Assembly (NCBI RefSeq): GCF_023734095.1
Contig: NZ_AP024620.1
Coordinates: 1,360,501-1,424,500 of the forward strand
DNA from: Moorella sp. Hama-1
GTDB taxonomy: Bacteria; Bacillota; DSM-521; Neomoorellales; Neomoorellaceae
Reading direction: 5' to 3'
Length of the DNA stretch: 64,000 bases
Shown: piece by piece, positions 1 through 64,000 of the stretch
Numbering within the stretch: the first letter of the stretch is position 1
Layout of the letters: each line of letters begins with the position of its first letter
Made by a program: the position numbers and the translations under genes
Notes under the pieces: model-generated
The model's input: only the letters and a program-made list of their open reading frames with translations
Databases searched by the model: none
What the model was told of the DNA's origin: nothing

Positions 1-301
1 TGACAGTAAAGTTACCCTTTTTTCCTTCCACCTTCTCCAGGGTAGCGCAGGTATGCAGGCGGATATTGGGGTGATTAGAGGTATCCGTCATCCGCGGCCC
101 CAGCAGGCACATGGCGCACTCATTGGTAGGAAAGGTTTTATCCAGCTGGGCCATATGGCCGCCGATGGAAGAACTCTCCGTGACCATGTGCACCAGATAA
201 CCGGCGTTGGCCAGGTCCAGGGCCGATTGCATACCGGCAATACCGCCACCCAGGACCAGGACGGCGCCGACGGCCGGAGTAGTTTCCTTCTTTACACTCA
301 T
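1..301 (-). CDS. hdrA: HdrA-like flavoprotein, N-terminal part (runs off the window)
   Basis: Reading leftward from an ATG at 301, the first 100 codons are open to the window edge. The N-terminus has an FAD-binding Rossmann motif (VLGGGIAGMQSALDLA) followed by SSSIGGHMAQLDKTFPTNEC, typical of HdrA, the flavin-bifurcating subunit of heterodisulfide-reductase-like complexes. The gene follows hdrC and hdrB 20 bp downstream of hdrB, so the order is hdrCBA. In Moorella an HdrABC-MvhD unit associates with MetF/MetV, the methylene-THF reductase (established knowledge). The metV/metF genes would be expected to the left of the window, which I cannot see. Identification is secure; the C-terminal clusters are not visible. 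Confidence 0.9.
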   Translation of the reverse strand, partial: MSVKKETTPAVGAVLVLGGGIAGMQSALDLANAGYLVHMVTESSSIGGHMAQLDKTFPTNECAMCLLGPRMTDTSNHPNIRLHTCATLEKVEGKKGNFTV

Positions 302-321
302 GGCTTCTCACAACCTTTCCA

Positions 322-1191
322 CTAAGAGACTGCCCGTCCCTGCTGTTGTAAAAGGGGCCGGGGATCGACCAGGTGCTTTTTCAGCCAGGGCGTGGTATTG
401 AGACCCAGGGCCAGGCCGATGATTTCCGTAATGAAGAAGACGGGCAGGGCCTCCTCCTCGTTAACCTGGCGGCTGTCCAGGTTGGTCTGGCAGAGGGGAC
501 AGGCGGTAACAATGGCCTTCGCTCCGGCCCGGCGGGCGGCAGCCACTATCTTGCCGACCAGCCCTTCGACTAACCTCGGTTGAGGTATGGCCAGGCTGGC
601 CCCGCAGCATTCATTTTTATGGCTCCAGGACACCGGCATAGCCCCGGCCAGTCGCAAAAGGCGGTCCATTAGCTGGGGCTGTTCAGGATTAATTTCAAAA
701 CTGGCTACTTTAGGCGGCCGGGTCAGGAGACAACCGTAATAGGAAGCCAAAGGCATACCGGCCAGGCTCTTTTTCAGGCGATCTTTGATCAGGTTTTCGA
801 CCTGGGGATCGGCCAGAACCTCAATGACGTGGCGTACCCTGACCTGACCCTGGTATTCCCGGCCCAGGGCGGCGGCTACCTGCCGGTTGAGGCCGGCAGC
901 TTCCTCGCCGCCGGCGGCCATAAAGGTCTGGGCTGCTTTTAAGGAGTTATAGCAGGCGGCGCAGGGAACCAGCAAGTCATCGCCGGCGGCTTCGGCCAGG
1001 ACCAGGTTATGCAGGGGCAGGGCGTGGCTCAAGTAACCGCTCAGGGAGTGGCCCGAGGTGGCGCCGCAGCAGCACCAATCCTCCAGTTCCCGTAGTTCCA
1101 CCCCCAGGGCCTGGAAGAGGTCTTCCGTAGAAGCCGAAAACTCAGCCGCCGTGGAATGTAGGGAACAGCCGGGGTAATAACTTAACCTCAT
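322..1191 (-). CDS. hdrB: Heterodisulfide-reductase-like subunit B (HdrB)
   Basis: A protein of about 289 residues with two CCG domains. The first has YYPGCS, then CCCGATSGH, then CAAC; the second has YYGC, then ECCGAS, then CPLC. These cysteines bind the noncubane [4Fe-4S] clusters of HdrB. In methanogens HdrB reduces CoM-S-S-CoB. Acetogens lack that substrate, and the complex is thought to serve electron transfer around methylene-THF reductase. The ATG at 1191 overlaps the hdrC stop (ATGA) and has AGGGG upstream; a GTG at 1200 is an alternative. Translational coupling to hdrC is likely. Confidence 0.92.
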   Translation of the reverse strand: MRLSYYPGCSLHSTAAEFSASTEDLFQALGVELRELEDWCCCGATSGHSLSGYLSHALPLHNLVLAEAAGDDLLVPCAACYNSLKAAQTFMAAGGEEAAGLNRQVAAALGREYQGQVRVRHVIEVLADPQVENLIKDRLKKSLAGMPLASYYGCLLTRPPKVASFEINPEQPQLMDRLLRLAGAMPVSWSHKNECCGASLAIPQPRLVEGLVGKIVAAARRAGAKAIVTACPLCQTNLDSRQVNEEEALPVFFITEIIGLALGLNTTPWLKKHLVDPRPLLQQQGRAVS

Positions 1192-1760
1192 TCCTGCCAC
1201 CCCTTTTCACCCTGGAGTAAAGCCCGGAAGCGCTGGCGATTTTTGATCCCTTCGGGCAGGAGCCGCAGTTTGCGACGCTGGAACATCTTCAGGCCCAGGG
1301 GGACGTCCTGGAAATAGGAGCCGGTTTTCAGTTTAAAAGCGATCATCATGCCCAGTTCATGAACCCGGCCTTTACTTTTGACCGAAGCCAGGAAGGCCTG
1401 GTGGAAGGCGGCAACTTCCGGTAGGGCCGGCTGGATGCCCCGGGCCAGGGCCCGCTGTTTCAGGGCATCATTAATGGCGGCAATATCTATACCATTGGGG
1501 CAGCGGGAGATACAGGTCCGGCAGGCAGCACACTGCCAGATGGTTTTGCTTTTTAAGAGTTCTTCCTCCACCCCCAGCTGGACATAGCGGACTACCTGGT
1601 GGGGCATCAAGTCCATCGCTGCGGTTACAGGACAACCGGCCGTACACTTGTGGCACTGGTAACAGCGGCTGACAGGTTGACCGGATGAATCGGCTACCGG
1701 AGCTATAAGTTGCGGGGACGGTACAACCTGCGGGGAAGGTGCAACTTGCTGTTCAGCCAA
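1188..1760 (-). CDS. hdrC: Heterodisulfide-reductase-like subunit C (HdrC)
   Basis: A 190-residue iron-sulfur protein with two ferredoxin-type motifs, CYQCHKCTAGCP near residue 33 and CAACRTCISRCP near residue 76. Each binds a [4Fe-4S] cluster that would pass electrons between HdrA and HdrB. The length matches HdrC. The N-terminal 25 residues are a Pro/Gln/Val-rich extension of low complexity. It is the first gene of hdrCBA and is separated from acsE by a 176-bp gap that contains a strong terminator-like hairpin, so it probably has a partly independent transcript level. Confidence 0.92.
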   Translation of the reverse strand: MAEQQVAPSPQVVPSPQLIAPVADSSGQPVSRCYQCHKCTAGCPVTAAMDLMPHQVVRYVQLGVEEELLKSKTIWQCAACRTCISRCPNGIDIAAINDALKQRALARGIQPALPEVAAFHQAFLASVKSKGRVHELGMMIAFKLKTGSYFQDVPLGLKMFQRRKLRLLPEGIKNRQRFRALLQGEKGWQE

Positions 1761-1783
1761 TCCCCTTCCTCCTTTCGGCGTTA

Positions 1784-1824
1784 AAAGAGCAGGTGCCAGC
1801 GTTCAGCAATTCCCTGGCACCTGC
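1784..1824 (-). terminator. Intrinsic terminator or attenuator between acsE and hdrC
   Basis: A perfect 11-bp inverted repeat (GCAGGTGCCAG at 1789-1799 and CTGGCACCTGC at 1814-1824) with a 14-nt loop. On the minus strand it is followed by TCTTTTAA. It would end or attenuate acs transcription before hdrCBA. The T-tract is imperfect, so read-through is possible. Confidence 0.7.
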
Positions 1825-1936
1825 CGTTTACAGTTCTCCTGGATTAGGCATTTACGTATTGCTGCCGCGCTGGATGTTTTGATAGGACATCTTTTACTAA
1901 TCCTTTTATTTCTTTTCGACGTTACTTTAAAAAATC

Positions 1937-2752
<816 letters not shown>

Positions 2753-2978
2753 TTACCATAAATAGTTGCAACTTACAGTAACCGCTGCGGGGCTGGCGGT
2801 ACAGGTCTCCAGGCTCCGTGGTTCTCGGCGAGCAAACTATGCGCCCAGTTGCTTAAGCGGCGGGGGTGGCTCGGCTGTATCCCTTTGAATAAACGCAGCG
2901 GGGAGCGGAACTCTTCGTTCCTCAATTTACGTTCCGATCCCCATCCCGTTCACCGCCGCCTCGCTGCGGCTTCGTTGA

Positions 2979-3063
2979 GTTTGCTAGCGCCTCGAACCAA
3001 GTCGCCTTCCGCCTGTACTCGCCAGCCCCTTACTTCCCTCAGCCTGCATTTTTACGGTTCGTG
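2979..3063. repeat. Dispersed repeat, copy A
   Basis: About 85 bp that resembles 60,797-60,880. The core CGCCTCGAACCAAGTC (2988-3003) is identical at 60,806-60,821, and by eye similarity of roughly three in four bases continues for about 80 bp, including a shared C/T-rich stretch and a GTTCG-TGG end. The two copies lie 58 kb apart in unrelated operons and in the same orientation. I do not recognise the family. Confidence 0.6.
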
Positions 3064-3129
3064 GAGCGGGGTATGAGCCCCCCATGAGGGGCTCCTTTGA
3101 AATGAGATGTGAGAAGTGGGAGGCTTGTT

Positions 3130-3150
3130 GAAACTGGCTGCGCCAGTTTC
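3130..3150. repeat. Palindromic hairpin repeat, copy 1
   Basis: Perfect 9-bp inverted repeat GAAACTGGC-TGC-GCCAGTTTC. The 30 bases upstream (a run of GAGATGTGAGAAGTGGGAGG type) also resemble the sequence before the second copy at 6941. No T-tract follows on either strand, so it is not an ordinary terminator. A REP-like or processing element is possible. Confidence 0.6.
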
Positions 3151-3226
3151 GGCTTAAAGCTTGCCTGCTCTCATTTCTCCCGTTCGCTGGCGGTGGTGTG
3201 CCGCTATGGGGGATTCTTCCGGAAAA

Positions 3227-4198
3227 CTAGTAAGCGTTACTCACCATAAGCTGGTCGATATTCTCCCTGACTTTCTCTACGGCCTCTGGGTGACGCATGA
3301 GGAGGATATGGGCGCCGGCCTGGAGCAGGGCGGTAGCGGTAACAGCCTCCCAGAGGATGCCGCGGTCGGTTTCTTTACCCCAGGCCGGGTATTCCCTCGC
3401 CGGTGCCGAGGCTTCCTTGGCACGCCAGGCCTCATAACCTACGGTACAAATGACCGGCATGGAGAGCATCTTATCCCCTTGCAGGGCGCCCTGGCGGATG
3501 CGCTCCATAATGGAGAAGGCGTATTCAATACCATAGCCCAGGCCGCCGATGGAGGGGTCGATGACGATGTGGTCCAGGCTCAGGTTCATTTCGTTGATCA
3601 GGATGTTGAGCTGTTTACAGATGTTAATATCCAGGGGAGAGCGGGCGATGATGTTGTGTTTGTGGACCATGCAGGCCGCCGTCAAGGACTTATAATTGTC
3701 CTGTTCGGCGTTGCCCAGGAGGAGGTTCTCGCCGGCAGCAGCCTCGGCCACTGCCTCCAGGACTTCATGATCCTTTTCCACATCGCCGCAGCCGACGACT
3801 ACCAGGGGGACGCCTACAGCCTGCAGGACCTCTTTGACGGTAGCTACGCACTGGTCGGCGGAATGGTTGGCACCCTCGGGATCGGCACCGTCGAGTTTCA
3901 GGTAGATCAGGTCGGCACCGTAGGTGGCGACACACTTCTGGGCCCAGCGCCCGGGTTCGTTAATAACATCGGCGAAGGGATCCTTCAGGGCGTCAGGCCA
4001 ATCGGGAACGATGTCCTGGACCTCCATACCAATTACCGGGCGGTTGGCTACCTCCCCTTCAAAGTGATGGAATGGAAGAGCGGCATCGCCCCCGACAACA
4101 ATAGTGTGACTGCGGGTTCCACCTTGTTCTTTGGTAGCGCCCAGGACAACCTTCCGGACGGCGGCACGGCTGCGATCACGTAAAATCTGGACGGCCAT
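3227..4198 (-). CDS. acsD: Corrinoid/iron-sulfur protein small subunit (AcsD)
   Basis: The 323-residue TIM-barrel beta subunit of the CFeSP, which with AcsC holds the cobamide that carries the methyl group from methyl-THF to acetyl-CoA synthase. The sequence ([13 protein letters not shown] at the N-terminus, GGLGYGIEY near residue 220, [11 protein letters not shown] at the C-terminus) matches the Moorella subunit as I know it. I choose the ATG at 4198: AAAGGAGTG lies eight bases upstream, whereas the TTG at 4204 would sit within that spacer. It follows the acsF-like gene by 32 bp and is followed by a 501-bp spacer before acsE. Confidence 0.96.
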
Positions 4199-4230
4199 TA
4201 CCAAGCACTCCTTTCAACCTTAAATCGGTA

Positions 4231-4980
4231 TTAAATCTGGCACCGGGCCAGGATAGAGTTTACGGCTTGCACAGAGACGGAACTTGCCGGTAAAGCAAAG
4301 AGGGGCCGGCTGTTGATATCAAAATCAGCGACCTGTTCATCATGGGGAATGACCCCCGCCAGGGGTAACCCTGTTCGTTCGATTTCCCCCTGGAGGGGGG
4401 TAATATCGCCGGTGGTTTTAGTAACTACCAGGTACATGTTCTTGATGGGCAGCTGGAGTTCCTGAACCAGCTCCCGCACCCTGCCGGCGGAGCGGATGCC
4501 CCGGGCCGAGGCATCGCTCATGACAAAGAGATCACTAACATCCTGGATAATCCGGCGGCTGATGTGTTCCAGGCCGGCCTCGCTGTCGATGACCATATAA
4601 TCGTAGTTATCGCTCAGGGTCTCCAGGTGTTTCCGTAAGAGATCGTTGGGATAGCAATAGCACCCCGGTCCCTGGGGCCGGCCCATGGTCAGCAGGTCGA
4701 AGTCTTTCGTCTCGACCATGGCCTGGGCCAGCTGGTACTGGACGAAGATATCCTTGCTCATGCCCTCGGGGATGGCCTTCGGATTCTTGGTGGCATCCAG
4801 GATATCGGCGATGACGGTGTCGATTTTCACCCCCAGGGCCTCGTTCAGGTTAGCGTTGGGATCGGCATCGACGGCCAGGATGCTGCCCCGGTGCTGCTCG
4901 ATCAGGTAGCGGATTAGCAGGGCGGCAAAGGTGGTCTTGCCGGTGCCGCCTTTACCGGCCACAGCAATATGACGGGCCAT
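4231..4980 (-). CDS. acsF: CooC-type ATPase of the acs cluster (AcsF-like nickel-insertion accessory protein)
   Basis: A 249-residue MinD/CooC-type P-loop ATPase. It has the deviant Walker A motif GKGGTGKTT at residues 9-17, DADPNANL, and a CxC pair (GPGCYCYPN) that in CooC proteins binds metal at the dimer interface. The family supports ATP-dependent nickel insertion into CODH or ACS. The start codon overlaps the stop of the preceding gene (TAATG) behind a consensus AAAGGAGG, so translation is coupled. A second CooC-type gene at 12,805-13,554 heads the cluster, so the two may serve ACS and CODH separately. That division is inferred. Confidence 0.88.
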   Translation of the reverse strand: MARHIAVAGKGGTGKTTFAALLIRYLIEQHRGSILAVDADPNANLNEALGVKIDTVIADILDATKNPKAIPEGMSKDIFVQYQLAQAMVETKDFDLLTMGRPQGPGCYCYPNDLLRKHLETLSDNYDYMVIDSEAGLEHISRRIIQDVSDLFVMSDASARGIRSAGRVRELVQELQLPIKNMYLVVTKTTGDITPLQGEIERTGLPLAGVIPHDEQVADFDINSRPLFALPASSVSVQAVNSILARCQI

Positions 4981-6887
4981 TATCCAGACCTCCTTTCAGC
5001 AACGGCCTCGTCCCCTACAGAGGGGAAGAGTTCCAGTTGCGTATGGGGCAGGAACAGGGCCGACATAAACTCTTCCATGAACAGATTGCCGGCGGAGAGC
5101 TCCAGGTAGGTCATCCTGCGGGCCAGTTCCAGGGCTCCCTGCCAGGCCGGCCGGGAAAGGAGGGCCAGCTCGGCCCCCTTTAAGGAGGTGTTGCCGGCAA
5201 AGACGTATTTCTCCGGTGGCAGGTCGGGCAGGAGCCCGATAGCCACGGCATTGGGGATATGCAGGTAATTGCCGAAGCCCCCGGCAATGATAATTCTTTC
5301 GATGGCTTCCATCTCCAGGGAGACAGTCTTCAGCAGGCTCTGGATACCGGCAAAAACGGCCCCCTTGGAGCGGATGAGGTTTTTAATATCGGCAGCCGTC
5401 AGGACGATGTCCCGGTGGTTGCTGCTCTGGGCCGCCCAGGCCAGGACAAACTCCGGGCCTTCATCGGTCTGCCGGAGGCGCGGCGTGGCAACATCCTGGA
5501 AGTTCCCGGTCCGGTCGATAATGCCCGCCCGCCGGAGTTTGGCCAGGCAGTCGATTAAACCGCTGCCGCAGATACCGGCCGGGCGGCCGCCGCCGATAAC
5601 CTCCAGTTCGACCTCCAGGGTTTCCGGGTCGATGGTCACCCCTTCGATGGCTCCTTCCATGGCCCGCATACCACAGGTGATGCCACTGCCTTCAAAGGCC
5701 GGCCCGGCCGAGCAGGCGCAGGAGATCAACCAGTCGCTGTTGCCCAGGACCATTTCCCCATTGGTGCCGATGTCGATAAAGAGGGTAAGTTCCTCCCCCC
5801 TGGCAATCCCCGTAAAGAGGGCGCCGGAGACGATATCGCCCCCCACATAGCTGGCTACCGCCGGGAAAATTTGAACGATAGCCCCCGGGTTGATCTTCAA
5901 ACCTACCTCAGCAGCTTTCAGGGGCGGCAATTCGGCTGCTGCCGGTATATAGGGACTGAGACGCAGGTACCTGGGGTTTATACCCAGGAGTAAGTGGGCC
6001 ATGGTGGTATTGCCGGCCACACACGCCGCCGTTACTTCCACTGGATTAATCCCTCGGGTATCCAGCAGGGTAGAGATTAAATCATTGATAGTCGCCAGAG
6101 CTGCCTGGCGTAGTTCCTCCAGCCCCCCCTCATTGCTGGTGGCGTGGATGATGCGGGAGATGACATCGTCGCCGTAAGCAGCCTGGCGGTTATAACTCCC
6201 ATTTCTGGCCACGATCTGACCACTGGCCAGGTCTAAAAGGGATACGGCCACGGTCGTCGTACCCAGATCAACCGCCAGGCCGTAGGTCCGGCCCCTCCCC
6301 CGGGGTGCAACCTGGATAATCCGGTTACTTGTTGCCGCCAGGATAACATCTACCTGCCAGTTGGCCTGGCGCAGGCTGTCCGGGAGCTTACGCAGGAGGT
6401 CCAGATCCAGGGAAGCATCAAGACCCTTTTCCTTGCGCAGGGCGGCCAGCAGGCGGCTGGCATCGCTGGCGTTTTCCGTTAGGGTTGGTTCCGCCAGGGT
6501 CAGGGAGGTTACGCTGCAGGCAGGTTCCAGGGGATAGCTGCCCAGTAAATCAGTCAGGCTGTCCTGCAGGCGCCCTTTATCCTGAAGGAGCACTTGGTGC
6601 TGGCCCAGGAGGGATTCCGGGGGTATAGTTACCACCACATCCCCCCTGACTGTGGTCTGGCAAGCCAGGGTGTAGCCTTCCTTTTCCAGGCGAGCTTGGA
6701 GGCGACTACCCTGGATCTGGATCTCACCCGCCTCTATTTTTACGGCGCAACGGCCGCAGGTACCGGCGCCACCACAGGTGCTCTTCAGGGGCAGGCCGGC
6801 TTCATTGGCCGCTGCCATGATGGTGGTACCAGCGGCCACCCGGACGGTGACGTTGTCCGGTAAAAAGGTGACCTTGAACTGATTCAC
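4980..6887 (-). CDS. acsV: Reductive activator of the corrinoid/Fe-S protein (RACo, ASKHA ATPase)
   Basis: 635 residues. The N-terminal 90 residues form a plant-type [2Fe-2S] ferredoxin (CGGAGTCGRC, then ACQ). A linker follows, then an ASKHA-type ATPase from about residue 200 (YGLAVDLGTTTVAVSLLD, LFIDIGTNGEM, IIIAGGFG). RACo proteins use ATP to drive reduction of inactive Co(II)-CFeSP back to Co(I). The gene sits between acsC and acsF, as expected for CFeSP maintenance. It starts with GTG preceded by AAGGGAAG. The 131-bp gap upstream holds two palindromic hairpins. Confidence 0.93.
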   Translation of the reverse strand: MNQFKVTFLPDNVTVRVAAGTTIMAAANEAGLPLKSTCGGAGTCGRCAVKIEAGEIQIQGSRLQARLEKEGYTLACQTTVRGDVVVTIPPESLLGQHQVLLQDKGRLQDSLTDLLGSYPLEPACSVTSLTLAEPTLTENASDASRLLAALRKEKGLDASLDLDLLRKLPDSLRQANWQVDVILAATSNRIIQVAPRGRGRTYGLAVDLGTTTVAVSLLDLASGQIVARNGSYNRQAAYGDDVISRIIHATSNEGGLEELRQAALATINDLISTLLDTRGINPVEVTAACVAGNTTMAHLLLGINPRYLRLSPYIPAAAELPPLKAAEVGLKINPGAIVQIFPAVASYVGGDIVSGALFTGIARGEELTLFIDIGTNGEMVLGNSDWLISCACSAGPAFEGSGITCGMRAMEGAIEGVTIDPETLEVELEVIGGGRPAGICGSGLIDCLAKLRRAGIIDRTGNFQDVATPRLRQTDEGPEFVLAWAAQSSNHRDIVLTAADIKNLIRSKGAVFAGIQSLLKTVSLEMEAIERIIIAGGFGNYLHIPNAVAIGLLPDLPPEKYVFAGNTSLKGAELALLSRPAWQGALELARRMTYLELSAGNLFMEEFMSALFLPHTQLELFPSVGDEAVAERRSG

Positions 6888-6940
6888 AGGCTTCTTCCCT
6901 TCGAAATTAGATGTAAGATGTTAGATGTGGGAGGTTTGTA

Positions 6941-6996
6941 GAAACTGGCTACGCCAGTTTCGTTATTTTAAATCTGGAATTGGCAATGCCAATTCC
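6941..6996. repeat. Tandem palindromic hairpins between acsC and the RACo gene (copy 2 of the hairpin repeat)
   Basis: GAAACTGGC-TAC-GCCAGTTTC at 6941-6961 repeats the hairpin at 3130-3150 with one loop difference. A second perfect palindrome, GGAATTGGC-AAT-GCCAATTCC, follows at 6976-6996. Neither is followed by a T-tract. They could stabilise or process the acs mRNA. Confidence 0.6.
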
Positions 6997-7018
6997 CACC
7001 TACCACTTCTCACCTCAC

Positions 7019-8359
7019 TTACGAGGCCAGGTTGGTCCGGGCAAAGGCTACGATGCCGCTGGCTTCCCGCGGCCCGACGACAACTTCCCACCCGGTTAAC
7101 TCTTCCAGCTTGCCCTTCAAGACGGCCACAGCCCCAGGAATGACGATGCGGTGGCGTTTGACCTTCTCATCCAGGCCTACTTTCTTCATTAAAGCAGCAA
7201 TCTTTTCCGCTTCGAATTTACCATCGGCATAGGCCGTCAGGACGGACAGGCCGTCGGTGTCCACCGAGAGGAGGTAACTGGGGATCTTGGTACCCTCGAT
7301 CTCGCCCTCGACGGAGTAATAGGTCAGGGAGAAGTTGGTGGTAACGTAAACCGGGGAATCCTCGTTGGGGGTACCGATCTCGTTCAGCTTCTCCTCGACC
7401 CTGATGGGCACCTGCGGGTCGGTATAGAGGTTCTGGCGCCAGGATAACAGGGGCAGGAGGTGTTCTTTGGCCGCGGTGCGTAAAACAACCAGGCTGGCAT
7501 ACTTGGTAACGTAGTTGACTGCCTGGAGCACTTCACTAATGGGATCGGTGGCGGTGGTCAGGGCAATAATGGGATAACCGAAGGAACGGAAGCGCTTTTT
7601 GATGGCCAGGCGGCGAATCTGGGTAAAGTCGGCAATGGCGCGGGAGGTTTCCCGGGCGCCGGGATCCAGAACCAGCTGCTTGTGCCCCAGGGCGACGATT
7701 TTATCCACCAGGCCGGCCAGCTCTTCCAGGCCGTTGCCATAGACAGCCAGGGGGCAGTTATTTTCTTTGGCCAGGGCCGTCATGGCCTCGTAATTGGTGG
7801 CCGTGGCCGCATAGATCAAGGGTTTACGCTCGGCGATTCCCGCCAGGGCCCCCCGGATCACTTCCGGGTCATCAGCCATGAGGATCAGGTTCAATTTGGT
7901 GGCAGCGGCCACTGCGGCAACCGCCGCCTGGAAGGCCGCCGGGTCGTCAGCATCGTGGCTGATGGCAATGGCCTGAATGGTATAGTGTTGCCCCACCCGG
8001 TCGAACTCCAGCCCATTAATCGCTTCTACCCTGGCCTGTAGTTCTTCGCTGTTCAAATTGTCGCTGATCTGGATGGCAACGGTAGTCTCATGGTAGAAAC
8101 GCTTATCGTGACGGAAGAGTTCGGTTTCATCCCCCATCTCCACAGCCGCAGGGCCGGCACCGAGGATTACTTTAGCAATGGGCGGCGCTGCGGCGGCATC
8201 CAGGGCTTCCCGGGCCGCATCGGAAACATAGGGACAGGAATCGAGGCTGGCTTTGCCTGAAGCCAGGTTCATGGCAAAGGCCAGGCAGGTGGGTGTTCCG
8301 CATTCACCGCAGTTCTTTTTGGGCAGCTGTTTGTAAATCTCCAGTCCCGTTAAAGCCAT
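7019..8359 (-). CDS. acsC: Corrinoid/iron-sulfur protein large subunit (AcsC)
   Basis: 446 residues, full length. The N-terminal domain binds the low-potential [4Fe-4S] cluster through Cys17, Cys20, Cys25 and Cys42 (CGECGTPTC ... DSCP). This cluster reactivates cobalt during turnover. A central TIM barrel and a C-terminal B12-binding domain (about residues 325-446) follow. With AcsD it carries the methyl group between AcsE and AcsB. The start ATG has AAGGAG upstream. It lies 84 bp after acsB, with a strong hairpin between them. Confidence 0.97.
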   Translation of the reverse strand: MALTGLEIYKQLPKKNCGECGTPTCLAFAMNLASGKASLDSCPYVSDAAREALDAAAAPPIAKVILGAGPAAVEMGDETELFRHDKRFYHETTVAIQISDNLNSEELQARVEAINGLEFDRVGQHYTIQAIAISHDADDPAAFQAAVAAVAAATKLNLILMADDPEVIRGALAGIAERKPLIYAATATNYEAMTALAKENNCPLAVYGNGLEELAGLVDKIVALGHKQLVLDPGARETSRAIADFTQIRRLAIKKRFRSFGYPIIALTTATDPISEVLQAVNYVTKYASLVVLRTAAKEHLLPLLSWRQNLYTDPQVPIRVEEKLNEIGTPNEDSPVYVTTNFSLTYYSVEGEIEGTKIPSYLLSVDTDGLSVLTAYADGKFEAEKIAALMKKVGLDEKVKRHRIVIPGAVAVLKGKLEELTGWEVVVGPREASGIVAFARTNLAS

Positions 8360-8392
8360 AGTTTGTTAACTCCTTTCTTTATAATTAACCGG

Positions 8393-8432
8393 CCCGCCCC
8401 GGAGCTAGCGCCGGGCACCGCTCCGGGACGGG
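8393..8432 (-). other. Strong intercistronic hairpin between acsB and acsC
   Basis: CCCGCCCCGGAGC (8393-8405) pairs with GCTCCGGGACGGG (8420-8432), 12 of 13 positions. No T-tract follows on the minus strand, so a terminator is unlikely. A role in mRNA processing or stability that sets subunit ratios is inferred. Confidence 0.6.
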
Positions 8433-8443
8433 TTCGGGGTTAA

Positions 8444-10633
8444 TTACATAATGGGGTCCATGGTCAGGGCCGGGTGGCCTTTTTCTTCCAGGAAGGGCAG
8501 GATTTCATCGACGGTGGTACCGATGGTCTCATCGGCAATTTTATCGATAAAGTCTTCGCCCAGGCCTTCTTCAATACTGCGTTGGACGAGGTCGTCGTGG
8601 AGGAAATCCTTCAGGGACTTGGGCATCCAGACAATCCGGGCCAGGCCGCCGTCGGCGGAAATGAATTTTTTGCTGACGATATAGGTGCGACCAATACCCA
8701 TGAAGCCCGGGGTTTGGGTACCGCCGCCGATCATCCCGGCCAGGGTGGAGAAGGTCATACCCGAGGGCGTCATACCGCCGTGGTCCCGGGTGGTAATCAT
8801 AATGCCATTGCACTCCGGCAGGATGGCCATAATGGCTTCAAAGCAACCGCAGGAGGTCATGGGGTTCTCCATCAGGGTGTACAGGCAGACTTGCTCCAGG
8901 TTGCGGTTGGAAGCAGTATAGAGATAGTCGTTGACACTCTGCCAGATACCCTTAACGGGATCAATCTCGCCATCCTTTTGAACCGGCTGGTTGGGGCCGG
9001 CATGGTTGATTTCGTAGGAAGCCTTGGCGTCCAGCCAGCTGACGGCACCGCACAGGCCCACCCGTTCCGGGGTGACGATGCAGACATGGTTCGGCGCAAA
9101 GGACTGACAGAGGACGCAGGAGTAGAAAGTGTCCACCGTTTCGTCGGTCAAGCCGCGCATGCGGTCGTCACGTTCCTTATACTTCTGCCGGGCGATTTCC
9201 ATATACTCCTGGACCTTAGCTTCGTCAGTAAATATAGTTACCTGCACCCGGTCGACGATGGCCGGGAACTCTTCTTTCATTTTTGCGACCAGGATTTCGC
9301 CATAGTTTTTGAAACGAAAACCCTTGGCCACCGCGTCTTTACTCACTCGCAGCCAGTTGATGTTGCGCTGGCCGGTGTGCCAGAGACCTTCACCGTAGTT
9401 GATAAAGTCGTGGATGCGCCGCTCGAGGACGCCCTCAAAGTCGGCCTGCATCTTGCGGCCGTAGATGTCCACCAGGAGGCCCAGGGGTAGTTTGCTACCC
9501 TCGGCGACCTGGTCGATATCGGGACCGACAACCTCAATTTTGCCGTCGGTGATCTCAGCTTCATCAACGGTCCGTACCAGTTCGAAAGCCGGGGTGCGGG
9601 TACCGCCCATTTCTACGTACATATCGCCTTTACGGATACTCTCACCCTCGAAGGCCGGGCCGAAGTTAATGGGCAGATCCAGCTTGATCTTGGTGAGCTT
9701 GATGCCCCTGGTCTCCATGGCTACCTGGACCATCTTATCATAATCCTCGACGCTGAAGAACCAGTCGGGGATCTGTTTGTCCTCCGGCAAGGGCTGGTCG
9801 GTAATTACCGGGAAGCCGGTAAAGATGGCCCCGAAGGCGGCGGCCGTTTTGACCATATCGTGTTCGCCCAGGTAGAGGATAAAGGCCCTGATGCGGCGGC
9901 GCTGGTAATCGCGCTGCTCTTCACGGGCCCCCGGGGTAACGCCCCCGAACATCATACCGGCCCGTAGGGCGTAGTTGGCAGCATGGACGATCTGGGTGAA
10001 GTTGCCCAGGGGGTAGGCAATATAGTCAACACCGAGTTTGACATTTTCCTCTAACAATTGCTCGATGGCTTCATCACAGATGAAGATCATGAAGCCCATG
10101 CCCATGAGGTCTTTGACAATTTTGGCCAGGGCCTTGCTGTCTTTGGCCCGGCCCAGGATAATGGCTTCGCCGGGGATGGTCCAGTCGACCATCTTGATGC
10201 CGAAGCGGCGGACAACCGGGTCGCCGATGAACCCCGTCCAGGGTTCGGGCAGCAGTGGTTCGCCGGGTTTATATTTAAGATAGCGCAGGGCCTCGATTAT
10301 TTCGGCCGCATACCAGGTGGCTTCCCCGGCCAGGCGAGCGTTGGCGAAATTCAGGACCGGGCTGACCTGGGCCCGCTTGCGGTTTAAAATGGGCGGTAAA
10401 TCCCCCAGCTTCTTGACCTCTTCCCCGCTAAAACAACGGATAACCGGCAGGTAATAGGCCGTATCGGGATAACCTACGGGATAGTCGGGACCATAGGTCC
10501 GGATGGCCTGGTTTAAAAGGATTTCCGCATAACTGGTAGCCGTTATAGCGCCGTGGTAAACCTCCCGGAACAGGGCTACCGGGTCTTTGCCTTCAGGAAT
10601 AGCGCCTGCAAAGATTGTTTCAAAATCAACCAT
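8444..10633 (-). CDS. acsB: Acetyl-CoA synthase (AcsB)
   Basis: 729 residues, the full length of the CODH/ACS alpha subunit. It condenses CO, the methyl group from CFeSP and CoA into acetyl-CoA at the Ni-Ni-[4Fe-4S] A-cluster. All A-cluster ligands are present. CVLC, C eight residues later, and C nine residues after that match Cys506, 509, 518 and 528 of the Moorella enzyme, and the CGC tripeptide (MTSCGCFEA) matches Cys595-Gly-Cys597. AAAGGAGG precedes the ATG. It starts 16 bp after acsA, so the two form one transcript and an alpha2beta2 complex. Confidence 0.98.
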   Translation of the reverse strand: MVDFETIFAGAIPEGKDPVALFREVYHGAITATSYAEILLNQAIRTYGPDYPVGYPDTAYYLPVIRCFSGEEVKKLGDLPPILNRKRAQVSPVLNFANARLAGEATWYAAEIIEALRYLKYKPGEPLLPEPWTGFIGDPVVRRFGIKMVDWTIPGEAIILGRAKDSKALAKIVKDLMGMGFMIFICDEAIEQLLEENVKLGVDYIAYPLGNFTQIVHAANYALRAGMMFGGVTPGAREEQRDYQRRRIRAFILYLGEHDMVKTAAAFGAIFTGFPVITDQPLPEDKQIPDWFFSVEDYDKMVQVAMETRGIKLTKIKLDLPINFGPAFEGESIRKGDMYVEMGGTRTPAFELVRTVDEAEITDGKIEVVGPDIDQVAEGSKLPLGLLVDIYGRKMQADFEGVLERRIHDFINYGEGLWHTGQRNINWLRVSKDAVAKGFRFKNYGEILVAKMKEEFPAIVDRVQVTIFTDEAKVQEYMEIARQKYKERDDRMRGLTDETVDTFYSCVLCQSFAPNHVCIVTPERVGLCGAVSWLDAKASYEINHAGPNQPVQKDGEIDPVKGIWQSVNDYLYTASNRNLEQVCLYTLMENPMTSCGCFEAIMAILPECNGIMITTRDHGGMTPSGMTFSTLAGMIGGGTQTPGFMGIGRTYIVSKKFISADGGLARIVWMPKSLKDFLHDDLVQRSIEEGLGEDFIDKIADETIGTTVDEILPFLEEKGHPALTMDPIM

Positions 10634-10649
10634 TTAACCTGACCCTCCT

Positions 10650-12674
10650 TTAGTAACCCTGGCAGAGTTTGGTTTCGTAACGCTCAGCTACATTCTTGTG
10701 GACGCCCAGTTTCCAGGTGCGGTATTCCAGGGCGTCGAGGATCTTCCGGGCCGCTACCCGGGGATCCATTTCAAAAATGAAGTAGCCGCCATAGACATCA
10801 CTGGCGATCTGGGTCAGGATGCTGTAAATAAGGTCGCTGCCTTCTACAGGCGGCATATTACCGACGTGGGTCGGCACGCCCAGGGAGACCCACCAGGTGC
10901 CGATGGCGGTCGCTTTGCCGCTCATGGCTTCCGGGGCCGAGGCTACGAAGGGCACCTTCGGGGTATCGACGCCCAGATCGTTGGCCATGGCCATCAAGAG
11001 GTCGACGGCCCGGGAGTTGTCCACACAGGAACCCATGTGGAATACAGGCGGCAGGCCGATTTCGATGTTGGCGCCTTCACCCAGGCGTTTGAGGAAGCCC
11101 TTCAGGCCATCGCCACAATAGGTTTCCACATTGGCCGGATCCAGGAGGCCAAGCTTGCCGGCGGCCTGGGCGGAGCAACCGGTGGCAACGACGAAGACGT
11201 TATTCTTGAGGAGTTCTTTCATTATTTCCAGGTGGGAGTTATCCTGGAACCCTTTGAGGTTGTTACACCCGCAGATTAAGGCTACGCCGGCCAGCTCACC
11301 TTCAAGGATGGCTTCATTGAGGACCCGGATGGGATTCTCGGCATTCTGGGTGGCCAGGAGTTTGGTCAGGGCTTCAAGGCTCCAGCCGGCGACCACCCGG
11401 TTCTTAATCTGGGGGATGAATACCGGCCGGTTGCTCTCTTTCCTTTCTTTGAAGGCCTCGATGGCCATGCGAATGGCGGTTTTGGCGCTTTCCATAGCCG
11501 TGGCCGTTTGATAGTCAATATGGTAGGCGCCGGGAATCTTGGCGTTATCGGCAGTAGTGATGATCCGGGTATGATAACATTCGGCCACGGCGCTGATGGA
11601 AGGCATGATACACTGGACGTCAACGCACATGGCGTCAATGGCGCCGGTGCAGATGGCCAGTTCCTGGGAAGCAAAGGAGGTGACCAGGGGAATCCCCTGG
11701 CGCATCAGGACCTCGTTACCGGTACAGCAGATGCCCACCAGATTGATGCCCTTAGCGCCGGCGGCCCTGGCCTCCCCTTCCATCTCCCGGGCCGCCTGGA
11801 CGATAATTTCGCTCAGTAATGGGTTGTGGCCGTGGAGGACAAAGTTGATTTGATCGGGATCGAGGACTCCCATATTGGCCTCGCTGACCACGGGTTGGGG
11901 CGTACCGAAGAGAATGTCGGAGAAATCAGTAGCTATATGTTCACCCGTATAGTCGGCCAGGGCTACCCTGATAGCGCTGAAGACTAGATTAACTGGGTCG
12001 TTATCCATACCCATATGGGCCTGGTTGACCAGTTCGGAAATGGAGGCATGAATGCCATAGGTGACAACATTGTGGGTGCGGAACTTTTCTTTCCGGCCCT
12101 CATTAATAGTGGTCATCAGCCAGGTGGCTTCGCCTTCACCCTTCAGGCGGCGGAAGTCTTCCAGGGCCTTCTCACCTACCTCCTGGGCCAGTTCCATAAT
12201 GCTCTTACCTTCTATATCGATGCCCACCCGGCGACAGACTTCCTTGAGCTTGGCCTCGTCCTTAACGCTATAATCGGGAGCCTTGCCCTCGGCCATCTCT
12301 ACCATGGCATGGGCTATATGGTTGCCGTGTTCGCAGTGGGCGGCGGCACCGGTAAGGATCATTAAACCTACATTACGGGCGACAATGGTCCAGGCAGAAG
12401 CGCCGCAAATGCCACGGCTACCGGGGCCCTCGGTCGCCTTGATACGGCAGGGACCGGCCATGCAGAAACGGCAACAAATCCCCTCATAGCCGATTTTACA
12501 CTGGGGCTGCTGGGCGACAAAGCGATCATAGGCGGTGATAACCTTGTCGTCCTTGCTTTTCGTTAGCATCTCCAGCGCTGCCGGATCAACAGTGCGGTTC
12601 CTGTTCTTGGGTTCCATGACCCGCGGGGCCTCTGAGGGCCTGCAATTGTGGGTAAGATCGCGGAACCTGGGCAT
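10650..12674 (-). CDS. acsA: Carbon monoxide dehydrogenase, catalytic subunit (AcsA/CooS)
   Basis: 674 residues, identical in length to the Moorella CODH beta subunit. It reduces CO2 to CO for ACS, or oxidises CO, at the Ni-Fe-S C-cluster. N-terminal cysteines for the B and D clusters lie in CKIGYEGICCRFCMAGPC and GICGA. C-cluster ligands are visible in HGHNPL, GICCTGNE, VDVQC, ICGCNNL, TGCSAQ and MGSCVDN. AAGGAGG lies seven bases before the ATG. The gap to cooC upstream holds two perfect hairpins. Confidence 0.98.
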   Translation of the reverse strand: MPRFRDLTHNCRPSEAPRVMEPKNRNRTVDPAALEMLTKSKDDKVITAYDRFVAQQPQCKIGYEGICCRFCMAGPCRIKATEGPGSRGICGASAWTIVARNVGLMILTGAAAHCEHGNHIAHAMVEMAEGKAPDYSVKDEAKLKEVCRRVGIDIEGKSIMELAQEVGEKALEDFRRLKGEGEATWLMTTINEGRKEKFRTHNVVTYGIHASISELVNQAHMGMDNDPVNLVFSAIRVALADYTGEHIATDFSDILFGTPQPVVSEANMGVLDPDQINFVLHGHNPLLSEIIVQAAREMEGEARAAGAKGINLVGICCTGNEVLMRQGIPLVTSFASQELAICTGAIDAMCVDVQCIMPSISAVAECYHTRIITTADNAKIPGAYHIDYQTATAMESAKTAIRMAIEAFKERKESNRPVFIPQIKNRVVAGWSLEALTKLLATQNAENPIRVLNEAILEGELAGVALICGCNNLKGFQDNSHLEIMKELLKNNVFVVATGCSAQAAGKLGLLDPANVETYCGDGLKGFLKRLGEGANIEIGLPPVFHMGSCVDNSRAVDLLMAMANDLGVDTPKVPFVASAPEAMSGKATAIGTWWVSLGVPTHVGNMPPVEGSDLIYSILTQIASDVYGGYFIFEMDPRVAARKILDALEYRTWKLGVHKNVAERYETKLCQGY

Positions 12675-12728
12675 ACTGCTTACCTCCTTGGTCTTATTTC
12701 ATCCTCACCCATTAAAAGGGTGGTGTTA

Positions 12729-12770
12729 GCTGAACTCAGCCAGGCAGTTCAGCAGAGGACTCCGGTCCTC
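12729..12770 (-). promoter_or_regulatory. Twin hairpins in the acsA leader
   Basis: Two adjacent perfect inverted repeats lie between cooC and acsA: GCTGAACT/AGTTCAGC (12,729-12,753, 9-nt loop) and GAGGAC/GTCCTC (12,755-12,770, 4-nt loop). Neither is followed by a T-tract on the minus strand. They would form a stable 5' structure upstream of acsA and could protect or process the highly expressed acsAB mRNA. Function is inferred. Confidence 0.55.
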
Positions 12771-12804
12771 CCGGCAGATTTGCCAGGTTAGCTAAGTTTG
12801 GCCT

Positions 12805-13554
12805 TCAATTTTTCAAAAGACTGGTTGCCAGCTCAGGGATGCCGTTAATAGCCAGGGGCTCCCCGCTGTTTACTCCGGCAGCCTGGTCCAGGATGGCCGC
12901 CTGCAAGGGGATCAAGCCGATGACATCCTCTGCCGGGAGATGGCCGAGGATAAATTCCCTGTCCCGGGCCTGGCGTATTTTATTACCGACAAACTTGATC
13001 TTCTCGATACCCAGTTCCCGGGCCAGTTGCTGGACGACCCGGGCCGTTTGGATGCTTACCAGGGTTGGTTCGGTAACTACCAGCATCACATCGACACCCC
13101 TGGAGGTACCCCGGGTCAGGTGTTCAATACCGGCCCCCATATCCAGGACGACCATTTCCTGCCGCTTCAGCAGGAGGGAATTGATCATGGCGTTTAAAAC
13201 GGTATTCTCCCGGCAATAACAGGTAGACCCCCCGGGTTTAATGGCTCCCATCTTCAGGAACAGGATATTGCCATTCTTAATGGTATAATCCTCTAACAGG
13301 CCATCAACCTCCGGATTTAAAGAGAAGAAGGCTCCCTCACCCCCCGTGCGTTCGGCAATGAGTTGCCGCATATCGACGATGGGTTTCAGGGTACCCAGCC
13401 TCTCTTGGGGAAGCCCCAGGACCATTCCCAGGCTGGTATCGGGGTCGGCATCAACGGCATAGACCTGATAACCCTGTCGGGCAAAGTAGTTGATTAAAGC
13501 GGCGGCAATAGTTGTTTTGCCCACACCACCCTTTCCAGATATGGCGAGTTTCAT
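12805..13554 (-). CDS. cooC: CO dehydrogenase nickel-insertion ATPase (CooC)
   Basis: A 249-residue MinD-type ATPase with the Walker A motif GKGGVGKTT at residues 7-15, DADPDTSLG, and the CxC pair (STCYCREN) expected of CooC. It assists nickel loading of CODH. It is the first gene of the acs cluster as read here and lies 130 bp before acsA. The ribosome-binding site is weak (GGAG fifteen bases upstream), which fits a low-level accessory protein. The other CooC-type protein in the cluster (4231-4980) is clearly different in sequence, so they are not recent duplicates. Confidence 0.92.
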   Translation of the reverse strand: MKLAISGKGGVGKTTIAAALINYFARQGYQVYAVDADPDTSLGMVLGLPQERLGTLKPIVDMRQLIAERTGGEGAFFSLNPEVDGLLEDYTIKNGNILFLKMGAIKPGGSTCYCRENTVLNAMINSLLLKRQEMVVLDMGAGIEHLTRGTSRGVDVMLVVTEPTLVSIQTARVVQQLARELGIEKIKFVGNKIRQARDREFILGHLPAEDVIGLIPLQAAILDQAAGVNSGEPLAINGIPELATSLLKN

Positions 13555-13814
13555 TTAACAACCAGCTCCAATCTTATTCTTCGGTTACAGGGGGTTACCT
13601 TAAGGCTTTGCTGTTCGGAAAAATGGACATTCATTTTCCTGATTACATTAGTGAAGTTCTACACAAAGTTCGATTTTCCTGCTGGGTTCCTTTAAAACTT
13701 TTTGTTAAATTTTGTTGACCTTTGATCCTGGTAAACAATTTTTTAAACCTGGCTTTTTATTTTGTGTAAGGCCGGGAATCTTCCAACTGTTTAACTACTT
13801 TTTTCTACCGTTCA

Positions 13815-13837
13815 GCCAATATTATAAACCTATTGGC
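13815..13837 (-). promoter_or_regulatory. Candidate promoter with overlapping dyad upstream of cooC/acs
   Basis: A TATAAT hexamer on the minus strand (13,821-13,826) lies inside a perfect dyad, GCCAATA (13,815-13,821) and TATTGGC (13,831-13,837). The -35 region is poor (TTCCAT at 17 bp), which suits an activated or repressed promoter. It would give a leader of about 260 nt before cooC. The rest of the 400-bp AT-rich gap shows no gene. A regulator cannot be named from sequence. Confidence 0.4.
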
Positions 13838-13877
13838 TTAAAAATGGAATAATTTTTGTTAATTAAGAAAGCGCTCA

Positions 13878-13924
13878 CAAAAAGTAAGCCTGCCATTACA
13901 ATTAAACTTAATCATAACGGCAGG
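13878..13924 (-). terminator. Terminator of the phasin-like gene
   Basis: CCTGCCGTTAT and GTAATGGCAGG (minus strand) form an 11-bp stem with two G-U pairs. CTTACTTTTTG follows. It ends 32 bases after the gene at 13,956 and separates it from the acs promoter region. Confidence 0.7.
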
Positions 13925-13955
13925 AATTATAGTTGTCAAAGCTAAATATCTCCAT

Positions 13956-14282
13956 TTATTGCGCCCTATTATCGTTTTCCTGGTCATTGCTGGCCAACCT
14001 GGCCTCCAGTTCGGCCAACCTTTTTTCCAGGGCAGCCATTTCCGACCTGGTTACCAGGCCCCACTCCGTGCGCCAACGATTGACCTCGCGGCTTACAGTC
14101 TCCTGGAGCTGGTTTTGCTGCTCTTTACCTTTAGCAAGTAACTGATCGACAAAATTTTTAACCTCGTCACGACGGAGTTCCCCGCGATGGACCAGTTCTT
14201 CGGCTACTTCTTCGGCCTTTTCCTTAGTAAGGAACATGGCTCCCAGACCGGCCAGGAATACCTTGCGCATGATGTCCAGCAC
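13956..14282 (-). CDS. Phasin-like coiled-coil protein
   Basis: About 108 residues. The N-terminus is hydrophobic (RKVFLAGLGAMFLTKEKAEEVAEELV), as in phasin/PhaI-like proteins that coat polyester granules. A charged helical region follows, with a C-terminal heptad-like stretch (MAALEKRLAELEARLA) that should form a coiled coil. I choose a GTG at 14,282, eight bases after GGAGG; a TTG at 14,303 would place that site inside the gene. Many Firmicutes carry such proteins without PHB synthesis, so the granule role is uncertain. It is monocistronic with its own terminator. Confidence 0.6.
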   Translation of the reverse strand: MLDIMRKVFLAGLGAMFLTKEKAEEVAEELVHRGELRRDEVKNFVDQLLAKGKEQQNQLQETVSREVNRWRTEWGLVTRSEMAALEKRLAELEARLASNDQENDNRAQ

Positions 14283-14363
14283 CGGCTGCACCTCCTTCCT
14301 CAAATTGTCGTTCTAGGATATTATAACATACCTGCGCCTGGTTATGCTTGTTCTTACTAAAAC

Positions 14364-14391
14364 TTAAAAAAAGAAGCTCCCTCCGGGAGCT
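14364..14391 (-). terminator. Terminator of the rubredoxin-like gene
   Basis: Perfect hairpin AGCTCCC-TCC-GGGAGCT at 14,375-14,391. On the minus strand it is followed by TCTTTTTTT. It lies 20 bases past the gene that ends at 14,412. Confidence 0.85.
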
Positions 14392-14411
14392 AGAAGGGAG
14401 CTTAAGGGAAA

Positions 14412-14525
14412 TTATTTATCTTCTTTTTTAGTGAAGGAATCCTTGGCGCCACACTCGGGGCATTTACGGGGCTTACAGCGGGTATCCTTTTCGTAACCAC
14501 ACTGGGAACACTGCCAGATAGCCAT
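14412..14525 (-). CDS. RCKP-type rubredoxin-like zinc/iron ribbon protein
   Basis: A 37-residue protein, MAIWQCSQCGYE then RCKPRKCPECGAKDSF. Two CxxC knuckles (CSQC and CPEC) form a rubredoxin-type metal site, and the RCKP motif marks a family common in strict anaerobes. Its role is unknown; small rubredoxin-like electron carriers or zinc ribbons are both possible. I use the ATG at 14,525 because the protein family begins there and a purine-rich site lies upstream. A longer frame to 14,594 has no support. It carries its own terminator. Confidence 0.8.
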   Translation of the reverse strand: MAIWQCSQCGYEKDTRCKPRKCPECGAKDSFTKKEDK

Positions 14526-14666
14526 ATCTTTATACCTGCCTTTCCTTTCAGTAATCGTTACTATTAATATAGTATACCCTGTCCCTGATGTCAAGGATTT
14601 TATTTGTCTTGACGGTCGGGCTGTGGTATGGAAGAATATAATTATCTACGATGAGGGGGTCATTGT

Positions 14667-16091
14667 TTGTCTCAGAATAGTGCTACGCCGGCGATACCGG
14701 CGGTCAATCCCCGGCGCTGGCTCATTCTAATTTCCGTTATGGCGGCCGGGATTATGGGACCCATTGACGGCAGTGTGGTTAACGTCGCCCTGCCTACCAT
14801 CAGCCGGGTCTTTAATGTAGATTTAAATACCGTCGGGTGGGTCGCCATGGCATACCTGCTGGTTTTGGGAAGCTTAATTTTGACCTATGGCCGCCTGGGG
14901 GATATGTATGGCTTTCGCCGGGTCCTATTAATGGGCATCGCTATTTTTACTATCGCCTCCGGTATCTGTGCTCTGGCGCCCAATATCTGGGTCCTGATTG
15001 CCTTCCGGGCTATCCAGGCCATTGGCGCTGGGATGTTTATGGCCATGGGGCCGGCCATCATTACCTCTGTTTTCCCACCCTACGAACGCGGCCGCGCCCT
15101 GGGCACCAACGGGATGATTGTCGCCGTCGGCCTGGCCCTGGGACCAACCCTGGGTGGTTTTTTAGTCACTGCGGCTGGTTGGGAGGCTATTTTCACCATT
15201 AACATACCCATCGGTATCATCAGTTATATCCTCTGCCGGCAGGTAATACCGGCAACCCGGGATTTCAAGCCACAACAATTTGATTTAGTGGGTGCGGCCT
15301 CTGGGTTCTTCGCCTTAAGTGCCTTCCTCCTGGCTGGCAGCTATGGCGAAGAGTGGGGTTGGACCTCACCGGCAACGCTGATACTGGGCCTGGTTTTTCT
15401 TATTGGTGCCTGGTTTTTTATTCGCTGGGAAAAACGGGTCGCGGAGCCGATGCTTGATTTAACCCTTTTTAAGAATAAAGTCTTCACTGCCGCCAATTTT
15501 GCCGCCCTGATGAATTTTATGTCGCAATATGCCATGGTATTTTTACTTCCCTTTTATCTGCAGCAGATTTTAAATTACACTGCCGGGCATACCGGCTTGA
15601 TTCTGACGGCCTCCCCCCTGGTGGTCCTGTTACTGGCGCCTGTCAGCGGGGCCCTATCTGACCGCTTGGGTACCCGCTGGCTGGCCTTTACCGGCCAGGC
15701 CTTCGTCAGTTTGGCGCTTTTCTTAATGGCTGGCTTACGGGTGACTTCCCCGCCTGTAGACATCATCTGGCGCCTGTGTCTTTTTGGCCTCGGGACCGGT
15801 ATCTTTCAATCCCCCAATAACAGCGCTGTCATGGGGAGCGTACCCCGCCACCGCCTGGGTATAGGTTCCGGCGTCCTGGCTACAGTTCGTAATGTGGGTA
15901 TGGTTCTGGGCATTGCCGTCAGCAGCGGCGTCTTCACCTGGCAGCGTTCTGCTAAACTGGCTGTTTTAGGGCCCGAGGGGACAACGGTGGCCTTTATGAC
16001 CGGCCTGCGGGCCGCTTTCCTGGTAGGAGCGTTCCTGGCCGCTGCCGGCGCCCTGGCTTCCCTGGTTAGAAACGATAATGTGGCCGGATGA
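14667..16091 (+). CDS. MFS drug exporter, DHA2 (EmrB/QacA) type
   Basis: 474 residues with about 14 predicted membrane segments, the hallmark of the DHA2 subfamily. Visible family motifs are DGSVVNVALPTI in TM1, GRLGDMYGFRRVLL in the loop after TM2 (motif A), and GPTLGGFLV in TM5 (motif C of antiporters). It probably exports lipophilic compounds by proton antiport; the substrate is unknown. The TTG start at 14,667 lies eight bases after GAGGGGG. It is the only plus-strand protein gene in the first 22 kb and stands alone, with tRNA genes 100 bp downstream. Confidence 0.9.
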   Translation: MSQNSATPAIPAVNPRRWLILISVMAAGIMGPIDGSVVNVALPTISRVFNVDLNTVGWVAMAYLLVLGSLILTYGRLGDMYGFRRVLLMGIAIFTIASGICALAPNIWVLIAFRAIQAIGAGMFMAMGPAIITSVFPPYERGRALGTNGMIVAVGLALGPTLGGFLVTAAGWEAIFTINIPIGIISYILCRQVIPATRDFKPQQFDLVGAASGFFALSAFLLAGSYGEEWGWTSPATLILGLVFLIGAWFFIRWEKRVAEPMLDLTLFKNKVFTAANFAALMNFMSQYAMVFLLPFYLQQILNYTAGHTGLILTASPLVVLLLAPVSGALSDRLGTRWLAFTGQAFVSLALFLMAGLRVTSPPVDIIWRLCLFGLGTGIFQSPNNSAVMGSVPRHRLGIGSGVLATVRNVGMVLGIAVSSGVFTWQRSAKLAVLGPEGTTVAFMTGLRAAFLVGAFLAAAGALASLVRNDNVAG

Positions 16092-16190
16092 AGGATCTCC
16101 TTTATCACTACTGTCGCGCACCGGTTATTATCTGAGTGCTACCAGGGTATTGCCTGAGGGCTACCCGGTGTGGTAAAATAGGGGTGCTGC

Positions 16191-16268
16191 CGGGATGTAG
16201 CTCAGTTTGGCTAGAGCACCTGCTTTGGGAGCAGGGGGTCGCAGGTTCAAATCCTGTCATCCCGACCA
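16191..16268 (+). tRNA. tRNA-Pro (TGG)
   Basis: Cloverleaf visible: acceptor CGGGATG/CATCCCG, anticodon stem CCTGC/GCAGG with loop TTTGGGA (anticodon TGG), T-arm GCAGG-TTCAAAT-CCTGT, and CCA encoded at the 3' end. Confidence 0.95.
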
Positions 16269-16277
16269 CTATCATCT

Positions 16278-16353
16278 GCCAACGTAGCTCAGCTGGTAGA
16301 GCAGCTGACTTGTAATCAGCAGGTCAGGGGTTCGAGTCCCCTCGTTGGCTCCA
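16278..16353 (+). tRNA. tRNA-Thr (TGT)
   Basis: Acceptor GCCAACG/CGTTGGC, anticodon loop CTTGTAA (anticodon TGT) flanked by a GCTGA/TCAGC stem, T-arm AGGGG-TTCGAGT-CCCCT, and encoded CCA. It lies nine bases after tRNA-Pro and probably shares its transcript. Confidence 0.95.
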
Positions 16354-16365
16354 GTATTGGCAAGG

Positions 16366-16465
16366 TTTTGCGGGTTTGGGGGATAACCCCAAGAGGGCCA
16401 TTTACTACAACTTTACTACAACCCGCAAAATATAACCGCCAGGGAGGGGGTGTCCCTGACGGTTA
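16366..16465. repeat. Repeat-rich segment behind tRNA-Thr (possible att scar)
   Basis: Three structures are packed here. TTTTGCGGGTT (16,366-16,376) and AACCCGCAAAA (16,420-16,430) are perfect 11-bp inverted repeats. TTTACTACAAC occurs twice in tandem (16,401-16,422). TAACCG-CAGGGA and TCCCTG-CGGTTA form a long hairpin (16,433-16,465). Repeats at a tRNA 3' flank are typical of integration sites of mobile elements, but no integrase gene is present, so an excised or decayed element is inferred. Confidence 0.4.
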
Positions 16466-16497
16466 AGGTTTATAGCGTGAGTACTATAAAGCTCTAC

Positions 16498-16528
16498 GTC
16501 CCTTCCACTATGGAAGGGACTTTTTCTT
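16498..16528 (+). terminator. Terminator of the tRNA-Pro/tRNA-Thr transcript
   Basis: GTCCCTTCC-ACTAT-GGAAGGGAC followed by TTTTTCTTT on the plus strand. A textbook intrinsic terminator about 145 bases after tRNA-Thr. Confidence 0.85.
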
Positions 16529-16579
16529 TAGGCTGGAGACAAAAAACCTGCCGCTACCAGGACGGGCTTTAGCCACACG

Positions 16580-16680
16580 GCTTCAAGGTGCAGCCAGGCT
16601 GTCGTAGTGCCATTACATGAGCACCTTAGAACCTATGGCTTTGCGTCCTCATCTTTCGGTGAGTTTGCCCTAAGTGCTTA
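16580..16680 (-). ncRNA. Cyclic di-GMP-I (GEMM) riboswitch without an obvious target gene
   Basis: The minus strand carries the conserved GEMM-I core. GGGCAAAC is followed by a short stem capped by a GAAA tetraloop, then GACGCAAAGCC, then a G/C-rich third helix with an AGCCTGGCT hairpin. GEMM-I RNAs bind c-di-GMP. A possible terminator follows (CCTG-7 nt-CAGG plus six T, 16,545-16,559). It begins 62 bases after the stop of the epimerase gene and points towards the convergent tRNA region. No minus-strand gene lies downstream for over 1.7 kb, so the regulated gene may have been lost. Confidence 0.8.
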
Positions 16681-16741
16681 ATATTCGACTATACCCATAT
16701 ATTACCATGCCCGGGATTTAACGTTCCAGCGCTTGCGACCC

Positions 16742-17647
16742 TTAAAGTAAATCCCACAGGGCCGCCTCTAGGCCGGGGTAGCGGAAGGAATAGCCAGCCC
16801 GGAGGGTACGCTCCGCCAGCACCCGCTGGCCGGTGAGCAACATCTCTGCCATCTCCCCCAGGGCCAGCCGCAGCACGCCAGCCGGCAGGCGCAGGCGGGA
16901 AGGCCGCCCCAGCACCCGCCCCAGAATACGGGCCAGTTCCTCCATGCGCACGGGCTGGGGCGCGGTGACGTTAATCGGGCCGGCCAGCCCCTCTTCCTCC
17001 AGGGCCAGGCGGATTAGGCCCAGGGCGTCCTCCAGGTGCACCCAGGAAACCCACTGCCTGCCGGAGCCCAGCGGCCCGCCCAGGAAGAACCGGAAGGACC
17101 GGACCAGGCGGGGCAAGCTACCCCCCTCCCGGGCCAGGACGAGGCCAAAGCGCAAGATCACCACCCGCAGGCCCAGGTCTTCCGCCCGGCGGGCCTCCTC
17201 TTCCCAGGCACGACAGACCCGGGCCAGGAAGTCGTCTCCCGGGGCGTCTTCCTCCGTTACCTCCTCGTCGCCGCGGGGGCCGTAATAGCCCACGGCGGAG
17301 GCGTTGACCAGCACTTTCGGCCGCTCCCCAGCCCCGACCATGGCCAGCACCAGGTTCCGGGTGACTTCCTTACGGCTCTCCATAATCAGCTCTTTCCGGG
17401 CCGCGGTCCAGCGGCCGGCGCCGATGTTCTCCCCGGCCAGGTTGACTACCGCCTGCACCTCCTGGAGGACGGCTGCAGGCAGTTGCTCGCCACCGGGCCA
17501 GCGGACCACCTCTACGCCGTCGCCCAGCCTGGCTCGGGCTGCCTCCGGGCGGCGGGAAAGCACCACCGGCTGGTGCCCGTCCCTAAAAAGTGAAGTACAT
17601 AGCGCGCTCCCGATAAGTCCCGTGCCGCCGGTAACCAGTACCCGCAT
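16742..17647 (-). CDS. TIGR01777-type NAD(P)-dependent epimerase (SDR, YfcH-like)
   Basis: 301 residues. The N-terminus RVLVTGGTGLIGSALC is the nucleotide-binding Rossmann motif of extended SDR enzymes, YYGPRGDE carries the family Tyr region, and the C-terminal part (about residues 240-301) is the DUF1731 segment (LRLPAGVLRLALGEMAEMLLTGQRV). The reaction of this family is not known. Codon use is markedly more GC-rich than in the neighbours, with long runs of CGG, GCC and CTG, which hints at separate ancestry. GAGGTGG lies seven bases before the ATG. Confidence 0.85.
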   Translation of the reverse strand: MRVLVTGGTGLIGSALCTSLFRDGHQPVVLSRRPEAARARLGDGVEVVRWPGGEQLPAAVLQEVQAVVNLAGENIGAGRWTAARKELIMESRKEVTRNLVLAMVGAGERPKVLVNASAVGYYGPRGDEEVTEEDAPGDDFLARVCRAWEEEARRAEDLGLRVVILRFGLVLAREGGSLPRLVRSFRFFLGGPLGSGRQWVSWVHLEDALGLIRLALEEEGLAGPINVTAPQPVRMEELARILGRVLGRPSRLRLPAGVLRLALGEMAEMLLTGQRVLAERTLRAGYSFRYPGLEAALWDLL

Positions 17648-18032
17648 CTCTCATCCACCTCGTATCACAGCCACCAAGTGCATCACTACCTCCACATTCC
17701 GGCAGGCTAAGTTTGTCAAGCAAGATCAGTGAATAACCTTAAAATGGCCTTTTACTTCCCAACGGTTAAAAGGGTAGCCTCCATGGCTTTTACCCCTCAA
17801 GTAAGATTAATCTACATATCCCCGTAAGACCTGCTGCGGCAGGCTTGCCGGTGATTTCTTCAGTAATAATATACCAGATTACATTGGGGCGATAAAGACA
17901 AAGCTGGTAACTCCGGGTTTCCGGTACCGAGCTCTGCCGGTGAAGCAAAAAGCAGGGATGCAAACCCTGCCCCGGCATTAGCCGGGACCAAACTCTGCTG
18001 CGTGATTTTCCTTCCCCGTTGCTCTGAAACCA
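17648..18032. other. 385-bp gap between the methyltransferase and epimerase genes
   Basis: It holds the methyltransferase terminator near its right end (17,946-17,986). The remainder should contain the epimerase promoter. I find no gene or known RNA element in it. Confidence 0.5.
17946..17986 (-). terminator. Terminator of the DNA methyltransferase gene
   Basis: On the minus strand, hairpin CCCGGC-TAAT-GCCGGG (17,971-17,986) is followed directly by GCAGGG-TTTGCAT-CCCTGC and TTTTTGCTT. The second hairpin with its T-tract is a good intrinsic terminator 47 bases after the gene. Confidence 0.75.
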
Positions 18033-19607
18033 TCAAGCCCGCAGTATGTTAGTCGTAACGAGTACCTCGTTACCGAAAATATCCACCACCTGGACGGCAA
18101 TAGTTCTTGGCTTTACCGGCAGTAAAAGGGCCGTGGCCCGCAGGGGCACGGTTTCATTTTTATTATAACCCTTCCAGGCCTGCCACCGGCTGTGGAAGCA
18201 ACTGCCGTCGTAATCCCAATCCACGGCCCAGTAATCGATAAGGATGGAGAAGTCCTGCCGGGCGCGGGCCAGTAAGGTTTCCCAGCTGGCCTTTGCTTTA
18301 CGGGAGTGATGGTTTTCTGCAGGTTCTGGCGGGGTATAGGCTTCCAGGCCGACGGTTATTTGCTCCAGGGTATCGCTTACCCGTATTACTTCGGGCCTGG
18401 TGAGACGCAAGGCTGGCTGGTGGGCATGGGTAAGGCAATCGCCCTCCGGGGCACCGGTAAGGAAGTCATTAATTGCCCCGGTTACTGGTCTTGCACCAAG
18501 GGTGTCAAGGGAATCGGTATTTGGTGATAGCCCGGGGTTGAGGTTCGTTGCCGGTTTAACCCTTTCGATGCTAAAGGGCCCGGCCCCGGCCGCTACCAGG
18601 CGCTTGCGGGTCACCTGGATTCCAGTGCGGCCGATCTCACACCCCAGCCAGCGCCGCCCCATTTCGGCGGCAACGACCAGGGTGGTGCCCGAGCCGCAGA
18701 AAAAGTCGGCTACCAGGTCCCCCGGGTTGGAGGAGGCCTTTATTATCCGCCGCAACAGGCTTTTGTTTTTCTGGGTGGCAAAGCCGCTTTTCTCATGGGA
18801 GAAGCTTTTGATCTGGATGGAATCCAGGCTCTCCTCCCCTTTCAATGCCAGTTCGAAGGGATTGGCGTTCCAGACGTCTTCGAGAGGATAGCCCTTTCCC
18901 GTAGCCTCCTGACGGTCACGGCGCCGGTAACCCGGCGGGTAGGGTAGATACTCCTTGTTAAAGGTAAACTTACCCGGGTTCTTGACATAAAAAAGCAGGT
19001 TATCATGGTTGCGCACCCAGTTACGCGCGGCGCTTTTATAGCCGGAAATCCAGCCGATGCGCCAGATAATCTCCCGCTGGAAGGAGTCCGGGCCGAAGAT
19101 TTCATCCATCAGGACCTTGATGTAATGGCTGATGCTGGCATCCAGGTGGACATAGATGCTGCCATCGGGGGCCAACAGCCGGTACATCAACTGCAGGCGC
19201 GGGTAGAGCATATCCAGGTAGGCGTCCATGCCACCGCCCCAGGTATCTTGATAGGCCGGGCGTTCAATCACCTGGAGTTCCCCGCCGGCCTCGGTCCCCC
19301 CGGCAGTGATCCGGTGGGTATAATTGGCCTGGCTATAAAAAGGGGGATCAATGTAAATAAGGTTGATTTTACCTTCATACCCTTGTGCCAGGAGCCCCTG
19401 CATGGCCGGGAGATTATCACCGTGGAAAAGGCGATTTATTTCTCGAGTGTGCAGGGCTGCTTCTTCCGGTGAAAAAAGGGTTGGGTCCTGTCCGGGAATG
19501 ACTACTTCATCGATCTGGAAGGCGACTGCCTTCGGGTGGGGTTCTCCTTCCGGTTTGGTTGCCCAGACCAAACGGGCGGAAGGATGCAATATACTCTGGG
19601 TAACCAA
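18033..19607 (-). CDS. Solitary DNA methyltransferase, beta class (adenine-N6 or cytosine-N4)
   Basis: 524 residues. Catalytic motif IV (LIYIDPPFYSQANY, about residue 100) precedes the SAM-binding motif I (DFFCGSGTTLVVAAEMGRRWLGCEIG, about residue 300), the order of beta-class enzymes such as type III Mod proteins. A C-terminal region of about 180 residues is unlike the usual catalytic core and may be the target-recognition part. No restriction subunit lies on either side, so it is an orphan methyltransferase or a relic. The TTG start follows AGAAGGTG. The recognition sequence cannot be read from the protein. Confidence 0.85.
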   Translation of the reverse strand: MVTQSILHPSARLVWATKPEGEPHPKAVAFQIDEVVIPGQDPTLFSPEEAALHTREINRLFHGDNLPAMQGLLAQGYEGKINLIYIDPPFYSQANYTHRITAGGTEAGGELQVIERPAYQDTWGGGMDAYLDMLYPRLQLMYRLLAPDGSIYVHLDASISHYIKVLMDEIFGPDSFQREIIWRIGWISGYKSAARNWVRNHDNLLFYVKNPGKFTFNKEYLPYPPGYRRRDRQEATGKGYPLEDVWNANPFELALKGEESLDSIQIKSFSHEKSGFATQKNKSLLRRIIKASSNPGDLVADFFCGSGTTLVVAAEMGRRWLGCEIGRTGIQVTRKRLVAAGAGPFSIERVKPATNLNPGLSPNTDSLDTLGARPVTGAINDFLTGAPEGDCLTHAHQPALRLTRPEVIRVSDTLEQITVGLEAYTPPEPAENHHSRKAKASWETLLARARQDFSILIDYWAVDWDYDGSCFHSRWQAWKGYNKNETVPLRATALLLPVKPRTIAVQVVDIFGNEVLVTTNILRA

Positions 19608-19786
19608 TTACATTTCACCTTCTAATTAACTGCCTTCGGTGGCTGCCGTTTTCGCCTTTTTTACTTGGCTGTAACATGGAAAGCCTTAGATTCTACTCAA
19701 TACCGGGGGCCAGGGACAGAGTTTATGCCTTGTCGTCCCTGACACTATTATAGCGCATTCAGGTGGCAAAGCTTACGAAAAGATTC

Positions 19787-19809
19787 AACCCGGCTGGATG
19801 AGCCGGGTT
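19787..19809 (-). terminator. Terminator of the flavodoxin-fusion gene
   Basis: AACCCGGCT-GGATG-AGCCGGGTT, a perfect 9-bp stem, followed on the minus strand by GAATCTTTTCG. It begins 45 bases past the gene end. The T-tract is weak. Confidence 0.65.
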
Positions 19810-19853
19810 TGGCAGCTACTATGCCTGGCGCTTGCGGTGATTTTAGACGTCCT

Positions 19854-21671
19854 TCAGGCCGCTTTCCGGCCGCCGGCGGCCACGCGGGCCGGGTACCAGT
19901 TGGGGAACCAGGCCGTAAAAACTCCGGCCAGAACCAGGGGGAGGTAACGCAAAACAAGCCATAAGTTTTTTTGCTCAGGTATAAGGGCCATCCCCAGGGC
20001 CATAAGCGCCATGAACAGGAAAGCCTCGCCCCAGACGGCGGTAATAATAGCGTTGGTACGCAGAAAGAGGGGATTGGTGGCCAGGCCGGCGGGGTAATTC
20101 CAGCGGGAATAGGCTGCCGTCAGGGGCTCTTCTGTCGCCAGGGTAGCCAGCCAGGTGGCCCCCAGGAACAGGTTGCCGCTGAAATCGGCTGCTGTACCCG
20201 GCAGGTTTTGGCCGGCCAGGATCAACAAGCCGGTCACCAGGAAATAGACGGCGGTGACACTATCCATCCATGTGGGACGGTTATAAAGCCGGCGGTAGAG
20301 CCAGATAGCCAGGGCCAAAAGGGCCGGCGCCACCCAGCTGGAAAATGGGTTCAGGTGCAGGCCGGTTCCCAGCCAGTTTAGGGTCCAGGGCAGAAAGGCC
20401 ACCGAAAGCCAGGCCATGCCGGGTAGGGGGAGGGGTCCAGCCGGGCGTGCCGGGGCCGGGGCCGCTGCGCCTGTTGCCGGGCCGGAAAACAGCTCGTTCA
20501 TCCGCATCATCAGGCCGAAATCGCCGGTGACCCGGTAAAGGCCCTGCATCAAGGCCGCGGCCCCGTCCAGTTCCCCCCTGGCGATCCTCAGCCAGACATC
20601 AGCGGGGGCGTTGATGGTAGTCGTCGCCTCTACCGACCGGCCCTCAAAGGCCTTACAGCTGCCGCCTGCGATAACTAAATGGTAATCGCCGCCGCCTTCG
20701 CCACTTAAACTGATCTGCAATACGGCCTTCAGGTTACCGGCGGCGGCCGGGTTAAAGGCGGCCGGCATCCCCAGGACGGCTTCCCGGCAGGTACGCGGCA
20801 GCACTCCGGCATCAGGCTCTCCTCCCGGACGGGTGGGGTTGGTCGCCGTTGGGGGCTGTTTATTTTTGGTAGTAACGTTTTCGTCCGCCAGGGGAGCAAC
20901 AGGGATTGCGCCGGGAGCATCGTTTTTTTCTTCTGCCGTCGTTTCTGCCGCTCCTAGCGGATTTCCTTCTTTTATCTGGCTGTCCCAGTAAGCATTGGCC
21001 ATCTGGAGGTACATTTCCACGGGCACCAGTTCCTGTGCCAGGGTGGCGGCAGTTTCCGTGCTTAAATGCCCCTGTTCGACTATTTCCTTTCCTGCCCGGT
21101 GCAGGGCTGCCAGGTACCAGTCGAAGGCTGGGCCGCCGTGGCGCAGGATCTCCCCCCCGGCGCACAGGATGCTGGCCAGTAGCCTTTCCGGACGATCCTT
21201 GGTCAACTGGCGCATATGCTCCTCCAGGGCGGAAAAATGCCTCCGATCCGGGAAACCACAGTTAGCAATCAGAACCATACCGGAGTTAAAATCACCCTCC
21301 CGGCCGGGATGGGTGTAATGGTCACCATTTTTAATGATATGGGGATCAGCCAGGGGCAGGGTGCGCTCCAACAACCGCTTTAATCGCGCTGTCATGCCGT
21401 AATGGTATAAGGGTGTACCCAGGACCAGGATATCAGCTGCTTTGATCTTTGCCAGTACCTCTAGCATGTCATCACGAAAGACGCAACGGCCTGGAGTACT
21501 TGTCCAGCAGGTAAAACAACCGCGACAATCGTTAATCTTTAAATCGGTAACGTAAATAGTCTCGGTAGTGGCTCCCGCCTCGCGGGCCCCGGCCAGGAAG
21601 GGTTGCAGCAAGCGTTCGGTGTTGCTTTCCCGGCCCCGGGGGCTGCCGTTAATTGCCAGCAGGTTAGACAT
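19854..21671 (-). CDS. Three-part fusion: NAD(P)H-dependent FMN reductase, SCP2-like domain, membrane domain
   Basis: 605 residues. Residues 1-220 are a flavodoxin-fold FMN reductase (LLAINGSPRGRESNTERLL phosphate loop; CRGCFTCW, a Cys-rich segment seen in iron-sulfur flavoproteins; GTPLYHYGM). After a Pro/Thr-rich linker, residues 300-400 resemble an SCP2 sterol-carrier fold (LKAVLQISLSGEGGGDYHLVIAGGSCKAFEG ... ADVWLRIARGELDGAAALMQGLYRVTGD). Residues 420-600 are hydrophobic with five or six probable membrane helices. I know the first two parts together in anaerobes; the membrane extension is unusual. The substrate is unknown. A lipid- or quinone-directed redox role is inferred. Confidence 0.75.
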   Translation of the reverse strand: MSNLLAINGSPRGRESNTERLLQPFLAGAREAGATTETIYVTDLKINDCRGCFTCWTSTPGRCVFRDDMLEVLAKIKAADILVLGTPLYHYGMTARLKRLLERTLPLADPHIIKNGDHYTHPGREGDFNSGMVLIANCGFPDRRHFSALEEHMRQLTKDRPERLLASILCAGGEILRHGGPAFDWYLAALHRAGKEIVEQGHLSTETAATLAQELVPVEMYLQMANAYWDSQIKEGNPLGAAETTAEEKNDAPGAIPVAPLADENVTTKNKQPPTATNPTRPGGEPDAGVLPRTCREAVLGMPAAFNPAAAGNLKAVLQISLSGEGGGDYHLVIAGGSCKAFEGRSVEATTTINAPADVWLRIARGELDGAAALMQGLYRVTGDFGLMMRMNELFSGPATGAAAPAPARPAGPLPLPGMAWLSVAFLPWTLNWLGTGLHLNPFSSWVAPALLALAIWLYRRLYNRPTWMDSVTAVYFLVTGLLILAGQNLPGTAADFSGNLFLGATWLATLATEEPLTAAYSRWNYPAGLATNPLFLRTNAIITAVWGEAFLFMALMALGMALIPEQKNLWLVLRYLPLVLAGVFTAWFPNWYPARVAAGGRKAA

Positions 21672-21876
21672 GAAGTCGTACCTTTCCTTTCATTAAATTT
21701 GCTGTTATATTTTAACATAGTAGCTGGAGATTAAAAACCATTTTAGCAAATTTAATGATATATTAATAAATTATTTACCGCAATTTAACACGCGGAAGCT
21801 GTTCATAAACGGTAGTTACGTCCCATTGGGAAATTGGGGGCTCCCCCCTGGATTCTTCTCTTTCCCTCCTTTACTT

Positions 21877-22779
21877 TTATTTTCCGGCCAGGTAGGTACC
21901 CAGAAGAACGATGATACCGCCGGCAATGGTATAAAGCCCGGGTGTTTCCCCGAGAAAAACAGCGGCCATAACGGCGGCTATAACCGGTAACAGGTACAGG
22001 TAAACCCCGGCAGTGACGGCAGCTACCCTGGTGAGGACGGTGTTCCAGATTAGATAGGCCAGGGCGGAAGCCAGGAGACCCAGGTACAGGATACTGAGCC
22101 AGCCGGATAAGTTAATGGCTGACCAATTAACAGGGAACTCCAGGAGGGCCAGGGGAAAGAGAAAAATGGTACCGGCTATTGTCGATGATGTCAGGACAGT
22201 AACCGGCTGATAGCGGTTAAGGAGACGTTTCAGGCTGATGCTGTAAACAGCCCAGGAGAGGCCTGTGAGGAGAACCAGGAGGTCGCCATACAACCGGGCC
22301 GGATTTAAGGCCAGCCCGTCCAGGGAGCCTTTGGTGGCTACCTGGGCCGAGCCGCAAAAGGCCATGATAATACCGCCTACCTGGCGCCGGGATACCTTTT
22401 CCCCCAGGAACAGCCAGGCCAGCAAGGCGATAAACACCGGCGCCATGGCGGCCAGGATGGCAGCATCAGTGGCCCCGGCAGACTTTAATCCCTGGTTTTG
22501 CAGGAAATTATACAGGGTAACACCAGTCAAACCAGTCAGGGCTACCAACGGCCAATCCTGCCGCTTTACAAAGGGCTGGCGCCGCCCAAGGAGGTAGAAC
22601 CCCAGCACCAGGCCGGCTACCAGGAAACGTAAGAAAGCCAGGGTATTGGGGGGCACTTGCATAAGGACGTTCTTAATATTGATAAAGGTACTGGCCCAGA
22701 TAGTTGTTGTAAGAAGCAAGGCCAGGTGGTCCTTGATTGACGTTGTTGAGGTTTTGGGATCAGGTAAAGGTAAAGACAA
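21877..22779 (-). CDS. EamA/DMT-family transporter
   Basis: 300 residues with ten predicted membrane helices in two EamA repeats of about 140 residues each (first repeat LLLTTTIWASTFINIKNVL..., second beginning LYGDLLVLLTGLSWAVYSI). Family members export amino acids or metabolites; the substrate here is unknown. It starts with TTG after GAAGGGGG. A hairpin with a T-tract lies 74 bases upstream on the same strand. Confidence 0.88.
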   Translation of the reverse strand: MSLPLPDPKTSTTSIKDHLALLLTTTIWASTFINIKNVLMQVPPNTLAFLRFLVAGLVLGFYLLGRRQPFVKRQDWPLVALTGLTGVTLYNFLQNQGLKSAGATDAAILAAMAPVFIALLAWLFLGEKVSRRQVGGIIMAFCGSAQVATKGSLDGLALNPARLYGDLLVLLTGLSWAVYSISLKRLLNRYQPVTVLTSSTIAGTIFLFPLALLEFPVNWSAINLSGWLSILYLGLLASALAYLIWNTVLTRVAAVTAGVYLYLLPVIAAVMAAVFLGETPGLYTIAGGIIVLLGTYLAGK

Positions 22780-22852
22780 GTGATATCCCCCTTCGCTAAG
22801 CAGAGATATTATAACCCTTTCTGTTGCTTGGCGCTACCTGAAAAATGATTAC

Positions 22853-22876
22853 AAAAAACCCGGCCGGCGCCGGGTT
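22853..22876 (-). terminator. Minus-strand terminator upstream of the EamA gene
   Basis: AACCCGGC-CGGC-GCCGGGTT at 22,857-22,876, followed on the minus strand by TTTTTTG. The next minus-strand gene upstream is plsY, so it would end antisense read-through across the acylphosphatase gene, or attenuate a long EamA leader. Confidence 0.7.
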
Positions 22877-23016
22877 AAAGAAAGTATTTCATGGAAGTAA
22901 AATAGATTTTCTTATGGCAATCTATCACGTTCAATCTTGCGGCACTAAACCAGTTGCCTTTCTGTATAAATTTGTGCTACCTTCTTCCTGGGATTTTCTA
23001 TAGGAGGGATTTTGTT

Positions 23017-23298
23017 TTGCCTTTGGTAAGAGCACATTTCTGGGTGAAGGGGTATGTTCAAGGGGTGGGTTTTCGCTATTTTGTCCTGCGCCAGGCGGCG
23101 GCTTGGCAGCTGAACGGGTGGGTGCGCAACCGTTATAACGGCAGTGTTGAGGGCGTGGTCGAAGGACCTGAGGGGCAGGTGAAGGAATTCCTGGATAGCT
23201 GCCGGCAGGGGCCGGCCTGGGCGGAGGTCCAGGAATTGCAGGTCCAGTATGAGGAGCCCCGGGGCGAGACGACCTTCAGGATACGGGATTCAGTATAA
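23017..23298 (+). CDS. acyP: Acylphosphatase
   Basis: About 93 residues, the normal family size. The acylphosphatase signature is present: VKGYVQGVGFRYFV holds the catalytic Arg, and LNGWVRNRYNGSVEGVVEG holds the catalytic Asn. It hydrolyses acyl phosphates such as acetyl phosphate or carbamoyl phosphate. I take the TTG at 23,017, eight bases after GGAGGG; a frame from 22,954 would add 21 residues not found in the family. plsY, which uses acyl phosphate, lies nearby on the other strand. Confidence 0.92.
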   Translation: MPLVRAHFWVKGYVQGVGFRYFVLRQAAAWQLNGWVRNRYNGSVEGVVEGPEGQVKEFLDSCRQGPAWAEVQELQVQYEEPRGETTFRIRDSV

Positions 23299-23605
23299 CT
23301 TGGACGCCTAACTTTCTCCCCTGTTGTCAATTTCCTGACACGTTGCGGTGGAGTCTTACACGGCGGCAGGGCCATCTGGATGCTGGTTACGTGGCGGCCA
23401 GGAGCCATGAACTTGCCGGTCCGGTTTTTAGCCAATATGGCTGGGAGCGGCCGCCGGCAGTCAATTGTTTTTGGGAGGAAAAATATCGGCAGCACCACAT
23501 GGCCGTGTAGCAGCGGCCATCAGGGTAAGCTTTAAACCTGGAGATCGGTACATAAAGCAACTCCTGCCACCGGGAGCTTGAACTGTAAAGAATAAAGAGG
23601 GCCTC
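23299..23605. other. 307-bp gap between convergent acyP and plsY
   Basis: I find no gene and no hairpin with a convincing T-tract. Short open frames here lack ribosome-binding sites. Confidence 0.4.
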
Positions 23606-24169
23606 TTATTTCCGCAACAGCAGGGGGCCGTGCTTGAGCCAGATAATCGCCGCCAACCCCAGGCCAAAGACCAGATACCAACCCGGGCCTTCGCGGAACC
23701 CAAAATAAAAGGGTAACATACTGAAGGTCAGGACGGTGGCCAGGTCGCTGTTACGGGTAAGGAGTACTAACAGGCCCAGAACTATGACGGCCGGCAAAAC
23801 AACTGGTGGGTACAGGGCCAGGGCTACCCCCAGGCTGGTGGCCAGCCCCTTGCCCCCTTGAAACCGCCAGTAGACAGGCCAGTTATGCCCGGCTACCGCC
23901 GCCAGGGCCATGGTGACGGCCAGTTCCACCCCACCCCCTTTCAGACCCAGGAAGACCACGAGAAAACCCTTGACTGCATCCCAGACAAAGGTCATGATTC
24001 CCGCGGCTATGCTCAGGTTACGGAGCACATTCGTGGTGCCGGCATTGCCGCTACCCACCTGGCGGACATCGGTATCATACAATACTTTACTGATAAAATG
24101 CCCACCGGCTAGAGAACCCACCGCGTAGGCCATAAAGATACCTGTCAAGACAACTGGCCAGGACAACAC
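23606..24169 (-). CDS. plsY: Acyl-phosphate glycerol-3-phosphate acyltransferase (PlsY)
   Basis: 187 residues with several membrane helices. The three PlsY motifs are present: SLAGGHFISKVLYDTDVRQVGSGNAGTTN near residue 18, GHNWPVYWRFQGGKGLATSLG near residue 95, and LTRNSD later. The enzyme moves an acyl group from acyl phosphate to sn-glycerol-3-phosphate in the membrane to start phospholipid synthesis. It starts with GTG after AAGGTGAG and stands alone. Confidence 0.94.
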   Translation of the reverse strand: MLSWPVVLTGIFMAYAVGSLAGGHFISKVLYDTDVRQVGSGNAGTTNVLRNLSIAAGIMTFVWDAVKGFLVVFLGLKGGGVELAVTMALAAVAGHNWPVYWRFQGGKGLATSLGVALALYPPVVLPAVIVLGLLVLLTRNSDLATVLTFSMLPFYFGFREGPGWYLVFGLGLAAIIWLKHGPLLLRK

Positions 24170-24645
24170 GTGTTGCTCACCTTTTTAAGATTAAATATTA
24201 CTTTATGAGCAATAGTAGCAAAAAACGGAGGAGAAGCGGCGATGGTCCGGGGATGGTCCGGTTAATTTCTTAAGCCTGGTTTAACCTCGCCGATAAACTG
24301 GTATAAGGCGCCTCTACTAAAATGGTTAAAAACGGGTTGGTAGCATTCACCTTCGCCTTGGGTCAAGCATAGCTGATGAGCGAAGAAAGGTCAAGAGCGT
24401 ATGCGCATAGCCAGTGCTGACGCCTGAGCCTGCAAATAATGCCAGGCACAGGAGGGGCCAGGAAATTCAGGAACGTCACGTCTTAAAGTCACGGCTTAAA
24501 GCAGATCTTTAGATGCGTCGTGCCGGCGGGAGTAGTGTAAATGATCTGCTAGCGCGTTTTAGATTGGATTGATGAGGGGGTTAGCATCCGCGGCGGCCGG
24601 AGCATAGGATGAGGTAACGGCAGGAACGAAAGGGGGGAATTTTTA
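24170..24645. other. 476-bp gap between divergent plsY and a small membrane-protein gene
   Basis: It contains a short direct repeat (GATGGTCCGG twice, 24,241-24,261) and should hold both promoters. I recognise no RNA element or gene. Confidence 0.4.
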
Positions 24646-25083
24646 ATGGAAGATCTCAGCCGTTTCTTCACTGTTATTGGCGCGGTCTTCGCTGCCGCCA
24701 AGGGAATTACCGACCAGTTTAAGGCCCGCTGGCCCTGGCTGGGGGAACCTCTGGATAATCCGCAGGCAGAAAAAAAGCGGGAACTGCGGGTAATTATATT
24801 TAACGCCACAGTCGCCGCCATACTGGCCGGGCTGGCCTCCATCGACGTCTTCGCCCTTCTGGGGCTGAATGCCTTTGCCGGATTAAAGGCCTCTTTCCCT
24901 GCCCTTTACCTCATAATTAATATGGTGGCCGTGGGTTTGATGTCGACCTTCGGCAGCCCCTTCCTCCACGAGATCCTTTCTATCCTCATCGAGTTTAAAG
25001 AGAATATTCGCCTGCATAACCAGCAGGCCACCTTGCAACTCTTGCCGGTAAAGAAAAGAGAACCGGTCGTTAGGGAGAAATAG
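24646..25083 (+). CDS. Small membrane protein of unknown function
   Basis: 145 residues. Two long hydrophobic stretches (about residues 50-75, FNATVAAILAGLASIDVFALLGL, and 85-105, ALYLIINMVAVGLMSTFG) flank short loops, and both ends are charged. The layout is holin-like but I cannot assign a family. GGGGGG eight bases upstream supports the ATG. It stands between plsY and the cobalt operon on the opposite strand. Confidence 0.6.
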   Translation: MEDLSRFFTVIGAVFAAAKGITDQFKARWPWLGEPLDNPQAEKKRELRVIIFNATVAAILAGLASIDVFALLGLNAFAGLKASFPALYLIINMVAVGLMSTFGSPFLHEILSILIEFKENIRLHNQQATLQLLPVKKREPVVREK

Positions 25084-25120
25084 CCTGCTTGGTCGGTAAT
25101 GAGGATAGAGCTAATGCCCT

Positions 25121-25975
25121 TTAAATAGCTACCTTCGATCTTGTGCGATAAGGAATCAGTTCCAGCAATTCCTCTTTGCTTTTCGGGACTGGCGCCCCTG
25201 CCGGCAGCCAGCCTTTATTTTGCAGGTCGTCGTAAACCTCCAGCAACCATGGCCGGGCCAGGTCGGCCTCCTCCAGGAGCTTATTGTTGCTAAAGACATC
25301 ATCTGGTATACCCGCACCGATGACCTGACCCCGGGCCAGGACGTAAATATAATCGGCCCAGCTGTAGGCCACATCCACATCATGGGTGGAGAGAATAATC
25401 GTTTTGCCCTGCCGGCTGAGACCCTCTAGTAAAGAAATCACTTCCCGGGTGGACCGCGGATCTAGGTAAGCCGTAGGCTCGTCGAAAATTATCACCCGGG
25501 GTTCCATGGCCAGAACGCTGGCGATGGCTACCCGCTTTTTCTGTCCGTAGCTTAAAAAATGAGTCGGTTTATCCCGGAGGTCGGTGATGCCAGTGGCCGT
25601 CATGGCGGTATCCACCCTTTGCTCTACCTCTTCCCGGCCCAGGCCCAGGTTTAGCGGTCCGAAGGATATCTCCTGGCGGACGCTGGCGGAAAAGAGCATA
25701 CTGTCGGGGTCTTGAAAGACGAAGCCTACCTGCTGGCGTAACCAAGTCAGGGCTTGGTGGCTATAATTAACCCTGGCTCCGGCGAAGTAGATGCAGCCTT
25801 CCCGGGGTTTCAGGATGCCGTTAAAATGCAGGAAAAGGGTCGACTTCCCGGCCCCGTTGGGTCCCAGGACGGCAATTTTTTGGCCCTCCTGGATACTTAA
25901 AGAAACCTGGTGCAGGGCCCGAGTGCCATCAGGGTAAGTAAAGGAAACTCTGTCTGCTTCTAACATGGCGGTCAA
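25121..25975 (-). CDS. cbiO: Cobalt ECF transporter ATPase (CbiO)
   Basis: About 284 residues. It has the full ABC ATPase set: Walker A GPNGAGKST, Q-loop FQDPDSML, signature LSYGQKKRVAIA, Walker B VIIFDEPTAYLDP and the H-loop STHDVD. It energises Co2+ uptake with CbiM, CbiN and CbiQ. I choose a TTG at 25,975, eight bases after GGAGG; an ATG at 25,966 is nearly as good and one at 25,993 has the site inside the gene. It is the last gene of the operon, 128 bp after cbiQ. Confidence 0.92.
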   Translation of the reverse strand: MTAMLEADRVSFTYPDGTRALHQVSLSIQEGQKIAVLGPNGAGKSTLFLHFNGILKPREGCIYFAGARVNYSHQALTWLRQQVGFVFQDPDSMLFSASVRQEISFGPLNLGLGREEVEQRVDTAMTATGITDLRDKPTHFLSYGQKKRVAIASVLAMEPRVIIFDEPTAYLDPRSTREVISLLEGLSRQGKTIILSTHDVDVAYSWADYIYVLARGQVIGAGIPDDVFSNNKLLEEADLARPWLLEVYDDLQNKGWLPAGAPVPKSKEELLELIPYRTRSKVAI

Positions 25976-26121
25976 AGAAGCCACCTCCGGCATAGACTTG
26001 AAAAATACATCTTTAGGGTCCGTTCAAGGTTTAATCTGCCCCGATCCTCCCCCACCCCAAAAAGCGTCGGGATAAGCAAGCCTACACCCAGTGCACATGG
26101 GCGGATTTAGCGGTTTCCCCA

Positions 26122-26889
26122 TCAGGTAATCAGTACCAGGATAAGCAAAGCCAGGTCCAGGACGGCGGCCAGTCCGAAAAAGGGCCAGGAAAAGGGATAG
26201 CTAACTTCCAGCACCCGTAACTCCTCGCTATAACCTCGAGCCGTCAGGGCGGTGAACAGCTCCTGGGAACGGCGGTAGGCCTTGAGGAAAAGGTTGGTCG
26301 CCAGTTGGCCCAGGGAGTAAAAGGAGGTGCGCAGGGAAACATAGCCCAGGCGCGAGGTCTGGGCTATATAAATATCATCGACGGTAGCCAGAAGGACAAA
26401 GATAAAGCGGTAGGTAAGGCTGATTAAATCCACCAGCAGGGTAGGCACGCGGACCTGCCGGAGGAAAGCCAGGAAATCTACCACCGGGGTCGTCAAGGAA
26501 AGGAAATAAAGACAGGTAACAGCCCCCAGGGATTTGAGAAAGATCTTCCCCGCCAGGTTGATACCGTCGGGGGTGACGCCCAGGGTCCAGCCCAGCAGGG
26601 TTATTCCCTTTAAACCGGCCTGGGGCTGGTTGGTGATGGTGAGGGCGACCATGGCTACTCCTGCTATCAAAAAAGAAAAGGGTACCAGGATAAGCTGCAG
26701 GTAAAAACGGACCGGGATCCCGGCGGCTCCAATGGTCACCCCGGCCATTAGGATAGTAATGACGGCCGGGGTAAGGGGCCGGGGCGCCACCAGGGCAATG
26801 AGGAGAGTTGCCAGGGCAAAGGCTATTTTTTCGCCCGGGTGAATGCCCTTGAGCCGGTTGCTGTAGGCGTACTGGTCAATGCTGAACAT
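26122..26889 (-). CDS. cbiQ: Cobalt ECF transporter T component (CbiQ)
   Basis: 255 residues with about five membrane helices and the cytoplasmic coupling motifs of EcfT proteins. YRRSQELFTALTARGYSEELR near residue 210 carries the Ala-Arg-Gly signature that contacts the ATPase. It joins the CbiM/CbiN substrate module to CbiO. The start overlaps the end of cbiN. Confidence 0.93.
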   Translation of the reverse strand: MFSIDQYAYSNRLKGIHPGEKIAFALATLLIALVAPRPLTPAVITILMAGVTIGAAGIPVRFYLQLILVPFSFLIAGVAMVALTITNQPQAGLKGITLLGWTLGVTPDGINLAGKIFLKSLGAVTCLYFLSLTTPVVDFLAFLRQVRVPTLLVDLISLTYRFIFVLLATVDDIYIAQTSRLGYVSLRTSFYSLGQLATNLFLKAYRRSQELFTALTARGYSEELRVLEVSYPFSWPFFGLAAVLDLALLILVLIT

Positions 26890-27177
26890 CTACTTCTGCT
26901 CCCGCTGTTTCTTCCCCTTGCTATAGCCCAGAAAGTAGCAAACAATACCGCTGCCGATGGCTGCTTGGGCGGCAAAAAGGAAGGTCTCTACTTCCCCGCT
27001 GGGGGGCTCCCAAACTGGTTTGAACCAGGGGTGATAATCGGGTCGAATCTGGGTAATGGCCTCCGCCGCCCGGTCGTCGGCGCCGGCGAATTCCGCACCG
27101 CGATGGAGGAAAAAGGGCACTACGGCCAGGAGGATAACCATAAGGAACAGCAAAAAATTCTTCTGAGTGGTACTCAC
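26890..27177 (-). CDS. cbiN: Cobalt transport protein CbiN
   Basis: 95 residues with a membrane helix at each end (NFLLFLMVILLAVVPFFL and AAIGSGIVCYFLGY) and a short outside loop containing FAGADDRAAEAI, the pattern of CbiN, the small accessory subunit needed for cobalt loading of CbiM. GTG start, eight bases after GGAGG. Confidence 0.92.
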   Translation of the reverse strand: MSTTQKNFLLFLMVILLAVVPFFLHRGAEFAGADDRAAEAITQIRPDYHPWFKPVWEPPSGEVETFLFAAQAAIGSGIVCYFLGYSKGKKQREQK

Positions 27178-27264
27178 AGATCACACCTCCACTAAAGGTA
27201 ACTACTATAATTACGGCTTATTTTAACGCTCACTTCCAGACCAGGCTAAACCTGCCTACTGGCT

Positions 27265-28035
27265 CTACTGCTGGCCGCGGCTCTCCCCTACCACCGTTTT
27301 CCCCGGCAGTATAGATAGCTCTACCAGCTCGTTCTTGTTATAAGCGGCCAGCAGGTTAAAGACGATGACGGTTAAAATACCTTCGCTGATGGCCAGGGGT
27401 AGCTGGGTGACGGCAAAGATGCCCATGAATTTGAGCATGGACGCTGCTACTCCCCCGGCCGGGGCCGGGAATGCCAGGGCGAGCTGCAGGGAGGTGGTGA
27501 CGTAGGTCATCAGGTCGCCCAGGGTTGCGGCCAGGAAGACGGCAACGGCCAGCGAACCCCCCAGCCGTCTTACCAGATGGTAAAGGCCATAGGCCACAAA
27601 GGGACCGACGACGGCCATGGAAAAGGTATTGGCCCCCAGGGTGCTCAAGCCCCCGTGGGCCAGCAACAGGGCCTGAAAGAGCAGGACAATGCCCCCCAGG
27701 ATGCTCATGGCCGCCGGGCCGAAGAGGACAGCCCCCAGGCCCACACCCGTGGGGTGGGAACAACTTCCACTTACCGAAGGAATTTTCAGGGCCGATAGGA
27801 CAAAGGTGTAGGCGCCGGCCAGGCCCAGGAGCATTTTCAGGCTCGGGTTACTTTTAACTGTACGCTGGATAGAACGCAGGCCCCAGAACCAGAAAGGCAG
27901 GACGACAATAAACCAGAAGGCGGCCCAACTAAAGGGCAGGAAGCCCTCGGCGATGTGCATGGCGTAGGCCGGCCGGGCCAGGACGACCATTGCCAGGAGA
28001 AGATACAATGTTAACCATGTTGTCCGGCGGAACAT
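27265..28035 (-). CDS. cbiM: Cobalt ECF transporter substrate-binding component (CbiM)
   Basis: 256 residues. A leader of about 25 residues is followed by MHIAEGFLP. In CbiM/NikM the N-terminus after processing (Met-His) binds Co2+, and the His is present. Six or so membrane helices follow, with [18 protein letters not shown] near residue 90, another conserved metal-site segment. GGGGGG precedes the ATG. It overlaps the upstream cobK gene by 25 bases. Cobalt uptake feeds the corrinoid of the acs methyl carrier. Confidence 0.93.
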
Positions 28036-28970
28036 AGTATGTACCCCCCATTTCCCACATTTGATTTCGGAGGCGCTATCTTTTTCAGCAGGGCGATGGC
28101 TTCGGCGACTGTGGCGACCGGGTAACGATACTGGATGGCAGGACGTTTGATTACTACCAGCGGTATTTTTAGCGCCAGGGCGGCAGCGATTTTGGCCTCG
28201 GTACCGCCGGCCGGGCCGGCGTCCCGGGTGACGATGACGTTGGCTTTACAGGCTTTAAACATGGCTCTATTTATTTCTTTGGAGAAAGGCCCCTGCATGG
28301 CGATAATGTCACGGGGCGTCAGGCCCAGGTCCTGGCATTTTTTAATTACCTGGTGTTCGGGTAAAACCCGGACTACGATGCGTTTATCTTTGAGTAGCGG
28401 GTTTGCGACGAATACTTCCAGGTTATTGGTGCCGGTGGTTAAAAAGATGGTCTCCCCCAGCCGTGCGGCAGTCCGGGCAGCTTCTTCCCAGGAAGAAACC
28501 TGGTAGACGAGATTATTATCCGGCAGCTCGGTTTCGGCCCGCAAAAAACGCAGGTAACAAAGCTGCTGTTGCTGGCACCAGGCCTCCAGGGTCCGGGACA
28601 CATGGTTGGGATAGGGCAGGGTGGCATCAATGACTGCTTTAAGCTGCCTGTTACTCTCCAGAGTGGCCAGATTAGCCTCTGTAAAGGGGCCAGTTAGTAT
28701 TGTTACGGCCCCATCCTGCCGGGCCAGTTGCTCGCCGTAGTTACTGTCGGCCCAGGTCATAATTTGATAACCGGCCTGTCGGAGACAGCGGATCAACTGC
28801 CGGCCTTCTCCGGTAGCGCCCACCACCAAAATAAAGGTCGAAGGCAAGAGAGCGGCAGTCGGAAGCTCCTCCTGTAGTGACTGAGCAGATTTCGTATGGT
28901 AGCCTGCATTATTAATGCTATTGCCCTTTGTTGTTGCTACGTGAGCGGCATGGGAGTCTGCCACTGTCAA
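28011..28970 (-). CDS. cbiJ: Precorrin-6A/cobalt-precorrin-6A reductase (CobK/CbiJ)
   Basis: 319 residues. The core begins near residue 46 with [23 protein letters not shown], followed by the CbiJ-type pattern [34 protein letters not shown] and [20 protein letters not shown], which binds NAD(P)H and the corrin macrocycle. The first 45 residues are an unusual low-complexity extension; a later start may be real. It is the first gene of the cobalamin-riboswitch operon and is coupled to cbiM by overlap. Confidence 0.9.
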
Positions 28971-28995
28971 AGTTTTGAGTCCTCCCTGCGGAAAC

Positions 28996-29021
28996 TAAAA
29001 TCCCCGGCAACAATGCCGGGG
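28996..29021 (-). terminator. Second hairpin in the cobK leader
   Basis: CCCCGGCA-ACAA-TGCCGGGG followed on the minus strand by ATTTTAG. It lies 26 bases upstream of the cobK start. It may be an additional attenuator; the T-tract is short. Confidence 0.45.
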
Positions 29022-29242
29022 GGTGAAGGTGCTGCCGTTAAACAGGCATGCCGAAATACACCACCTCCCCGGGTTGACCCCTGGTGGAATTCAGACAGGC
29101 TTGCCTGTTGGCCGGGCATCATCAGTGGCTGCAAGTTACCGCTTCCGGACGGTGTTTTGCGCCACTTCTCCCCTGCCGCGGCTGGATTTAAGCCCGGTCT
29201 GCTCGAGACCGCGCACCCATTCTGTATGCAATTTTAGCAACA

Positions 29243-29275
29243 TAAAACCCTCTGCTCCTACATAAGCAGAGGGTT
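29243..29275 (-). terminator. Terminator of the cobalamin riboswitch
   Basis: AACCCTCTGCT-8 nt-AGCAGAGGGTT, a perfect 11-bp stem followed by TTAT on the minus strand, 50 bases after the aptamer. It fits the expression platform of an OFF switch. Confidence 0.75.
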
Positions 29276-29324
29276 TGCTCGCCATCATCTGGCCAACCAC
29301 CCCCTATCCGGCGTAGGGGTAAGG

Positions 29325-29473
29325 GTTCCCAGGCAACCGGTATCCTGACTCGGGATCACAGCTCCGGCACCGCCTTCCCGGGCTAATACCCAGTGGCTCG
29401 ATGGTGCCTTACTCCCCCTCACAGTGGCGGGACCGTGTCAGATTTGCACTGACTTCCCGTATTTGCCTGGAAC
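29325..29473 (-). ncRNA. Cobalamin riboswitch controlling cobK-cbiMNQO
   Basis: The minus strand shows the closing helix CCAGGCAA/TTGCCTGG, GGGAAGTCAGTGCAAATCTGACAC, the B12-box-like GCCACTGTGAGG segment, and GAGCCACTGGG. These are the conserved parts of cobalamin aptamers. It lies 355 bases before the operon start and is followed by an intrinsic terminator, so cobalamin should lower expression. Confidence 0.93.
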
Positions 29474-29653
29474 ATATTTATGTTAAAGCTATTTTATCAT
29501 AACCTGGATAGGATGTCCAGGGGTGTTAAGCCAATAATTTCTTTAGTTTTTTTACCGTAAGCCCGGCTTATTTTAAAATTGATTTCAAGGTCCCGGGAGC
29601 GAGTTCATCATGCAATGGTATGTTTTGTTTTATTATATCATTTTTAGCTGGCG

Positions 29654-30979
29654 TTATGCCAGCCCGGCCCGACGGGCGATGCGCTGGACGGCTTCGTTGG
29701 CCTTCCGCCGGACTTCAGCGGCGTCAATGGTCTTCAATTCGCCCTTTTCCATGACGATTTGGCCGTCGACCATGGTCAGGGTGACATCCGTACCTTTAGC
29801 TTGGTAGACCAGCTGGGCGTAGACGTTGACGCCGTCTGCCGGCTGGGTGTGCAGGCCATCCAGGGAAACCAGGGCCAGGTCGGCCTTCTTCCCTACCTCC
29901 AGGCTGCCGATCTCCTGCTCCATCCCCAGGGCTCGGGCGCCGCCCAGGGTAGCCAGTTCAAAAACTAGAGGCGCCGGCATAGTAGTGGGGCCGTGGAGGG
30001 GTTTCTGGATCAGGGCCGCCAGGCGCATCTCCATAAAGGCGTCCAGGTTGTTGTTGCAGGGAGCACCATCGGCAGCCAGGGAAACCACGGTTCCTCGGTC
30101 CAGGAGTTCCGGCACGGGGCAGATCCCGGAAGCTATCTTTAAGTTAGAGGAAGGGCAGTGGACCACCCTGGTACCGGTGCGGGCCAGGATCTCCTTCTCT
30201 TCTTCATTAAGCCAGATGCAGTGGACCAGGATGAGGTCCGGCCCGGTGAGGCCAATGTCATCCAGGTAAAGGACGTTACGCCGGCCGTGGAGTTTCTCCA
30301 CCAGGTCGCACTCCCCCCGGTTTTCCGAGGCGTGGGTATGGATCTTGACGCCGTACCGGCGAGCGAGGTCCCGAACCGCCAGCAGCAACTCTTCCGTGCA
30401 GGAGACCACGAAACGGGGTTCAAAGGCGTACTGGATGCGGCCGTGGTCATAGCCGTGCCATTTCTCCAGCAGGTTTATACTCTCTTCCAGGGAGGCCTCC
30501 GTAGTTTCCTTGAGGGTCGCCGGGACGTCGTCGCCATAGTCCATCATCACCTTGCCGGTCATAGCGCGCATGCCGCTTTGGGCGATGGCCTCGATGGCCG
30601 CACCGGTATGGTGGACGCTCTCCATGTCGACGATGGTGGTGGTGCCGCTCCGGAAGAGCTCGCCGATGCCCAGGAGGGCGGAATAGTAAATTGATTCGGC
30701 GTCGTGGGCGCCCTCCAGGGGCCAGATACGCAGGCGCAGCCAGTCCAGGAGTTCCAGGTCGTCGGCGCGGCCGCGGAAAAGGGTCTGGCAGAGGTGGATA
30801 TGGGGCTGGATGAGGCCGGGGATCACCAGTTGGCCGCCGGCGTCGATGACCCGGTCGGCGGTGGCCGGCGCCTGGCCGAGGGCGGCGATGCGGTCGTTTT
30901 CGATGTAGATATCACCCTGGAGTACCTCCCGCCGGGAATTCATGGTCACCAGGGTGCCGTTTTTAATGAGGATGCTCAT
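29654..30979 (-). CDS. Amidohydrolase, SsnA/guanine-deaminase-like (COG0402)
   Basis: 441 residues. The metal-dependent deaminase pattern is complete: PHIHLCQTLFRG (HxH near residue 60), HTHASENRGE, LVHCIWL and SLAADGAPCNNNLD (the Asp ligand). Relatives deaminate guanine, 8-oxoguanine, S-adenosylhomocysteine or thiomethyl-adenosine. The gene overlaps the xanthine-dehydrogenase-type gene upstream by 4 bases and is under the purine riboswitch, so a purine deaminase (guanine or 8-oxoguanine to xanthine or urate) is the best inference. The exact substrate is not settled by sequence. Confidence 0.82.
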   Translation of the reverse strand: MSILIKNGTLVTMNSRREVLQGDIYIENDRIAALGQAPATADRVIDAGGQLVIPGLIQPHIHLCQTLFRGRADDLELLDWLRLRIWPLEGAHDAESIYYSALLGIGELFRSGTTTIVDMESVHHTGAAIEAIAQSGMRAMTGKVMMDYGDDVPATLKETTEASLEESINLLEKWHGYDHGRIQYAFEPRFVVSCTEELLLAVRDLARRYGVKIHTHASENRGECDLVEKLHGRRNVLYLDDIGLTGPDLILVHCIWLNEEEKEILARTGTRVVHCPSSNLKIASGICPVPELLDRGTVVSLAADGAPCNNNLDAFMEMRLAALIQKPLHGPTTMPAPLVFELATLGGARALGMEQEIGSLEVGKKADLALVSLDGLHTQPADGVNVYAQLVYQAKGTDVTLTMVDGQIVMEKGELKTIDAAEVRRKANEAVQRIARRAGLA

Positions 30980-31968
30980 GCTTTCTTCTCCTTTAGCCCG
31001 TCCAGGATTTTTTCCGGCGTGACTGGCAGCTCGGTAATGCGGACGCCCACGGCGTTATAGATGGCATTGATGACGGCCGGCACGGTAGGGATGGTGGCCG
31101 GTTCGCCTACTCCCTTGGCGCCGAAGGGACCGGTGGGCTCATGGGATTCGACAATCAGGGGTTCTACCTCGGGCATATCCATAGTGGTGGGGATCAGGTA
31201 GGTGGAAAAGGAGTTATTGACAATCCGCCCCTCTTGCAGGTGCACCTTTTCCAGCAGGGCCATACCGACGCCCTGGCCGATGCCGCCGGCGATCTGCCCT
31301 TCCACCCCCTGCCGGTTCACCGCCCGGCCGACATCGTGGGCGGCTACCAGTTTCAGGACCTGGACCTGGCCTGTTTCCGTATCTACTTCTACTTCGGCGA
31401 TCTGGGTGCCGAAGGCATAGGGCCAGTACGGCGCCCCCTGACCGGTCTCCCGGTCGACGGCCGTGGTGTGGGTGACGAAGCTCCCCTGACCAACCAGGCG
31501 GTAGCCGGCCAGGCGGGCCCGGGTGGCAGCCTCGGGATAGGGGATCTGCTTTGCCGGGTAGCTTTTAACGTAAATAAACCCTTCCCTGGCCACCAGGCCG
31601 GCGACGGTGTTGACCCCCAGCAGGGTACGGGTGTACTCGAAAAGGGTTTCCCGGGCCTGGCGACAGGCCATCTGGACGGCGTTGCCGGAGGCGTAGGTCT
31701 GGCGGGTGGCCGCCGTGGTGCCGGCATCGGGGGTGGTATCGGTGTCGGCACTGATCACCGTTACCCAGGTGTAGGGAACACCGAGTTCTGCGGCGGCAAT
31801 CTGGGCCAGGACGGTATTCGAACCCTGGCCGCAGTCCACCGCCCCGGTGTGAATGGTGGCCGTGCCGTCGTCGTGGATCTCGACGGTGGCCGTGGAAACA
31901 TCAGGGAACCCGTTGCCATAGCCGGTGCCGTAGAAAAAGCAGGCCATGCCGGTGCCGCGTTTCTTCAT
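30976..31968 (-). CDS. Xanthine-dehydrogenase-type molybdenum subunit, C-terminal half
   Basis: 330 residues that correspond to the C-terminal molybdopterin-binding half of XDH-type enzymes: GTGMACFFYGTGYGNG at the start, DCGQGSNTVLAQIAAAELG, AAHDVGRAVNRQGVEGQIAGGIGQG, and GAKGVGEPATIPTVPAVINAI, which holds the catalytic Glu (GVGEP). The ATG at 31,968 lies eight bases after GGAGG, which argues for a genuine separate gene. The N-terminal half is the preceding gene, ended by an in-frame TAG and an 80-bp gap. The two polypeptides would assemble into one active site. Confidence 0.85.
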   Translation of the reverse strand: MKKRGTGMACFFYGTGYGNGFPDVSTATVEIHDDGTATIHTGAVDCGQGSNTVLAQIAAAELGVPYTWVTVISADTDTTPDAGTTAATRQTYASGNAVQMACRQARETLFEYTRTLLGVNTVAGLVAREGFIYVKSYPAKQIPYPEAATRARLAGYRLVGQGSFVTHTTAVDRETGQGAPYWPYAFGTQIAEVEVDTETGQVQVLKLVAAHDVGRAVNRQGVEGQIAGGIGQGVGMALLEKVHLQEGRIVNNSFSTYLIPTTMDMPEVEPLIVESHEPTGPFGAKGVGEPATIPTVPAVINAIYNAVGVRITELPVTPEKILDGLKEKKA

Positions 31969-32048
31969 ACTGCATACCTCCAAACCCAACAGGCATAAGT
32001 TTGACTAAGTGCCGTGCCTGGCAGGGAGTATTGGGTATAATGCACCTT

Positions 32049-33341
32049 CTACCCATCTGCCTTCTGCCCGGGGATTAAGTCTGCCGGTGACCAGCCGGCG
32101 GCCCGGGCCGCCTGGAGCATGGTTTCCGTCAGCCCGACGCTGCTCTCCAGGACCTGGCCGGTGGCGGTAACATCCCCCTGGCGGAAGGCGTTGAGCCAGC
32201 GGATGGTAAAGGGGTGCAGGCCGAGCCTGGCCGCCAGTTCGTCCATCTGGCTTTCATAGGCCAGGGGCGGCTGGGTGGCGCCGAAGCCACGCATGGCCCC
32301 GGTGAAGGGGTTGTTGGTGTAGACGGCGTAGGCATCGATTTTTACATGGGGAACGACATAGGGCCCCGTGGCGTGGATGGCTGCCTTGCGCAAAACGTTG
32401 GGGGCCCAGGAAGAATAGGCGCCGCTGTCGCCGATAATCTCCGCCTCCAGGGCCGTCAGTTTACCTGCCCTGGTGGCCCCGGTTTTATAGCGCATAATCA
32501 TAGGATGGCGTTTGCTGTGGGCCTGGAAAGACTCTTCCCGGTTGAGGACCATTTTGGCCGGTCGCCGAGTATGCACCGCCAGGAGGGCCACCAGGGTCTG
32601 CAGGGTCATATCCTCCCGGCCGCCGAAGGCACCGCCTACCATGGGGGCGACGATGCGGATGCGGTCCTGGTTCCATCCCAGCACCCGGGCTACCTCCGTC
32701 CGGTCCCAGTGGACGTACTGGGTGGCCACATAAATTACCAGGTGATCGCGCTCGTCCAGCCGGGCCACGGCGGCCTCCGGCTGGAGGAAGGCGTGGTCCA
32801 GGAGCTGGGTGCGGTAGGTGTTTTCAACGATCACGTCGGCAGTAGCGAAGCCGGCCTGGATATCCCCTTTGCGAATGGGCAGGTGGTAGATTATATTCTC
32901 CCGATCAGGATGGACCCGGGGAGCACCCGGTTGCATGGCGGCCACAGGGTCCAGGAGGGCCGGTAGTTCCTCATAGTCTACTTTTACCCTGGCGGCTCCT
33001 TCTTTGGCCGCCGCGGGGGTAGTGGCCCCGACCAGGGCGACGACGTCATTTACCGAGCGTACCTCCTCCCCCGCCAGGACGGGCATATCCTGGAAGAGGA
33101 CCCCCTGGCCGTTGTGGCCGGGGATGTCCCTGGCCGTCAGGACACAGATGACCCCTGGCACCTGCAAGGCAGCTGCGGTATCAAGATGGACAATCCGGGC
33201 GTGGGCATGGGGGCTGCGGACAGTATGACCGTAGATCATCCCCGGGAAGGTGATATCAGCCGGGTAAACGGCCTGGCCGGTCACCTTGGCCCGGGCATCC
33301 CCCCGGGCGGGGGAAGCGCCGATAATGGCCACAGGCATCAT
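32049..33341 (-). CDS. Xanthine-dehydrogenase-type molybdenum subunit, N-terminal half
   Basis: 430 residues. The N-terminal a/b-hammerhead domain (residues 10-110: ARGDARAKVTGQAVYPADI, RSPHAHARIVHLD) is followed by the first Mo-cofactor-binding region with LLDHAFLQPEAAVA, MVGGAFGGRED and AMRGFGATQPPLAYESQMDELA. It stops after AARAAGWSPADLIPG, the usual linker before the second Mo domain. ATG at 33,341 and 33,338 or GTG at 33,332 are possible starts; AAAGGA favours the last. No FAD or [2Fe-2S] subunit gene adjoins, so electron-transfer partners must come from elsewhere. Confidence 0.85.
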   Translation of the reverse strand: MMPVAIIGASPARGDARAKVTGQAVYPADITFPGMIYGHTVRSPHAHARIVHLDTAAALQVPGVICVLTARDIPGHNGQGVLFQDMPVLAGEEVRSVNDVVALVGATTPAAAKEGAARVKVDYEELPALLDPVAAMQPGAPRVHPDRENIIYHLPIRKGDIQAGFATADVIVENTYRTQLLDHAFLQPEAAVARLDERDHLVIYVATQYVHWDRTEVARVLGWNQDRIRIVAPMVGGAFGGREDMTLQTLVALLAVHTRRPAKMVLNREESFQAHSKRHPMIMRYKTGATRAGKLTALEAEIIGDSGAYSSWAPNVLRKAAIHATGPYVVPHVKIDAYAVYTNNPFTGAMRGFGATQPPLAYESQMDELAARLGLHPFTIRWLNAFRQGDVTATGQVLESSVGLTETMLQAARAAGWSPADLIPGQKADG

Positions 33342-33415
33342 TCCTTTCGCTGGTAGGATTTAATTGCGCACGGCTAAGGCCCAAACAGGAAGGTTAACTG
33401 GCCCTGGTGTGATAT

Positions 33416-33485
33416 AAAAAACCAGGCAACCGTGGTCCGACAACGAAGGTAGACCTTCGTAGCCGGGCAATTTGCGGTTGCCTGG
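33416..33485 (-). terminator. Terminator overlapping the purine riboswitch aptamer
   Basis: On the minus strand CCAGGCAACCG (33,475-33,485) pairs perfectly with CGGTTGCCTGG (33,422-33,432), followed by six T. An inner stem pairs the aptamer's 3' P1 strand, CTACGAAGG, with CCTTCGTTG. Both terminator strands on the 5' side are parts of the aptamer, so ligand binding should prevent terminator formation. Confidence 0.8.
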
Positions 33486-33525
33486 TAGAAACCCCCGGTC
33501 CCTATTGCCGGGGATATACGAAGCA
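33453..33525 (-). ncRNA. Purine (guanine-class) riboswitch with a variant core
   Basis: The aptamer shows P1 TTCGTA/TACGAA, P2 CCCCGG/CCGGGG, the invariant J2/3 TTTCTACC, P3 GGCAA/TTGCC and L3 CCGCAAA, which can form the two loop-loop G-C pairs with GG of L2. The specificity position (74 in xpt numbering) is C, which selects guanine-like ligands. The preceding base is G where the consensus has A73, a core change. It lies about 110 bases before the xanthine-dehydrogenase-type genes. Confidence 0.85.
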
Positions 33526-33751
33526 ATGGTGAGACCTATTGAACGCTATTACTTTATTATTCGCTTCCCTGCCCCATAATTCCTGCTACCGTTCCTTTCT
33601 TCATAAGAAAAAAACTTACTAAGAAACTCCCGCCTCTTTGACCCAAAGCTGGACGGTTCCCCGTCTCCATCAGAGGAAACTCTATGCTACCTGGATACTT
33701 AATCAGTAGCACATCGTAGCACATTACCCAGAAGGGTTTGGGGTATGGGGA

Positions 33752-35440
33752 TCATACATTAAATATACCGGCCAGTTCCTCCTCTGTTATATCCCAGGTC
33801 AGGTTATAGGGGAAGAGCTTTTCTTTCCTCATAAACTCTGGTAAACCTTCATCTTCACCCTTCATCCCGGCCTGGCGGTTGAACTCCAGCTCCGTCTGCA
33901 GGACCTCCAGCCCGAGTTCATTCAAGTAGCCGGCGGGAAGCCGGGTGTTATAAATGGCGTTTAACATATCAACCACCTTCTGCGGGTGGGCGGCTGTAGC
34001 CGACATAAGGAAGGCGCAAAGCCCCAGGGCGTCGTAGGCGGCCCGGCCGATCTGCATCTGTCGGGAGAGTTCCTTTTGCCCGGCGGCCTGGTGGTGGTCC
34101 ACCGGGGCAAATACTGTCAGGCCGGCGGTATGATCGGCGCCCATGGGCGAGGTAATATAGGTTATGCCGGTCCCTTTAACACCCCGGGGATCATAACCGG
34201 AGATGGCCTGGTTTTTCACCGTGGGCACCCGCTTGACCCCCAGGACCCGGCCGCAGTAACCGGCACCCATGCCCAGGAGGCGGCCGGTCAGGGTGTTCCG
34301 GGGGATTTCTTCTAGTAAGGTAGTAAAGCTGGCGGCGTCACCGAAGGTAGCCCGGCCGGCTTCGGCCATCACTGCCAGGGCGGCACCGATCTCAATGGTA
34401 TCCAGGCCCCAGTCGTTACACCAGTAGTTCCACCGGGCAATGGCGTCCAGGTCGGCTACCCCAAGGTTGGAACCCATCAGGCAGAGGGTTTCATACTCCA
34501 GGGGAGCCACGATTTCCTTGCCGTCGCGGTCGGGAATCACAGTTGAGCAGCGGATAACGCAGCTGTCCATACAACGCTCGCTGTGTTTACCCTCACCGCC
34601 CCGTTCCTCTATCAACCGGTAAACGGCATCGCCGCCGATGGCTTCCGCCCCGGCAAAGGTTCCCTGGCGGAAATTCAGGGTCGGCAGGGCCCCCAGGGCG
34701 TTGGTCAGGCCCATGGTCTCGGGCGTACCGTATTCAGTCAGGGTCTTAACACGGTCGCTGCCGGCTACCAGTTTATTAAAAGCCAGCCGGGCCGCTGTAA
34801 AGGCTTCTTTACTGGCCGGTTCCGGTACCGGCCCGACCTTCCGGGGGATCAGGATTGCTTTAATATGTTTGCTGCCCATAACGGCCCCAACACCGCCACG
34901 GGCTGCCAGCCGGCTGGGCCGGCCATAAACGTCGGTAACGGCGACGCCGGCGGCATAGAGCTGCTGTTCGCCGGCCTGGCCGATGGTTACCAGGGCGTAA
35001 TCCCGGCCAAAATCGGCGTAAAGGCGCCGGGCGAGTTCGAAATTACCCACCCCCAGGTAAGACGTAGCTGGGAGGAATTTAAAACCTCCGTTGTCTATCA
35101 CCAGGATCTGCCACTCTGGAGCCTGGCCTTCCAGGACCACCGCCCGCAGGCCGGCCCTGGCCAGGGCGTCGCCCGCCGTGCCCCCGGCGTTGGCTTCTTT
35201 AATGCCGCCTGTTAAGGGGCTCTTGCAGCCGACGGATAAGCGGCCGGCGCTGGAGATCCCCCTGCCGGCCAGGGGGCCGCAAGCCAGGATTAGCTTGTTC
35301 TCCGCGCCCAGGGGATTACAGCGGGGCGGCACCTCGGTTTTAATCAGCCGGGAGGTTAAATAACGCCCGCCCGCCAGGGGATTTTCCAGTTCCTCAAATT
35401 GCCCTTCGCCCCTGTTTAAATCGATGCGTAACAGTTTCAA
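33752..35440 (-). CDS. Tungsten-containing aldehyde:ferredoxin oxidoreductase family protein (short form)
   Basis: 562 residues, about 50 shorter than typical AOR. The N-terminal AOR domain binds the tungstobispterin cofactor (KSPLTGGIKEANAGGTAGDALARAGLRAVVLEG; RGGVGAVMGSKHIKAI). The [4Fe-4S] ligands are CMDSCVIRC near residue 290 and a single Cys in ALGLCAF near residue 480. These enzymes oxidise aldehydes or reduce acids with ferredoxin; the substrate of this branch is unknown. TTG start. It lies 8 bp after the RpiR-type regulator gene and would share its transcript. Confidence 0.88.
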   Translation of the reverse strand: MKLLRIDLNRGEGQFEELENPLAGGRYLTSRLIKTEVPPRCNPLGAENKLILACGPLAGRGISSAGRLSVGCKSPLTGGIKEANAGGTAGDALARAGLRAVVLEGQAPEWQILVIDNGGFKFLPATSYLGVGNFELARRLYADFGRDYALVTIGQAGEQQLYAAGVAVTDVYGRPSRLAARGGVGAVMGSKHIKAILIPRKVGPVPEPASKEAFTAARLAFNKLVAGSDRVKTLTEYGTPETMGLTNALGALPTLNFRQGTFAGAEAIGGDAVYRLIEERGGEGKHSERCMDSCVIRCSTVIPDRDGKEIVAPLEYETLCLMGSNLGVADLDAIARWNYWCNDWGLDTIEIGAALAVMAEAGRATFGDAASFTTLLEEIPRNTLTGRLLGMGAGYCGRVLGVKRVPTVKNQAISGYDPRGVKGTGITYITSPMGADHTAGLTVFAPVDHHQAAGQKELSRQMQIGRAAYDALGLCAFLMSATAAHPQKVVDMLNAIYNTRLPAGYLNELGLEVLQTELEFNRQAGMKGEDEGLPEFMRKEKLFPYNLTWDITEEELAGIFNV

Positions 35441-35447
35441 GGGTCAT

Positions 35448-36293
35448 CTACCTTTCTATACAATCATTCTCAATAATGCTATCAGTGATTCTTAGCGGCA
35501 CGTCAACCGTGGGCCTCCCCAGTTTAATCATCAATAGGAATAAACTATCAATAATACAGAGCTGGGAGAGACGAAATTCCATTGTCCCGGTAAACTCGGA
35601 TAAATAGCTGGCAGCCCCATAGAGGCTCAGGTTACTTATCCGGGCGATTGGCGATTGGAAGTTATTGGTCAGGGAGATAATTGTCCCCCCCTTTTCCCGG
35701 GCTATTTCTAAAGCCTCGACAATACTCTTGCTGGCGCCGCTAAAGGAGAAAGCCCAGCAAACATCTTCGGGTTTAAGCAGGGCGCTGCGGAATTTTTGTT
35801 CCCTCTGATCCTGGGGCAGGTAACAGGAACGACCCAGGCGCAATAGTTTGTGGTAGGCATCAAAGGCGGTCACCAGGGCCCCGCCACTGGCCAGGAGGAT
35901 AATCTCCCGGGCCTGCAAGAGGGTCCGGGCTACCTCAATCAGGACCTGGACGTCCAGGCGTTCCAGGGTGCTCTGGATAGCATTTATTTCTTTATCCTTT
36001 ACCTTGGCTACGATGGTTTGGGGATCGTCAGCCTCCGTGATGCCATAAGCTGGCCCGCTATGGTTGGTAAAGGCCTCCCGGGCCAGACTTAAACGCAGAT
36101 CGTGGTAGCTCTTGAGGTTTAAACGCCGGCACAGGCGGATTACAGTCGTTTTACTCGTCTGGGCCCTGTGGGCCAGTTCGGTAATGGACATCCGGGCAGA
36201 AGCCGCCGGGTCCTGGAGGATGATGTTTACTACCCCCTTTTCTGAAGGGGGTAACTGCTCGCGAATTAAATGTAGTTCCGCAATTAAACTCAT
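35448..36293 (-). CDS. RpiR/MurR-family transcriptional regulator
   Basis: 281 residues. The N-terminal RpiR helix-turn-helix spans about residues 1-80 (MSITELAHRAQTSKTTVIRLCRRLNLKSYHDLRLSLARE), and a SIS sugar-phosphate-binding domain spans 110-250 (IILLASGGALVTAFDAYHKLLRLG). The family usually senses phosphosugars. Here it sits between two AOR genes, so it probably controls them in response to a carbon-flux signal. The family role is known and the target is inferred. Confidence 0.9.
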   Translation of the reverse strand: MSLIAELHLIREQLPPSEKGVVNIILQDPAASARMSITELAHRAQTSKTTVIRLCRRLNLKSYHDLRLSLAREAFTNHSGPAYGITEADDPQTIVAKVKDKEINAIQSTLERLDVQVLIEVARTLLQAREIILLASGGALVTAFDAYHKLLRLGRSCYLPQDQREQKFRSALLKPEDVCWAFSFSGASKSIVEALEIAREKGGTIISLTNNFQSPIARISNLSLYGAASYLSEFTGTMEFRLSQLCIIDSLFLLMIKLGRPTVDVPLRITDSIIENDCIER

Positions 36294-36409
36294 GCCCTCA
36301 CCCGCTGCGAGATTATATTAACTATCCGGCTGGTGCCCTGGCTTTTTATCTCTTTTTGAACCGCCTCAAATTGCATGTCTCCTTGGGATAGCAATAGTGA
36401 CCCTTGGGG

Positions 36410-38302
36410 CTACTTTGAAGGTAGATCTTTAACTAGTTCTTGCAGACCCAGTTCCTTTAGCCTGGCGGCAGTAGGGATGCCGTCTTGGGTCCAGCCGCCC
36501 AGGGCATAGTATTCATCCAGCATGGCGTCCAGGTCAATAGTTAGGCCCTGGCGGGAGAGTTGGGCCTTGTCCGGGGGGACCTTTTCGATCTCCTCCGGGT
36601 TGGCGTAGACGTCCAGGGGTTCTTGCAAAGAACGCGGCGGCAGGTAATCGTCTTTGCGGCTGAAACCGTGGCGGACGTTATACATCCTTTCCAGGTTGAC
36701 AATGCGCTGCCCGATACGCATGATCTCTTCGTCGCTGATTGCTAGACCCAGAGCCCGGAGGCCGGCGGCCAGGTCGGCCGGCAGGATGGCATAGGTTTCC
36801 GTGAAGGCGAACTTGCAAATGCCGGCGGCGTCGGCCAGGGCGTTGCAGGTTTCGGTAAAGCGGACCATGTGGGGCTTAAATTTCTCCGCAGTGACTTCCA
36901 TGAGTTCCGGCCCGCACTCCGGCAATACTTTAGCGGCTACGTCGGTCATCCCGGCCACGTCAATGGTCGGCAGGGCGTAGAGATGGTCGGCGCCACGGTT
37001 GCTGGTGGCATGGCCCAGGCCGAAGGCCTTCAGCACCCGGCCTTCCTGGCGCGGCAATTCCACTCCTTTGACCTGCATGGCGAAGAATTCGCTGCCGTGG
37101 CCCAGGCGGGCGCTGGCTACCTTGACGCCGTCGGCCAGCAGGTCACCTGTGCCCCGGCGGGAGGCGATGTCTTTGATCAGGCCGATAATGGTCTCCGGGT
37201 CGCCCCACTCCATACTGTAGTCTGGGTCGTCCAGCAGGCCCCTTTCGTGGGCTTCCATGGCAAAGGCGATGACCAGGCCGGTGGAGATGGTGTCCAGGCC
37301 CAGTTCGTTACAGAGCTTGTTGGCGTAAATGACCAGCTCCATATTACCGTTCCAGAGGTTGGAACCCAGGGCGTTGGTGGTTTCATACTCCGGCCCTTCG
37401 TTAAGGGGGGTCTTAAAGGGGCCGTCCGGTACTTCGGTAATCCGGGCGCAGCGGATGGAGCAGGCGTAGCAGCCCTGGGTTTTCACCGTATAACGGGCCA
37501 CGGCCGCCGCGTTAATCTCTTTACCTAGGGGGAACTGGCCCCAGCGATGGTTTTTACTGGGCATGTCGCCGCTCATATTCTTAGAATCAATCAGGCAGAC
37601 GGTACCCCACTTGCTGTACATCTGGCTCTCCGGGTGGTTGCGGACGGCCGCCGTTACCCGGCGGACTACTTCCTTAAACTTCGGCGGGGTTTCTACCCGG
37701 TGGCTGCCTTTGACCACCAGGGCCTTGAGGTTTTTCGAACCCATAACGGCGCCCATGCCGGTGCGGGCCGCGGCCCGGGCGTAGTCGTTGATAATGCCGG
37801 CAATGCGTACCAGGTTTTCGCCCGCCGGGCCGATGGCGGCCACCCGGCTGCCGGGATAACGTTCCCTCAGGGTCTTTTCCGTTACTTCTGTGGTCTGGCC
37901 CCAGAGGTCGCCAGCGGGGAGTAGTTCCAGGTTGTCGTCCTCAATATGCAGGATTACCGGGCGGGCGGCGCGGCCGCGAAAGACGATGAGATCATAGCCG
38001 GCTTTACGCAGCTCGGGGCCGAAGAAGCCGGAGCTGTTGGCGTAACCGTAGGCGCCGGTGGCCGGCGACTTGGCTGTTACCGTATAACGGGCCGCCGAGG
38101 GCCAGGAGGTGCCCGTCAGGGGGCCGGTGGAAAAGATGAGCAGGTTTTCCGGGTCCAGGGGCTGGACTTCCGGGCCGACGTGGTCGTAGAGGACTTTGGC
38201 CGCCAGGCCGCGGCTGCCCAGGAATTTCAGTAAATCCTCCTGCGGCGTCGGTTGAAGCTCGATTTTGCCGGTTGTTAGATCTATCCAGGCTGTTTTAGCC
38301 AT
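36410..38302 (-). CDS. aor: Tungsten-containing aldehyde:ferredoxin oxidoreductase (AOR)
   Basis: 630 residues, full AOR length. Cofactor-binding segment TGAYGYANSSGFFGPELRKAGYDLIVFRG; RTGMGAVMGSKNLKALVVKG; [4Fe-4S] ligands CYACSIRC near residue 280 and Cys in AAGICKFAF near residue 490. Domain 2/3 motifs for the bispterin follow (GLGHATSNRGADH). It probably interconverts acids and aldehydes with ferredoxin. I use the ATG at 38,302, six bases after GAGGTG. A MoaD-like gene lies 42 bp upstream, and the RpiR regulator and a second AOR follow. Confidence 0.92.
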   Translation of the reverse strand: MAKTAWIDLTTGKIELQPTPQEDLLKFLGSRGLAAKVLYDHVGPEVQPLDPENLLIFSTGPLTGTSWPSAARYTVTAKSPATGAYGYANSSGFFGPELRKAGYDLIVFRGRAARPVILHIEDDNLELLPAGDLWGQTTEVTEKTLRERYPGSRVAAIGPAGENLVRIAGIINDYARAAARTGMGAVMGSKNLKALVVKGSHRVETPPKFKEVVRRVTAAVRNHPESQMYSKWGTVCLIDSKNMSGDMPSKNHRWGQFPLGKEINAAAVARYTVKTQGCYACSIRCARITEVPDGPFKTPLNEGPEYETTNALGSNLWNGNMELVIYANKLCNELGLDTISTGLVIAFAMEAHERGLLDDPDYSMEWGDPETIIGLIKDIASRRGTGDLLADGVKVASARLGHGSEFFAMQVKGVELPRQEGRVLKAFGLGHATSNRGADHLYALPTIDVAGMTDVAAKVLPECGPELMEVTAEKFKPHMVRFTETCNALADAAGICKFAFTETYAILPADLAAGLRALGLAISDEEIMRIGQRIVNLERMYNVRHGFSRKDDYLPPRSLQEPLDVYANPEEIEKVPPDKAQLSRQGLTIDLDAMLDEYYALGGWTQDGIPTAARLKELGLQELVKDLPSK

Positions 38303-38344
38303 GATGGTCACCTCTTTTAATATTTGACGGGATGGTAGTCCCCC

Positions 38345-38608
38345 CTAACCCCCGCTCATCAGGCTGAAGAAGTCTACCTGGTCACCGTCGCCCAATGGGG
38401 TATCAGGCCACTGCTCCGGGCTCAGACGCCGGCCGTTAAGGGATACGGCTAGAATGGTCGCCGGGTCTTTGCCTGCCAGCTGGGGGTATTGGGAGGTTAA
38501 ATACTGCCATAGGGTTGCCAGATTGGCCGGTGATTCCAGGTCAAGGGTTGTCTTCGTGGCACCGACGGCGGCCTGAAGAAAACCGTAAAAGTTTATTTGG
38601 ACCTGCAT
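38345..38608 (-). CDS. moaD: MoaD/ThiS-family sulfur-carrier protein
   Basis: 87 residues of ubiquitin-like beta-grasp fold ending in the obligatory Gly-Gly (FFSLMSGG). MoaD is thiocarboxylated at that Gly and donates sulfur for the dithiolene of molybdopterin. Its place directly before the AOR gene suggests a dedicated copy for the tungstopterin of these enzymes. The link with AOR genes is common in anaerobes; the dedication is inferred. Confidence 0.9.
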   Translation of the reverse strand: MQVQINFYGFLQAAVGATKTTLDLESPANLATLWQYLTSQYPQLAGKDPATILAVSLNGRRLSPEQWPDTPLGDGDQVDFFSLMSGG

Positions 38609-38860
38609 ATTATCACGCCTTTAACCCTCCTGTTTATAACCTCAATTTAATATATCCTCTCTGATTTCGATACAAGTTAAGGAAATCCTGCTGCTGGGTG
38701 GGATTAATACTGCTAAAACATTATTGAATGGCTGGTGAACTGGATCTTGGCCTACCCACTTGATATAGCGAGGAGCCTTTATTTTTGTCCGATTCATTGG
38801 CAAGGTAGTGGCTGGTAGCCCCTTTAACTGGTATAATTGGCAAAGGAGGTGGTGTACCAA

Positions 38861-39247
38861 GTGGCAACCTGTCAAGCCTGTGTTTTAACCTGTATGGATT
38901 TCCGCATCCAGGGTACCGTGTCCCAATGGCTGCATGAAAAAGGATTGGCCGGAAAGTATGATTATCTGTCCCTTCCCGGTGCCAGCCGCAATTTCATCGA
39001 GGAGGGCAAATTGAATCTAGTTGAGGATTCTTATCGGCTCCATCACATTGCAGAGGTTTACCTGATCCACCACGAAGACTGCGGCGCCTACAATCTGGGT
39101 GACCTACCTGTTGCTAAACAGCTAGATCGTCAGCGCCAGGACATGGAAATAGCCGCCAGGATACTAAAAGAACGCTACCCGGAGCTGAAGGTATACCTTG
39201 CCTTCCTCTATCTGGATGGCCATATTGTTGAATTTTCCGTAGCTTAG
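38861..39247 (+). CDS. Small carbonic-anhydrase-like zinc protein
   Basis: About 128 residues, much shorter than a full beta-carbonic anhydrase (around 200). Zinc-site motifs are there: CMDFRIQG (Cys, with the Asp-Arg pair) and YLIHHEDCGAYN (His and Cys), in the beta-class arrangement. The GTG at 38,861 lies eleven bases after AAAGGAGG. Such short forms are seen in acetogens and could hydrate CO2 for the Wood-Ljungdahl pathway, but activity of truncated forms is unproven. A strong hairpin follows. Confidence 0.7.
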   Translation: MATCQACVLTCMDFRIQGTVSQWLHEKGLAGKYDYLSLPGASRNFIEEGKLNLVEDSYRLHHIAEVYLIHHEDCGAYNLGDLPVAKQLDRQRQDMEIAARILKERYPELKVYLAFLYLDGHIVEFSVA

Positions 39248-39307
39248 GCGCCCTATGCCCTATCCCTTAGGAGCTTTAGTCCCGAAGAAACTCTAGCCGC
39301 TGCTCCA

Positions 39308-39345
39308 TTAGCCGGTCGGGGTATCCCCTGACCGGCTAACTTTCC
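39308..39345 (+). terminator. Terminator of the carbonic-anhydrase-like gene
   Basis: TTAGCCGGTC and GACCGGCTAA, a perfect 10-bp stem extended by GGGG/CCCC, followed by CTTTCCC. The stem is strong and the T-tract weak. Confidence 0.65.
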
Positions 39346-39525
39346 CGTGATGATTCTCGAAATCGGAAGGTTCTTGAATTAAACCATTTATCCTGGAGGA
39401 TAACTTAAGAGTAATAGCGAATGAATACCGTAAACTTAATCTTCCTGACGAAGCCCCGGTAGCCAGGAGGTACTGGCCGGCTGCAACTAACAGGCTTATA
39501 TTAAATTTTGGAAGGAGTTAGATAT

Positions 39526-40089
39526 ATGCAACCTGGTATACCTGCTAGTACTGATAAAAATAAACCGTTGCGTCTAAGCGCGTATTTTTATAAAATGAAG
39601 GGAAATAAACGGACACTTCCTTTTACTGTTCCCCTGGCTCTTGATATTTTTGTCTCCTGGCTGGGAGCGTTTTTAGGTATTAGTACGGTGGCCGCCCTCT
39701 CATTGGTGTATAAGATGCCCCTGCTGGTCCTCTCCTTTGGAGCTTCCGCTGTCCTGATTTACGGCGTACCTGATGTACCTCTGGCCCAGCCCCGTAATGT
39801 TATCGGCGGACATATTATCTCAGCTGCTATTGGAGTAAGTATTTATTATTTCTTTGGCATGACCTGGTGGTCAGCGGCCCTGGCTACATCTTTAGCTATT
39901 GTCTTGATGCTTATTACCAGTACCGTGCATCCACCTGGGGGTGCTACGGCTTTAGGGGCAGTCCTGAATCAGGCATCTCCCATCTACATACTGACACCCG
40001 TTGCGGCGGGGGCATTTATTATGGTAATCATCGGCCTGCTCGTCAACAACCTATCTCCCAACAGGAGATATCCCAGATACTGGTTATAG
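39526..40089 (+). CDS. HPP-family integral membrane protein
   Basis: About 187 residues with four to five membrane helices and the family signature STVHPPGGATALGAVL near residue 135. HPP proteins are little studied; a plant member transports nitrite into chloroplasts. Many bacterial members are fused to CBS domains, and here the next gene, 36 bp downstream, is a separate CBS protein. The ATG at 39,526 has AAGGAG eight bases upstream. Confidence 0.88.
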   Translation: MQPGIPASTDKNKPLRLSAYFYKMKGNKRTLPFTVPLALDIFVSWLGAFLGISTVAALSLVYKMPLLVLSFGASAVLIYGVPDVPLAQPRNVIGGHIISAAIGVSIYYFFGMTWWSAALATSLAIVLMLITSTVHPPGGATALGAVLNQASPIYILTPVAAGAFIMVIIGLLVNNLSPNRRYPRYWL

Positions 40090-40125
40090 GCGGTAGCTAT
40101 AAACAAAATTCGCGGAGGGAAATGT

Positions 40126-40692
40126 ATGGGTGACAGGCCTAATATTCTACTGGAAGATGTGGAGGCTGCCTTGCAGCAGGTGAGAGGTATTGTGGATATA
40201 ACCCCCGAGGACCTTTTGAAGATCGTTGCCCTAACACTTAATGAAGTTGAAAAACGTAAGGGGAAGTTCCAGTCTAAAGAATGGATCAAGGAGATTATGA
40301 AGGCTCCAGTCATTACCTGTACCCCTGATACCACTATCCCAGAAGCAGTTCGTATTTTACTGGAGCAAAACCTTCATTGCCTGCCAGTAATTGATGTAGG
40401 GGGAAAACTGGTGGGGATCGTCACGGAAACGGACCTGATGTTACAGTTTTCCCCCGAAACATTAAAGGCTTCCCTCAAGGATTTGTTTTTAAGAAAAAAA
40501 GTTCGTGGAGCTGGACAAAAGATAGGAGATGTTATGGTTAAAAAAGTGGTTAGTGCTAACCCGGAAGATCCTATTAATAAGGTCATTCACCTTATGCTTA
40601 AATATGGTTACGGCAGAATCCCTGTCGTAAATCAGGACAACGTATTAATCGGCATAGTCGCCCGTAAGGATGTTCTCGGTTTTTTAAAGTAG
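40126..40692 (+). CDS. CBS-domain pair protein, partner of the HPP protein
   Basis: 188 residues. Residues 1-55 form a helical N-terminus. Two CBS domains follow (residues 60-110, IMKAPVITCTPDTTIPEAVRIL; 135-188, VMVKKVVSANPEDPINKVIHLM). CBS pairs bind adenine nucleotides and gate transporters or enzymes. With the HPP gene just upstream it resembles the C-terminal part of HPP-CBS fusions. Regulation of the HPP channel by nucleotide is inferred. Confidence 0.88.
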   Translation: MGDRPNILLEDVEAALQQVRGIVDITPEDLLKIVALTLNEVEKRKGKFQSKEWIKEIMKAPVITCTPDTTIPEAVRILLEQNLHCLPVIDVGGKLVGIVTETDLMLQFSPETLKASLKDLFLRKKVRGAGQKIGDVMVKKVVSANPEDPINKVIHLMLKYGYGRIPVVNQDNVLIGIVARKDVLGFLK

Positions 40693-41071
40693 GGATTTTT
40701 ATCTCACCTGAACAACAGCTTTACCGGTAGGCAGGAACCACCGGGGGACATAAAAAGCACATCGGTTATGCCCTAGGGGACCGTGGTCCATAGATAAACA
40801 GCCTGGGTTGGTGAGGAGATAAAGCCCTCTAACGATACCGGCACCTCCCCGGCGTTAAAAATCAGGGTGCCTCCAAAACTGTACCCGGCAGGGATTAAAT
40901 AACCTTTCCTGCTTAGAGAAATCAATATCAGTAACCTTCCGGGGAGGGGTTAGACCCAGGGCATGGGTAAATAGGGCGTTTTGGTCGGGCAATGTTGGCC
41001 ACTTCCTTTACCATTAGTATTGACCAGCATTTCTACACTTTAAGGGGATATTCCTCTTTCTTGTTATTTAT
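40693..41071. other. 379-bp gap behind the CBS gene
   Basis: No gene, tRNA or known RNA element that I can support. It precedes decayed transposon genes and may be part of the same remnant. Confidence 0.4.
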
Positions 41072-41368
41072 TTACATTAATAGCAGCAATTCTTCTGCAT
41101 TTATAACCTGGTAGCGACCGTTATCTTCCCGGCGATAAAATTAAACCTGCTGCCGGTCCGGGTCAATGAGCCGCATATCCAGCCGGGCTCCTGGCAGCAC
41201 AAAATACCAAACCTCATCCAGCTCTAAGCGACAGGGAAGGCAATGTTAACCAAGGGAGAGTCTAAACCCTTCTCCGCAATGAAGTCCGTACTTACGTCCA
41301 TCCAACTCAACCATCCAGCGGTCCTGGCCGGGGTCGTAGGTCAGGTCACATTTATGACGCTTTATCAT
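41072..41368 (-). pseudogene. DUF5348-like protein, broken
   Basis: From an ATG at 41,368 the frame reads IKRHKCDLTYDPGQDRWMVELD then YGLHCGEGF, the DUF5348 pattern. It stops early at a TAA, continues in another frame (LELDEVWYFVLPGARLDMRL), and continues again after a further TAA (FYRREDNGRYQVINAEELLLL). At least one frameshift and one nonsense change have inactivated it. DUF5348 genes accompany TniB/ExeA-type transposon ATPases, which matches the neighbour. Confidence 0.65.
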
Positions 41369-41991
41369 AATAATTCCCCTTCAATGACCCGTTGGACCAT
41401 GTGATCGTCAATGATGCGTCGGCCATTTTGGGAACCATAAAGCAGGCAGTGGGTGCAGACCTTGTTGACGAGTCGGAGTATACCGCTGGTGAACTGAAAG
41501 ATCGCATCCAGGGCACCGTCCGAGAAAATATCATGCGCAGCACCGGCATAAAGGAGGTGCTGCCGCACATATTCCCCCATCTGGGCCCGGTCGAGGTGGG
41601 GTAGTTTACACTGGAGATCGATACGTTGCCGGATGGCAGCATAGGCCTGGAGCTTAAATTAGTCCCAGAGCTGACCAACGAGGATTAAGGCCATCGGACT
41701 TTGGGAATCCATTTGGAAATTGAGCTGGAAGCGGACCTCCTCCAGCATCTCGCGGTCCAGAAGATGGGCTTCATCGACAATGACCACTGCCTGGAGAAAC
41801 TGGAGGCCGCGCATTAGTTCGATTTTCCGGTGAAACTGGCGTTTGGCTGCGCCTCGATAGAATTTGGCTATACAATCTGGTAAAGGCAGGAAAAGGTTAT
41901 GGATATCAGCGCAACGATTCAGAAATCGGCGGTTTAACAAAAAACCGGCTTCAGGGATAACCCGGAAACCGGCTTGATTTTCTGTCCTCAT
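41365..41991 (-). pseudogene. Transposon-associated AAA ATPase (ExeA/TniB-like), broken
   Basis: A Walker B box (AVVIVDEAHLLDREMLEEVRFQLN) and sensor-1-like MALILVGQ are followed by an in-frame TAA at 41,659. The frame then continues (FKLQAYAAIRQRIDLQCKLPHLDRAQMGEYV... TSGILRLVNKVCTHCLL... VIEGELL), which is the C-terminal half of ExeA-type helpers of Mu/Tn7-like transposons. No Walker A box is visible, so the N-terminus is missing or shifted. Bases 41,992-42,240 upstream read as scrambled coding sequence, possibly the end of the transposase. A dead element. Confidence 0.7.
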
Positions 41992-42356
41992 GGCACCTGT
42001 TCCAGGCCGGCGGCGCGCTTAAAAAACGCCCGGTGGCGGAACGGTTAGCGTAGACTTTCTTCAAGGCCCAAGAACGGCGAGGTATTTGTGTAAAGAGGCG
42101 TCGGTCATCATGATGTTTAGTATAAACAGTTTCGCTACAAAAGGACGCAGTTTCAAGCGCCGGCCACGGATTATTGCCAGTTTCTCCATTCAACAACGGT
42201 GGAAGAAATCATAAGAAGAAATCATAAAAAGTACCGACGCCAGGCGTCTTATTTTGCTCAAAACCCGCAACCTTATCCCGTCTGGGAATGCCGCCATAAC
42301 TCGCCGTTAATCTAACACCCCCTGGGCAGCCAGAGTGACGTTGACCAGCCAGCGCC

Positions 42357-43022
42357 TTAAACAGGACGCCGCCAGCCGTTCAGGTAGGCCAGCACCTGGT
42401 CGGTAGTTACCACGTCGCCATACTTCATATGGAAATTGAATAGGGACACCTTGTGGGTGATATTGCTCCGATCGGCAACGCATTCCTCCGGGATAATGGT
42501 GCGGTAGCCGTTTGAGAAGGAGTCCACGGCGGTGGCGTAGACGCAGCCACTGGTCACCATACCGGTGACGATGGTGGTATCAACCCCGAGTTGGGTCAGC
42601 ATGGAGGCCAGGGCAGTGCCGAAAAAGCCGCTCGGGTAGGCCTTGACGATAACTGGTTCGGTGGGCATGGGCTTCAGTTCGTCGACGATATCGTAGGCCT
42701 CAGGGAGCGCTAGGGCCTGCTCCACAGCCGGCGTTCGCTTCCAGAGGCCTCGTTCTACCGCGTTATCGCTCCAGCGGGCGGTGGTGTAAATTACCGGCAC
42801 ACCCTTAGCACGGCAGGAGTCTAGCACTCGCTTGATGGCCTTGATGCAGGGGCCGGCGGTCTCGCTTTTGCCCAGGAGGTACTTGCTGTTGGCAAAAGCA
42901 TTGGCCATGTCGATGATCAGTAGGGCGGGATTCTTCCCGAAGCCCACCATCGTTTCACCCATGCCGCCGGTGGCGTAGGTCGAGAGTTCAGCGGCGGGGA
43001 TTACATCATCCCAGATTGCCAT
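42357..43022 (-). CDS. Isochorismatase-like cysteine hydrolase
   Basis: 221 residues. The catalytic triad of the family is visible: Asp in NPALLIIDMANAF (about residue 38), Lys in VIVKAYPSGFFGT (about 125) and Cys in GMVTSGCVYATAVDSF (about 160). Relatives hydrolyse N-carbamoyl compounds, ureidoacrylate, nicotinamide or isochorismate. In a cluster with a nucleobase permease and PucR, a carbamoyl- or amide-hydrolase role is most likely. GGGAGG lies eight bases before the ATG. Confidence 0.88.
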   Translation of the reverse strand: MAIWDDVIPAAELSTYATGGMGETMVGFGKNPALLIIDMANAFANSKYLLGKSETAGPCIKAIKRVLDSCRAKGVPVIYTTARWSDNAVERGLWKRTPAVEQALALPEAYDIVDELKPMPTEPVIVKAYPSGFFGTALASMLTQLGVDTTIVTGMVTSGCVYATAVDSFSNGYRTIIPEECVADRSNITHKVSLFNFHMKYGDVVTTDQVLAYLNGWRRPV

Positions 43023-43320
43023 TGGCTATACCTCCCGTATTTAGTTGTACGTTCTCAGAAACTCCCAAGCGTTGGGACTCAAGCCCTTCATGAAGGGCTT
43101 TTATTTTTTCTCCTCATCTCTGACTATTTCAAAACGTCACCAAAGTCTGGGCAGAAGCTGGCTACAAAACAACCAAGTGTCATAAGGAGGTTGGTCAAGC
43201 GGGCTATTAAAGGCCGGTACGTCAACAACGGCTTTAATAAAAGCATGGCGAATTAAGTGGCGTTGTCCTTTGGCTGCTGGCAGCAAGTGGGTTAAACAGC
43301 GATTGAGTGCCTAGGTCCGG
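43023..43320. other. 298-bp gap with a stray plus-strand terminator
   Basis: Apart from the hairpin at 43,081 I see nothing supported. It separates the UbiD-type genes from the hydrolase gene. Confidence 0.4.
43081..43109 (+). terminator. Terminator-like hairpin on the plus strand with no gene before it
   Basis: The perfect 20-base palindrome AAGCCCTTCATGAAGGGCTT is followed by TTATTTTTTC on the plus strand only. The nearest plus-strand gene ends at 40,692, so it is orphaned or ends antisense RNA. Confidence 0.55.
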
Positions 43321-43518
43321 TTATCCCTTAGCCGCCAGAAAGTAACGGCCATCTGGTTCGCGTCCCAGCTCCCCGGCGGTCTGCAGTTCGCTCCAGGCCT
43401 GCAAAAAAGCACGGTAAGTGCTGTCCGGGAAGAGGTCCAGAATCTCGGCGAAGTGCAGCTTCTGGTCCTTCAGAACTGCCCGGATACGGTCGATGATCAC
43501 CCTGACTTCCGTACTCAT
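43321..43518 (-). CDS. Small winged-helix-like protein coupled to the UbiD-type gene
   Basis: 65 residues (MSTEVRVIIDRIRAVLKDQK ... FAEILDLFPDSTYRAFLQAWSELQTAGELG ... GRYFL). The pattern of three helices and a beta wing resembles a winged-helix fold. The ATG overlaps the stop of the decarboxylase gene and has GGAGG upstream, so it is translated with it. Tiny partners of this sort occur with some UbiD-type decarboxylases; I do not know its role. Confidence 0.65.
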   Translation of the reverse strand: MSTEVRVIIDRIRAVLKDQKLHFAEILDLFPDSTYRAFLQAWSELQTAGELGREPDGRYFLAAKG

Positions 43519-44894
43519 GCCAACTCACCTCCGTCAGAATCTGCCAGCAAGTTATCCAGGTCGACCTCGTCCATGTGGTAATACTTGATGGGCTCATAGC
43601 GATCCCAGGGTATCGATTCCGGCTTGGTGGCATCAATCCCCAGCTTGGAGGTCATGGGCAGTACGCCCTTGGGCAACCGCCAGGCCTCCAGGGAAGGGTC
43701 TACATGGACGCCACGGGTGCCGGTGACGATCATCACATCTTCCACCGGCCGCACCCGGAAGGCGACCGCCCGGTCTAGGGCCACCTGGTCGAAGATGTCA
43801 ACGTCGCTGTCGGTAATGATAGCGATTTTGATCCCGCCCACCGCCAGGGCGGCCAGCAAGGCATTCTTACCCTCGCCGGTACGCTTCTCCACCGAGACCA
43901 CGACCTGCCAGAAGCAGGCTGCTCCCGGCGTGGTACGAACCTCATGCACCTTCACCCCGGCGTCGCGGATGGCTTGCAGCACCGCGATCTCAGTCGCCGC
44001 AGCGTGAAGGAAGTCGTTCTCCCAGGGCATGCAGCAGGTATAGTAGATGGGTTCGCGGCGCATAGTCATACAGTGGTAGCGGACCACCGGGTTCCACTTG
44101 CTTTCACCCTGAAAGCCGGCGAATTCGCCGAAAGGCCCCTCCTGGACTGTCCAGCCTATGGGCAGGATCTCGCCCTCCAGTACGATCTCTGCGTCGGCCG
44201 GAACGGGTAGGTCGTTTGTTTCGCTTTTGGTAACGGCGAGGGGCTCGTTCATCAGCCTGCTGGCGATGTCCAGTTCCGAAAGGCCAGCAGGCGCCCGGTA
44301 AGTGGCGGCCATCATCAGGAGCGGATGGACGCCGATGGCCACTGAGATGGGCAAGGGTTTACCCATCTTAAAGGCCCGCTCGTAAAAGGACCGCAGGTCA
44401 GAGGCTGTCTGTAAGTCAATGCCGGTTTCGTTTTTTGTCCGGAACATCAACCGGTACATGCCGGCGTTAATGCCAAGCTCTCCCAGTGGGTCGCGGGCGA
44501 TGACTACTCCGCCGGTAATGTAAGGTCCTCCGTCACCCCGGTGCAACAAGGGAATGGGCAGCGTTGTCAAGTCCACCTGCTCGCCTTTAAGCACTACCTC
44601 CTTGACCGGCCCGCCCTCCATTGCCTTCGGTAGGATCTGTCGCTGCATGCATTCGTTAAAGGTCTGGGCCAGCCGCCGTTCTGAGCACCCCAGGGCCAAG
44701 GCGATCATCTCGCGGTTGACGGCAAACCCGCTCGCCACTCGGAAACCGGAGTAACCGGCGATGTGATTTAAAAGGAGCGGTCCGTTGGCCTTAGCAGCGC
44801 ACGCTGATATGTGCCTAGGATCTATCTCCCGTTCGATCACTTTTAGCTTACCCATACCCTTAAGTTTGGCAATAAAGTCTCGCATACCAGCCAC
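43515..44894 (-). CDS. UbiD-family prenyl-FMN-dependent decarboxylase
   Basis: 459 residues. The family pattern is clear: GGPYITGGVVIARDPLG, EIVLEGEILP, and EGPFGEFAGFQG, which carries the acidic residues of the catalytic Arg-Glu-Glu set, and a C-terminal oligomerisation part (DVDIFDQVALDRAVAFRVRP). Such enzymes (de)carboxylate aromatic, heteroaromatic or alpha,beta-unsaturated acids with prenylated FMN. No UbiX-type prenyltransferase gene is in the window. In this cluster the substrate may be a heterocyclic acid. GTG start with ATG three codons later as an alternative. Confidence 0.9.
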   Translation of the reverse strand: MAGMRDFIAKLKGMGKLKVIEREIDPRHISACAAKANGPLLLNHIAGYSGFRVASGFAVNREMIALALGCSERRLAQTFNECMQRQILPKAMEGGPVKEVVLKGEQVDLTTLPIPLLHRGDGGPYITGGVVIARDPLGELGINAGMYRLMFRTKNETGIDLQTASDLRSFYERAFKMGKPLPISVAIGVHPLLMMAATYRAPAGLSELDIASRLMNEPLAVTKSETNDLPVPADAEIVLEGEILPIGWTVQEGPFGEFAGFQGESKWNPVVRYHCMTMRREPIYYTCCMPWENDFLHAAATEIAVLQAIRDAGVKVHEVRTTPGAACFWQVVVSVEKRTGEGKNALLAALAVGGIKIAIITDSDVDIFDQVALDRAVAFRVRPVEDVMIVTGTRGVHVDPSLEAWRLPKGVLPMTSKLGIDATKPESIPWDRYEPIKYYHMDEVDLDNLLADSDGGELA

Positions 44895-45263
44895 GCCTTA
44901 AAATCGCCTCCTCATATTTTAAAGTACTTTCTTAGACACCATAAGTTCCAGTAAATACCTGCCTTTGGGGGCTGTTGCTTTCTCCATTTTGTGACTCTTG
45001 CCTCTCTATTTAACGTTTATGGTTTATTTTTCTTGTTTGAGAGTGACTTCGTTATTCGTCCGGCATGTCTTGTATTTTTGGCATCAATTCCCTTTGATCG
45101 ACTATTACCTATCTTTGTATGGGGTTTTCTGGAGATTTCCGAGAATCTACATTTACTGTGCGATTACTGTGCGATGCCTACGCACCGCCCCTGGTAATTC
45201 GTTGATAAAAGCAGCCTAAACTAGAGTGGTTAAATCGGATAAGCCCTATATATACTGGCCCTT
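44895..45263. other. 369-bp gap between NCS2 permease and UbiD-type gene
   Basis: AT-rich and without a supported gene. A 69-codon plus-strand frame (44,991-45,197) is hydrophobic but has no ribosome-binding site. The promoter of the UbiD-type gene may lie here. Confidence 0.4.
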
Positions 45264-46610
45264 TTACTGGCCTTTTCCGGCCATCTTCTTCTGCTCTAGC
45301 TCGCCAGCCTTGAGGACTAGATTGAAGATAACGTGCAAAACTATGGCCGACAGGAACCCTATAACTACGCTGGAAGCGACAAAAGGCCGAAGGAGAACGG
45401 GCAGCATCGCAATGAACTCCTTGGGCAGGAAACTGACGCCGATGCCGACCACGATGCTGGTGCCTACGGCGAACATGTTGGCGTTGGTCATGGACATAGC
45501 CCCCATGACGCGGATGGCTTGCATGCAGAGCATGGCGATGGTAGACAGCAGCAAACCGCCGACGATGGGGCCGGGGATAGCCGAGACGATGGCACCGACC
45601 TTGGGCACAAGGCCGAGTATGACCAAGATTACGCCAGCAGTGGCAAAGACGAAGCGGCTGCCGATGCCGGTCACCGAGACGGCGCCAATGTTCTGGTTAT
45701 ACGTGACGGTAGGTAGACCGCCGAAAGCACTGCTAAGGGCCGAGCCCAGGCTCTCGGTAAGGATGCCGCCATCGATGCGCTTATCGGAGACTTTCTGCTT
45801 TCCGATGACCTCACCCATCAGCAGGTAGCTACCCACAACCTGACCAAGATCGGCGATGAAGGCAATCAGCATCACCAGAGTTGCTCCTAGGTCAAATTGG
45901 AAGCCGAAGGGGAAGAAAACCGACAAGCCAATCCATGGTGCGTTGGCTACCCCGGCCAGGTTCATCCTGCCGGAAATAAGTGCAATCAATATTGCCACTA
46001 CCGCGCCCAGCAGCAGGGAGATCAAGCGCAGGAAGCTGGACGGCATGAGCAGGACCACGAGGACGGAAATGGCAAAAGGAATAAAGGCCAAAACGAAGTT
46101 GAAGGGCTGGCCGAAAGTCGGCGTATTAGGTACGCCCAAAATCTGGCCAAAAATGGTGCCGGAAATAGTTAAAGCAGCCATGAGCAACACCACGCTGTAA
46201 ACCTGTGGCGAGCCGAAGAGGTTCCTAGTTTTGCCCCAGAAACCCACAGCCGACAGTACAGCGGCGATTAACGAGGCGATGACCATACCGGTCCAGGCTG
46301 CCGCTGGCCCGCTCACCGCTACTACCGCCGGGACGACCGAGACGAAGACGATGGCCGGGCCCTGGAGGACTGGTAAACGTAAAATCCATAAAGCTTGGCC
46401 AATGGTAACCAGGCCAGCGCCGATGAGGACCGCCTGCACCATGAAGGCCCCGGTTGCCAATGGGAATTGCAGGGTACGCGCCAGAAGGACGGGGATGATC
46501 AGGATAGTCGTATCCACGGTGAGCTGCTGGATGGCATAAATGATGTTCTGCCACCACTTCAATTTGTCCTCGACGCCGATAATCAGGTCAACACGTTGCA
46601 AGTCAGCCAA
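45264..46610 (-). CDS. NCS2-family nucleobase permease (xanthine/uracil type)
   Basis: About 448 residues and 13-14 membrane helices. Family features are LPVLQGPAIVFVSVVPAV near residue 75 and the signature region SLGSALSSAFGGLPTVTYNQNIGAVSVTGIGSR, which shapes the substrate site. NCS2 proteins import xanthine, urate or uracil with protons. I take the TTG at 46,610, nine bases after GGGGG; the frame to 46,643 has no good site. It sits within the putative catabolic cluster and would provide its substrate. Confidence 0.9.
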   Translation of the reverse strand: MADLQRVDLIIGVEDKLKWWQNIIYAIQQLTVDTTILIIPVLLARTLQFPLATGAFMVQAVLIGAGLVTIGQALWILRLPVLQGPAIVFVSVVPAVVAVSGPAAAWTGMVIASLIAAVLSAVGFWGKTRNLFGSPQVYSVVLLMAALTISGTIFGQILGVPNTPTFGQPFNFVLAFIPFAISVLVVLLMPSSFLRLISLLLGAVVAILIALISGRMNLAGVANAPWIGLSVFFPFGFQFDLGATLVMLIAFIADLGQVVGSYLLMGEVIGKQKVSDKRIDGGILTESLGSALSSAFGGLPTVTYNQNIGAVSVTGIGSRFVFATAGVILVILGLVPKVGAIVSAIPGPIVGGLLLSTIAMLCMQAIRVMGAMSMTNANMFAVGTSIVVGIGVSFLPKEFIAMLPVLLRPFVASSVVIGFLSAIVLHVIFNLVLKAGELEQKKMAGKGQ

Positions 46611-46817
46611 AGTACTACACCCCCTAAAAACTTTTTTAGTCATATTTCGCCGGCTGTAAGGAAACCTCTGCTAATCCTTGTAAATCTTACGAGGGGTCTG
46701 TTTCTGGCAGTAAGGTGCCCCATTTTTGTAGCGGTAAGATATCTTCCGACCAGTGAGGATAGTTGGCAAACATATAGCAAAAACCCCAGGCAAAAATCCT
46801 CTAAACTTTGATACTAC

Positions 46818-46863
46818 TGGATCCGATGACGGGGATTGGACCCACGACCACGCCTTACGAGTG
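46818..46863 (-). tRNA. 3' half of a tRNA (fragment)
   Basis: On the minus strand CTCGTAAGGCG-TGGTC-GTGGGTCCAATCCCCGT-CATCGGA-TCCA reads like an anticodon loop (possibly CGT), variable loop, T-arm, acceptor strand and CCA of a tRNA. The bases before it cannot complete the anticodon stem, D-arm or acceptor. Such 3' fragments mark the far end of elements integrated in tRNA genes. Nothing more than the fragment is visible. Confidence 0.5.
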
Positions 46864-47030
46864 CGAATAAACCCTCTTTTTAGGGTAGAAATGGGTCATT
46901 ATGAGATAAGGGGTATCCCCGTATAATCTTGCCTTACATAATGATAGACTACGGGAAGAAGGGATCCCCCATAACTCTGTAGCTATGTTTTCTCCACCAG
47001 GTCCGCGCAGCTCTACCGTCTCAATTCTGC

Positions 47031-47165
47031 CTATTCCCCTATCACCATACAAAGGCCTCTTAGTGCGCCATTCTCCCTCAGAAAGCGCAGCAAAGTAAGG
47101 TCGGAATCTACAGTAGCTGCTACGGGTTGGCCATTGACTGTCAGGCTCACCTGTTGACGGGACAT
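47031..47165 (-). pseudogene. Xanthine-dehydrogenase [2Fe-2S] subunit, N-terminal remnant
   Basis: The frame begins MSRQQVSLTVNGQPVAATVD and continues with SDLTLLRFLRENGALRG, the usual N-terminus of XdhC/CoxS-type ferredoxin subunits. Family members then have a cysteine cluster (GCGxGxCGAC). Here the similarity ends at LRG, followed by LCMVIGE and a TAG, so the rest has been deleted. GAGGTG lies upstream of the ATG. It suggests that a molybdenum hydroxylase once belonged to this cluster. Confidence 0.7.
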
Positions 47166-47171
47166 TGAAAC

Positions 47172-48056
47172 TCACCTCGCTTCTATCCCCAGCAGCTCTG
47201 CCGGTTTTTTGACCACCATCTGGCGGATTTCTTCCTCGGTCAACCCTTTTTCGAATAAGCACTGGGCGAAAACCCGTAAGGACTCCTGGGGCATGGGATT
47301 ATGCCTCTGGCCAGCATCGCTGATTAAAACGGCGTGTTCTACCCCGATAGTGTTAATGGCGGCAAAGACTTCTTCGATGGTGGCGTAATGCCACATGGGC
47401 GACACTGTGCAGTAACCGAATTCCGCCGTGGCCCCCAGGGCGACCAGTTCCTTTAATTGTTCCACAGATAGCTTCGGGACCTTGAAAAAGGGATGGGTGA
47501 TAAGGATCTTTTTTATACCTTCCGACCGTGCCGCTTGTACTAGGGCAAAGATCTCCTCCGGCGCCAAGTGGCAGGTAGCAAGAATGGCCCCGTAACTGGC
47601 AACGAGTTTTAAGACCTCCAGGGTATTACCGGTAAGATTATTTTCGCTATCGAATATGGAAATTCCTGCCACGCCATTTTCCTCGCCAGTATTTCCCCCC
47701 TCCTGGACATCATACTTACCCCGTGAACCGTGGATCCGGGCATGGTAATCGGCGTCGATGGTGGGCATCCAGACGACTTTGCCGCCCATCTTCAGGGCGG
47801 CTTCCACCGCGGCCGGATTAATACCGCCGACGTAGGTATTGAGGACGATGCCGCCGAAAACATGAAACCCTTCTACCTGCCGGGAGACCTCCCTGGCCCG
47901 GGAGACGGTGCTCTCGTGGTGACATTTCAGAACTATGCCGCCCATCCCGGCCCCGGCTGCAGCCTGAACGGCTGTAAAATCATCGCAGATCCGGGGAAAA
48001 AGACAGGGATGGGTATGAACATGGAGATCAATGGCCCCTTGCAAATCGACAAGCAT
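47172..48056 (-). CDS. DUF6282-type metal-dependent hydrolase
   Basis: 294 residues. The N-terminal IDLHVHTHPCLFPR motif (His-x-His metal ligands), CHHEST near residue 45, ATCHLAPEEI near 160, ILITHPFF near 188 and ISDAGQRHNP near 245 supply the ligands expected of an amidohydrolase-like TIM barrel. The family has no established reaction. Its position between a PreA-like dehydrogenase (14 bp upstream) and a nucleobase permease suggests opening of a cyclic amide ring. GGGGG precedes the ATG. Confidence 0.75.
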   Translation of the reverse strand: MLVDLQGAIDLHVHTHPCLFPRICDDFTAVQAAAGAGMGGIVLKCHHESTVSRAREVSRQVEGFHVFGGIVLNTYVGGINPAAVEAALKMGGKVVWMPTIDADYHARIHGSRGKYDVQEGGNTGEENGVAGISIFDSENNLTGNTLEVLKLVASYGAILATCHLAPEEIFALVQAARSEGIKKILITHPFFKVPKLSVEQLKELVALGATAEFGYCTVSPMWHYATIEEVFAAINTIGVEHAVLISDAGQRHNPMPQESLRVFAQCLFEKGLTEEEIRQMVVKKPAELLGIEAR

Positions 48057-48070
48057 TTTTTAGCCCCCTA

Positions 48071-49225
48071 CTATTCTTTTAGTTCGATGGCACCAGCCGG
48101 GCACCACTGGGCACAGAGGCCGCATCCATCGCAAGCGTCGCGTTCGGCCCAGGTCCGGCCCTCTTCCTGGTGGATAGCGCCGTAGAAGCATACCCGGCTG
48201 CAGATATCGCAGTTTTTACAAAGACTCATATTGATGGTAGCAAAACGTGGGGGCTCCTGGGCCAGTTCTTCTACCGTCTTGATATAGGGAAGAGCTATAC
48301 CTCGGAAATCATCAATTGATTTATAACCCTTACGTTCCATAAATTCTTCCAGGCCCCGCAGGATCTTCTCGACTTTGCCCAGCCCATCCCACATAACTGT
48401 TGTCGCTACCTGAACGGTAGTCGCTCCCAACATGATATACTCGACAACTTCGCGCCAACTGGTTATGCCCCCTACAGCGGCAAGGGGTACTTTTACTGCC
48501 CGGGCTACTTCGGAAAAGTGACGCATGATAATGGGCTTAATGGCCGGGCCGGTATAACCGCCATAACCGCGCAAATGCGGTCTCCCGGCTTCTATATCTA
48601 CGCCGGCAAAGGAGCGGATGGAGTTGCTAATGGTGATGGCATCGACCCCGGCCTCGACAGCCGCCCGGGCGACTTCCACCATATCGGCGACGTTGGGCGT
48701 TAACTTAACTGATAGTGGTAATCTGAGTGCCCCTTTAGCTGCTTTGACTTGGCGGAAAGTCAGCTCCGGGTTTTTACCGATATGCATGCCTACCGTCGCC
48801 GCCGGCATGGGACAGGAGACATTTAATTCAAAGAGATCTGCCAGGCCGGTGGCTTCTACCTGTTGGGCCAGTTCGGCGGTTTGTTCCGGTTCCGGCATGG
48901 CCAGGATGCTGGCGAAGATTTTAGCTCCTCCCTCTCGCGCCACGGCCAGATCATGGGCAATCCATTCATCGCGGGTTTTGGTGGTAAAGAGCTCCAAATT
49001 AACCATACCAATGGGGCGGTTGCCGACCCGATAGAGGAAGAGGCGGCCGTTACGGGGATGAACGGCCCAATCCTGTATCGGGCCGATGGTTTTAGGTACC
49101 ACGGCGCCAAAACCGGCCTGCCCGGCCTCTTTTAACCGGGGGCCATCCCAACCAGGGGTGGCTGAAGCCAGTACCAGGGGATTACGGAAGGTTACTCCGG
49201 CGAAGTTTACTTGAAGATCTGCCAC
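48071..49225 (-). CDS. PreA-like dihydropyrimidine/dihydroorotate dehydrogenase with C-terminal ferredoxin domain
   Basis: About 384 residues. The FMN-binding TIM barrel carries FAGVTFRNPLVLASATPG, LFELNVSCPMPAATVGMHIGKNP, PLSVKLTPNVADM, ITISNSI and AAVGGITSWREVVEYIMLGATTVQVAT. The C-terminus has two [4Fe-4S] motifs (CKNCDICSRVC and CDGCGLCAQWC). This is the architecture of PreA, which with PreT reduces uracil or thymine; no PreT gene is visible. I use the GTG at 49,225 with GAGGTG upstream, since the family starts at ADLQVNF. Confidence 0.85.
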   Translation of the reverse strand: MADLQVNFAGVTFRNPLVLASATPGWDGPRLKEAGQAGFGAVVPKTIGPIQDWAVHPRNGRLFLYRVGNRPIGMVNLELFTTKTRDEWIAHDLAVAREGGAKIFASILAMPEPEQTAELAQQVEATGLADLFELNVSCPMPAATVGMHIGKNPELTFRQVKAAKGALRLPLSVKLTPNVADMVEVARAAVEAGVDAITISNSIRSFAGVDIEAGRPHLRGYGGYTGPAIKPIIMRHFSEVARAVKVPLAAVGGITSWREVVEYIMLGATTVQVATTVMWDGLGKVEKILRGLEEFMERKGYKSIDDFRGIALPYIKTVEELAQEPPRFATINMSLCKNCDICSRVCFYGAIHQEEGRTWAERDACDGCGLCAQWCPAGAIELKE

Positions 49226-49346
49226 ATTTATGCACCTCTTTGCTCTGTTACCAATGTTGATTGTTATCAAGATTCGTTTTGTAAGTCAAAAAGCCTTTAG
49301 ACCAAAGGAACAAGAATGAAGTTCTTATTTTATACCTCATGCTTCC

Positions 49347-50024
49347 TTATGCTTCCTCTTGCTCTAAAACACTCAGGGCCTGCTCCAGGGCGGCCTGGTT
49401 ACTGGTGACCACCGGCAGCCCGGTTAGGTACTCCAGGCGATCCCGGACATCCAGGGCATGAAAATTAGTACAGGAAAGGAAGATGCCATCAATCTTTTGT
49501 CCTTCGATGGTCTTCAGGGTAAAGGATAGGATCTCCTCGGGGGTAACACCGGCGATGGCAAAGTTATAATCGATGCCCAAACCGGCAATTAAGGCCACTT
49601 CGAGGCCATCGGCTTCCAGGCTGGCCTGGATACGCTCATTTAAGCTTTCAATGTAAGGGGTTATTACCGCTACCCGGTGCATACCCCTCTTTTTTAAGCT
49701 CTCCCTAACGCTGGCCACCGTACTGATGGCCGGACAGCGGGCTGTATCGCTGATGCGCCGGCAGAGCTCACTGTCATAAGCATTGCCTCGCAGAGCTCCG
49801 GCTGAGGTGCAACCGAAAACAATAGCCTGGGGTTCAACAGTGGCTAAGTCCCGCAGGGCGATGGGAAAATGGCTATCGAGCATCTCCTCTTCTCCGGCTA
49901 CGGTTGTATCCCTTAAATACATGCGTGCTACATGAAGGGTAATACTGTTGGGTAAATGGCGGTAAAAATCTACTTCCATAACTGAGTTGGAGGATGGGAC
50001 GATTAAACCTAGACGTTGCTGCAT
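49347..50024 (-). CDS. Asp/Glu/hydantoin racemase-superfamily enzyme (maleate isomerase-like)
   Basis: 225 residues. Two catalytic cysteines sit in the expected places: VFGCTSAGAL near residue 75 and FLSCTNFHALD near residue 185. The N-terminus LGLIVPSSNSVMEVDFYRHLP is typical of the maleate isomerase/arylmalonate decarboxylase branch. Possible reactions are maleate-fumarate isomerisation, hydantoin racemisation or malonate decarboxylation. The gene is the first structural gene of the cluster next to PucR. Start ATG at 50,024 behind GGGGG. Confidence 0.85.
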   Translation of the reverse strand: MQQRLGLIVPSSNSVMEVDFYRHLPNSITLHVARMYLRDTTVAGEEEMLDSHFPIALRDLATVEPQAIVFGCTSAGALRGNAYDSELCRRISDTARCPAISTVASVRESLKKRGMHRVAVITPYIESLNERIQASLEADGLEVALIAGLGIDYNFAIAGVTPEEILSFTLKTIEGQKIDGIFLSCTNFHALDVRDRLEYLTGLPVVTSNQAALEQALSVLEQEEA

Positions 50025-50110
50025 TTTTAGGCCCCCTTGCCTTTTTATCTTTACATGCAAAGGTATTCGGCGTTCATGCAGCTCTCCCTTTGGACCAGGG
50101 TTACAAATCT

Positions 50111-50147
50111 AAAAAGCCCCCACTGGACCATTCATCAGTGGGGGCTT
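50111..50147 (-). terminator. Terminator of the PucR-type regulator gene
   Basis: AAGCCCCCACTG and CAGTGGGGGCTT, a perfect 12-bp stem with a 10-nt loop. On the minus strand it is followed by TTTAGATTT. It isolates the regulator from the catabolic genes. Confidence 0.85.
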
Positions 50148-50224
50148 CCTTGCCCACGTAAACTACGCTGCTTAACTAGCTCTGTTATAACATAGGCTGG
50201 CATTATTTCAAGCTTTTTCTCAGC

Positions 50225-51856
50225 TCAAGAAGTTAGCTGGGACAATTTTGCGGCTAGCATAAGTAAAAAGCGATCTTCAGCACTATTGAGAGTCAGCCCT
50301 GTAATCTCCTCGATTTTTTTGACCCGGTAAATAACGGAGTTTTTATGGACGAATAAGTCCTGGGCGGTTTTACGCAGGTTTCCCTCGTTGTTGAGATAAC
50401 AAAACAAGGTTGCTACCAGGTCGGTTTTGTTCTGGCTATCGTAATCCCTTAATCTCCCGATATACTCTCGGCAGAAATCTTTCGCCTGGGGTAAATCCTT
50501 GACACTGAACAAGATGCGCAGGGGCCCTAATTCGGCAAAAGAAACTGGTTCCGGCGAAGTGGCCTGCCAGGCTACCTTCAGGGCCAGCAGGGCTTCTTCA
50601 TAGGAGGTTTTAATCTGGGTTAAGCCTTCATAAGCCCGGCCAATACCCACCCGCAACCTGGCTTTAGGGTAGCGGGAGGTGGTCGTAGCCAGGATTTCTT
50701 GTAAAATTCCCGGCACCTCTTGCCCTTTCCCCACGCAATAACGTAACAGGCCGATGACCTGGTCGCCCTTGCTTTGGAGCAGGATTCCCCCGGGGCGCTG
50801 GCCAAAGCGGGCCCGCAGGAGGTGGATAATCTCTGAATGGACATCTATATGGTATCCTGTCGTCCGGTTGTCAATAGCAAAACCAATTATGAAAACTACC
50901 AGCTGGCCCGTCACATTAATCCCCAGGTGAGCGGCGCGTTTGATTATATTTTCCGTATTATCTATTTTCCCCTGGAGCAACTCATCCAGGAGTTCACTAC
51001 CCAGGCGAATCTCGGTCTCGGCAACAGCCCTTTGTTTGGTAAACTCCAGGGCGACGATGGCAGCTCCGGTTTCAATACCCCGGATTTCTATATCGTTTAA
51101 AGGACGGTTGCTTTCGCTAATTACCAGGTAACCGTCTATTGTCTCCTGGGTAGCTACCGGTACAATAACGCAGGCAGGTAATTCGGGACTCAACTGAAGG
51201 TGGGCTGCGCGGTGCGGAGACAGGCTTCTTATCTCTTCTGGAATTTCTTGGAAGATACCGGCCAGAATCTCACCCCGGGCAGGAAGCAGTTGACCGTTCT
51301 TAAGGGGCGGGTAGCCGGCCCCCAGGCAGGTACCACAGCTAAAGATAAAAACAGGGTTGGTCGTAAACTGGGCCAGGGCTTTACAGACCCCGGGCAGGCC
51401 GCTGCCACCCAGGATAACGTTAATCAGGAGATCGTGAATCTCCTGGGAACGCTGGCGGCGATAGAGTTGTTCGTTGATTAACAGTTCAAAGATGGGTAGC
51501 ATGATATCCATATAAGGGACGTCAGAAGGTAATTCCAGCAGGGGCAGGCCTGCCTGGTTGGCGTGCTCGATCATATCGGTAGGGATGTCCTGGAGGTACT
51601 GGCCGGGTTTGATAGCAAATGCGGTTACCCCCTTACCGACCAGGTCGTAGATAATCCGCTTGCGCAGTTCGGGATTATCCTTGAGGGCAAAACCGGCCGT
51701 AAGCAGTAGTTCGCCCCCTTTCATCCAGCGGGTCACTTCCGGAACTTCCATGATATTGACGAAGGTTATTTCCCTTTCCAGGTTGTGGGCACCGGCAACT
51801 ACTCTGGCCCGGCGCAAAGGGCCAATCTGTAAGGCTTGACTCACGGAAAGGGGCAT
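50225..51856 (-). CDS. pucR: PucR-family transcriptional regulator
   Basis: 543 residues. The N-terminal PucR domain (about residues 1-125, SVSQALQIGPLRRARVVAG ... EVPEVTRWMKGGELLLTAGFAL) is followed by a GAF/GGDEF-like middle part and the C-terminal HTH_30 domain (VATLFCYLNNEGNLRKTAQDL ... HKNSVIYRVKKIEEITG). PucR proteins activate purine catabolism in Bacillus and related pathways elsewhere. I take the ATG at 51,856, eight bases after GGGAG. It is transcribed alone and terminates before the cluster it probably controls. Confidence 0.9.
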   Translation of the reverse strand: MPLSVSQALQIGPLRRARVVAGAHNLEREITFVNIMEVPEVTRWMKGGELLLTAGFALKDNPELRKRIIYDLVGKGVTAFAIKPGQYLQDIPTDMIEHANQAGLPLLELPSDVPYMDIMLPIFELLINEQLYRRQRSQEIHDLLINVILGGSGLPGVCKALAQFTTNPVFIFSCGTCLGAGYPPLKNGQLLPARGEILAGIFQEIPEEIRSLSPHRAAHLQLSPELPACVIVPVATQETIDGYLVISESNRPLNDIEIRGIETGAAIVALEFTKQRAVAETEIRLGSELLDELLQGKIDNTENIIKRAAHLGINVTGQLVVFIIGFAIDNRTTGYHIDVHSEIIHLLRARFGQRPGGILLQSKGDQVIGLLRYCVGKGQEVPGILQEILATTTSRYPKARLRVGIGRAYEGLTQIKTSYEEALLALKVAWQATSPEPVSFAELGPLRILFSVKDLPQAKDFCREYIGRLRDYDSQNKTDLVATLFCYLNNEGNLRKTAQDLFVHKNSVIYRVKKIEEITGLTLNSAEDRFLLMLAAKLSQLTS

Positions 51857-52052
51857 GGCTACCACTCCCAGATAAAAACCTTCACTATTATAATCAATAT
51901 TCAACATTGTTTATAGGAAATCCTTTTTTAGAACTTAGTTATAGCTGCTTACCTGAGTTTAAATGGCCTTCGAAACTTACTCCCAAGATGCTCAAAGGAA
52001 GCTGGAACGAAGGAACATCCCCAACAAAGGGATGATGACCAACGGGCTTATA

Positions 52053-52104
52053 AAGAAAAAGGCGCCCGGGGAAGGGATTTTATCTCCCTTCCGTCGCAAG
52101 CGCC
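52053..52104 (-). terminator. Terminator of the selenoprotein oxidoreductase operon
   Basis: A two-part hairpin: GGCGC/GCGCC outer and GGAAGGGA/TCCCTTCC inner stems. On the minus strand TTTTTCTTT follows. It lies 88 bases after the cytochrome b gene. Confidence 0.85.
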
Positions 52105-52192
52105 TTCGCTTTGTCTTGACTTTTACTTTAATATACGCGGCTGTAGCCCTTATGTCAAGAGCGATTTGTTCTTGTTTACCCGGTGGTCCTTC

Positions 52193-52849
52193 TCAACCAC
52201 TGATCTGCTTATACCACTTACCGTGGTGGGAGGCGGCGAAATGGGTGGAGACTGTGCCCCGGAGCATGCCCCAGATGCTCTCCCGGGAGCGGGGATGCAG
52301 GATGGCCAGGTAAATATGGCCCAGGAGGACCCCGCCGAGCAACAGGGCCGTAAAGGAGTGGAGGGGGTGGGCCCAGGCCACCCACGCCGGGCTGAAGGCC
52401 TCCGGCCGGGCCATGGTCCAACCGGTGATGATCATCACCAGGGAACCGAGAATCGTCAGGAGAGAATTAACCTTTTCGCCGGCGTTGAAACGCCCCTGCT
52501 CCGGCAGCTTGACCGGGAGGACAAAGAACTCCCGTGGGAAGCCTTTGATAAACTGCCAGTCTTCCCTGCTCCAGGAAAAGCAGTCCTTCAACCACTGGAA
52601 AAAGCTCCGCGGTGTCCCCAGGAGCAGGACTACTAAACTTAAGACGGTAAAGGGATAGGCGATAAAGCGATGGATGGCGTTGCAGGCTGCCAGGGACTCT
52701 GCCCCCAGGGCGTGATTAAGACTGGTAAATGCAAATGCCGATCCCGTTAAGAGCAGGAGCACAAAGCAGACGGCGTGGCACCAGTGACCCAGGCGTTCAG
52801 CGGCATTAAAACGCACAACCTTATCTGGATTTTTCTTACTCATTGCCAT
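52193..52849 (-). CDS. Membrane cytochrome b subunit (formate dehydrogenase gamma-like)
   Basis: 218 residues with four probable membrane helices. Histidines in HWCHAVCFVLLLLTG (helix 1), IHRFIAYPF (helix 2), HPLHSFTALLLGG and GHIYLAILH (helices 3-4) are candidates for two haem b ligands, as in FdnI/HydC-type quinone-linked subunits. It would connect the Fe-S subunit to the membrane quinone pool. It overlaps the Fe-S gene by 14 bases. TtrABC systems normally use an NrfD-type TtrC, so a cytochrome b here is a departure. Confidence 0.88.
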   Translation of the reverse strand: MAMSKKNPDKVVRFNAAERLGHWCHAVCFVLLLLTGSAFAFTSLNHALGAESLAACNAIHRFIAYPFTVLSLVVLLLGTPRSFFQWLKDCFSWSREDWQFIKGFPREFFVLPVKLPEQGRFNAGEKVNSLLTILGSLVMIITGWTMARPEAFSPAWVAWAHPLHSFTALLLGGVLLGHIYLAILHPRSRESIWGMLRGTVSTHFAASHHGKWYKQISG

Positions 52850-53594
52850 CTCCTCCCCCTCTTTTACTGGCGCCGATGGCTATGCTGGCACCAACGGCCA
52901 CAGCTGCCGCGCCCATGATAGCCTTGCCGGCGGGACGGGCAACATTGAGCCAGGTATTGACTGCCGCCGTTCGGCTCCCCTCACCAGGCAACCCGTTATG
53001 GAAGGGTCCCGCAGGAGTGAAGTTGACCCCTGCCAGGGCCTCCCGGCCGATATAATAAACGTTTTCTTTGGTTCCCAGGCCTGGTGCCAGGGTGCCGGCC
53101 TTATACTTGCGCACCAACTGGCTGACTTCACTGCCGGTGTCCTTTAAATCACCAAAGTAACGGGCATGGGCGATACAGGTGCTGACGCAGGCCGGTTCCA
53201 GGCCGGCACGGACGCGGTGGTAACAGAAGGTACACTTGTCGGCCTGTTTACTGGCCGGGTCGAGATAACGGGCTTCATAGGGACAGGCACTGACGCAATA
53301 GCCGCAACCAATGCATTTTTCCCGGTCAATTAAGACTATACCCTCGGCGTTGCGGTAACTGGCCCCCGTGGGGCAGACCTTGATGCAGGGGGCTTCGCTG
53401 CAGTGGTTGCACAGGCGGGGAAGCTTTACCCTGGTCACGTTAGGATAGGTGCCCTTATCGGCCTCCTGGACGTAGGATCGGAAATGGCCCCGCGCCACGT
53501 TATTTTCCATATTGCAGACCACAGTACAGGCATGGCAACCGACACAGCGGCGCAGGTCAATGACCATGCCGTACTGCTTCGTTGTCGAACTCAA
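52836..53594 (-). CDS. Four-cluster ferredoxin subunit (TtrB/PsrB/NrfC-like)
   Basis: About 252 residues. Four [4Fe-4S] motifs are visible: CVGCHACTVVC, CNHCSEAPCIKVCP, CIGCGYCVSACP and CTFC...PACVSTC. The C-terminal 35 residues form a hydrophobic segment (GKAIMGAAAVAVGASIAIGA) that may anchor it in the membrane, unusual for the family. No Tat signal is seen, so it should ride out with the catalytic subunit. I use the TTG at 53,594, eight bases after GGAGG; the gene overlaps the chaperone gene upstream by 38 bases. Confidence 0.9.
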   Translation of the reverse strand: MSSTTKQYGMVIDLRRCVGCHACTVVCNMENNVARGHFRSYVQEADKGTYPNVTRVKLPRLCNHCSEAPCIKVCPTGASYRNAEGIVLIDREKCIGCGYCVSACPYEARYLDPASKQADKCTFCYHRVRAGLEPACVSTCIAHARYFGDLKDTGSEVSQLVRKYKAGTLAPGLGTKENVYYIGREALAGVNFTPAGPFHNGLPGEGSRTAAVNTWLNVARPAGKAIMGAAAVAVGASIAIGASKRGGGDGNE

Positions 53595-54231
53595 GACCTT
53601 CACCTCCTGCCAGGATATCATGGAGATATTCTTTATCGGCGGTGACCCAGCCGGCGCATAACTGGAGCAGGGAGCTGTAAAGCCCCGGTCCGGTATCCTC
53701 CGTCAGCCGGGCGTATACCGGCAACCAGCGGTCCAGATGGGACGAGAGAAATTGGGCCTCCAGTTTAGTCCAGGATCTATCTTCGCCGGCATTGGCCTCC
53801 TGCTGGCACAGGTAAGCCATCAGGGCCAGTTCCAGTCCCAGGTGATCGGCCAGGTGGATTTCCTTTAAAGGCGGAAACATAGCCAGGCTCCATGGGTCGA
53901 AAGCCACCGCCAGGTAACAGGCCACGACGTGACAGGTGGCCGGACCATTCAAGGGACCATAACCAATCTCCCTTACCGAATCCCGCCCGGCCGCCGTAAT
54001 CAGGGGCTCGATGGCTGCTTCATAAGGCGGCACAAAGCGGCCGGAAGACGGGACAAAGAACCGGTCAAAATACTCCTGGCGCGCTGTAGCCAAGTCTTTT
54101 TCCCCCGGCTCGCCCCCCTCCTGCCGGAGTAAATCCCGGGCTTCCTTAAGCCATAACTCGTCGGGCTCTTGCAGCAGGGAGCGGGCCCAGAAGCCATAGG
54201 TGACCGCTCGCTGGCCGGCTATCGTCTTCAT
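53557..54231 (-). CDS. TorD-family molybdoenzyme chaperone
   Basis: 224 residues, all-helical by composition. TorD/DmsD-like features are YEAAIEPLITAAGRDSVREIG, HLADHLGLELALMAYLCQQE near residue 120 (the conserved histidine-aspartate region) and LDRWLPVYARLTE. Such proteins hold the Tat signal of the catalytic subunit back until the cofactor is inserted. The ATG overlaps the stop of the oxidoreductase gene (ATGA), which ties chaperone and client together. Confidence 0.87.
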   Translation of the reverse strand: MKTIAGQRAVTYGFWARSLLQEPDELWLKEARDLLRQEGGEPGEKDLATARQEYFDRFFVPSSGRFVPPYEAAIEPLITAAGRDSVREIGYGPLNGPATCHVVACYLAVAFDPWSLAMFPPLKEIHLADHLGLELALMAYLCQQEANAGEDRSWTKLEAQFLSSHLDRWLPVYARLTEDTGPGLYSSLLQLCAGWVTADKEYLHDILAGGEGLEFDNEAVRHGH

Positions 54232-57200
54232 GCCGGTTCCACCCGGTAGGCGCCACCGTTGCGGCCCGGGCCGCCGGTGGCCATTTCACTGTAGGCAAAG
54301 AGGCCCTTGACGCTTGGGTCCGTAAGGCTCATCCGGCTAAGGCAGATACCGGTGCCGCGCCGGGGTTCACCCTTGACGGCCTGGGAACCAAACTGGCCGT
54401 CCCGGGAACCATACTCCCAGTGACCGTAACCAAAGGCCACCCCTAGGGCTCCCCGGGCAATACCCGGCCGGACCCTCAACTGACCCATGGCCTGGGCGCC
54501 GGTGGCGGCTACGAGTTTAACCCGCTGGCCGTCTTTCAGGCCCAGTTTGGCCGCGTCTTCACTGTTCATCTCAATGAAGTTGGCCGGCCCCAGATCTTGC
54601 ATAATAGGGGCGTTGGTCAGCATGCTGACGCTACGGAATTTAGCCTTGTAAGAAACAGCCTTGAAAGGCCACTTATCGGGCGGGAAGGCCTTATCCAGGG
54701 GCGTACCGTCAGCCAGGGCCTCCGGGTACCAGCCCATGACGCCGGGATAGAACTCACCGGTGAAGGAGTTTCTGCTGGTGGCCAGGACCTCGCTATAGAC
54801 ATTGAAAACGCCGGTAGAAGGATACTTATGGTTGTCACCTTCAAAGCCGCCGCCATAATCTTCAAAACGACCGCCCCGGGAGAGAACGTAGAGGACCGGG
54901 GGCCATTCCTTAGGCTTCAAGGCCTGGCGCCAGTCGCCGGTGGCCTGATCCAGTTCCTGGAGGCGGGTTTCCTCGGGCTGAATGGCCGGTACCGGCGTAC
55001 CGTCAAAAGCTACGTTGGCCACAGCTTTTAAGAAGAAATCAGCCGGGGTGTTTAAGGGATAGAGATTGCCGTCTTTATCGGGTATGGCCTGATCGCCAAA
55101 GCCGGGAACGCCGATCTTTTTGGCCACGTCAATCAGGAAATTTTCGTAGCAGGCATAACGCCCGGGTCCGATTTTGGGCGTCATGGGGATGACCACCGGC
55201 CAGCGTATGGTGCTGGCTTTGGTAGGCACGTTGCCCTCCGGCGTCCAGACCCCCCAGCTCTCATACTGGGTGGTATCAGGAAGGATATAGTCTGCCAGGG
55301 AGGTAGATTCCCCCATAAAAGCGTCGCAGGCAATAATCAACGGCACCCGTTCTGGTTTCTTGAGTTCGTTAATAACCTCTTCCCGCCCGGCCGCCGGGCT
55401 GGTCATCAGGGGATTGGTCATCCAGAAAATGACGATCTTTGCCTGGTACGGATAGCCGTTGGCGATAGAGAAAATCGCCTGATTGTCGTTGGCGCCGTTA
55501 ACCGGGTGCCAGGGGAATTTAGAGGGATAAGGTTTTTCCCCCTTCGCCATCTTATTCTTATATTCGCTAGTCTTCTCGTAGGGGAAGCCGCAGCGGTCAA
55601 TACGGGCGCCGGCGGTTTTGGCCATGCCGGGATATTTAGTGAGATCGTAGCGTGGACCGGGGGTGAAGGATTTATACTGCAGCCGCCGGGGGATGACGCC
55701 GCCCTTTTTGTTGCACGCCCCCACCAGGGCCGGCAGCAGAGTCAGACCCCAGGCGGCAAAGAGGCCGTTAGCTGCGGCTGTCCCACCAAGGCCGCTGACA
55801 CACACCCTGGTGCCGTGGGAAGTAAACTCCCGGGCCAGGGCGATGATTTGCTCTTTGGGCACACCACAGGCCTCAGCATATTGCTCATAGGTGTATTTCA
55901 TGGCGCTGGCCTTAAGGAGATTCATGCTGGTTTCGACTTTGATGGGCTGGCCGTCGGGGCCGGTAACCGTGCCGGCAAAGAAGAGCTCGGCCTCCTTGCT
56001 GGCGCTATGCAGGGCCGGCTTGCCACTGGCCTTGTCCATGACCACAAAGTATTTGGGCGCCGGTTGGGCTTCGGTCCCCGGGGCTGGTTCCGGCGGTGGT
56101 GGTACGGACAGACCGATGTCTTCCGGGGCCAGCATCTTACGGTAATGGGGATGCTGGGGATCGGTGATAACCAGGTGGGTGGCGTTGGTCCAGCTGTTGA
56201 ATCCCTTCTCCCTGGCCGCCGCCAGGTTGGGCGAGCTTAAAAAGGTGGTATTAATCTTATTATTTTCCAGCATCCAGCGGATCATGCCCAGCATCAGGGC
56301 CGCGTCAGTCGCCGGTTTAACGGGCAACCATCTGGTTTTTTCGTTTAAGGGGTTAAGGGCACCGCCCTGGAGGACGGGATCGACGACCACAAATTGGGCT
56401 TTGCCGTCCGCGGCCGCCCGGGCCGCCTGGCGGGCCATGGCAGTCATTGGTTTCCCGCTATGCCCGGGGTAGGCGCCGATGAAGAGGGCAAATTCCGTAT
56501 TGTTGACATCAGGCCTCAGGCCTTCTCCAGCCACCTGCGCCGCAGGTGTAGCCGAGCCCCCTCAGCTGCTACCGTGGCCGTAGTTATTGACGGTACCGAA
56601 GGCCCCGGCAAAACGACCGGCAAAGACGGTGCGGCCGTCGCCCCGCCCGCCGCACATGACCAGCTGGTTGGCTTTAGGCCCTAACTCCGGTTGAGACGGA
56701 TCCAGGGGGGTTTTCCGGTCGAAGACCTGGCGGAAACCCTCTACCTGGCGGTCTTCACCCACATGCTGGAAAAGTTGGCCGCCCTCAACTGTTTCCTGGA
56801 CGGCCTGTTCCCAGGTAATGGGCTGCCACTTGTTTTCTCCCCTTTTCCCGGCCCTTTTTAAAGGTGTTAAAAGGCGCATGGGGTCGTAATGGGCCTGGAG
56901 GGTGGCATTGCCCCGGCCGCAAAGGACGGAGCGACCCTCGTGGCCCTTATCTTTGTAGGTGCTGAAGGCCAAATAGGCCTCGGCCAGGGGGGCGTTGTAA
57001 GCCAGGTGGGGTTCAGTGTTGTTGGGGTTGTAGGGATTACCGTAAACCCTTAAGATCTGGCCTGTTTTTTTATCGATTTTCACCCGGTTGCCGCAGGAAC
57101 TATAGCAACCGAGGCAGGCACTATGACGCATGATAATCTCCGGGTTGGGCTGGACGTTACCGCTGGCCGGGTCGATCCGGGCCTCAACTGCCTGGCCGCC

Positions 57201-57323
57201 GCTGTCATCTGCGGGTGGCAGACCAGCCGGAGGTGCGGCCTGGCTCCGGGGTTCCAGGCCCAGGCCGCAGAAGGCCGTGGCCCCTACGGCCGCCGACAGC
57301 TTTAAAAACTCACGGCGATTCAC
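54228..57323 (-). CDS. Selenocysteine-containing molybdopterin oxidoreductase, TtrA-like, Tat-exported
   Basis: 1,031 residues if TGA at 56,562-56,564 is read as selenocysteine (residue 254). A Tat signal NRREFLKLSAAVGATAFCG begins at the GTG, eight bases after AAGGGG. The N-terminal [4Fe-4S] site is CLGCYSSCG...CGRGNA. Sec lies in NYGHGSS-U-GGSATPA, where the family has the Mo/W ligand. The molybdopterin domains follow, and the C-terminal dinucleotide-binding domain has FGYGHWEYGSRDGQ, as I recall it in tetrathionate reductases. A hairpin begins 14 bases after the TGA. Both sides of the TGA are intact and in frame. Tetrathionate, thiosulfate, selenate or arsenate are possible substrates; none is shown by sequence. 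Confidence 0.85.
56530..56564 (-). promoter_or_regulatory. Bacterial SECIS-like hairpin at the in-frame TGA
   Basis: After TGA (56,562-56,564) come 13 bases and then CACCTGC-GGC-GCAGGTG, a perfect 7-bp stem with a GGC loop. The loop starts 20 bases after the TGA and opens with G, which fits the general bacterial SECIS rules (loop 16-37 bases downstream with an early G). SelB binding is inferred. Confidence 0.7.
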
Positions 57324-57374
57324 TAAAACTTCACCCCTTATAAAGTCAAGATAAATCCATGTGTGAACTATAAC

Positions 57375-57392
57375 TTGCAAGAAACATGCCAA
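57375..57392 (-). promoter_or_regulatory. Sigma-54 (-24/-12) promoter of the selenoprotein operon
   Basis: Minus strand TTGGCATGTTTCTTGCAA matches the TGGCA-N7-TTGC consensus, with GG and GC elements at the required spacing. Transcription would start near 57,365, about 42 bases before the GTG at 57,323. The insertion element ends 8 bases upstream of it. A sigma-54 activator gene lies on the far side of the element. Confidence 0.8.
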
Positions 57393-57399
57393 CAAAAAA

Positions 57400-59287
57400 C
57401 TCACATTCCGCACCCTGTGAGCAACTAAAAATGATTTTTAGGTGCAGAAGAAAATAAAAGTAGAGAGAATCTTCTAACCAGGAATTACTAATTCCATGTC
57501 GAATCATTTCTCCAAGAGAATTCTGGAGGAATGTTCGATGCCCGTAGCCATCGATAATATGCGCTTCTTCCGGGCCGGTCCCGCAGCCCTGATCGCCAGG
57601 CTATGTGACGTCCTAAAGATAACAGAAATCATTGATGCCGTAGTCGAATGGGACCCGGTCCAGTGCCATCTTTCCCCGGGCACTCGGGTTAAGGCGCTGA
57701 TCATTAATCTCCTAGTAGACCGGGAGGCCCTTTATCATGTCGAGCGCTTTTTTGAGAACCAGGACCTGGAGGTCTTGTTTGGAACTGAGCAACAGATCCG
57801 GGCTGAAGATTTTAACGACGACGCCTTGGGTCGGGCCCTGGATAAACTCTTCGCCAGCGGCCAGTTAAAGAAGTTGTTCTCCAGCATTGCCTTAACTGCC
57901 GCCGCAACTCACAACGTGCCTATCGAAGGCATCCACGTCGATACTACCTCCATTTCCGTGCAGGGAGCCTATGAGGGTGAAGGAGATTTAGATATCACCT
58001 TCGGTTTTAGCAAAGATCATCGCCCCGACCTCAAGCAGTTTCTCATCGGTTTAACCGTAAACAAGGACGGGTTACCCATTTTAGGTCAGAGCCTGGACGG
58101 CAATACGAGTGATAAGTCCTGGTATCCTCAGGTTATTGAGGAATTGGTGCAAAACTTCAGCCCGGCAAAGCTTAAAGAGATCATCTTTGTGGCGGACTGC
58201 GCCCTGGTAACCAAGGATAACCTGGCGCTGCTGGTCCAGGAGGAAGAAAACAAACCAGCCCTCCAATTCATCTCCCTGTTACCGGAGAACTTTGGCCTTA
58301 ACAAGGAGATCAAAGCCGAGGCCTTTCACACCGGCGCCTGGCAGGAGATCGGGAATTTAAGCCAGAAGGAAGACGCCGCCAGGTATAAAAGCCAGAGCTT
58401 TGTCCGGGAAATAGACGGCAAGGACTTCCGGTTAATCGTAGTTCACTCCACGACCTTGGATAAACGCAAAGAGAAGAGCCTCTTAAAAAAGTGGGCCAAG
58501 CAAAAGGAAACTTTAGCAAAGGCCGCCCGGGAACTCTCCCGGCGTCCCTTCGCCTGTGATGCCGATGCCAGGAAAGCCATAGAGCTCTTCTGCCAGGAAT
58601 ACCGCCACCAACCTTTCATCTTCAAGGGTACAGTTACTGAAGAGATAGAGAGCAGCTATGCCAAACGGGGGCGGCCCAAGAAAGAAGAGCAGCCCCAGAA
58701 CACAGTTGTTTACCATGCCTACATCCAGGTAGATGAAGATCCGGAAGCAATGGCCCAGGAGAAGGACCTGGCTTCCACCTTCGTCCTTATTACCAATCTC
58801 ATGGATACCGCAGCCTACCCCGACGGGGAAGTGCTCAAGGAGTATAAGGAACAGAACGCTGTCGAGAGGCAGTTCCGTTTTCTTAAACAGCCGGTCCTCC
58901 TGGGGCCTATCTTTCTCAAAAACAAGGACCGGGTAGAAGCCATGTCCTTCGTCTTTCAGTTAGCCCTTCTGGTGGCAGCTTACCTGGAGTATCGGGTTAG
59001 AAAAAATCTGGAGCAACAAGAGGCTCCTTTAATCCTGCCGGGGAAGAGGAAAAGTACTAACCCTACGGCCCGGGCACTCCTGGAGATGTTTGATTATCTC
59101 CTGGTAGTTAAACAAGGTCCGGACAGGGCGTTAATCAATTACCACGGTACGGAGGTGATTAGAGCCCTTGAACTCGCGGGGTTCGGTAAGGAAATCTACC
59201 TTTTCCCACCTAGCGGTGGTGGGTAGGAATATTTTTTAAGGCCCCCCAAAAATGTTGGTAACTATATCCAGAGGTGCGGAATGTGGG
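57400..59287 (+). mobile_element. Intact insertion sequence, IS1634/IS4-superfamily type, 1,888 bp
   Basis: Ends CTCACATTCCGCACC (57,400-57,414) and GGTGCGGAATGTGGG (59,273-59,287) are inverted repeats matching at 14 of 15 positions. A 6-bp direct repeat AAAAAA flanks it (57,394-57,399 and 59,288-59,293), so the target duplication is preserved and insertion is recent or stable. One full transposase gene fills it. The right junction is the T-tract of the response-regulator terminator. Confidence 0.9.
57538..59226 (+). CDS. IS1634-type DDE transposase
   Basis: 562 residues. The DDE nuclease core is recognisable: VDTTSISVQG (first Asp, about residue 140), FVADCALVTKDNLALL (second Asp, about residue 218) and the YREKQ-like segment EYKEQNAVERQFRFLK (Glu, about residue 445). 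The N-terminal part (NMRFFRAGPAALIARLCDVLKITEIID) is the DUF4277 domain common in this group. I choose the ATG at 57,538, six bases after GGAGGAA; a start at 57,496 would put this site inside the gene. The frame is uninterrupted, so the element may be active. Confidence 0.92.
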   Translation: MPVAIDNMRFFRAGPAALIARLCDVLKITEIIDAVVEWDPVQCHLSPGTRVKALIINLLVDREALYHVERFFENQDLEVLFGTEQQIRAEDFNDDALGRALDKLFASGQLKKLFSSIALTAAATHNVPIEGIHVDTTSISVQGAYEGEGDLDITFGFSKDHRPDLKQFLIGLTVNKDGLPILGQSLDGNTSDKSWYPQVIEELVQNFSPAKLKEIIFVADCALVTKDNLALLVQEEENKPALQFISLLPENFGLNKEIKAEAFHTGAWQEIGNLSQKEDAARYKSQSFVREIDGKDFRLIVVHSTTLDKRKEKSLLKKWAKQKETLAKAARELSRRPFACDADARKAIELFCQEYRHQPFIFKGTVTEEIESSYAKRGRPKKEEQPQNTVVYHAYIQVDEDPEAMAQEKDLASTFVLITNLMDTAAYPDGEVLKEYKEQNAVERQFRFLKQPVLLGPIFLKNKDRVEAMSFVFQLALLVAAYLEYRVRKNLEQQEAPLILPGKRKSTNPTARALLEMFDYLLVVKQGPDRALINYHGTEVIRALELAGFGKEIYLFPPSGGG

Positions 59288-59322
59288 AAAAAAGACCCGG
59301 AAAAGGTGACTTTTCCGGGGTC
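59288..59322 (-). terminator. Terminator of the response-regulator gene, invaded by the IS
   Basis: GACCCCGGAAAAG-TCAC-CTTTTCCGGGTC (minus strand, one bulged base) is followed by TTTTTT, which is the target duplication, and then by the IS end. It lies about 100 bases past the gene. Termination should still work because the duplicated T-tract is retained. Confidence 0.8.
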
Positions 59323-59341
59323 GGGGCGAGATAGTTTTGCT

Positions 59342-59367
59342 CCTCTGACATGCCATTTTGACAGGGG
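59342..59367. promoter_or_regulatory. Candidate enhancer site (UAS) for the sigma-54 activator
   Basis: CCTCTGACA-8 nt-TGACAGGGG is a dyad matching at 7 of 9 positions. Without the IS it would be centred about 70 bases upstream of the -24 element, where activator sites are usual. With the IS it is almost 2 kb away. Assignment is inferred from position and symmetry only. Confidence 0.35.
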
Positions 59368-59423
59368 CCTGGTCATATTGACATACTTTGTACCTCTACC
59401 CGCAGGTTTTCCGAGGCGAGTTT

Positions 59424-60773
59424 CTATAAACCATACTCTTCTATTTTGCGGTACAGGGTGCGCAAGCCAATACCCAGCAGGCGGGCGGCCCGGGTTTTAT
59501 TGCCACCGGTCAGGCTCAAAACCCTGGATATATGCTGGCGCTCCAGGCTGGCCAGGGTCAGGTCTACTTCTTCGTATAGTGAGGGAGCGCTAGATGTCCC
59601 ATGACCGGCGGCGGGGCCAAAGAGGTGGGCCGGTTCGATAACGCTCCCCGGGGCCAGCAAGATGCCCCGCTCGATCATATTGGCCAGTTCCCGGACATTG
59701 CCGGGGAAGTCGTACTCCTGGAGAGCGGCCATGGCTGCCGGGCTTAACTTTTTTTCCTGCCGGGTGTTATTTTTCGCCTGCAAGAAGTAACGGGCCAGCA
59801 AGGGAATATCCTCACGCCTTTCCCGCAGGGGCGGCAGGGTGATGGTGATGACATTCAGGCGGTAGTAAAGGTCCTCCCGAAAGCGGCCCTCCGGAATTTC
59901 CTGCGCCAGGTGGCGATTGGTGGCTGCCACCACCCGGACCTTTACCCGGTGCACCCGGGTATCCCCTACCCGGTGGTATTCGCCCGTCTCTAAAAAGCGC
60001 AGGAACTTGGCCTGGACCGCCGGGTCCATGTCGGCTATCTCATCCAGGAACAGGGTGCCGCCGGCGGCCACCTCCACCAGGCCGGCTTTGCTGGCGACAG
60101 CGCCGGTAAAGGCGCCGCGGGTGTGGCCAAAAAGCTCGCTCTCCACCAGCTGGGGCGGTACGGCGGCGGAGTTAAGGGCCTGGAAGGGTTGATCCCGGCG
60201 GCTGCTGTTAAAGTGCAGGGCCCGGGCTACCAGTTCTTTCCCGGTGCCGCTCTCCCCCAGGACGAGGACAGGTGCCTCGCTGTCAGCTACCTTGGCAATC
60301 AGGGCCAGAACCTCCCGCATGGCCGGGCTCTGGCCAATAATGACCCCGGCGCCGGTCTGGCGCCGCAGGGCCTCGGATAAACCTTCCGCCCTGGTGGCCA
60401 GGCGTTTTTTCTCGGCGGCCTGGCGCAGGGCTAATTCCAGCTGGGCGGCCTGGCAGGGTTTGGTCAGGTAGTCGTAGGCTCCTTCCTTGATGGCGGCAAT
60501 GGCGTTCTCAATGCTGCCATAACCGGTTAACATAATTACCTCCAGGCAGGGCAACATTTTTTTGGCCCGGCGCAGGAGCTCCAGGCCGTCTATGCCTGGC
60601 AGGCGCTGGTCAAAGACGGCCACGTCGAAATCGTTCTTCTGCAGCGCGGCCAGCGCTTCCTCGGCCGTAGCCACGGCCATAACCTCAAAGCCGTGGCGCT
60701 CCAGGCGCTGCTGCAGGAGCCGGTTGAAGGTTATCTCATCTTCAACCAGGAGTACCCAGGTCGGTTTTTCCAT
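59424..60773 (-). CDS. Sigma-54-dependent response regulator (NtrC type)
   Basis: 449 residues. The receiver domain (1-120) has the phosphorylated Asp in DVAVFDQRLPG. The AAA+ domain has Walker A LGESGTGKELVAR, the sigma-54 contact loop RGAFTGA, and Walker B TLFLDEIADM. The Fis-type HTH at the end reads ISRVLSLTGGNKTRAARLLGIGLRTLYRKIEEYG. I use the ATG at 60,773 with CAGGAGG upstream. It should activate the sigma-54 promoter at 57,375. Its terminator has been invaded by the IS. Confidence 0.93.
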   Translation of the reverse strand: MEKPTWVLLVEDEITFNRLLQQRLERHGFEVMAVATAEEALAALQKNDFDVAVFDQRLPGIDGLELLRRAKKMLPCLEVIMLTGYGSIENAIAAIKEGAYDYLTKPCQAAQLELALRQAAEKKRLATRAEGLSEALRRQTGAGVIIGQSPAMREVLALIAKVADSEAPVLVLGESGTGKELVARALHFNSSRRDQPFQALNSAAVPPQLVESELFGHTRGAFTGAVASKAGLVEVAAGGTLFLDEIADMDPAVQAKFLRFLETGEYHRVGDTRVHRVKVRVVAATNRHLAQEIPEGRFREDLYYRLNVITITLPPLRERREDIPLLARYFLQAKNNTRQEKKLSPAAMAALQEYDFPGNVRELANMIERGILLAPGSVIEPAHLFGPAAGHGTSSAPSLYEEVDLTLASLERQHISRVLSLTGGNKTRAARLLGIGLRTLYRKIEEYGL

Positions 60774-60796
60774 TACAGATCCTCCTGAGTTCAATA

Positions 60797-60880
60797 ATTT
60801 GCTTACGCCTCGAACCAAGTCACCCTCCGCCTGTTACCTCCAGCCTCTTATCTCGTCCTGTATTTTCCTTGTTCGCTGGC
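60797..60880. repeat. Dispersed repeat, copy B
   Basis: Resembles 2979-3063 with an identical 16-base core at 60,806-60,821. It fills the 120-bp gap between the kinase and regulator genes. Its presence in two operon gaps points to a small mobile repeat. Confidence 0.6.
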
Positions 60881-60895
60881 AGGCTGTTAGAAGAG

Positions 60896-62812
60896 TTATA
60901 CCTGTTCACCGGACATTAGCGGAATGGCTATCCGCTGAGTTAGGGGTAGCTTGATGTCGACCCTGGTTCCCTGCCCCGGTTGACTGCTTATATCTATCTG
61001 TCCCCCGGCGGCGGTGACGATGCCGTAGCAGACCGACAGCCCCAGGCCGGTGCCCTGACCGGGTGGCTTGGTGGTAAAGAAGGGTTCAAAGACATGGGGC
61101 AGGGCCTCGGGGGGAATGCCTGTACCGTCGTCCTGGACCGTAAGGGCCAGGGTGGTGGTGTCCACCAGTTTGCTGGTGACAGTTAGGTGGCCGCCCCGGG
61201 GGAGGGCCTGAAGAGCGTTGCATACCAGGTTAAAGACCACCTGCATAATCCCTTCCCGATCACCATATATCGATGGGATGGCCGGGTCAAGAAAAGTTTC
61301 TACGTTGATTTTCTCCTTGCGGATCTTATAAGCCGGCAGGGTGAGAACGTCCTGGATCACCTGGTTAAGGTCATAGAGTTCCTCTTTATATTCCCGCTGG
61401 CGGGCGAAGTCCAGCAAGCGGCGGGTAATACCGGCGCAGCGCCCGGCCTGTTCGTGAATGAGTTTCAGATACTGGCTTAGTTCACCGTTTTCCTTGAGGA
61501 GGTTGATATCCTCCTCCTGCAGCCGTTCCAGAAGGTCCTCAGTGGACAGGGAGATAGTTGCCAGGGGATTGTTGATCTCGTGGGCTACCCCTGCGGCCAG
61601 GAGGCCTACGGTCACCATCTTATCCGCCTGGCGGATGGCCACTTCCATCCCCTTCTTTTGCTGCAATTCCTGGCTGAGCTGGTTAAAAGCGCTTATGACC
61701 TGCCCCAACTCGTCCTCACCGGCCCCGGGCAGGTTGTAACCCAGTTCCCCGGCGGCCACCCGGTGGACGCCTTCTTCTAGCTCTTCCAGCTTACGGCTGA
61801 ACCGCAGGCCGAAGGCCAGGCTGACAGCCAGGACCAGGAGAATAATCGCCAGGGCCCCCAGGGTAAAGTTGCGTATCAGGGTGTGAAAGGGGGCATAGGC
61901 GTTAGCTACGGGCTGTTCGATGATGACCCTCCAGCCGGTATTCCCCACCGGGGCGGCGGCGCCGATGACCTCCTGGCCTGTATAGGACTGGTAGCGGCTG
62001 ACCGCGGGCAGGCCATTGTTATTTGCCCGTAATGACAGTCGAGAGAAGGGGCTGGGGGAATTGTCAGATGGCAGGCCGCCACCAGCTGATGGTATGGCCA
62101 GGGCTGCCAGGCTGGGGCGGACATCCCTACCTTGCAATACCTGGCTGTAGTCCTCATGGCCAATCAATCGCCCCTCTCCATCGACCAGGAAGAGATAGCC
62201 CCCTGGCCCTACCGGGATGGCCGTCAGGCGGTCGATGATATTACGCAGGCTGACCAGGGCGATAAGGCCCCCGCCCGGGTGACCATCGGGCTCGGGTAGT
62301 AAAGGAACGGCCAGTTGAAAAACGGGTTCTTTATCCGGGGTAAAATATACCGACCCCTGATAGGTCTGCCCCTGGTTCAGGCTGTGCAGGGCGGCAGCAT
62401 ACAAATCCGGTTGGAATTGTTGGGGTGGGAGGACCTCGCGGCCGGAAACCTGGGCCAGGAGGTGGCCAGCGCTATCGACGACCAGGAGTTCCCGGACATC
62501 AGGCATCTTGCTCCTGGCGGCGTCCAACAACCAGGCCCGTTCCCTGGCGGGCATGGCGGCCAGGCCACTACCAGAGGTAACGGCCAGGACCTTTAAGGAG
62601 TGCTGGAGTTCATTTAAAAGGGAGGTCAGGTTGTCGGCTACCTGGGAAATACCCAGGGCGTGGTGATAGCTGATGCTGGTCTCCAGGTTCTGCCGGGCGA
62701 TGCGCAGGTTATAAAACCCCAGCAGGGCCAGGGGGAGGATGGACATTAAAACCCCAAAGCAAAGGAGACGAAACTTGATCCGCCGCCACCAACGGGGCCG
62801 TAAGGGCTTCAC
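60896..62812 (-). CDS. Membrane sensor histidine kinase with extracellular Cache domain
   Basis: 638 residues. A membrane helix (LLCFGVLMSILPLALLGFYNL), an extracellular Cache-like domain (about 40-300, with GPGGYLFLVDGEGRLIGHEDY), a second helix (LGALAIILLVLAVSLAFGL), HAMP (about 330-385), then the kinase core: H-box AAGVAHEINNPLATISLS, N-box NLVCNALQALP, G1 DDGTGIPPEAL and G2 GTGLGLSVCYG. The GTG start overlaps the binding-protein stop (GTGA). It should phosphorylate the adjacent regulator and receive a signal directly or from the binding protein. Confidence 0.92.
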   Translation of the reverse strand: MKPLRPRWWRRIKFRLLCFGVLMSILPLALLGFYNLRIARQNLETSISYHHALGISQVADNLTSLLNELQHSLKVLAVTSGSGLAAMPARERAWLLDAARSKMPDVRELLVVDSAGHLLAQVSGREVLPPQQFQPDLYAAALHSLNQGQTYQGSVYFTPDKEPVFQLAVPLLPEPDGHPGGGLIALVSLRNIIDRLTAIPVGPGGYLFLVDGEGRLIGHEDYSQVLQGRDVRPSLAALAIPSAGGGLPSDNSPSPFSRLSLRANNNGLPAVSRYQSYTGQEVIGAAAPVGNTGWRVIIEQPVANAYAPFHTLIRNFTLGALAIILLVLAVSLAFGLRFSRKLEELEEGVHRVAAGELGYNLPGAGEDELGQVISAFNQLSQELQQKKGMEVAIRQADKMVTVGLLAAGVAHEINNPLATISLSTEDLLERLQEEDINLLKENGELSQYLKLIHEQAGRCAGITRRLLDFARQREYKEELYDLNQVIQDVLTLPAYKIRKEKINVETFLDPAIPSIYGDREGIMQVVFNLVCNALQALPRGGHLTVTSKLVDTTTLALTVQDDGTGIPPEALPHVFEPFFTTKPPGQGTGLGLSVCYGIVTAAGGQIDISSQPGQGTRVDIKLPLTQRIAIPLMSGEQV

Positions 62813-63825
62813 TCTCCCACCCCTGTTCCCGGGGTTCTAATTATTCTCGTAGCGCAGGCCAGACCGGCGGGGTTCAGCTCTAACCCCAGTCGGGCCGCCG
62901 TATTCTGATTGACAATAAACTGCACGTTGGCCGGGGACTCTACCGGAATGGTGGCCGGATTCTGGCCCCGCAGGACCTTGGCCACCAGGCGGCTGGCCTG
63001 GTGGCCCTGTTCCCGGTAAGGCATGCCATAGGAAGCCAGCAATCCCTTCAGGGTCTGGTTCTCACTGACACCCATGACGGGTAAATGTCGCTCTATAGCG
63101 ACGGGATTAATGGCCCCGGTCATGGATTCCAGTAACAGGCTGCAGAGGAGCATGACACCATCCGTCCGGTCCGGTGTCAGGGAACGTAGGGTAGCGACTA
63201 CTTCTTTTTTATCCCGGACCGGGTAAAAATCGACCTGCAGGCCCAGACGGCGGCTTACCTCTTGCACGTAGTCCACTGTGGGCCGGGCCGGGGTCACCCG
63301 GGGATCATAGAGGACGGCCACCCGGTGCAGGCCGGGCAGTAAGCGCTGGAAATACTCCAGGCGTTTGCCGGAGAGCTGGACATAGTAATTATCGACACCG
63401 GTAAAGTTATTGCCGCTGGCGAGATGGCTTTCAATCAGGCCCAGTTCTACCGGGCAACCGACACCAACGAACACTACCGGTATGGGGTGTTCCCTGGTTG
63501 CCTCCCGGGCTGCCAGGGCCTCAGCCTCACCAGTAACGACCAGGACATCAGGCTGCTGCTGGACCAGATCCCGGGCCAGCCGGGGCAGATCCTCCGAATG
63601 GCCGCCGGCGTTACGGGTGATAAAGCTAATATTTTTACCCTCGGCAAAGTTATAGCGGGCCAGGCCCTCCTTCAGGCCGGTCACTTTATCGTTTTTCAGG
63701 TCCGAGGCCATCAGGACGGCTACCTGCTGGGGCCGGGAGGAGCCAGCTATACCCGGTAGCAGGAATAAAGCTGTTGCCAGCAGGCTCCCCACGATCATGG
63801 CCATCAGGATAATCCGCGCTTTCAC
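62809..63825 (-). CDS. Extracellular substrate-binding protein (ABC-type, COG2984-like), probable sensor partner
   Basis: 338 residues with an N-terminal signal or anchor helix (RIILMAMIVGSLLATALFLLPGIAGS). The fold is a two-lobe periplasmic-binding type: VAVLMASDLKNDKVTGLKEGL, RDLVQQQPDVLVVTGEAEALAA, IPVVFVGVGCPVELGL, LPGLHRVAVLYDPRVTPARPTVDYVQEV. No ABC permease or ATPase gene adjoins it, and it is translationally coupled to the kinase gene. I infer that it is a ligand receptor for the kinase, comparable to the binding domain built into TtrS. GGGGGG lies eight bases before the GTG. Confidence 0.85.
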   Translation of the reverse strand: MKARIILMAMIVGSLLATALFLLPGIAGSSRPQQVAVLMASDLKNDKVTGLKEGLARYNFAEGKNISFITRNAGGHSEDLPRLARDLVQQQPDVLVVTGEAEALAAREATREHPIPVVFVGVGCPVELGLIESHLASGNNFTGVDNYYVQLSGKRLEYFQRLLPGLHRVAVLYDPRVTPARPTVDYVQEVSRRLGLQVDFYPVRDKKEVVATLRSLTPDRTDGVMLLCSLLLESMTGAINPVAIERHLPVMGVSENQTLKGLLASYGMPYREQGHQASRLVAKVLRGQNPATIPVESPANVQFIVNQNTAARLGLELNPAGLACATRIIRTPGTGVGE

Positions 63826-63924
63826 TCGATATGCCCCCCTAAAACTCCCGGCGTTTCTACTTTTTATTTCGCCAGGATAACTTTATCTCCTGCTTAAATA
63901 GTTTTGACTTCAAAGTACTAAAAC

Positions 63925-63956
63925 AAAAAAGCCGGCCTGCTAAAGACAGGACCGGC
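63925..63956 (-). terminator. Terminator of a gene to the right of the window
   Basis: GCCGG-CCTG...CAGG-CCGGC hairpin, followed on the minus strand by TTTTTTGTTT. No gene in the window uses it, so it should end a minus-strand gene beyond 64,000. The binding-protein promoter lies between it and 63,826. Confidence 0.75.
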
Positions 63957-64000
63957 AAACAATAAAACTCTCTATATAAATTAACCATCATGTTTTTTAT

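Follow-up and report, generated by a model that had tools for sequence, protein, structure and literature searches.

Guanine riboswitches are a textbook OFF switch and a drug-target model. The present locus raises the question of what such an element does in front of genes for purine breakdown. In the 64,000-nt stretch of the genome of the thermophile Moorella sp. Hama-1 that was analyzed (the window), an initial annotation had proposed a guanine-class riboswitch that turns on a molybdenum hydroxylase and a deaminase. It had also stated that most guanine riboswitches are OFF switches, which agreed with the open literature, where guanine-I is described as OFF (PMC9295807), including all four cases in C. 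difficile (PMC11477304), and ON control is given for adenine, xanthine-II and guanine-II riboswitches. Our results indicated that purine breakdown is very probably under a transcriptional ON switch, built from a guanine-I aptamer and a strand-exchange terminator of the pbuE kind. The features of the locus are listed in Table 1.

Table 1. Features of the riboswitch locus and its operon, with positions in the window.
Feature	Coordinates	Strand	Evidence
Sigma-H-like promoter motif GCAGGAATTATGGGGCAGGGAAGCGAAT, 35 nt upstream of P1	33559..33586	-	sole pattern match in window, 0.02 expected
Guanine-type purine aptamer (P1, P2, P3 and junctions)	33454..33524	-	RF00167, 76.5 bits
P1	33524-33517/33461-33454	-	
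J1-2, UAU		-	
P2	33513-33507/33499-33493	-	
J2-3, GUUUCUAC	33492-33485	-	
P3	33484-33478/33470-33464	-	
J3-1, GC, followed by the expression platform		-	
Terminator outer stem, 5' arm CCAGGCAACCG (last J2-3 base, P3 5' strand and start of L3)	33475..33485	-	fold; covariation
Inner/nucleator hairpin ACGAAGGU-CU-ACCUUCGU, including the P1 3' strand	33443..33460	-	fold; prefix folding
Terminator outer stem, 3' arm CGGUUGCCUGG, exact complement of the 5' arm	33422..33432	-	sequence; shuffling; covariation
T6 run of the intrinsic terminator	33416..33421	-	sequence
Molybdenum hydroxylase (xanthine dehydrogenase family) large subunit, N-terminal half	32049..33341	-	Ald_Xan_dh_C, MoCoBD_1; 5' partial matches to XDH models
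Molybdenum hydroxylase large subunit, C-terminal half, separate ORF	30976..31989	-	MoCoBD_2
COG0402-type amidohydrolase/deaminase	29654..30979	-	Amidohydro_1; NF005557

To identify the aptamer, an Rfam profile search of the 64-kb window was used. It was observed that RF00167 matched the minus strand at 33541-33440 with 76.5 bits (gathering score 37, E 7e-12). A three-stem RF00167 junction above the gathering score identifies a guanine-I aptamer and, together with a guanine-type pocket, it bore out the class named in the initial annotation, to which the minus strand was added. In the RF00167 alignment, U22, U47, U51 and C74 occupied the guanine-I contact positions, J2-3 was entirely guanine-I consensus, and the junctions carried no insertions. 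Three related classes were considered and rejected: an adenine riboswitch requires U at position 74, where the Hama-1 element has C74; the xanthine-II signature of U51G with J2-3 and J3-1 insertions was absent (GUUUCUAC and GC), as was the guanine-II signature of a 1-nt J2-3 insertion with an altered J3-1 (both signatures according to PMC9295807). Position 73 was G rather than A. Across 173 purine riboswitch loci, J3-1 was AC in 93 and GC in 71, and G73 alternated with A73 among orthologues; A73G was thus ruled out as a mark of a ligand switch. Since the contact positions were those of guanine-I, G73 was no specificity mark and the xanthine-II and guanine-II signatures were absent, the sequence suggested that guanine is most likely the ligand. 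We also considered an ON switch whose pocket has drifted toward hypoxanthine, xanthine, urate or 8-oxoguanine. Such a drift would suit the G73 in J3-1 and the downstream enzymes, which act on oxidised purines; moreover, xanthine and 8-oxoguanine are ligands of variants of this scaffold, and the affinity of guanine-I aptamers for hypoxanthine and xanthine is only about tenfold below that for guanine (PMC9295807). The unbroken guanine-I consensus of the contacts and J2-3, the insertion-free junctions and the frequency of G73 speak against it, and we judged it rather unlikely.

The intrinsic terminator had been predicted to use the 5' strand of P3 and the 3' strand of P1, with a perfect 11-bp outer stem, an inner stem and a T6 run, and every testable detail of this prediction was right. 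CCAGGCAACCG (33485-33475) paired perfectly over 11 bp with CGGTTGCCTGG (33432-33422). The 141-nt RNA folded at -56.7 kcal/mol (z -5.4), and its minimum free energy structure was the terminator form. In a chance test, the aptamer half was kept and the 32 nt between P1 and the T-run were shuffled 2000 times; the shuffles averaged -18.8 kcal/mol (sd 2.5), and none of the 2000 reached the real value of -38.2 kcal/mol or 25 crossing pairs. The best hairpin that lay wholly downstream of P1 and ended at the T-run reached -5.3 kcal/mol, compared with -39.4 kcal/mol for the hairpin overlapping the aptamer. The position of the terminator 5' arm inside the aptamer, this energy difference and the shuffling result demonstrated that the aptamer and the terminator are mutually exclusive. 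No independent downstream-only terminator was found at the locus, where the sole T-run behind a strong hairpin was 33421-33416. The usual guanine-I OFF platform, a terminator downstream of P1 that forms with ligand, was not present; what was found was a pbuE-like ON platform, with a 5' arm taken from aptamer strands and a nucleator hairpin beside P1. Because no downstream-only terminator competes, ligand binding should prevent termination. An ordinary OFF switch, in which the ligand would stabilise P1 and so free a downstream terminator, is the usual mode for guanine riboswitches (PMC9295807, PMC11477304), but it seems extremely improbable at a locus whose only suitable T-run is served by a 5' arm inside the aptamer, and where nothing downstream of P1 makes a strong terminator alone. 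Simple sigma-70 promoter and terminator scans returned nothing at the riboswitch site, which we attribute to a promoter of another type and to a terminator loop too large for the scan.

Prefix folding was then considered for the growing transcript. From the completion of P1 at 33454 until about 33446, the minimum free energy structure was the complete aptamer. From 33442 on, when the nascent RNA offers a partner to the P1 3' strand, the alternative led by 5, 12 and finally 20.5 kcal/mol. Given a lead of about 20 kcal/mol for the finished terminator over the aptamer form, we infer that control must be kinetic. According to the proposed mechanism, the aptamer (33524-33454) would fold first. In the absence of ligand, the P1 3' strand and newly made ACCUUCGU would form the nucleator hairpin, and invasion would proceed through P1 and P3 to give the 11-bp stem and T6, releasing the polymerase ahead of the molybdenum hydroxylase and deaminase genes. 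If guanine, or more weakly hypoxanthine or xanthine, is bound, the locked three-way junction would resist invasion and transcription would continue. Both guanine as the ligand and the direction of switching are likewise inferred.

To place the element in context, we surveyed 173 purine riboswitch loci from the Hama-1 genome, 40 relatives and 149 genomes of the phylum. Three conditions defined an ON-type locus: a terminator hairpin with 10 or more pairs spanning the aptamer boundary, an energy advantage of this hairpin of no less than 14 kcal/mol over every downstream-only hairpin, and a T-run within 75 nt. A first rule (downstream hairpin weaker than -9.5 kcal/mol) had been dropped, as it left out permease and xdh loci whose inner hairpins are stable. 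The rule was chosen after the data had been seen and was revised once, and the tables were significant under both the first rule and its replacement based on crossing pairs and energy difference. Gene categories were clusters of first ORFs annotated through HMM matches of their representatives, and individual loci may therefore carry a wrong label. Within Moorella's family, the ON architecture was found in all 41 catabolic or uptake loci (23/23 XDH/deaminase, 11/11 BMP/ABC and 7/7 permease) and in none of the 12 pur loci. Outside the family, 10 of 13 XDH/deaminase loci, spread over five further families, were ON-type, compared with 2 of 41 loci for biosynthesis or salvage (pur, guaA, guaB, xpt and pbuX; Fisher p 7e-7). 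The transporter loci there were mostly not ON (BMP/ABC 3/17, AzgA 5/34), which indicated that it is mostly in Moorella's family that the transporter switches are inverted, and that ON control of xdh reaches further. Adenine-type riboswitches are expected to be ON from known biology, and all three adenine-type control loci were called ON. In two xdh operons of another family (L068:401-500 and L162), ON-type purine riboswitches carried an unusual J3-1, UC, and J2-3, GUGUCUACG; these aptamers possibly have an altered ligand.

The claim that ligand should block termination gained further support from conservation. The ON architecture was kept in every orthologue tested, although the orthologues compared are not independent. 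We further aligned 20 ON loci from different genes and genera. The 11-bp outer stem had 86% standard pairs and 13 doubly changed cells, a count of related sequences in which the events are not independent, and none of 500 shuffles scored as high. The covariation score was 0.183, compared with 0.01-0.04 when the partner was slid. The main changes were C-G to U-A and A-U to G-C at adjacent P3 positions, as seen when the xdh leader of Moorella is set beside its counterpart in two other genera (L025, L041). These results demonstrated that the distal arm of the terminator covaries with P3. They also bear on whether the element is a relic, that is, a constitutive terminator or attenuator whose aptamer no longer switches. 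The much greater stability of the terminator form would be expected of a relic; however, both the aptamer core and the overlapping terminator have been retained, with compensatory changes, in Moorella and in other genera, and the element was linked to one kind of gene, which made this explanation very unlikely.

Upstream of the aptamer, we found a promoter motif (GCAGGAATTATGGGGCAGGGAAGCGAAT) which we take to resemble the sigma-H consensus, and the Hama-1 genome encodes SigH (378 bits). The pattern GCAGGAWT-N12-15-GCGAAT occurred 29 times in the genome (33559-33586 and 28 others), and the reversed pattern did not occur. In the family, the strict pattern preceded 34 of 41 catabolic or uptake loci, compared with 0 of 13 pur loci (p 7e-8), and TTGACA/TATTAT-like promoters preceded 12 of 12 pur loci and none of the family's other loci. 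The genes behind the other motif copies were mixed, including division genes, nuo, ilvC and regulators; sigma-H is therefore offered only as a hypothesis for the sigma factor that may read this motif. If it is true, the breakdown operons would need both an alternative sigma factor and guanine.

Five RF00167 matches were found in the Hama-1 genome, four ahead of purine uptake or breakdown operons and one ahead of purine biosynthesis. The four were all ON-type, with the terminator 5' arm inside the aptamer, and preceded the molybdenum hydroxylase and deaminase operon of the window, xdhC-xdhA-xdhB-ssnA (L009), a BMP lipoprotein with an ABC importer (L008), and a Xan_ur_permease of AzgA type (L007). 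At the fifth locus (L001/L006), a tandem ahead of pur genes starting purE-purB-purC, the guanine aptamer was followed by a ykkC-type aptamer (RF00442, E 8e-9, below the gathering score). In the guanine-PRPP tandem riboswitch, guanine lowers expression (PMC5912903). A push-pull regulon may be pictured, in which inverted guanine-I platforms would turn on the four Moorella uptake and breakdown operons, as well as xdh operons in five other families, the guanine-ykkC tandem would turn synthesis off, and a sigma-H-like promoter on the breakdown operons only would make an AND gate of the alternative sigma factor and guanine. We consider the chances of this wider picture to be about even.

The downstream genes were those named in the initial annotation, namely a molybdenum hydroxylase in MoCoBD_1 and MoCoBD_2 halves, followed by an Amidohydro_1 deaminase. 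The ORF split (30976-33341) fell between the two Moco-binding domains and appears natural, since a split pair of about 420-430 and 330 aa recurred in other Moorella and other genera. The deaminase (441 aa) scored 721 bits against the NCBIfam model NF005557, '5'-deoxyadenosine deaminase' (cut-off 522), and did not reach the cut-offs for guanine deaminase; its NCBIfam name is thus 5'-deoxyadenosine deaminase rather than guanine deaminase, and its substrate is uncertain. Independently, in a distant genome (L154), an NF005557-family member was the first gene after an ON-type guanine riboswitch, and a purine-base substrate is therefore worth considering as a possibility, a hint that may concern the so-called 5'-deoxyadenosine deaminase family as a whole. 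Two aldehyde ferredoxin oxidoreductase-like genes (33752-35440 and 36410-38311, minus strand) lay immediately upstream of the riboswitch, one on either side of an RpiR-type regulator. Two other riboswitches were observed on the minus strand of the window: a cobalamin riboswitch (29318-29511, 94.5 bits) upstream of a cbiJ-like precorrin-6A reductase and cobalt transport cluster, and a c-di-GMP-I aptamer (16586-16679, 64 bits) adjoining two tRNA genes.

In the open-access literature, we found no earlier report of guanine-I ON switches ahead of xanthine dehydrogenase operons or in Moorella. We rated the combination, the gene set and the regulon as new, and the aptamer and the platform type as known. 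Conserved natural guanine-I ON switches tied to purine catabolism would mean that the sign of control is set by the platform and not by the aptamer, and nature would thereby provide an equivalent of the chimeras that have been engineered from the xpt aptamer and the pbuE platform. One cell would hold a matched pair, with one aptamer class but opposite sign and pathway, for studying the rules of strand exchange. Guanine is predicted to be an inducer of purine catabolism in Moorella, and caution is suggested in that not every RF00167 match should be read as a repressor.

The Hama-1 element was compared with known systems. Xanthine-I (NMT1) likewise controls purine oxidation genes (PMC7373994), but its fold is unrelated, and it is a translational OFF switch. 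The tandem guanine-PRPP riboswitch, an IMPLY gate (PMC5912903), is an arrangement present in the Hama-1 genome before the pur operon; unlike that tandem, the element studied here has a single aptamer and ON wiring. Xanthine-II and guanine-II, from Paenibacillus and others, share the scaffold and are predicted to be ON, and xanthine-II sits before xanthine dehydrogenase and allantoinase genes (PMC9295807); however, they carry U51G and/or insertions in J2-3 and J3-1, none of which occurs in the Hama-1 aptamer. The Bacillus subtilis xpt-pbuX guanine-I riboswitch has the same aptamer class and pocket bases but stops transcription when ligand-bound (PMC10907184), whereas the Hama-1 terminator and aptamer exclude each other. 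In the adenine-responsive, transcriptional ON switch of B. subtilis pbuE, a nucleator or toehold hairpin beside P1 initiates strand invasion of the aptamer, which is prevented when ligand is bound (PMC7707468, PMC10907184). The scaffold and a terminator invading from a nucleator are common to pbuE and the Hama-1 element (PMC7707468); pbuE has U74 and controls a purine efflux pump, whereas the Hama-1 element has C74, catabolic genes and an outer stem reaching the P3 5' strand.

What the first reader, a model, noticed from the sequence alone, without database searches (positions are those of the whole stretch)
42357..51856. Possible undescribed anaerobic pathway for a nucleobase or N-heterocycle
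PucR regulator, Asp/Glu racemase-type enzyme, PreA-like reductase with ferredoxin domain, DUF6282 hydrolase, NCS2 permease, UbiD-type decarboxylase with a tiny partner, and an isochorismatase-type hydrolase lie together on one strand. Import, ring reduction, ring opening, carbamoyl hydrolysis, isomerisation and decarboxylation could make a full route. I know no characterised pathway with this set.
Basis: inference. Interest (0 to 1): 0.7.

Follow-up and report, generated by a model that had tools for sequence, protein, structure and literature searches.

The report
Trimmed anaerobic nucleobase-ring opening gene cluster
This stretch of an acetogen's genome holds a rare but conserved set of genes that probably reduces and hydrolyses a nucleobase-like ring without oxygen; it points to a job for the uncharacterised protein family DUF6282, but one part that relatives carry in the same place, a molybdenum hydroxylase, survives here only as a stub.

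Summary
The eight genes are real and co-directional. So the window is a trimmed cluster joined to a second module.

Core PucR–AMD–PreA–DUF6282 recurs, mostly followed by XDH1 and a transporter, in distant genomes of the phylum. UbiD, its 65-aa partner and the isochorismatase-type hydrolase (ISO) recur together in only one other genome of 398 (G188), beside a xanthine-dehydrogenase homologue and one of three near-identical PreA copies; the other two copies sit next to AMD–PucR and DUF6282–XDH1. That ties both modules to one pathway.

In two genomes without detectable DUF6282, the gene after the same PreA is a dihydropyrimidinase: the best clue that DUF6282, a predicted amidohydrolase TIM barrel, opens the ring.

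Best model: a ferredoxin-dependent reductive route for a cyclic ureide or imide (oxo-purine/pyrimidine-like): UbiD decarboxylation, PreA reduction, DUF6282 ring opening, carbamoyl or amide removal by ISO, isomerisation by AMD. Substrate unproven.

The parts
50225..51907 (-). PucR-type regulator (likely start 51856)
   Evidence: PF07905, HTH_30, GGDEF_2; orthologues beside AMD/PreA in G371, G112, G047, G188
49347..50060 (-). AMD: maleate isomerase / Asp-Glu racemase-type enzyme with two conserved Cys (C84, C197 in this ORF; likely start 50024)
   Evidence: PF17645 and PF01177; both Cys kept in all six orthologues; best solved hits arylmalonate decarboxylase and maleate isomerase
48071..49270 (-). 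PREA: dihydropyrimidine-dehydrogenase-like reductase with C-terminal 2x[4Fe-4S], no FAD/NAD subunit (likely start 49225)
   Evidence: keeps DPD residues matching N609, E611, N668, S670, C671, N736; I613 is F, T737 is S
47172..48056 (-). DUF6282 amidohydrolase-type TIM barrel, proposed ring-opening hydrolase
   Evidence: PF19799 2.4e-72; AF2 model pLDDT 85; Z about 20 to isoaspartyl dipeptidase, PTE-like, dihydroorotase; HxH, K, H, H, D invariant
47055..47165 (-). Stub of an XDH1 [2Fe-2S] small-subunit gene (first ~37 codons); remainder absent
   Evidence: 67.6% identity over 37 aa to L040:10447, E 5e-10; similarity then stops
45264..46643 (-). NCS2 nucleobase permease (xanthine-permease-like, below the curated cut-off)
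   Evidence: PF00860 3.4e-57; TIGR03173 234 bits vs cut-off 414; no homologue in the related clusters
43515..44894 (-). UbiD-family prFMN decarboxylase, nearest solved relative HmfF
   Evidence: PF01977; 6h6v 270 bits, next 137; close orthologue only in G188 of 398 genomes; a UbiX-like gene occurs elsewhere in this genome
43321..43518 (-). SML: 65-aa winged-helix protein, 4-bp overlap with UbiD
   Evidence: AF2 pLDDT 93, 3 helices plus hairpin; winged-helix matches (E no better than 6e-3); orthologue directly after UbiD in G188 (37%/54 aa, E 7e-9)
42357..43022 (-). ISO: isochorismatase-type amidohydrolase, N-carbamoylsarcosine amidase-like (D38, K127, C160)
   Evidence: PF00857; best solved hit N-carbamoylsarcosine amidohydrolase 127 bits; 62% orthologue beside UbiD in G188

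Best explanation
The cluster encodes an anaerobic reductive ring-opening route for a nucleobase-like heterocycle (cyclic ureide or imide), built on the same logic as reductive pyrimidine and reductive uric acid degradation but with different parts. Proposed order: (1) NCS2 imports an oxo-purine/pyrimidine-like compound; (2) UbiD (with the small winged-helix partner) removes a ring carboxylate while the ring is still aromatic; (3) the PreA-type enzyme, fed by reduced ferredoxin, reduces the C=C next to the ring carbonyl; (4) DUF6282 hydrolyses the reduced ring, taking the place of dihydropyrimidinase; (5) ISO removes the resulting carbamoyl or amide group; (6) AMD racemises or isomerises an intermediate. 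In relatives a molybdenum hydroxylase (XDH1) probably first adds the ring oxygen; here it has been lost, either because the imported compound is already oxidised or because one of the genome's other XDH-like enzymes serves. Shown: gene content, recurrence, active-site residues, XDH1 loss, the DUF6282/dihydropyrimidinase swap beside the same PreA. Inferred: substrate, step order, electron donor, every activity.
For: Core: AMD, PREA and DUF6282 lie together in G371, G379, G112 and G047 (PREA 65-88%, DUF6282 66-79%, AMD 65-75% identical), with PucR in three of these and XDH1 subunits next to DUF6282 in all four. PREA and close DUF6282 co-occur in 6 genomes of 398 (9 and 7 carriers; Fisher 1e-10, not corrected for relatedness). 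Second module: UbiD (61%), ISO (62%), SML (37%) occur together in G188:C7 with XDH2 and PREA; XDH2 passes the XdhA equivalog cut-off (1133 vs 780 bits). G188 has three near-identical, not identical, PREA copies at contig ends, beside AMD-PucR, DUF6282-XDH1 and ISO-UbiD-XDH2. DUF6282 role: adjacent to PREA in 6 loci (14 bp apart here); in G338 and G360, with no DUF6282 hit at E<=1e-20, the gene after PREA is a dihydropyrimidinase (481 and 485 bits, cut-off 393), with a carbamoyltransferase and carbamate kinase nearby. PREA keeps the DPD active-site loop incl. the catalytic Cys, which the urate-cluster PreA types here lack. Coupling of ring reduction and hydrolysis has a precedent in YgfK/UacX-SsnA (PMC12507026).
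Against: No substrate or activity is shown. XDH1 is a stub here, so the pathway may be crippled or rewired. UbiD/ISO are absent near PREA in most relatives. The NCS2 gene is unique to the window. TRAP/ABC importers in relatives suggest an acid rather than a free nucleobase. ISO-type proteins also hydrolyse maleamate and other amides, and AMD relatives include maleate isomerases, which would fit a pyridine route. UbiD's nearest solved relative acts on furandicarboxylate (family knowledge). Wide DUF6282 relatives (25-42%) sit in unrelated surroundings.
Confidence: 0.45

Rival explanations
1. Pyridine-type route: XDH1 hydroxylates a pyridine carboxylate (nicotinate, picolinate or dipicolinate type), UbiD decarboxylates a hydroxylated acid to a glutaconimide-like ring, PREA reduces it, DUF6282 opens the imide/lactam, ISO removes the amide (as maleamate amidase does) and AMD isomerises (as maleate isomerase does).
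For: AMD keeps both Cys of maleate isomerases; ISO hits include 3ot4/3uao (a maleamate amidase from memory); importers in relatives are TRAP/ABC; XDH1 large subunit is split as in nicotinate dehydrogenase 3hrd.
Against: The 3hrd match is not informative: the XDH of the purine-riboswitch operon in this window matches it about equally well (371 vs 390 bits). NCS2, PucR, and dihydropyrimidinase plus carbamate kinase beside PREA in relatives point to ureides.
Confidence: 0.2
2. Purine route proper: ISO and UbiD act as ureido-imidazolecarboxylate hydrolase and aminoimidazolecarboxylate decarboxylase as in the clostridial xanthinase pathway, and PREA/DUF6282 handle the imidazolone part.
For: ISO-UbiD pairs recur in G212 beside creatininase-, adenine deaminase-, FtcD- and cyclohydrolase-like genes (L079), a plausible xanthinase-pathway set; XDH2 next to ISO-UbiD in G188 is an XdhA equivalog; NCS2 is xanthine-permease-like.
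Against: Window ISO and UbiD are only 31-33% identical to the L079 pair; no deaminase, FtcD or cyclohydrolase in the window cluster; PREA and AMD have no place in that pathway; G371 and G000 carry separate urate-type clusters with their own PreA-type gene.
Confidence: 0.15
3. Two unrelated fragments lie side by side: a PucR-AMD-PreA-DUF6282 operon that lost its XDH and is decaying, and an independent NCS2-UbiD-SML-ISO island.
For: XDH1 stub and a 528-bp gap between the parts; transposition-gene-like fragments at 41.3-42.2 kb (reading); only G000 of the sampled genus carries a close DUF6282.
Against: All retained genes are open, keep active-site residues and differ from orthologues mostly at third codon positions; in G188, another family, ISO-UbiD-SML is also tied to a PREA copy; both close-UbiD genomes carry PREA, which 9 of 398 have (Fisher 5e-4).
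Confidence: 0.2

Closest known systems
Reductive pyrimidine degradation (PydA/B/C; PreTA, dihydropyrimidinase, ureidopropionase)
   Same: DPD-type ring reductase, then a cyclic amidohydrolase, then a carbamoyl hydrolase
   Different: Single-chain PreA with no NAD(P)H subunit; DUF6282 in place of dihydropyrimidinase; isochorismatase-type enzyme in place of ureidopropionase; added UbiD and racemase
Reductive uric acid degradation (XdhD, YgfK/UacX, SsnA, HyuA, YgeW/UacY, YgeY, YgeX; PMC12507026)
   Same: XDH-type enzyme plus ferredoxin-type PreA homologue coupled to an amidohydrolase
   Different: No SsnA, HyuA, YgeY or YgeX gene in the cluster; PREA is about 30% identical to the urate-cluster PreA types and keeps the Cys loop they lack
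Xanthinase pathway of purinolytic clostridia (Tong 2023, PMID 37164019, not readable here)
   Same: From memory: hydrolases plus a prFMN decarboxylase; ISO-UbiD pairing
   Different: PREA, AMD and DUF6282 have no role there; sequences are distant from the candidate pair in L079
HmfF furan-2,5-dicarboxylate decarboxylase (6h6v)
   Same: Closest solved UbiD; heteroaromatic acid substrate
   Different: No furan-pathway genes recognised nearby; extra winged-helix partner

Membership tests
Dihydropyrimidine dehydrogenase / PreA family | Pyrimidine-pocket residues and catalytic Cys loop (N609, E611, N668, S670, C671, N736 of pig DPD) | tested here: met
   Aligned residues identical; I613 is F and T737 is S
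Dihydropyrimidine dehydrogenase / PreA family | Curated PreA equivalog score | tested here: not met
   290 bits vs cut-off 335 for PRK08318
Reductive pyrimidine (Pyd) pathway | Dihydropyrimidinase and ureidopropionase genes in the cluster | tested here: not met
   Neither is in the cluster; DUF6282 and ISO occupy these positions
Reductive uric acid pathway | SsnA, HyuA, YgeY, YgeX in the cluster | tested here: not met
   None within the cluster; such genes lie elsewhere in this genome
Xanthinase pathway | Orthology to its characterised enzymes | not testable with these tools
   Source paper not held
Nicotinate fermentation (Ndh, Hnr, Ena) | Hnr and Ena orthologues | not tested
   No reference sequences searched; 3hrd similarity is uninformative
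Arylmalonate decarboxylase | Single catalytic Cys and equivalog score | tested here: not met
   Both Cys positions are Cys; 104 bits vs cut-off 225
Maleate isomerase / Asp-Glu racemase superfamily | Two catalytic Cys | tested here: met
   C84 and C197 conserved in six orthologues
UbiD decarboxylases | UbiD domains and the conserved Arg and Glu motifs | tested here: met
   PF01977/20695/20696; INAGMYR and EGPFGEF motifs
Isochorismatase-like hydrolases (N-carbamoylsarcosine amidase type) | Asp-Lys-Cys triad | tested here: met
   D38, K127, C160 aligned with N-carbamoylsarcosine amidohydrolase
Amidohydrolase superfamily (for DUF6282) | TIM barrel with HxH, His, His, Asp metal ligands | tested here: met
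   Model and conserved residues; metal binding itself not tested

The most novel reading that the evidence does not exclude
An undescribed anaerobic pathway in which a carboxylated N-heterocycle is decarboxylated by a prFMN enzyme with a winged-helix partner, reduced by a ferredoxin-dependent PreA subfamily and opened by DUF6282, a dihydropyrimidinase-type enzyme of separate origin.
Probability: 0.35. Interest if true: 0.72.

Novelty: new variant of a known kind. Interest (0 to 1): 0.5.

Why it matters
It gives a testable function to DUF6282, for which the held library has no paper, defines a PreA subfamily (59-88% identity) that appears with two different ring-opening enzymes, and suggests that reductive heterocycle opening is a modular scheme spread patchily among anaerobes. 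It also explains why the window set looks like nothing known: part of the ancestral cluster has been lost.

Tried and rejected
Nicotinate dehydrogenase identity of XDH1 by best solved hit: rejected as evidence after the control with the window's other XDH. Sequence search of DUF6282 in the PDB: no relative. Functional reading from wide DUF6282 neighbourhoods: too varied. PALP lyase as a member: found beside the core in some relatives, but elsewhere in G000, next to an XDH and urate-type genes. tRNA remnant in the 528-bp gap: no convincing gene. Papers on DUF6282 or PF19799: none. HmfF structure paper and the xanthinase paper are not held. Promoter/terminator scan: counts near the shuffled expectation. 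The one genome-contig scan found one close locus only, in Syntrophaceticus schinkii.

Full report
What is there. Eight minus-strand genes fill 42.36-51.9 kb: PucR, AMD (maleate isomerase/racemase type), PREA (DPD-like with ferredoxin domain), DUF6282, NCS2 permease, UbiD, a 65-aa protein (SML) and an isochorismatase-type hydrolase ISO. The genome is a 3.3-Mb single contig (G000); a Wood-Ljungdahl gene block in the same window suggests a Moorella-type acetogen (my reading of the ORFs). Gaps of 528, 369 and 298 bp argue against a single transcript; AMD-PREA-DUF6282 and UbiD-SML are tight.

A lost part. Six bases after the DUF6282 stop an ATG opens MSRQQVSLTVNGQPVAATVDSDLTLLRFLREN, 67.6% identical over 37 residues to the start of the XDH1 small-subunit gene that stands at the same place in G371 (E 5e-10), and then the similarity stops. 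In G371, G379, G112, G047, G188 and G118 XDH1 genes are present next to DUF6282 or PREA. So the window derives from a PucR-AMD-PREA-DUF6282-XDH1 cluster whose hydroxylase was cut away; NCS2-UbiD-SML-ISO follows. The retained genes are open, keep active-site residues and differ from orthologues mostly at third codon positions.

Recurrence. Of 398 genomes of the phylum, 26 have any DUF6282 at E<=1e-20, seven a close one (47% or more); in the sampled class only G000 and G371. The PREA subfamily occurs in nine, six of them shared with close DUF6282 (Fisher 1e-10, relatedness ignored). Close UbiD occurs in two, G000 and G188; close ISO in the same two, weaker ones (41-45%) in three more. In G188 three contigs end in near-identical but distinct PREA copies: AMD-PucR-PREA, DUF6282-XDH1-PREA, and ISO-TRAP-UbiD-SML-XDH2-PREA. 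Thus every window gene except NCS2 has its counterpart in G188, linked through PREA. XDH2 there passes the XdhA equivalog cut-off. A looser echo is G385: UbiX, ISO (40%), UbiD (35%) and a PreA-type gene (31%) together.

What the parts do. PREA retains the DPD pocket and catalytic Cys loop; the PreA-type genes of the urate clusters lack that loop. It has no NAD(P)H-binding partner here, as in UacX, for which ferredoxin has been suggested (PMC12507026). DUF6282 has no sequence relative in the PDB; its model (pLDDT 85) is a TIM barrel with amidohydrolase-type ligands, Z about 20 (rmsd about 3.2, 240-245 residues aligned) to isoaspartyl dipeptidase, TatD, PTE-like proteins and dihydroorotase, rows that are tied. 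The best functional clue is a swap: in G338 and G360, with no DUF6282 found, the next gene after PREA is a dihydropyrimidinase, with a carbamoyltransferase and a carbamate kinase close by. These genomes are drafts (95% and 89% complete), so absence of DUF6282 is not certain. AMD keeps two Cys, so it is racemase/isomerase type rather than AMDase. ISO is nearest N-carbamoylsarcosine amidohydrolase. UbiD is nearest HmfF, and a UbiX-like flavoprotein gene exists in the genome. SML is a winged helix by model and is conserved after UbiD in G188; its role is open.

Mechanism. I propose reduction and hydrolysis of a cyclic ureide or imide, with decarboxylation before and carbamoyl/amide removal after. 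Substrate candidates rank: oxo-purine/pyrimidine-like compounds, then pyridine-derived imides. The tests that could separate them are biochemical. Shown by sequence: gene set, recurrence, residues, the stub, the swap. Inferred: substrate, order of steps, electron donor, activities.

Comparison. The Pyd, reductive urate and xanthinase pathways share the logic but not the gene set (membership table). The finding is a new variant of a known kind; its most useful outcome is a testable role for DUF6282 and a defined PreA subfamily.

Noticed in passing
window 54228-57413, minus: Molybdopterin oxidoreductase gene interrupted by one in-frame TGA near 56562-56564 (context GHGSS*GGSATP); selenocysteine or a broken gene.
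   Followed up: partly
window 29654-33541, minus: Purine riboswitch ahead of an XDH large subunit in two pieces, with no small or FAD subunit gene beside it, and an amidohydrolase; two AOR-type genes lie upstream.
   Followed up: partly
L079 (G212) 1081-10521: Adenine deaminase-, FtcD-, cyclohydrolase-, ECF transporter-, creatininase-, isochorismatase-like and UbiD genes in a row: a candidate xanthinase-type purine cluster in a same-genus genome.
   Followed up: partly
L099 and L100 (G338, G360): PREA beside dihydropyrimidinase, carbamoyltransferase, carbamate kinase, glycerate kinase, enolase; L099 also has corrinoid methyltransferase-type and NCS1 genes, L100 GrdB/GrdE-type reductase genes.
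   Followed up: partly
L031 8806-12601 (Syntrophaceticus schinkii): PREA-DUF6282 pair followed by a corrinoid protein and an MtmB-like methyltransferase, hinting at N-methylated substrates.
   Followed up: no
L045 (G188:C37): Second DUF6282 (47%) with an AMD paralogue, FrdA-like flavoprotein, PALP lyase, XDH subunits and a branched-chain-type ABC importer.
   Followed up: no
window 41355-42208 and 57496-59226: Fragments resembling a transposition ATPase, and a DUF4277 (transposase-like) gene, on either side of the region.
   Followed up: no
L040 3256-4401 (G371): Glycerate kinase near the core cluster, as in L099/L100, hinting at a glycerate-type product.
   Followed up: no

Follow-up and report, generated by a model that had tools for sequence, protein, structure and literature searches.

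Within the window, the 64,000-nucleotide stretch of Moorella sp. Hama-1 DNA that was analysed, one frame of 1031 codons runs on the reverse strand from a GTG at 57323 to 54228. It terminates with TGA at 54230-54228, and its sole internal stop is another TGA, codon 254, at 56562-56564 on the same strand, in the context NNYGHGSS-TGA-GGSATP. Read conventionally with translation table 11, the frame yields two ORFs, one of 283 residues from a GTG at 57413 and one of 768 residues from a GTG at 56534, and our coordinates confirm the description in a first-pass annotation of two pieces in the same frame, separated by the TGA and nine codons. The GTG at 57323 is the likelier start codon of the catalytic gene, because a ribosome-binding-site-like (Shine-Dalgarno-like) sequence, AAGGGGTGA (57331-57339, reverse strand), lies 7 nt upstream, and an N-terminal twin-arginine (Tat) export signal, VNRREFLKL... 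(57237-57323, reverse strand; TIGR01409, TAT_signal_seq, 19.9 bits, cut-off 16.7), lies directly downstream. The predicted product is the catalytic subunit of a TtrA-type molybdopterin oxidoreductase in which codon 254 would be read as selenocysteine (Sec) at the Mo/W ligand position; domains of the MopB (DMSO reductase) family were detected above their cut-offs (PF00384, Molybdopterin, 76.3 bits; PF01568, Molydop_binding, 41.3 bits).

The catalytic gene is followed on the reverse strand by genes for a TorD/DMSO-reductase-type chaperone (53557-54231; PF02613), which adjoins the Sec gene in the Sec homologues examined, and for a TtrB-like 4Fe-4S electron-transfer subunit (52836-53621), a conserved neighbour whose best NCBIfam match is TtrB (NF011569, 223.2 bits, cut-off 416). 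The same three-gene order was found in those Sec loci whose sequence extends far enough. Next in the window, where TtrC would be NrfD-type, profile matches identify a cytochrome b561/FdnI-type membrane anchor (52193-52849, reverse strand), which is also present in G351 (L068), a second genome of the window's own genus. The corresponding gene in G346 and G386 encodes an NrfD protein, the only NrfD-type anchors beside a Sec gene among the Sec loci seen, and the Tissierella group has no anchor directly beside the operon. Some copies have Tat genes (L135) or a MobA-like gene (L134) as neighbours. Beside the Tissierella-group operon we also observed a recurrent, uncharacterised Fe-S protein that carries Fer4 motifs at its two ends (L011 12724-13881; L134 12644-13792; L135 4161-5192); a similar protein is encoded close to the Cys member L015 (13610-14584).

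On the other side of the catalytic gene, and also on the reverse strand, profile matches identify three conserved neighbours: a sigma-54-dependent response regulator (59424-60818), a dCache sensor histidine kinase (60896-62812), and an ABC_sub_bind periplasmic binding protein (62809-63825; PF04392) that is likely to be the ligand sensor of the kinase. The trio adjoins the Cys member L069 as well, and L015 has the binding protein and kinase; it was not seen beside the copies in G351 and G299. A sigma-54 (-24/-12) promoter-like element, TGGCATGTTTCTTGC (57377-57391, reverse strand), lies 68 nt before the start codon; the 64-kb window contains no other strict match. The element recurs 66-93 nt before those relatives' genes that have the regulator trio; none was found ahead of the copies in G351 and G299, which lack the trio. 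The regulator genes are separated from the catalytic gene by an IS1634-family transposase gene on the forward strand (57496-59226; NF033559, 307 bits), which is absent at the corresponding place in relatives and around which a search for terminal inverted repeats found none; its insertion may have put extra distance between the catalytic-gene promoter and the site bound by the activator.

Homologues were collected by a search covering the window's phylum and order, related classes, Desulfobacterota and the Tissierella order, in ~1,600 genome look-ups, overlaps included. Counting the window's gene, 13 TGA-containing genes were found in 12 genomes, the other 12 being 45-57% identical to the window protein; carriers include Tissierella praeacuta DSM 18095 (L011), Tissierella sp. 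P1 with two copies (L013, L132), G351 (L021), and a Geobacter MAG contig (L012), which is the sole Desulfobacterota case and, being only 4.8 kb long, may be misbinned. In all 13 genes the TGA occupies the codon-254 column, and in ~80 other homologues the same column holds Cys, with no third residue at this site. Four N-terminal cysteines (C70, C73, C77 and C135) are invariant. In the alignment with the ArrA chain of structure 6cz7 (chain 41-854), residue 254 is paired with position 153, which is Cys193 by entry numbering and which we take to be the molybdenum ligand. The placement of the TGA at the metal-ligand position of NYGHGSS-TGA-GGS, made by the first-pass annotation from the letters alone, is thus borne out by the homologues and the ArrA alignment.

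One further candidate, G435:C7:1488-3902, was left out of the count because its frame breaks at residue ~816, away from the ligand site, and formate dehydrogenase-like TGA hits in G035, G131 and G097 also stand outside the 13 genes. The second Sec-containing copy of Tissierella sp. P1 (L133 3503-6586; L132) is divergent, 45% identical to the window protein, and lies ~10 kb from the first across a shared regulator trio. In each of G346 and G386, a Sec enzyme is accompanied by a Cys enzyme from the same branch (L089 and L090 with L018 and L019), a natural pair for comparison. A different molybdopterin oxidoreductase frame, G000:C1:1649417-1650628 (L006, L139), consists of 264 and 425 codons with an in-frame TAG between them.

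Immediately after the UGA, the window contains a SECIS-type hairpin, CACCTGC-GGC-GCAGGTG (56532-56548, reverse strand; nt 17-33 with the U of UGA as nt 1), whose 7-bp stem starts at the 14th base after the TGA and whose GGC loop lies 20 nt after the UGA, with a folding energy of -9.8 kcal/mol. The bacterial SECIS model given in PMC13188914 has a loop of 3-9 nt with G in its first two places, a stem of 4-16 bp, a UGA-to-loop distance of 16-37 nt and an energy of -7.5 kcal/mol or lower, and the window hairpin satisfies the loop, stem, spacing and energy rules. The hairpin reported at first pass is therefore present and within SECIS rules, but when compared with synonymous recodings of the same peptide it gave p = 0.085, so that a single hairpin is weak evidence. 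An Rfam scan of window positions 50000-64000 returned no meaningful RNA family, with two chance-level matches far below gathering scores.

When the 12 other TGA homologues are added, the combination of TGA site and hairpin is far beyond chance. A SECIS-type hairpin follows the UGA in 13/13 genes, and in 12 of these, taking the U of UGA as nt 1, the stem measures 6-8 bp and opens at nt 16-18, and the loop G falls at nt 24; the hairpin of L021 is displaced by ~3 nt relative to the others. Against synonymous recodings, individual p values ranged from 0.001 to 0.165, and the combined value, taking the weaker value from each of nine clusters, was p = 1.8e-9, which is only approximate because the clusters are related by descent. 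In the 13-sequence alignment both sides had changed in 6 of 7 stem pairs and 89% of cells pair, a degree of covariation matched by 0 of 500 shuffles and likewise nowhere near approached by slides. Among the 13 nearest Cys genes, nine, including L014, are without such a hairpin, and the remaining ones have hairpins that are weaker or misplaced. Folded as bare stems, 7/13 of the hairpins reach only -5.3 to -7.2 kcal/mol and so miss the model's limit of -7.5, although longer elements fold lower. Within the same genome, the hairpin of its own fdhA has the same offset from the UGA as the window hairpin, and that of its own selD is comparable.

The expectation that the decoding machinery should exist in this organism was also confirmed, since the genome holds selB (383.8 bits), an adjoining selA (623.7 bits), tRNA-Sec/selC (72.2 bits) and a TGA-containing selD (396.9 bits), all over their cut-offs. 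SelB and SelD were present in 8/8 carriers tested, these being the eight found first of the 12 carrier genomes. Taken with the 13 TGA genes sharing one column and the covariation of the hairpin, the presence of this machinery supports reading the TGA as selenocysteine, as was first proposed.

Because an IS1634 element lies just upstream and table 11 annotation yields two pieces, the TGA could be thought a nonsense mutation or sequencing error in a decaying pseudogene. We give this almost no credence, since the identical TGA occurs in 13 genes of several families, never as TAA or TAG, the hairpin is conserved with covariation, and the operon is intact. Moreover, comparison of Sec genes in four closely related pairs gave dN/dS of 0.02-0.08 before the TGA and 0.06-0.10 after it; this strong purifying selection indicates that the downstream part is translated, under constraint much like that upstream. 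Each half can also be read as an ORF, which would fit a pair of distinct proteins, or programmed termination after residue 253 and a second half initiated at the GTG at 56534. Such an arrangement is very improbable: Cys homologues are single chains across residue 254, start codons after the TGA lie at differing places among relatives, and the cut would land in the active site.

A full-length product would also result if the TGA were read as Cys or Trp through a changed code or near-cognate readthrough, and Cys at this position should be tolerable since relatives have it. We consider this highly unlikely too, because a conserved SelB-type hairpin follows the internal TGA and the full Sec machinery is present; in addition, the same gene terminates with TGA, so that TGA is a stop in this organism.

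The TtrA model (NF011567) aligned with residues 3-1024 of the window protein at 807.7 bits, under the equivalog cut-off of 1750, and a homologue from Aeromonas scored 1343 bits on the same model. The two fall in one 26-row clade (SH-aLRT 99), in a tree built without any characterised SrdA or arsenate reductase. A structure predicted with Sec modelled as Cys had a pLDDT of 86.9 and a pTM of 0.89, the loop around residue 254 being less certain (block mean 67), and its best structural match was respiratory ArrA (6cz7; Z 33.9, 3.3 Å over 719 residues). Although ArrA is the closest structure and its Cys193 aligns with Sec254, it differs in having a Cys ligand, in sharing 21% identity, and in belonging to a different subfamily model, on which the window protein scored 86.6 bits (cut-off 1600).

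The catalytic subunit falls far short of NCBI's cut-off for TtrA, and "tetrathionate reductase" is used here as the name of the clade to which the protein belongs and not for its substrate. A selenoprotein acting on another substrate, such as selenate, arsenate or polysulfide, would differ from a tetrathionate-reducing one in substrate only, and we judge the chances of this to be about even. In its favour, besides the score, are the ligand loop of the Sec clade (U-GGSKTP or similar), which is unlike those of the Aeromonas homologue (CGLSFR) and the nearest Cys clade (CGGSRRI); the sensor kinase, which matches the TtrS model (NF040750) in its kinase part only, at 103.8 bits (cut-off 750); and the published clade itself, which combines TtrA, SrdA and archaeal arsenate reductase (PMC7331816). 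On the other hand, no curated model scores higher than TtrA across the whole catalytic subunit, and TtrB is the top match of the Fe-S subunit.

In a tree of 27 rows, the 13 Sec genes and one Cys gene, L014 from a Christensenella MAG, form a single clade (100/100) within Cys-only relatives, with L014 branching beside the G346/G386 pair (91/94). A Sec-only clade excluding L014 was rejected by the AU test (p 6.7e-5; p 8.7e-4 with fewer rows), and a history of one gain and no loss was therefore dropped. The most parsimonious history needs two changes, most simply one gain of Sec from Cys and one return to Cys, and is likely but short of certain because branches are long and sampling is modest. L014 (8001-11042) has no hairpin left, its genome retains selB and selD, and it is likely to be a Sec-to-Cys reversion.

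Published sources list the ligand of TtrA and SrdA as Cys (PMC7331816, PMC10100899), as they do that of archaeal arsenate reductase (PMC7331816). Among 119 selenoprotein families inventoried in 2026, the MopB catalytic subunits named are formate dehydrogenase and FwdB, and no further one turned up when the whole text was searched by word; the inventory has no TtrA-type entry, and its one "tetrathionate reductase" is an octaheme cytochrome, a different protein (PMC13188914). Nor is a TtrA-type enzyme named among the M. thermoacetica selenoproteins given in PMC1794560, or a Sec form in any model of NCBIfam release 20, and we found no description of Sec in such an enzyme in open-licence full texts. 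The Sec form is thus not in the published selenoprotein surveys cited, although RefSeq may already record some of these genes as Sec proteins under generic names. The first-pass view that Sec is rarely or never described in a tetrathionate-reductase-type enzyme agrees with these sources, provided that the term is taken as a clade name and not as a shown substrate.

The window protein resembles TtrA of the TtrABC system, SrdA and archaeal arsenate reductase in its full-length TtrA-model alignment, Tat signal, four N-terminal cysteines and TtrB-like partner. It differs from Cys-ligated TtrA in its predicted Sec metal ligand and in scoring well under the equivalog cut-off, and its sensor system is a different one; several Sec members have a cytochrome b anchor, or none adjacent, where the Ttr system has NrfD (TtrC). 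With the Sec-containing formate dehydrogenases (FdhA, FdnG, FdhF) and FwdB/FmdB it shares membership of the MopB family and Sec in the corresponding Mo/W-ligand place; the bacterial ones also have a hairpin immediately downstream of the UGA. Those enzymes belong to another MopB branch and have the motif UHxP (PMC13188914), where the window clade has UGGS or UGGA, and their substrates are formate and CO2, not chalcogen compounds.

Taken together, the locus is very probably one selenoprotein gene, encoding an exported respiratory Mo/W reductase of the TtrA branch of MopB in which Sec254 replaces Cys as the ligand of Mo/W-bisPGD. During translation, SelB carrying Sec-tRNA(Sec) would bind the hairpin just after UGA254 and Sec would be inserted, the terminal TGA ending translation as usual. 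The TorD-type chaperone would handle the folded, cofactor-loaded subunit for export by Tat. Electrons from the membrane would reach the catalytic subunit by way of the cytochrome b anchor and then the 4Fe-4S subunit, for reduction of an inorganic compound of sulfur, selenium or arsenic. The periplasmic binding protein, dCache kinase and sigma-54 activator may sense this acceptor and turn on the -24/-12 promoter.

Sec-ligated Mo/W enzymes named in the cited literature all act on formate or formylmethanofuran. We consider it probable that in this chalcogen-compound-reducing branch Sec was newly gained from Cys as the Mo/W ligand and then reverted in the L014 lineage, making this a third kind of Sec-ligated MopB enzyme, one in which Sec is derived. 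Such a gain is relevant to the view, published in PMC7331816, that the ancestral ligand was Sec. Since table 11 annotation splits the Sec genes, they would be overlooked in surveys of tetrathionate or selenate respiration. If a Sec-ligated respiratory reductase for S, Se or As compounds exists, the role of selenium at the metal could be tested in a different reaction, with G346 and G386, which have both forms, and the likely revertant L014 offering natural Sec/Cys pairs for comparison.
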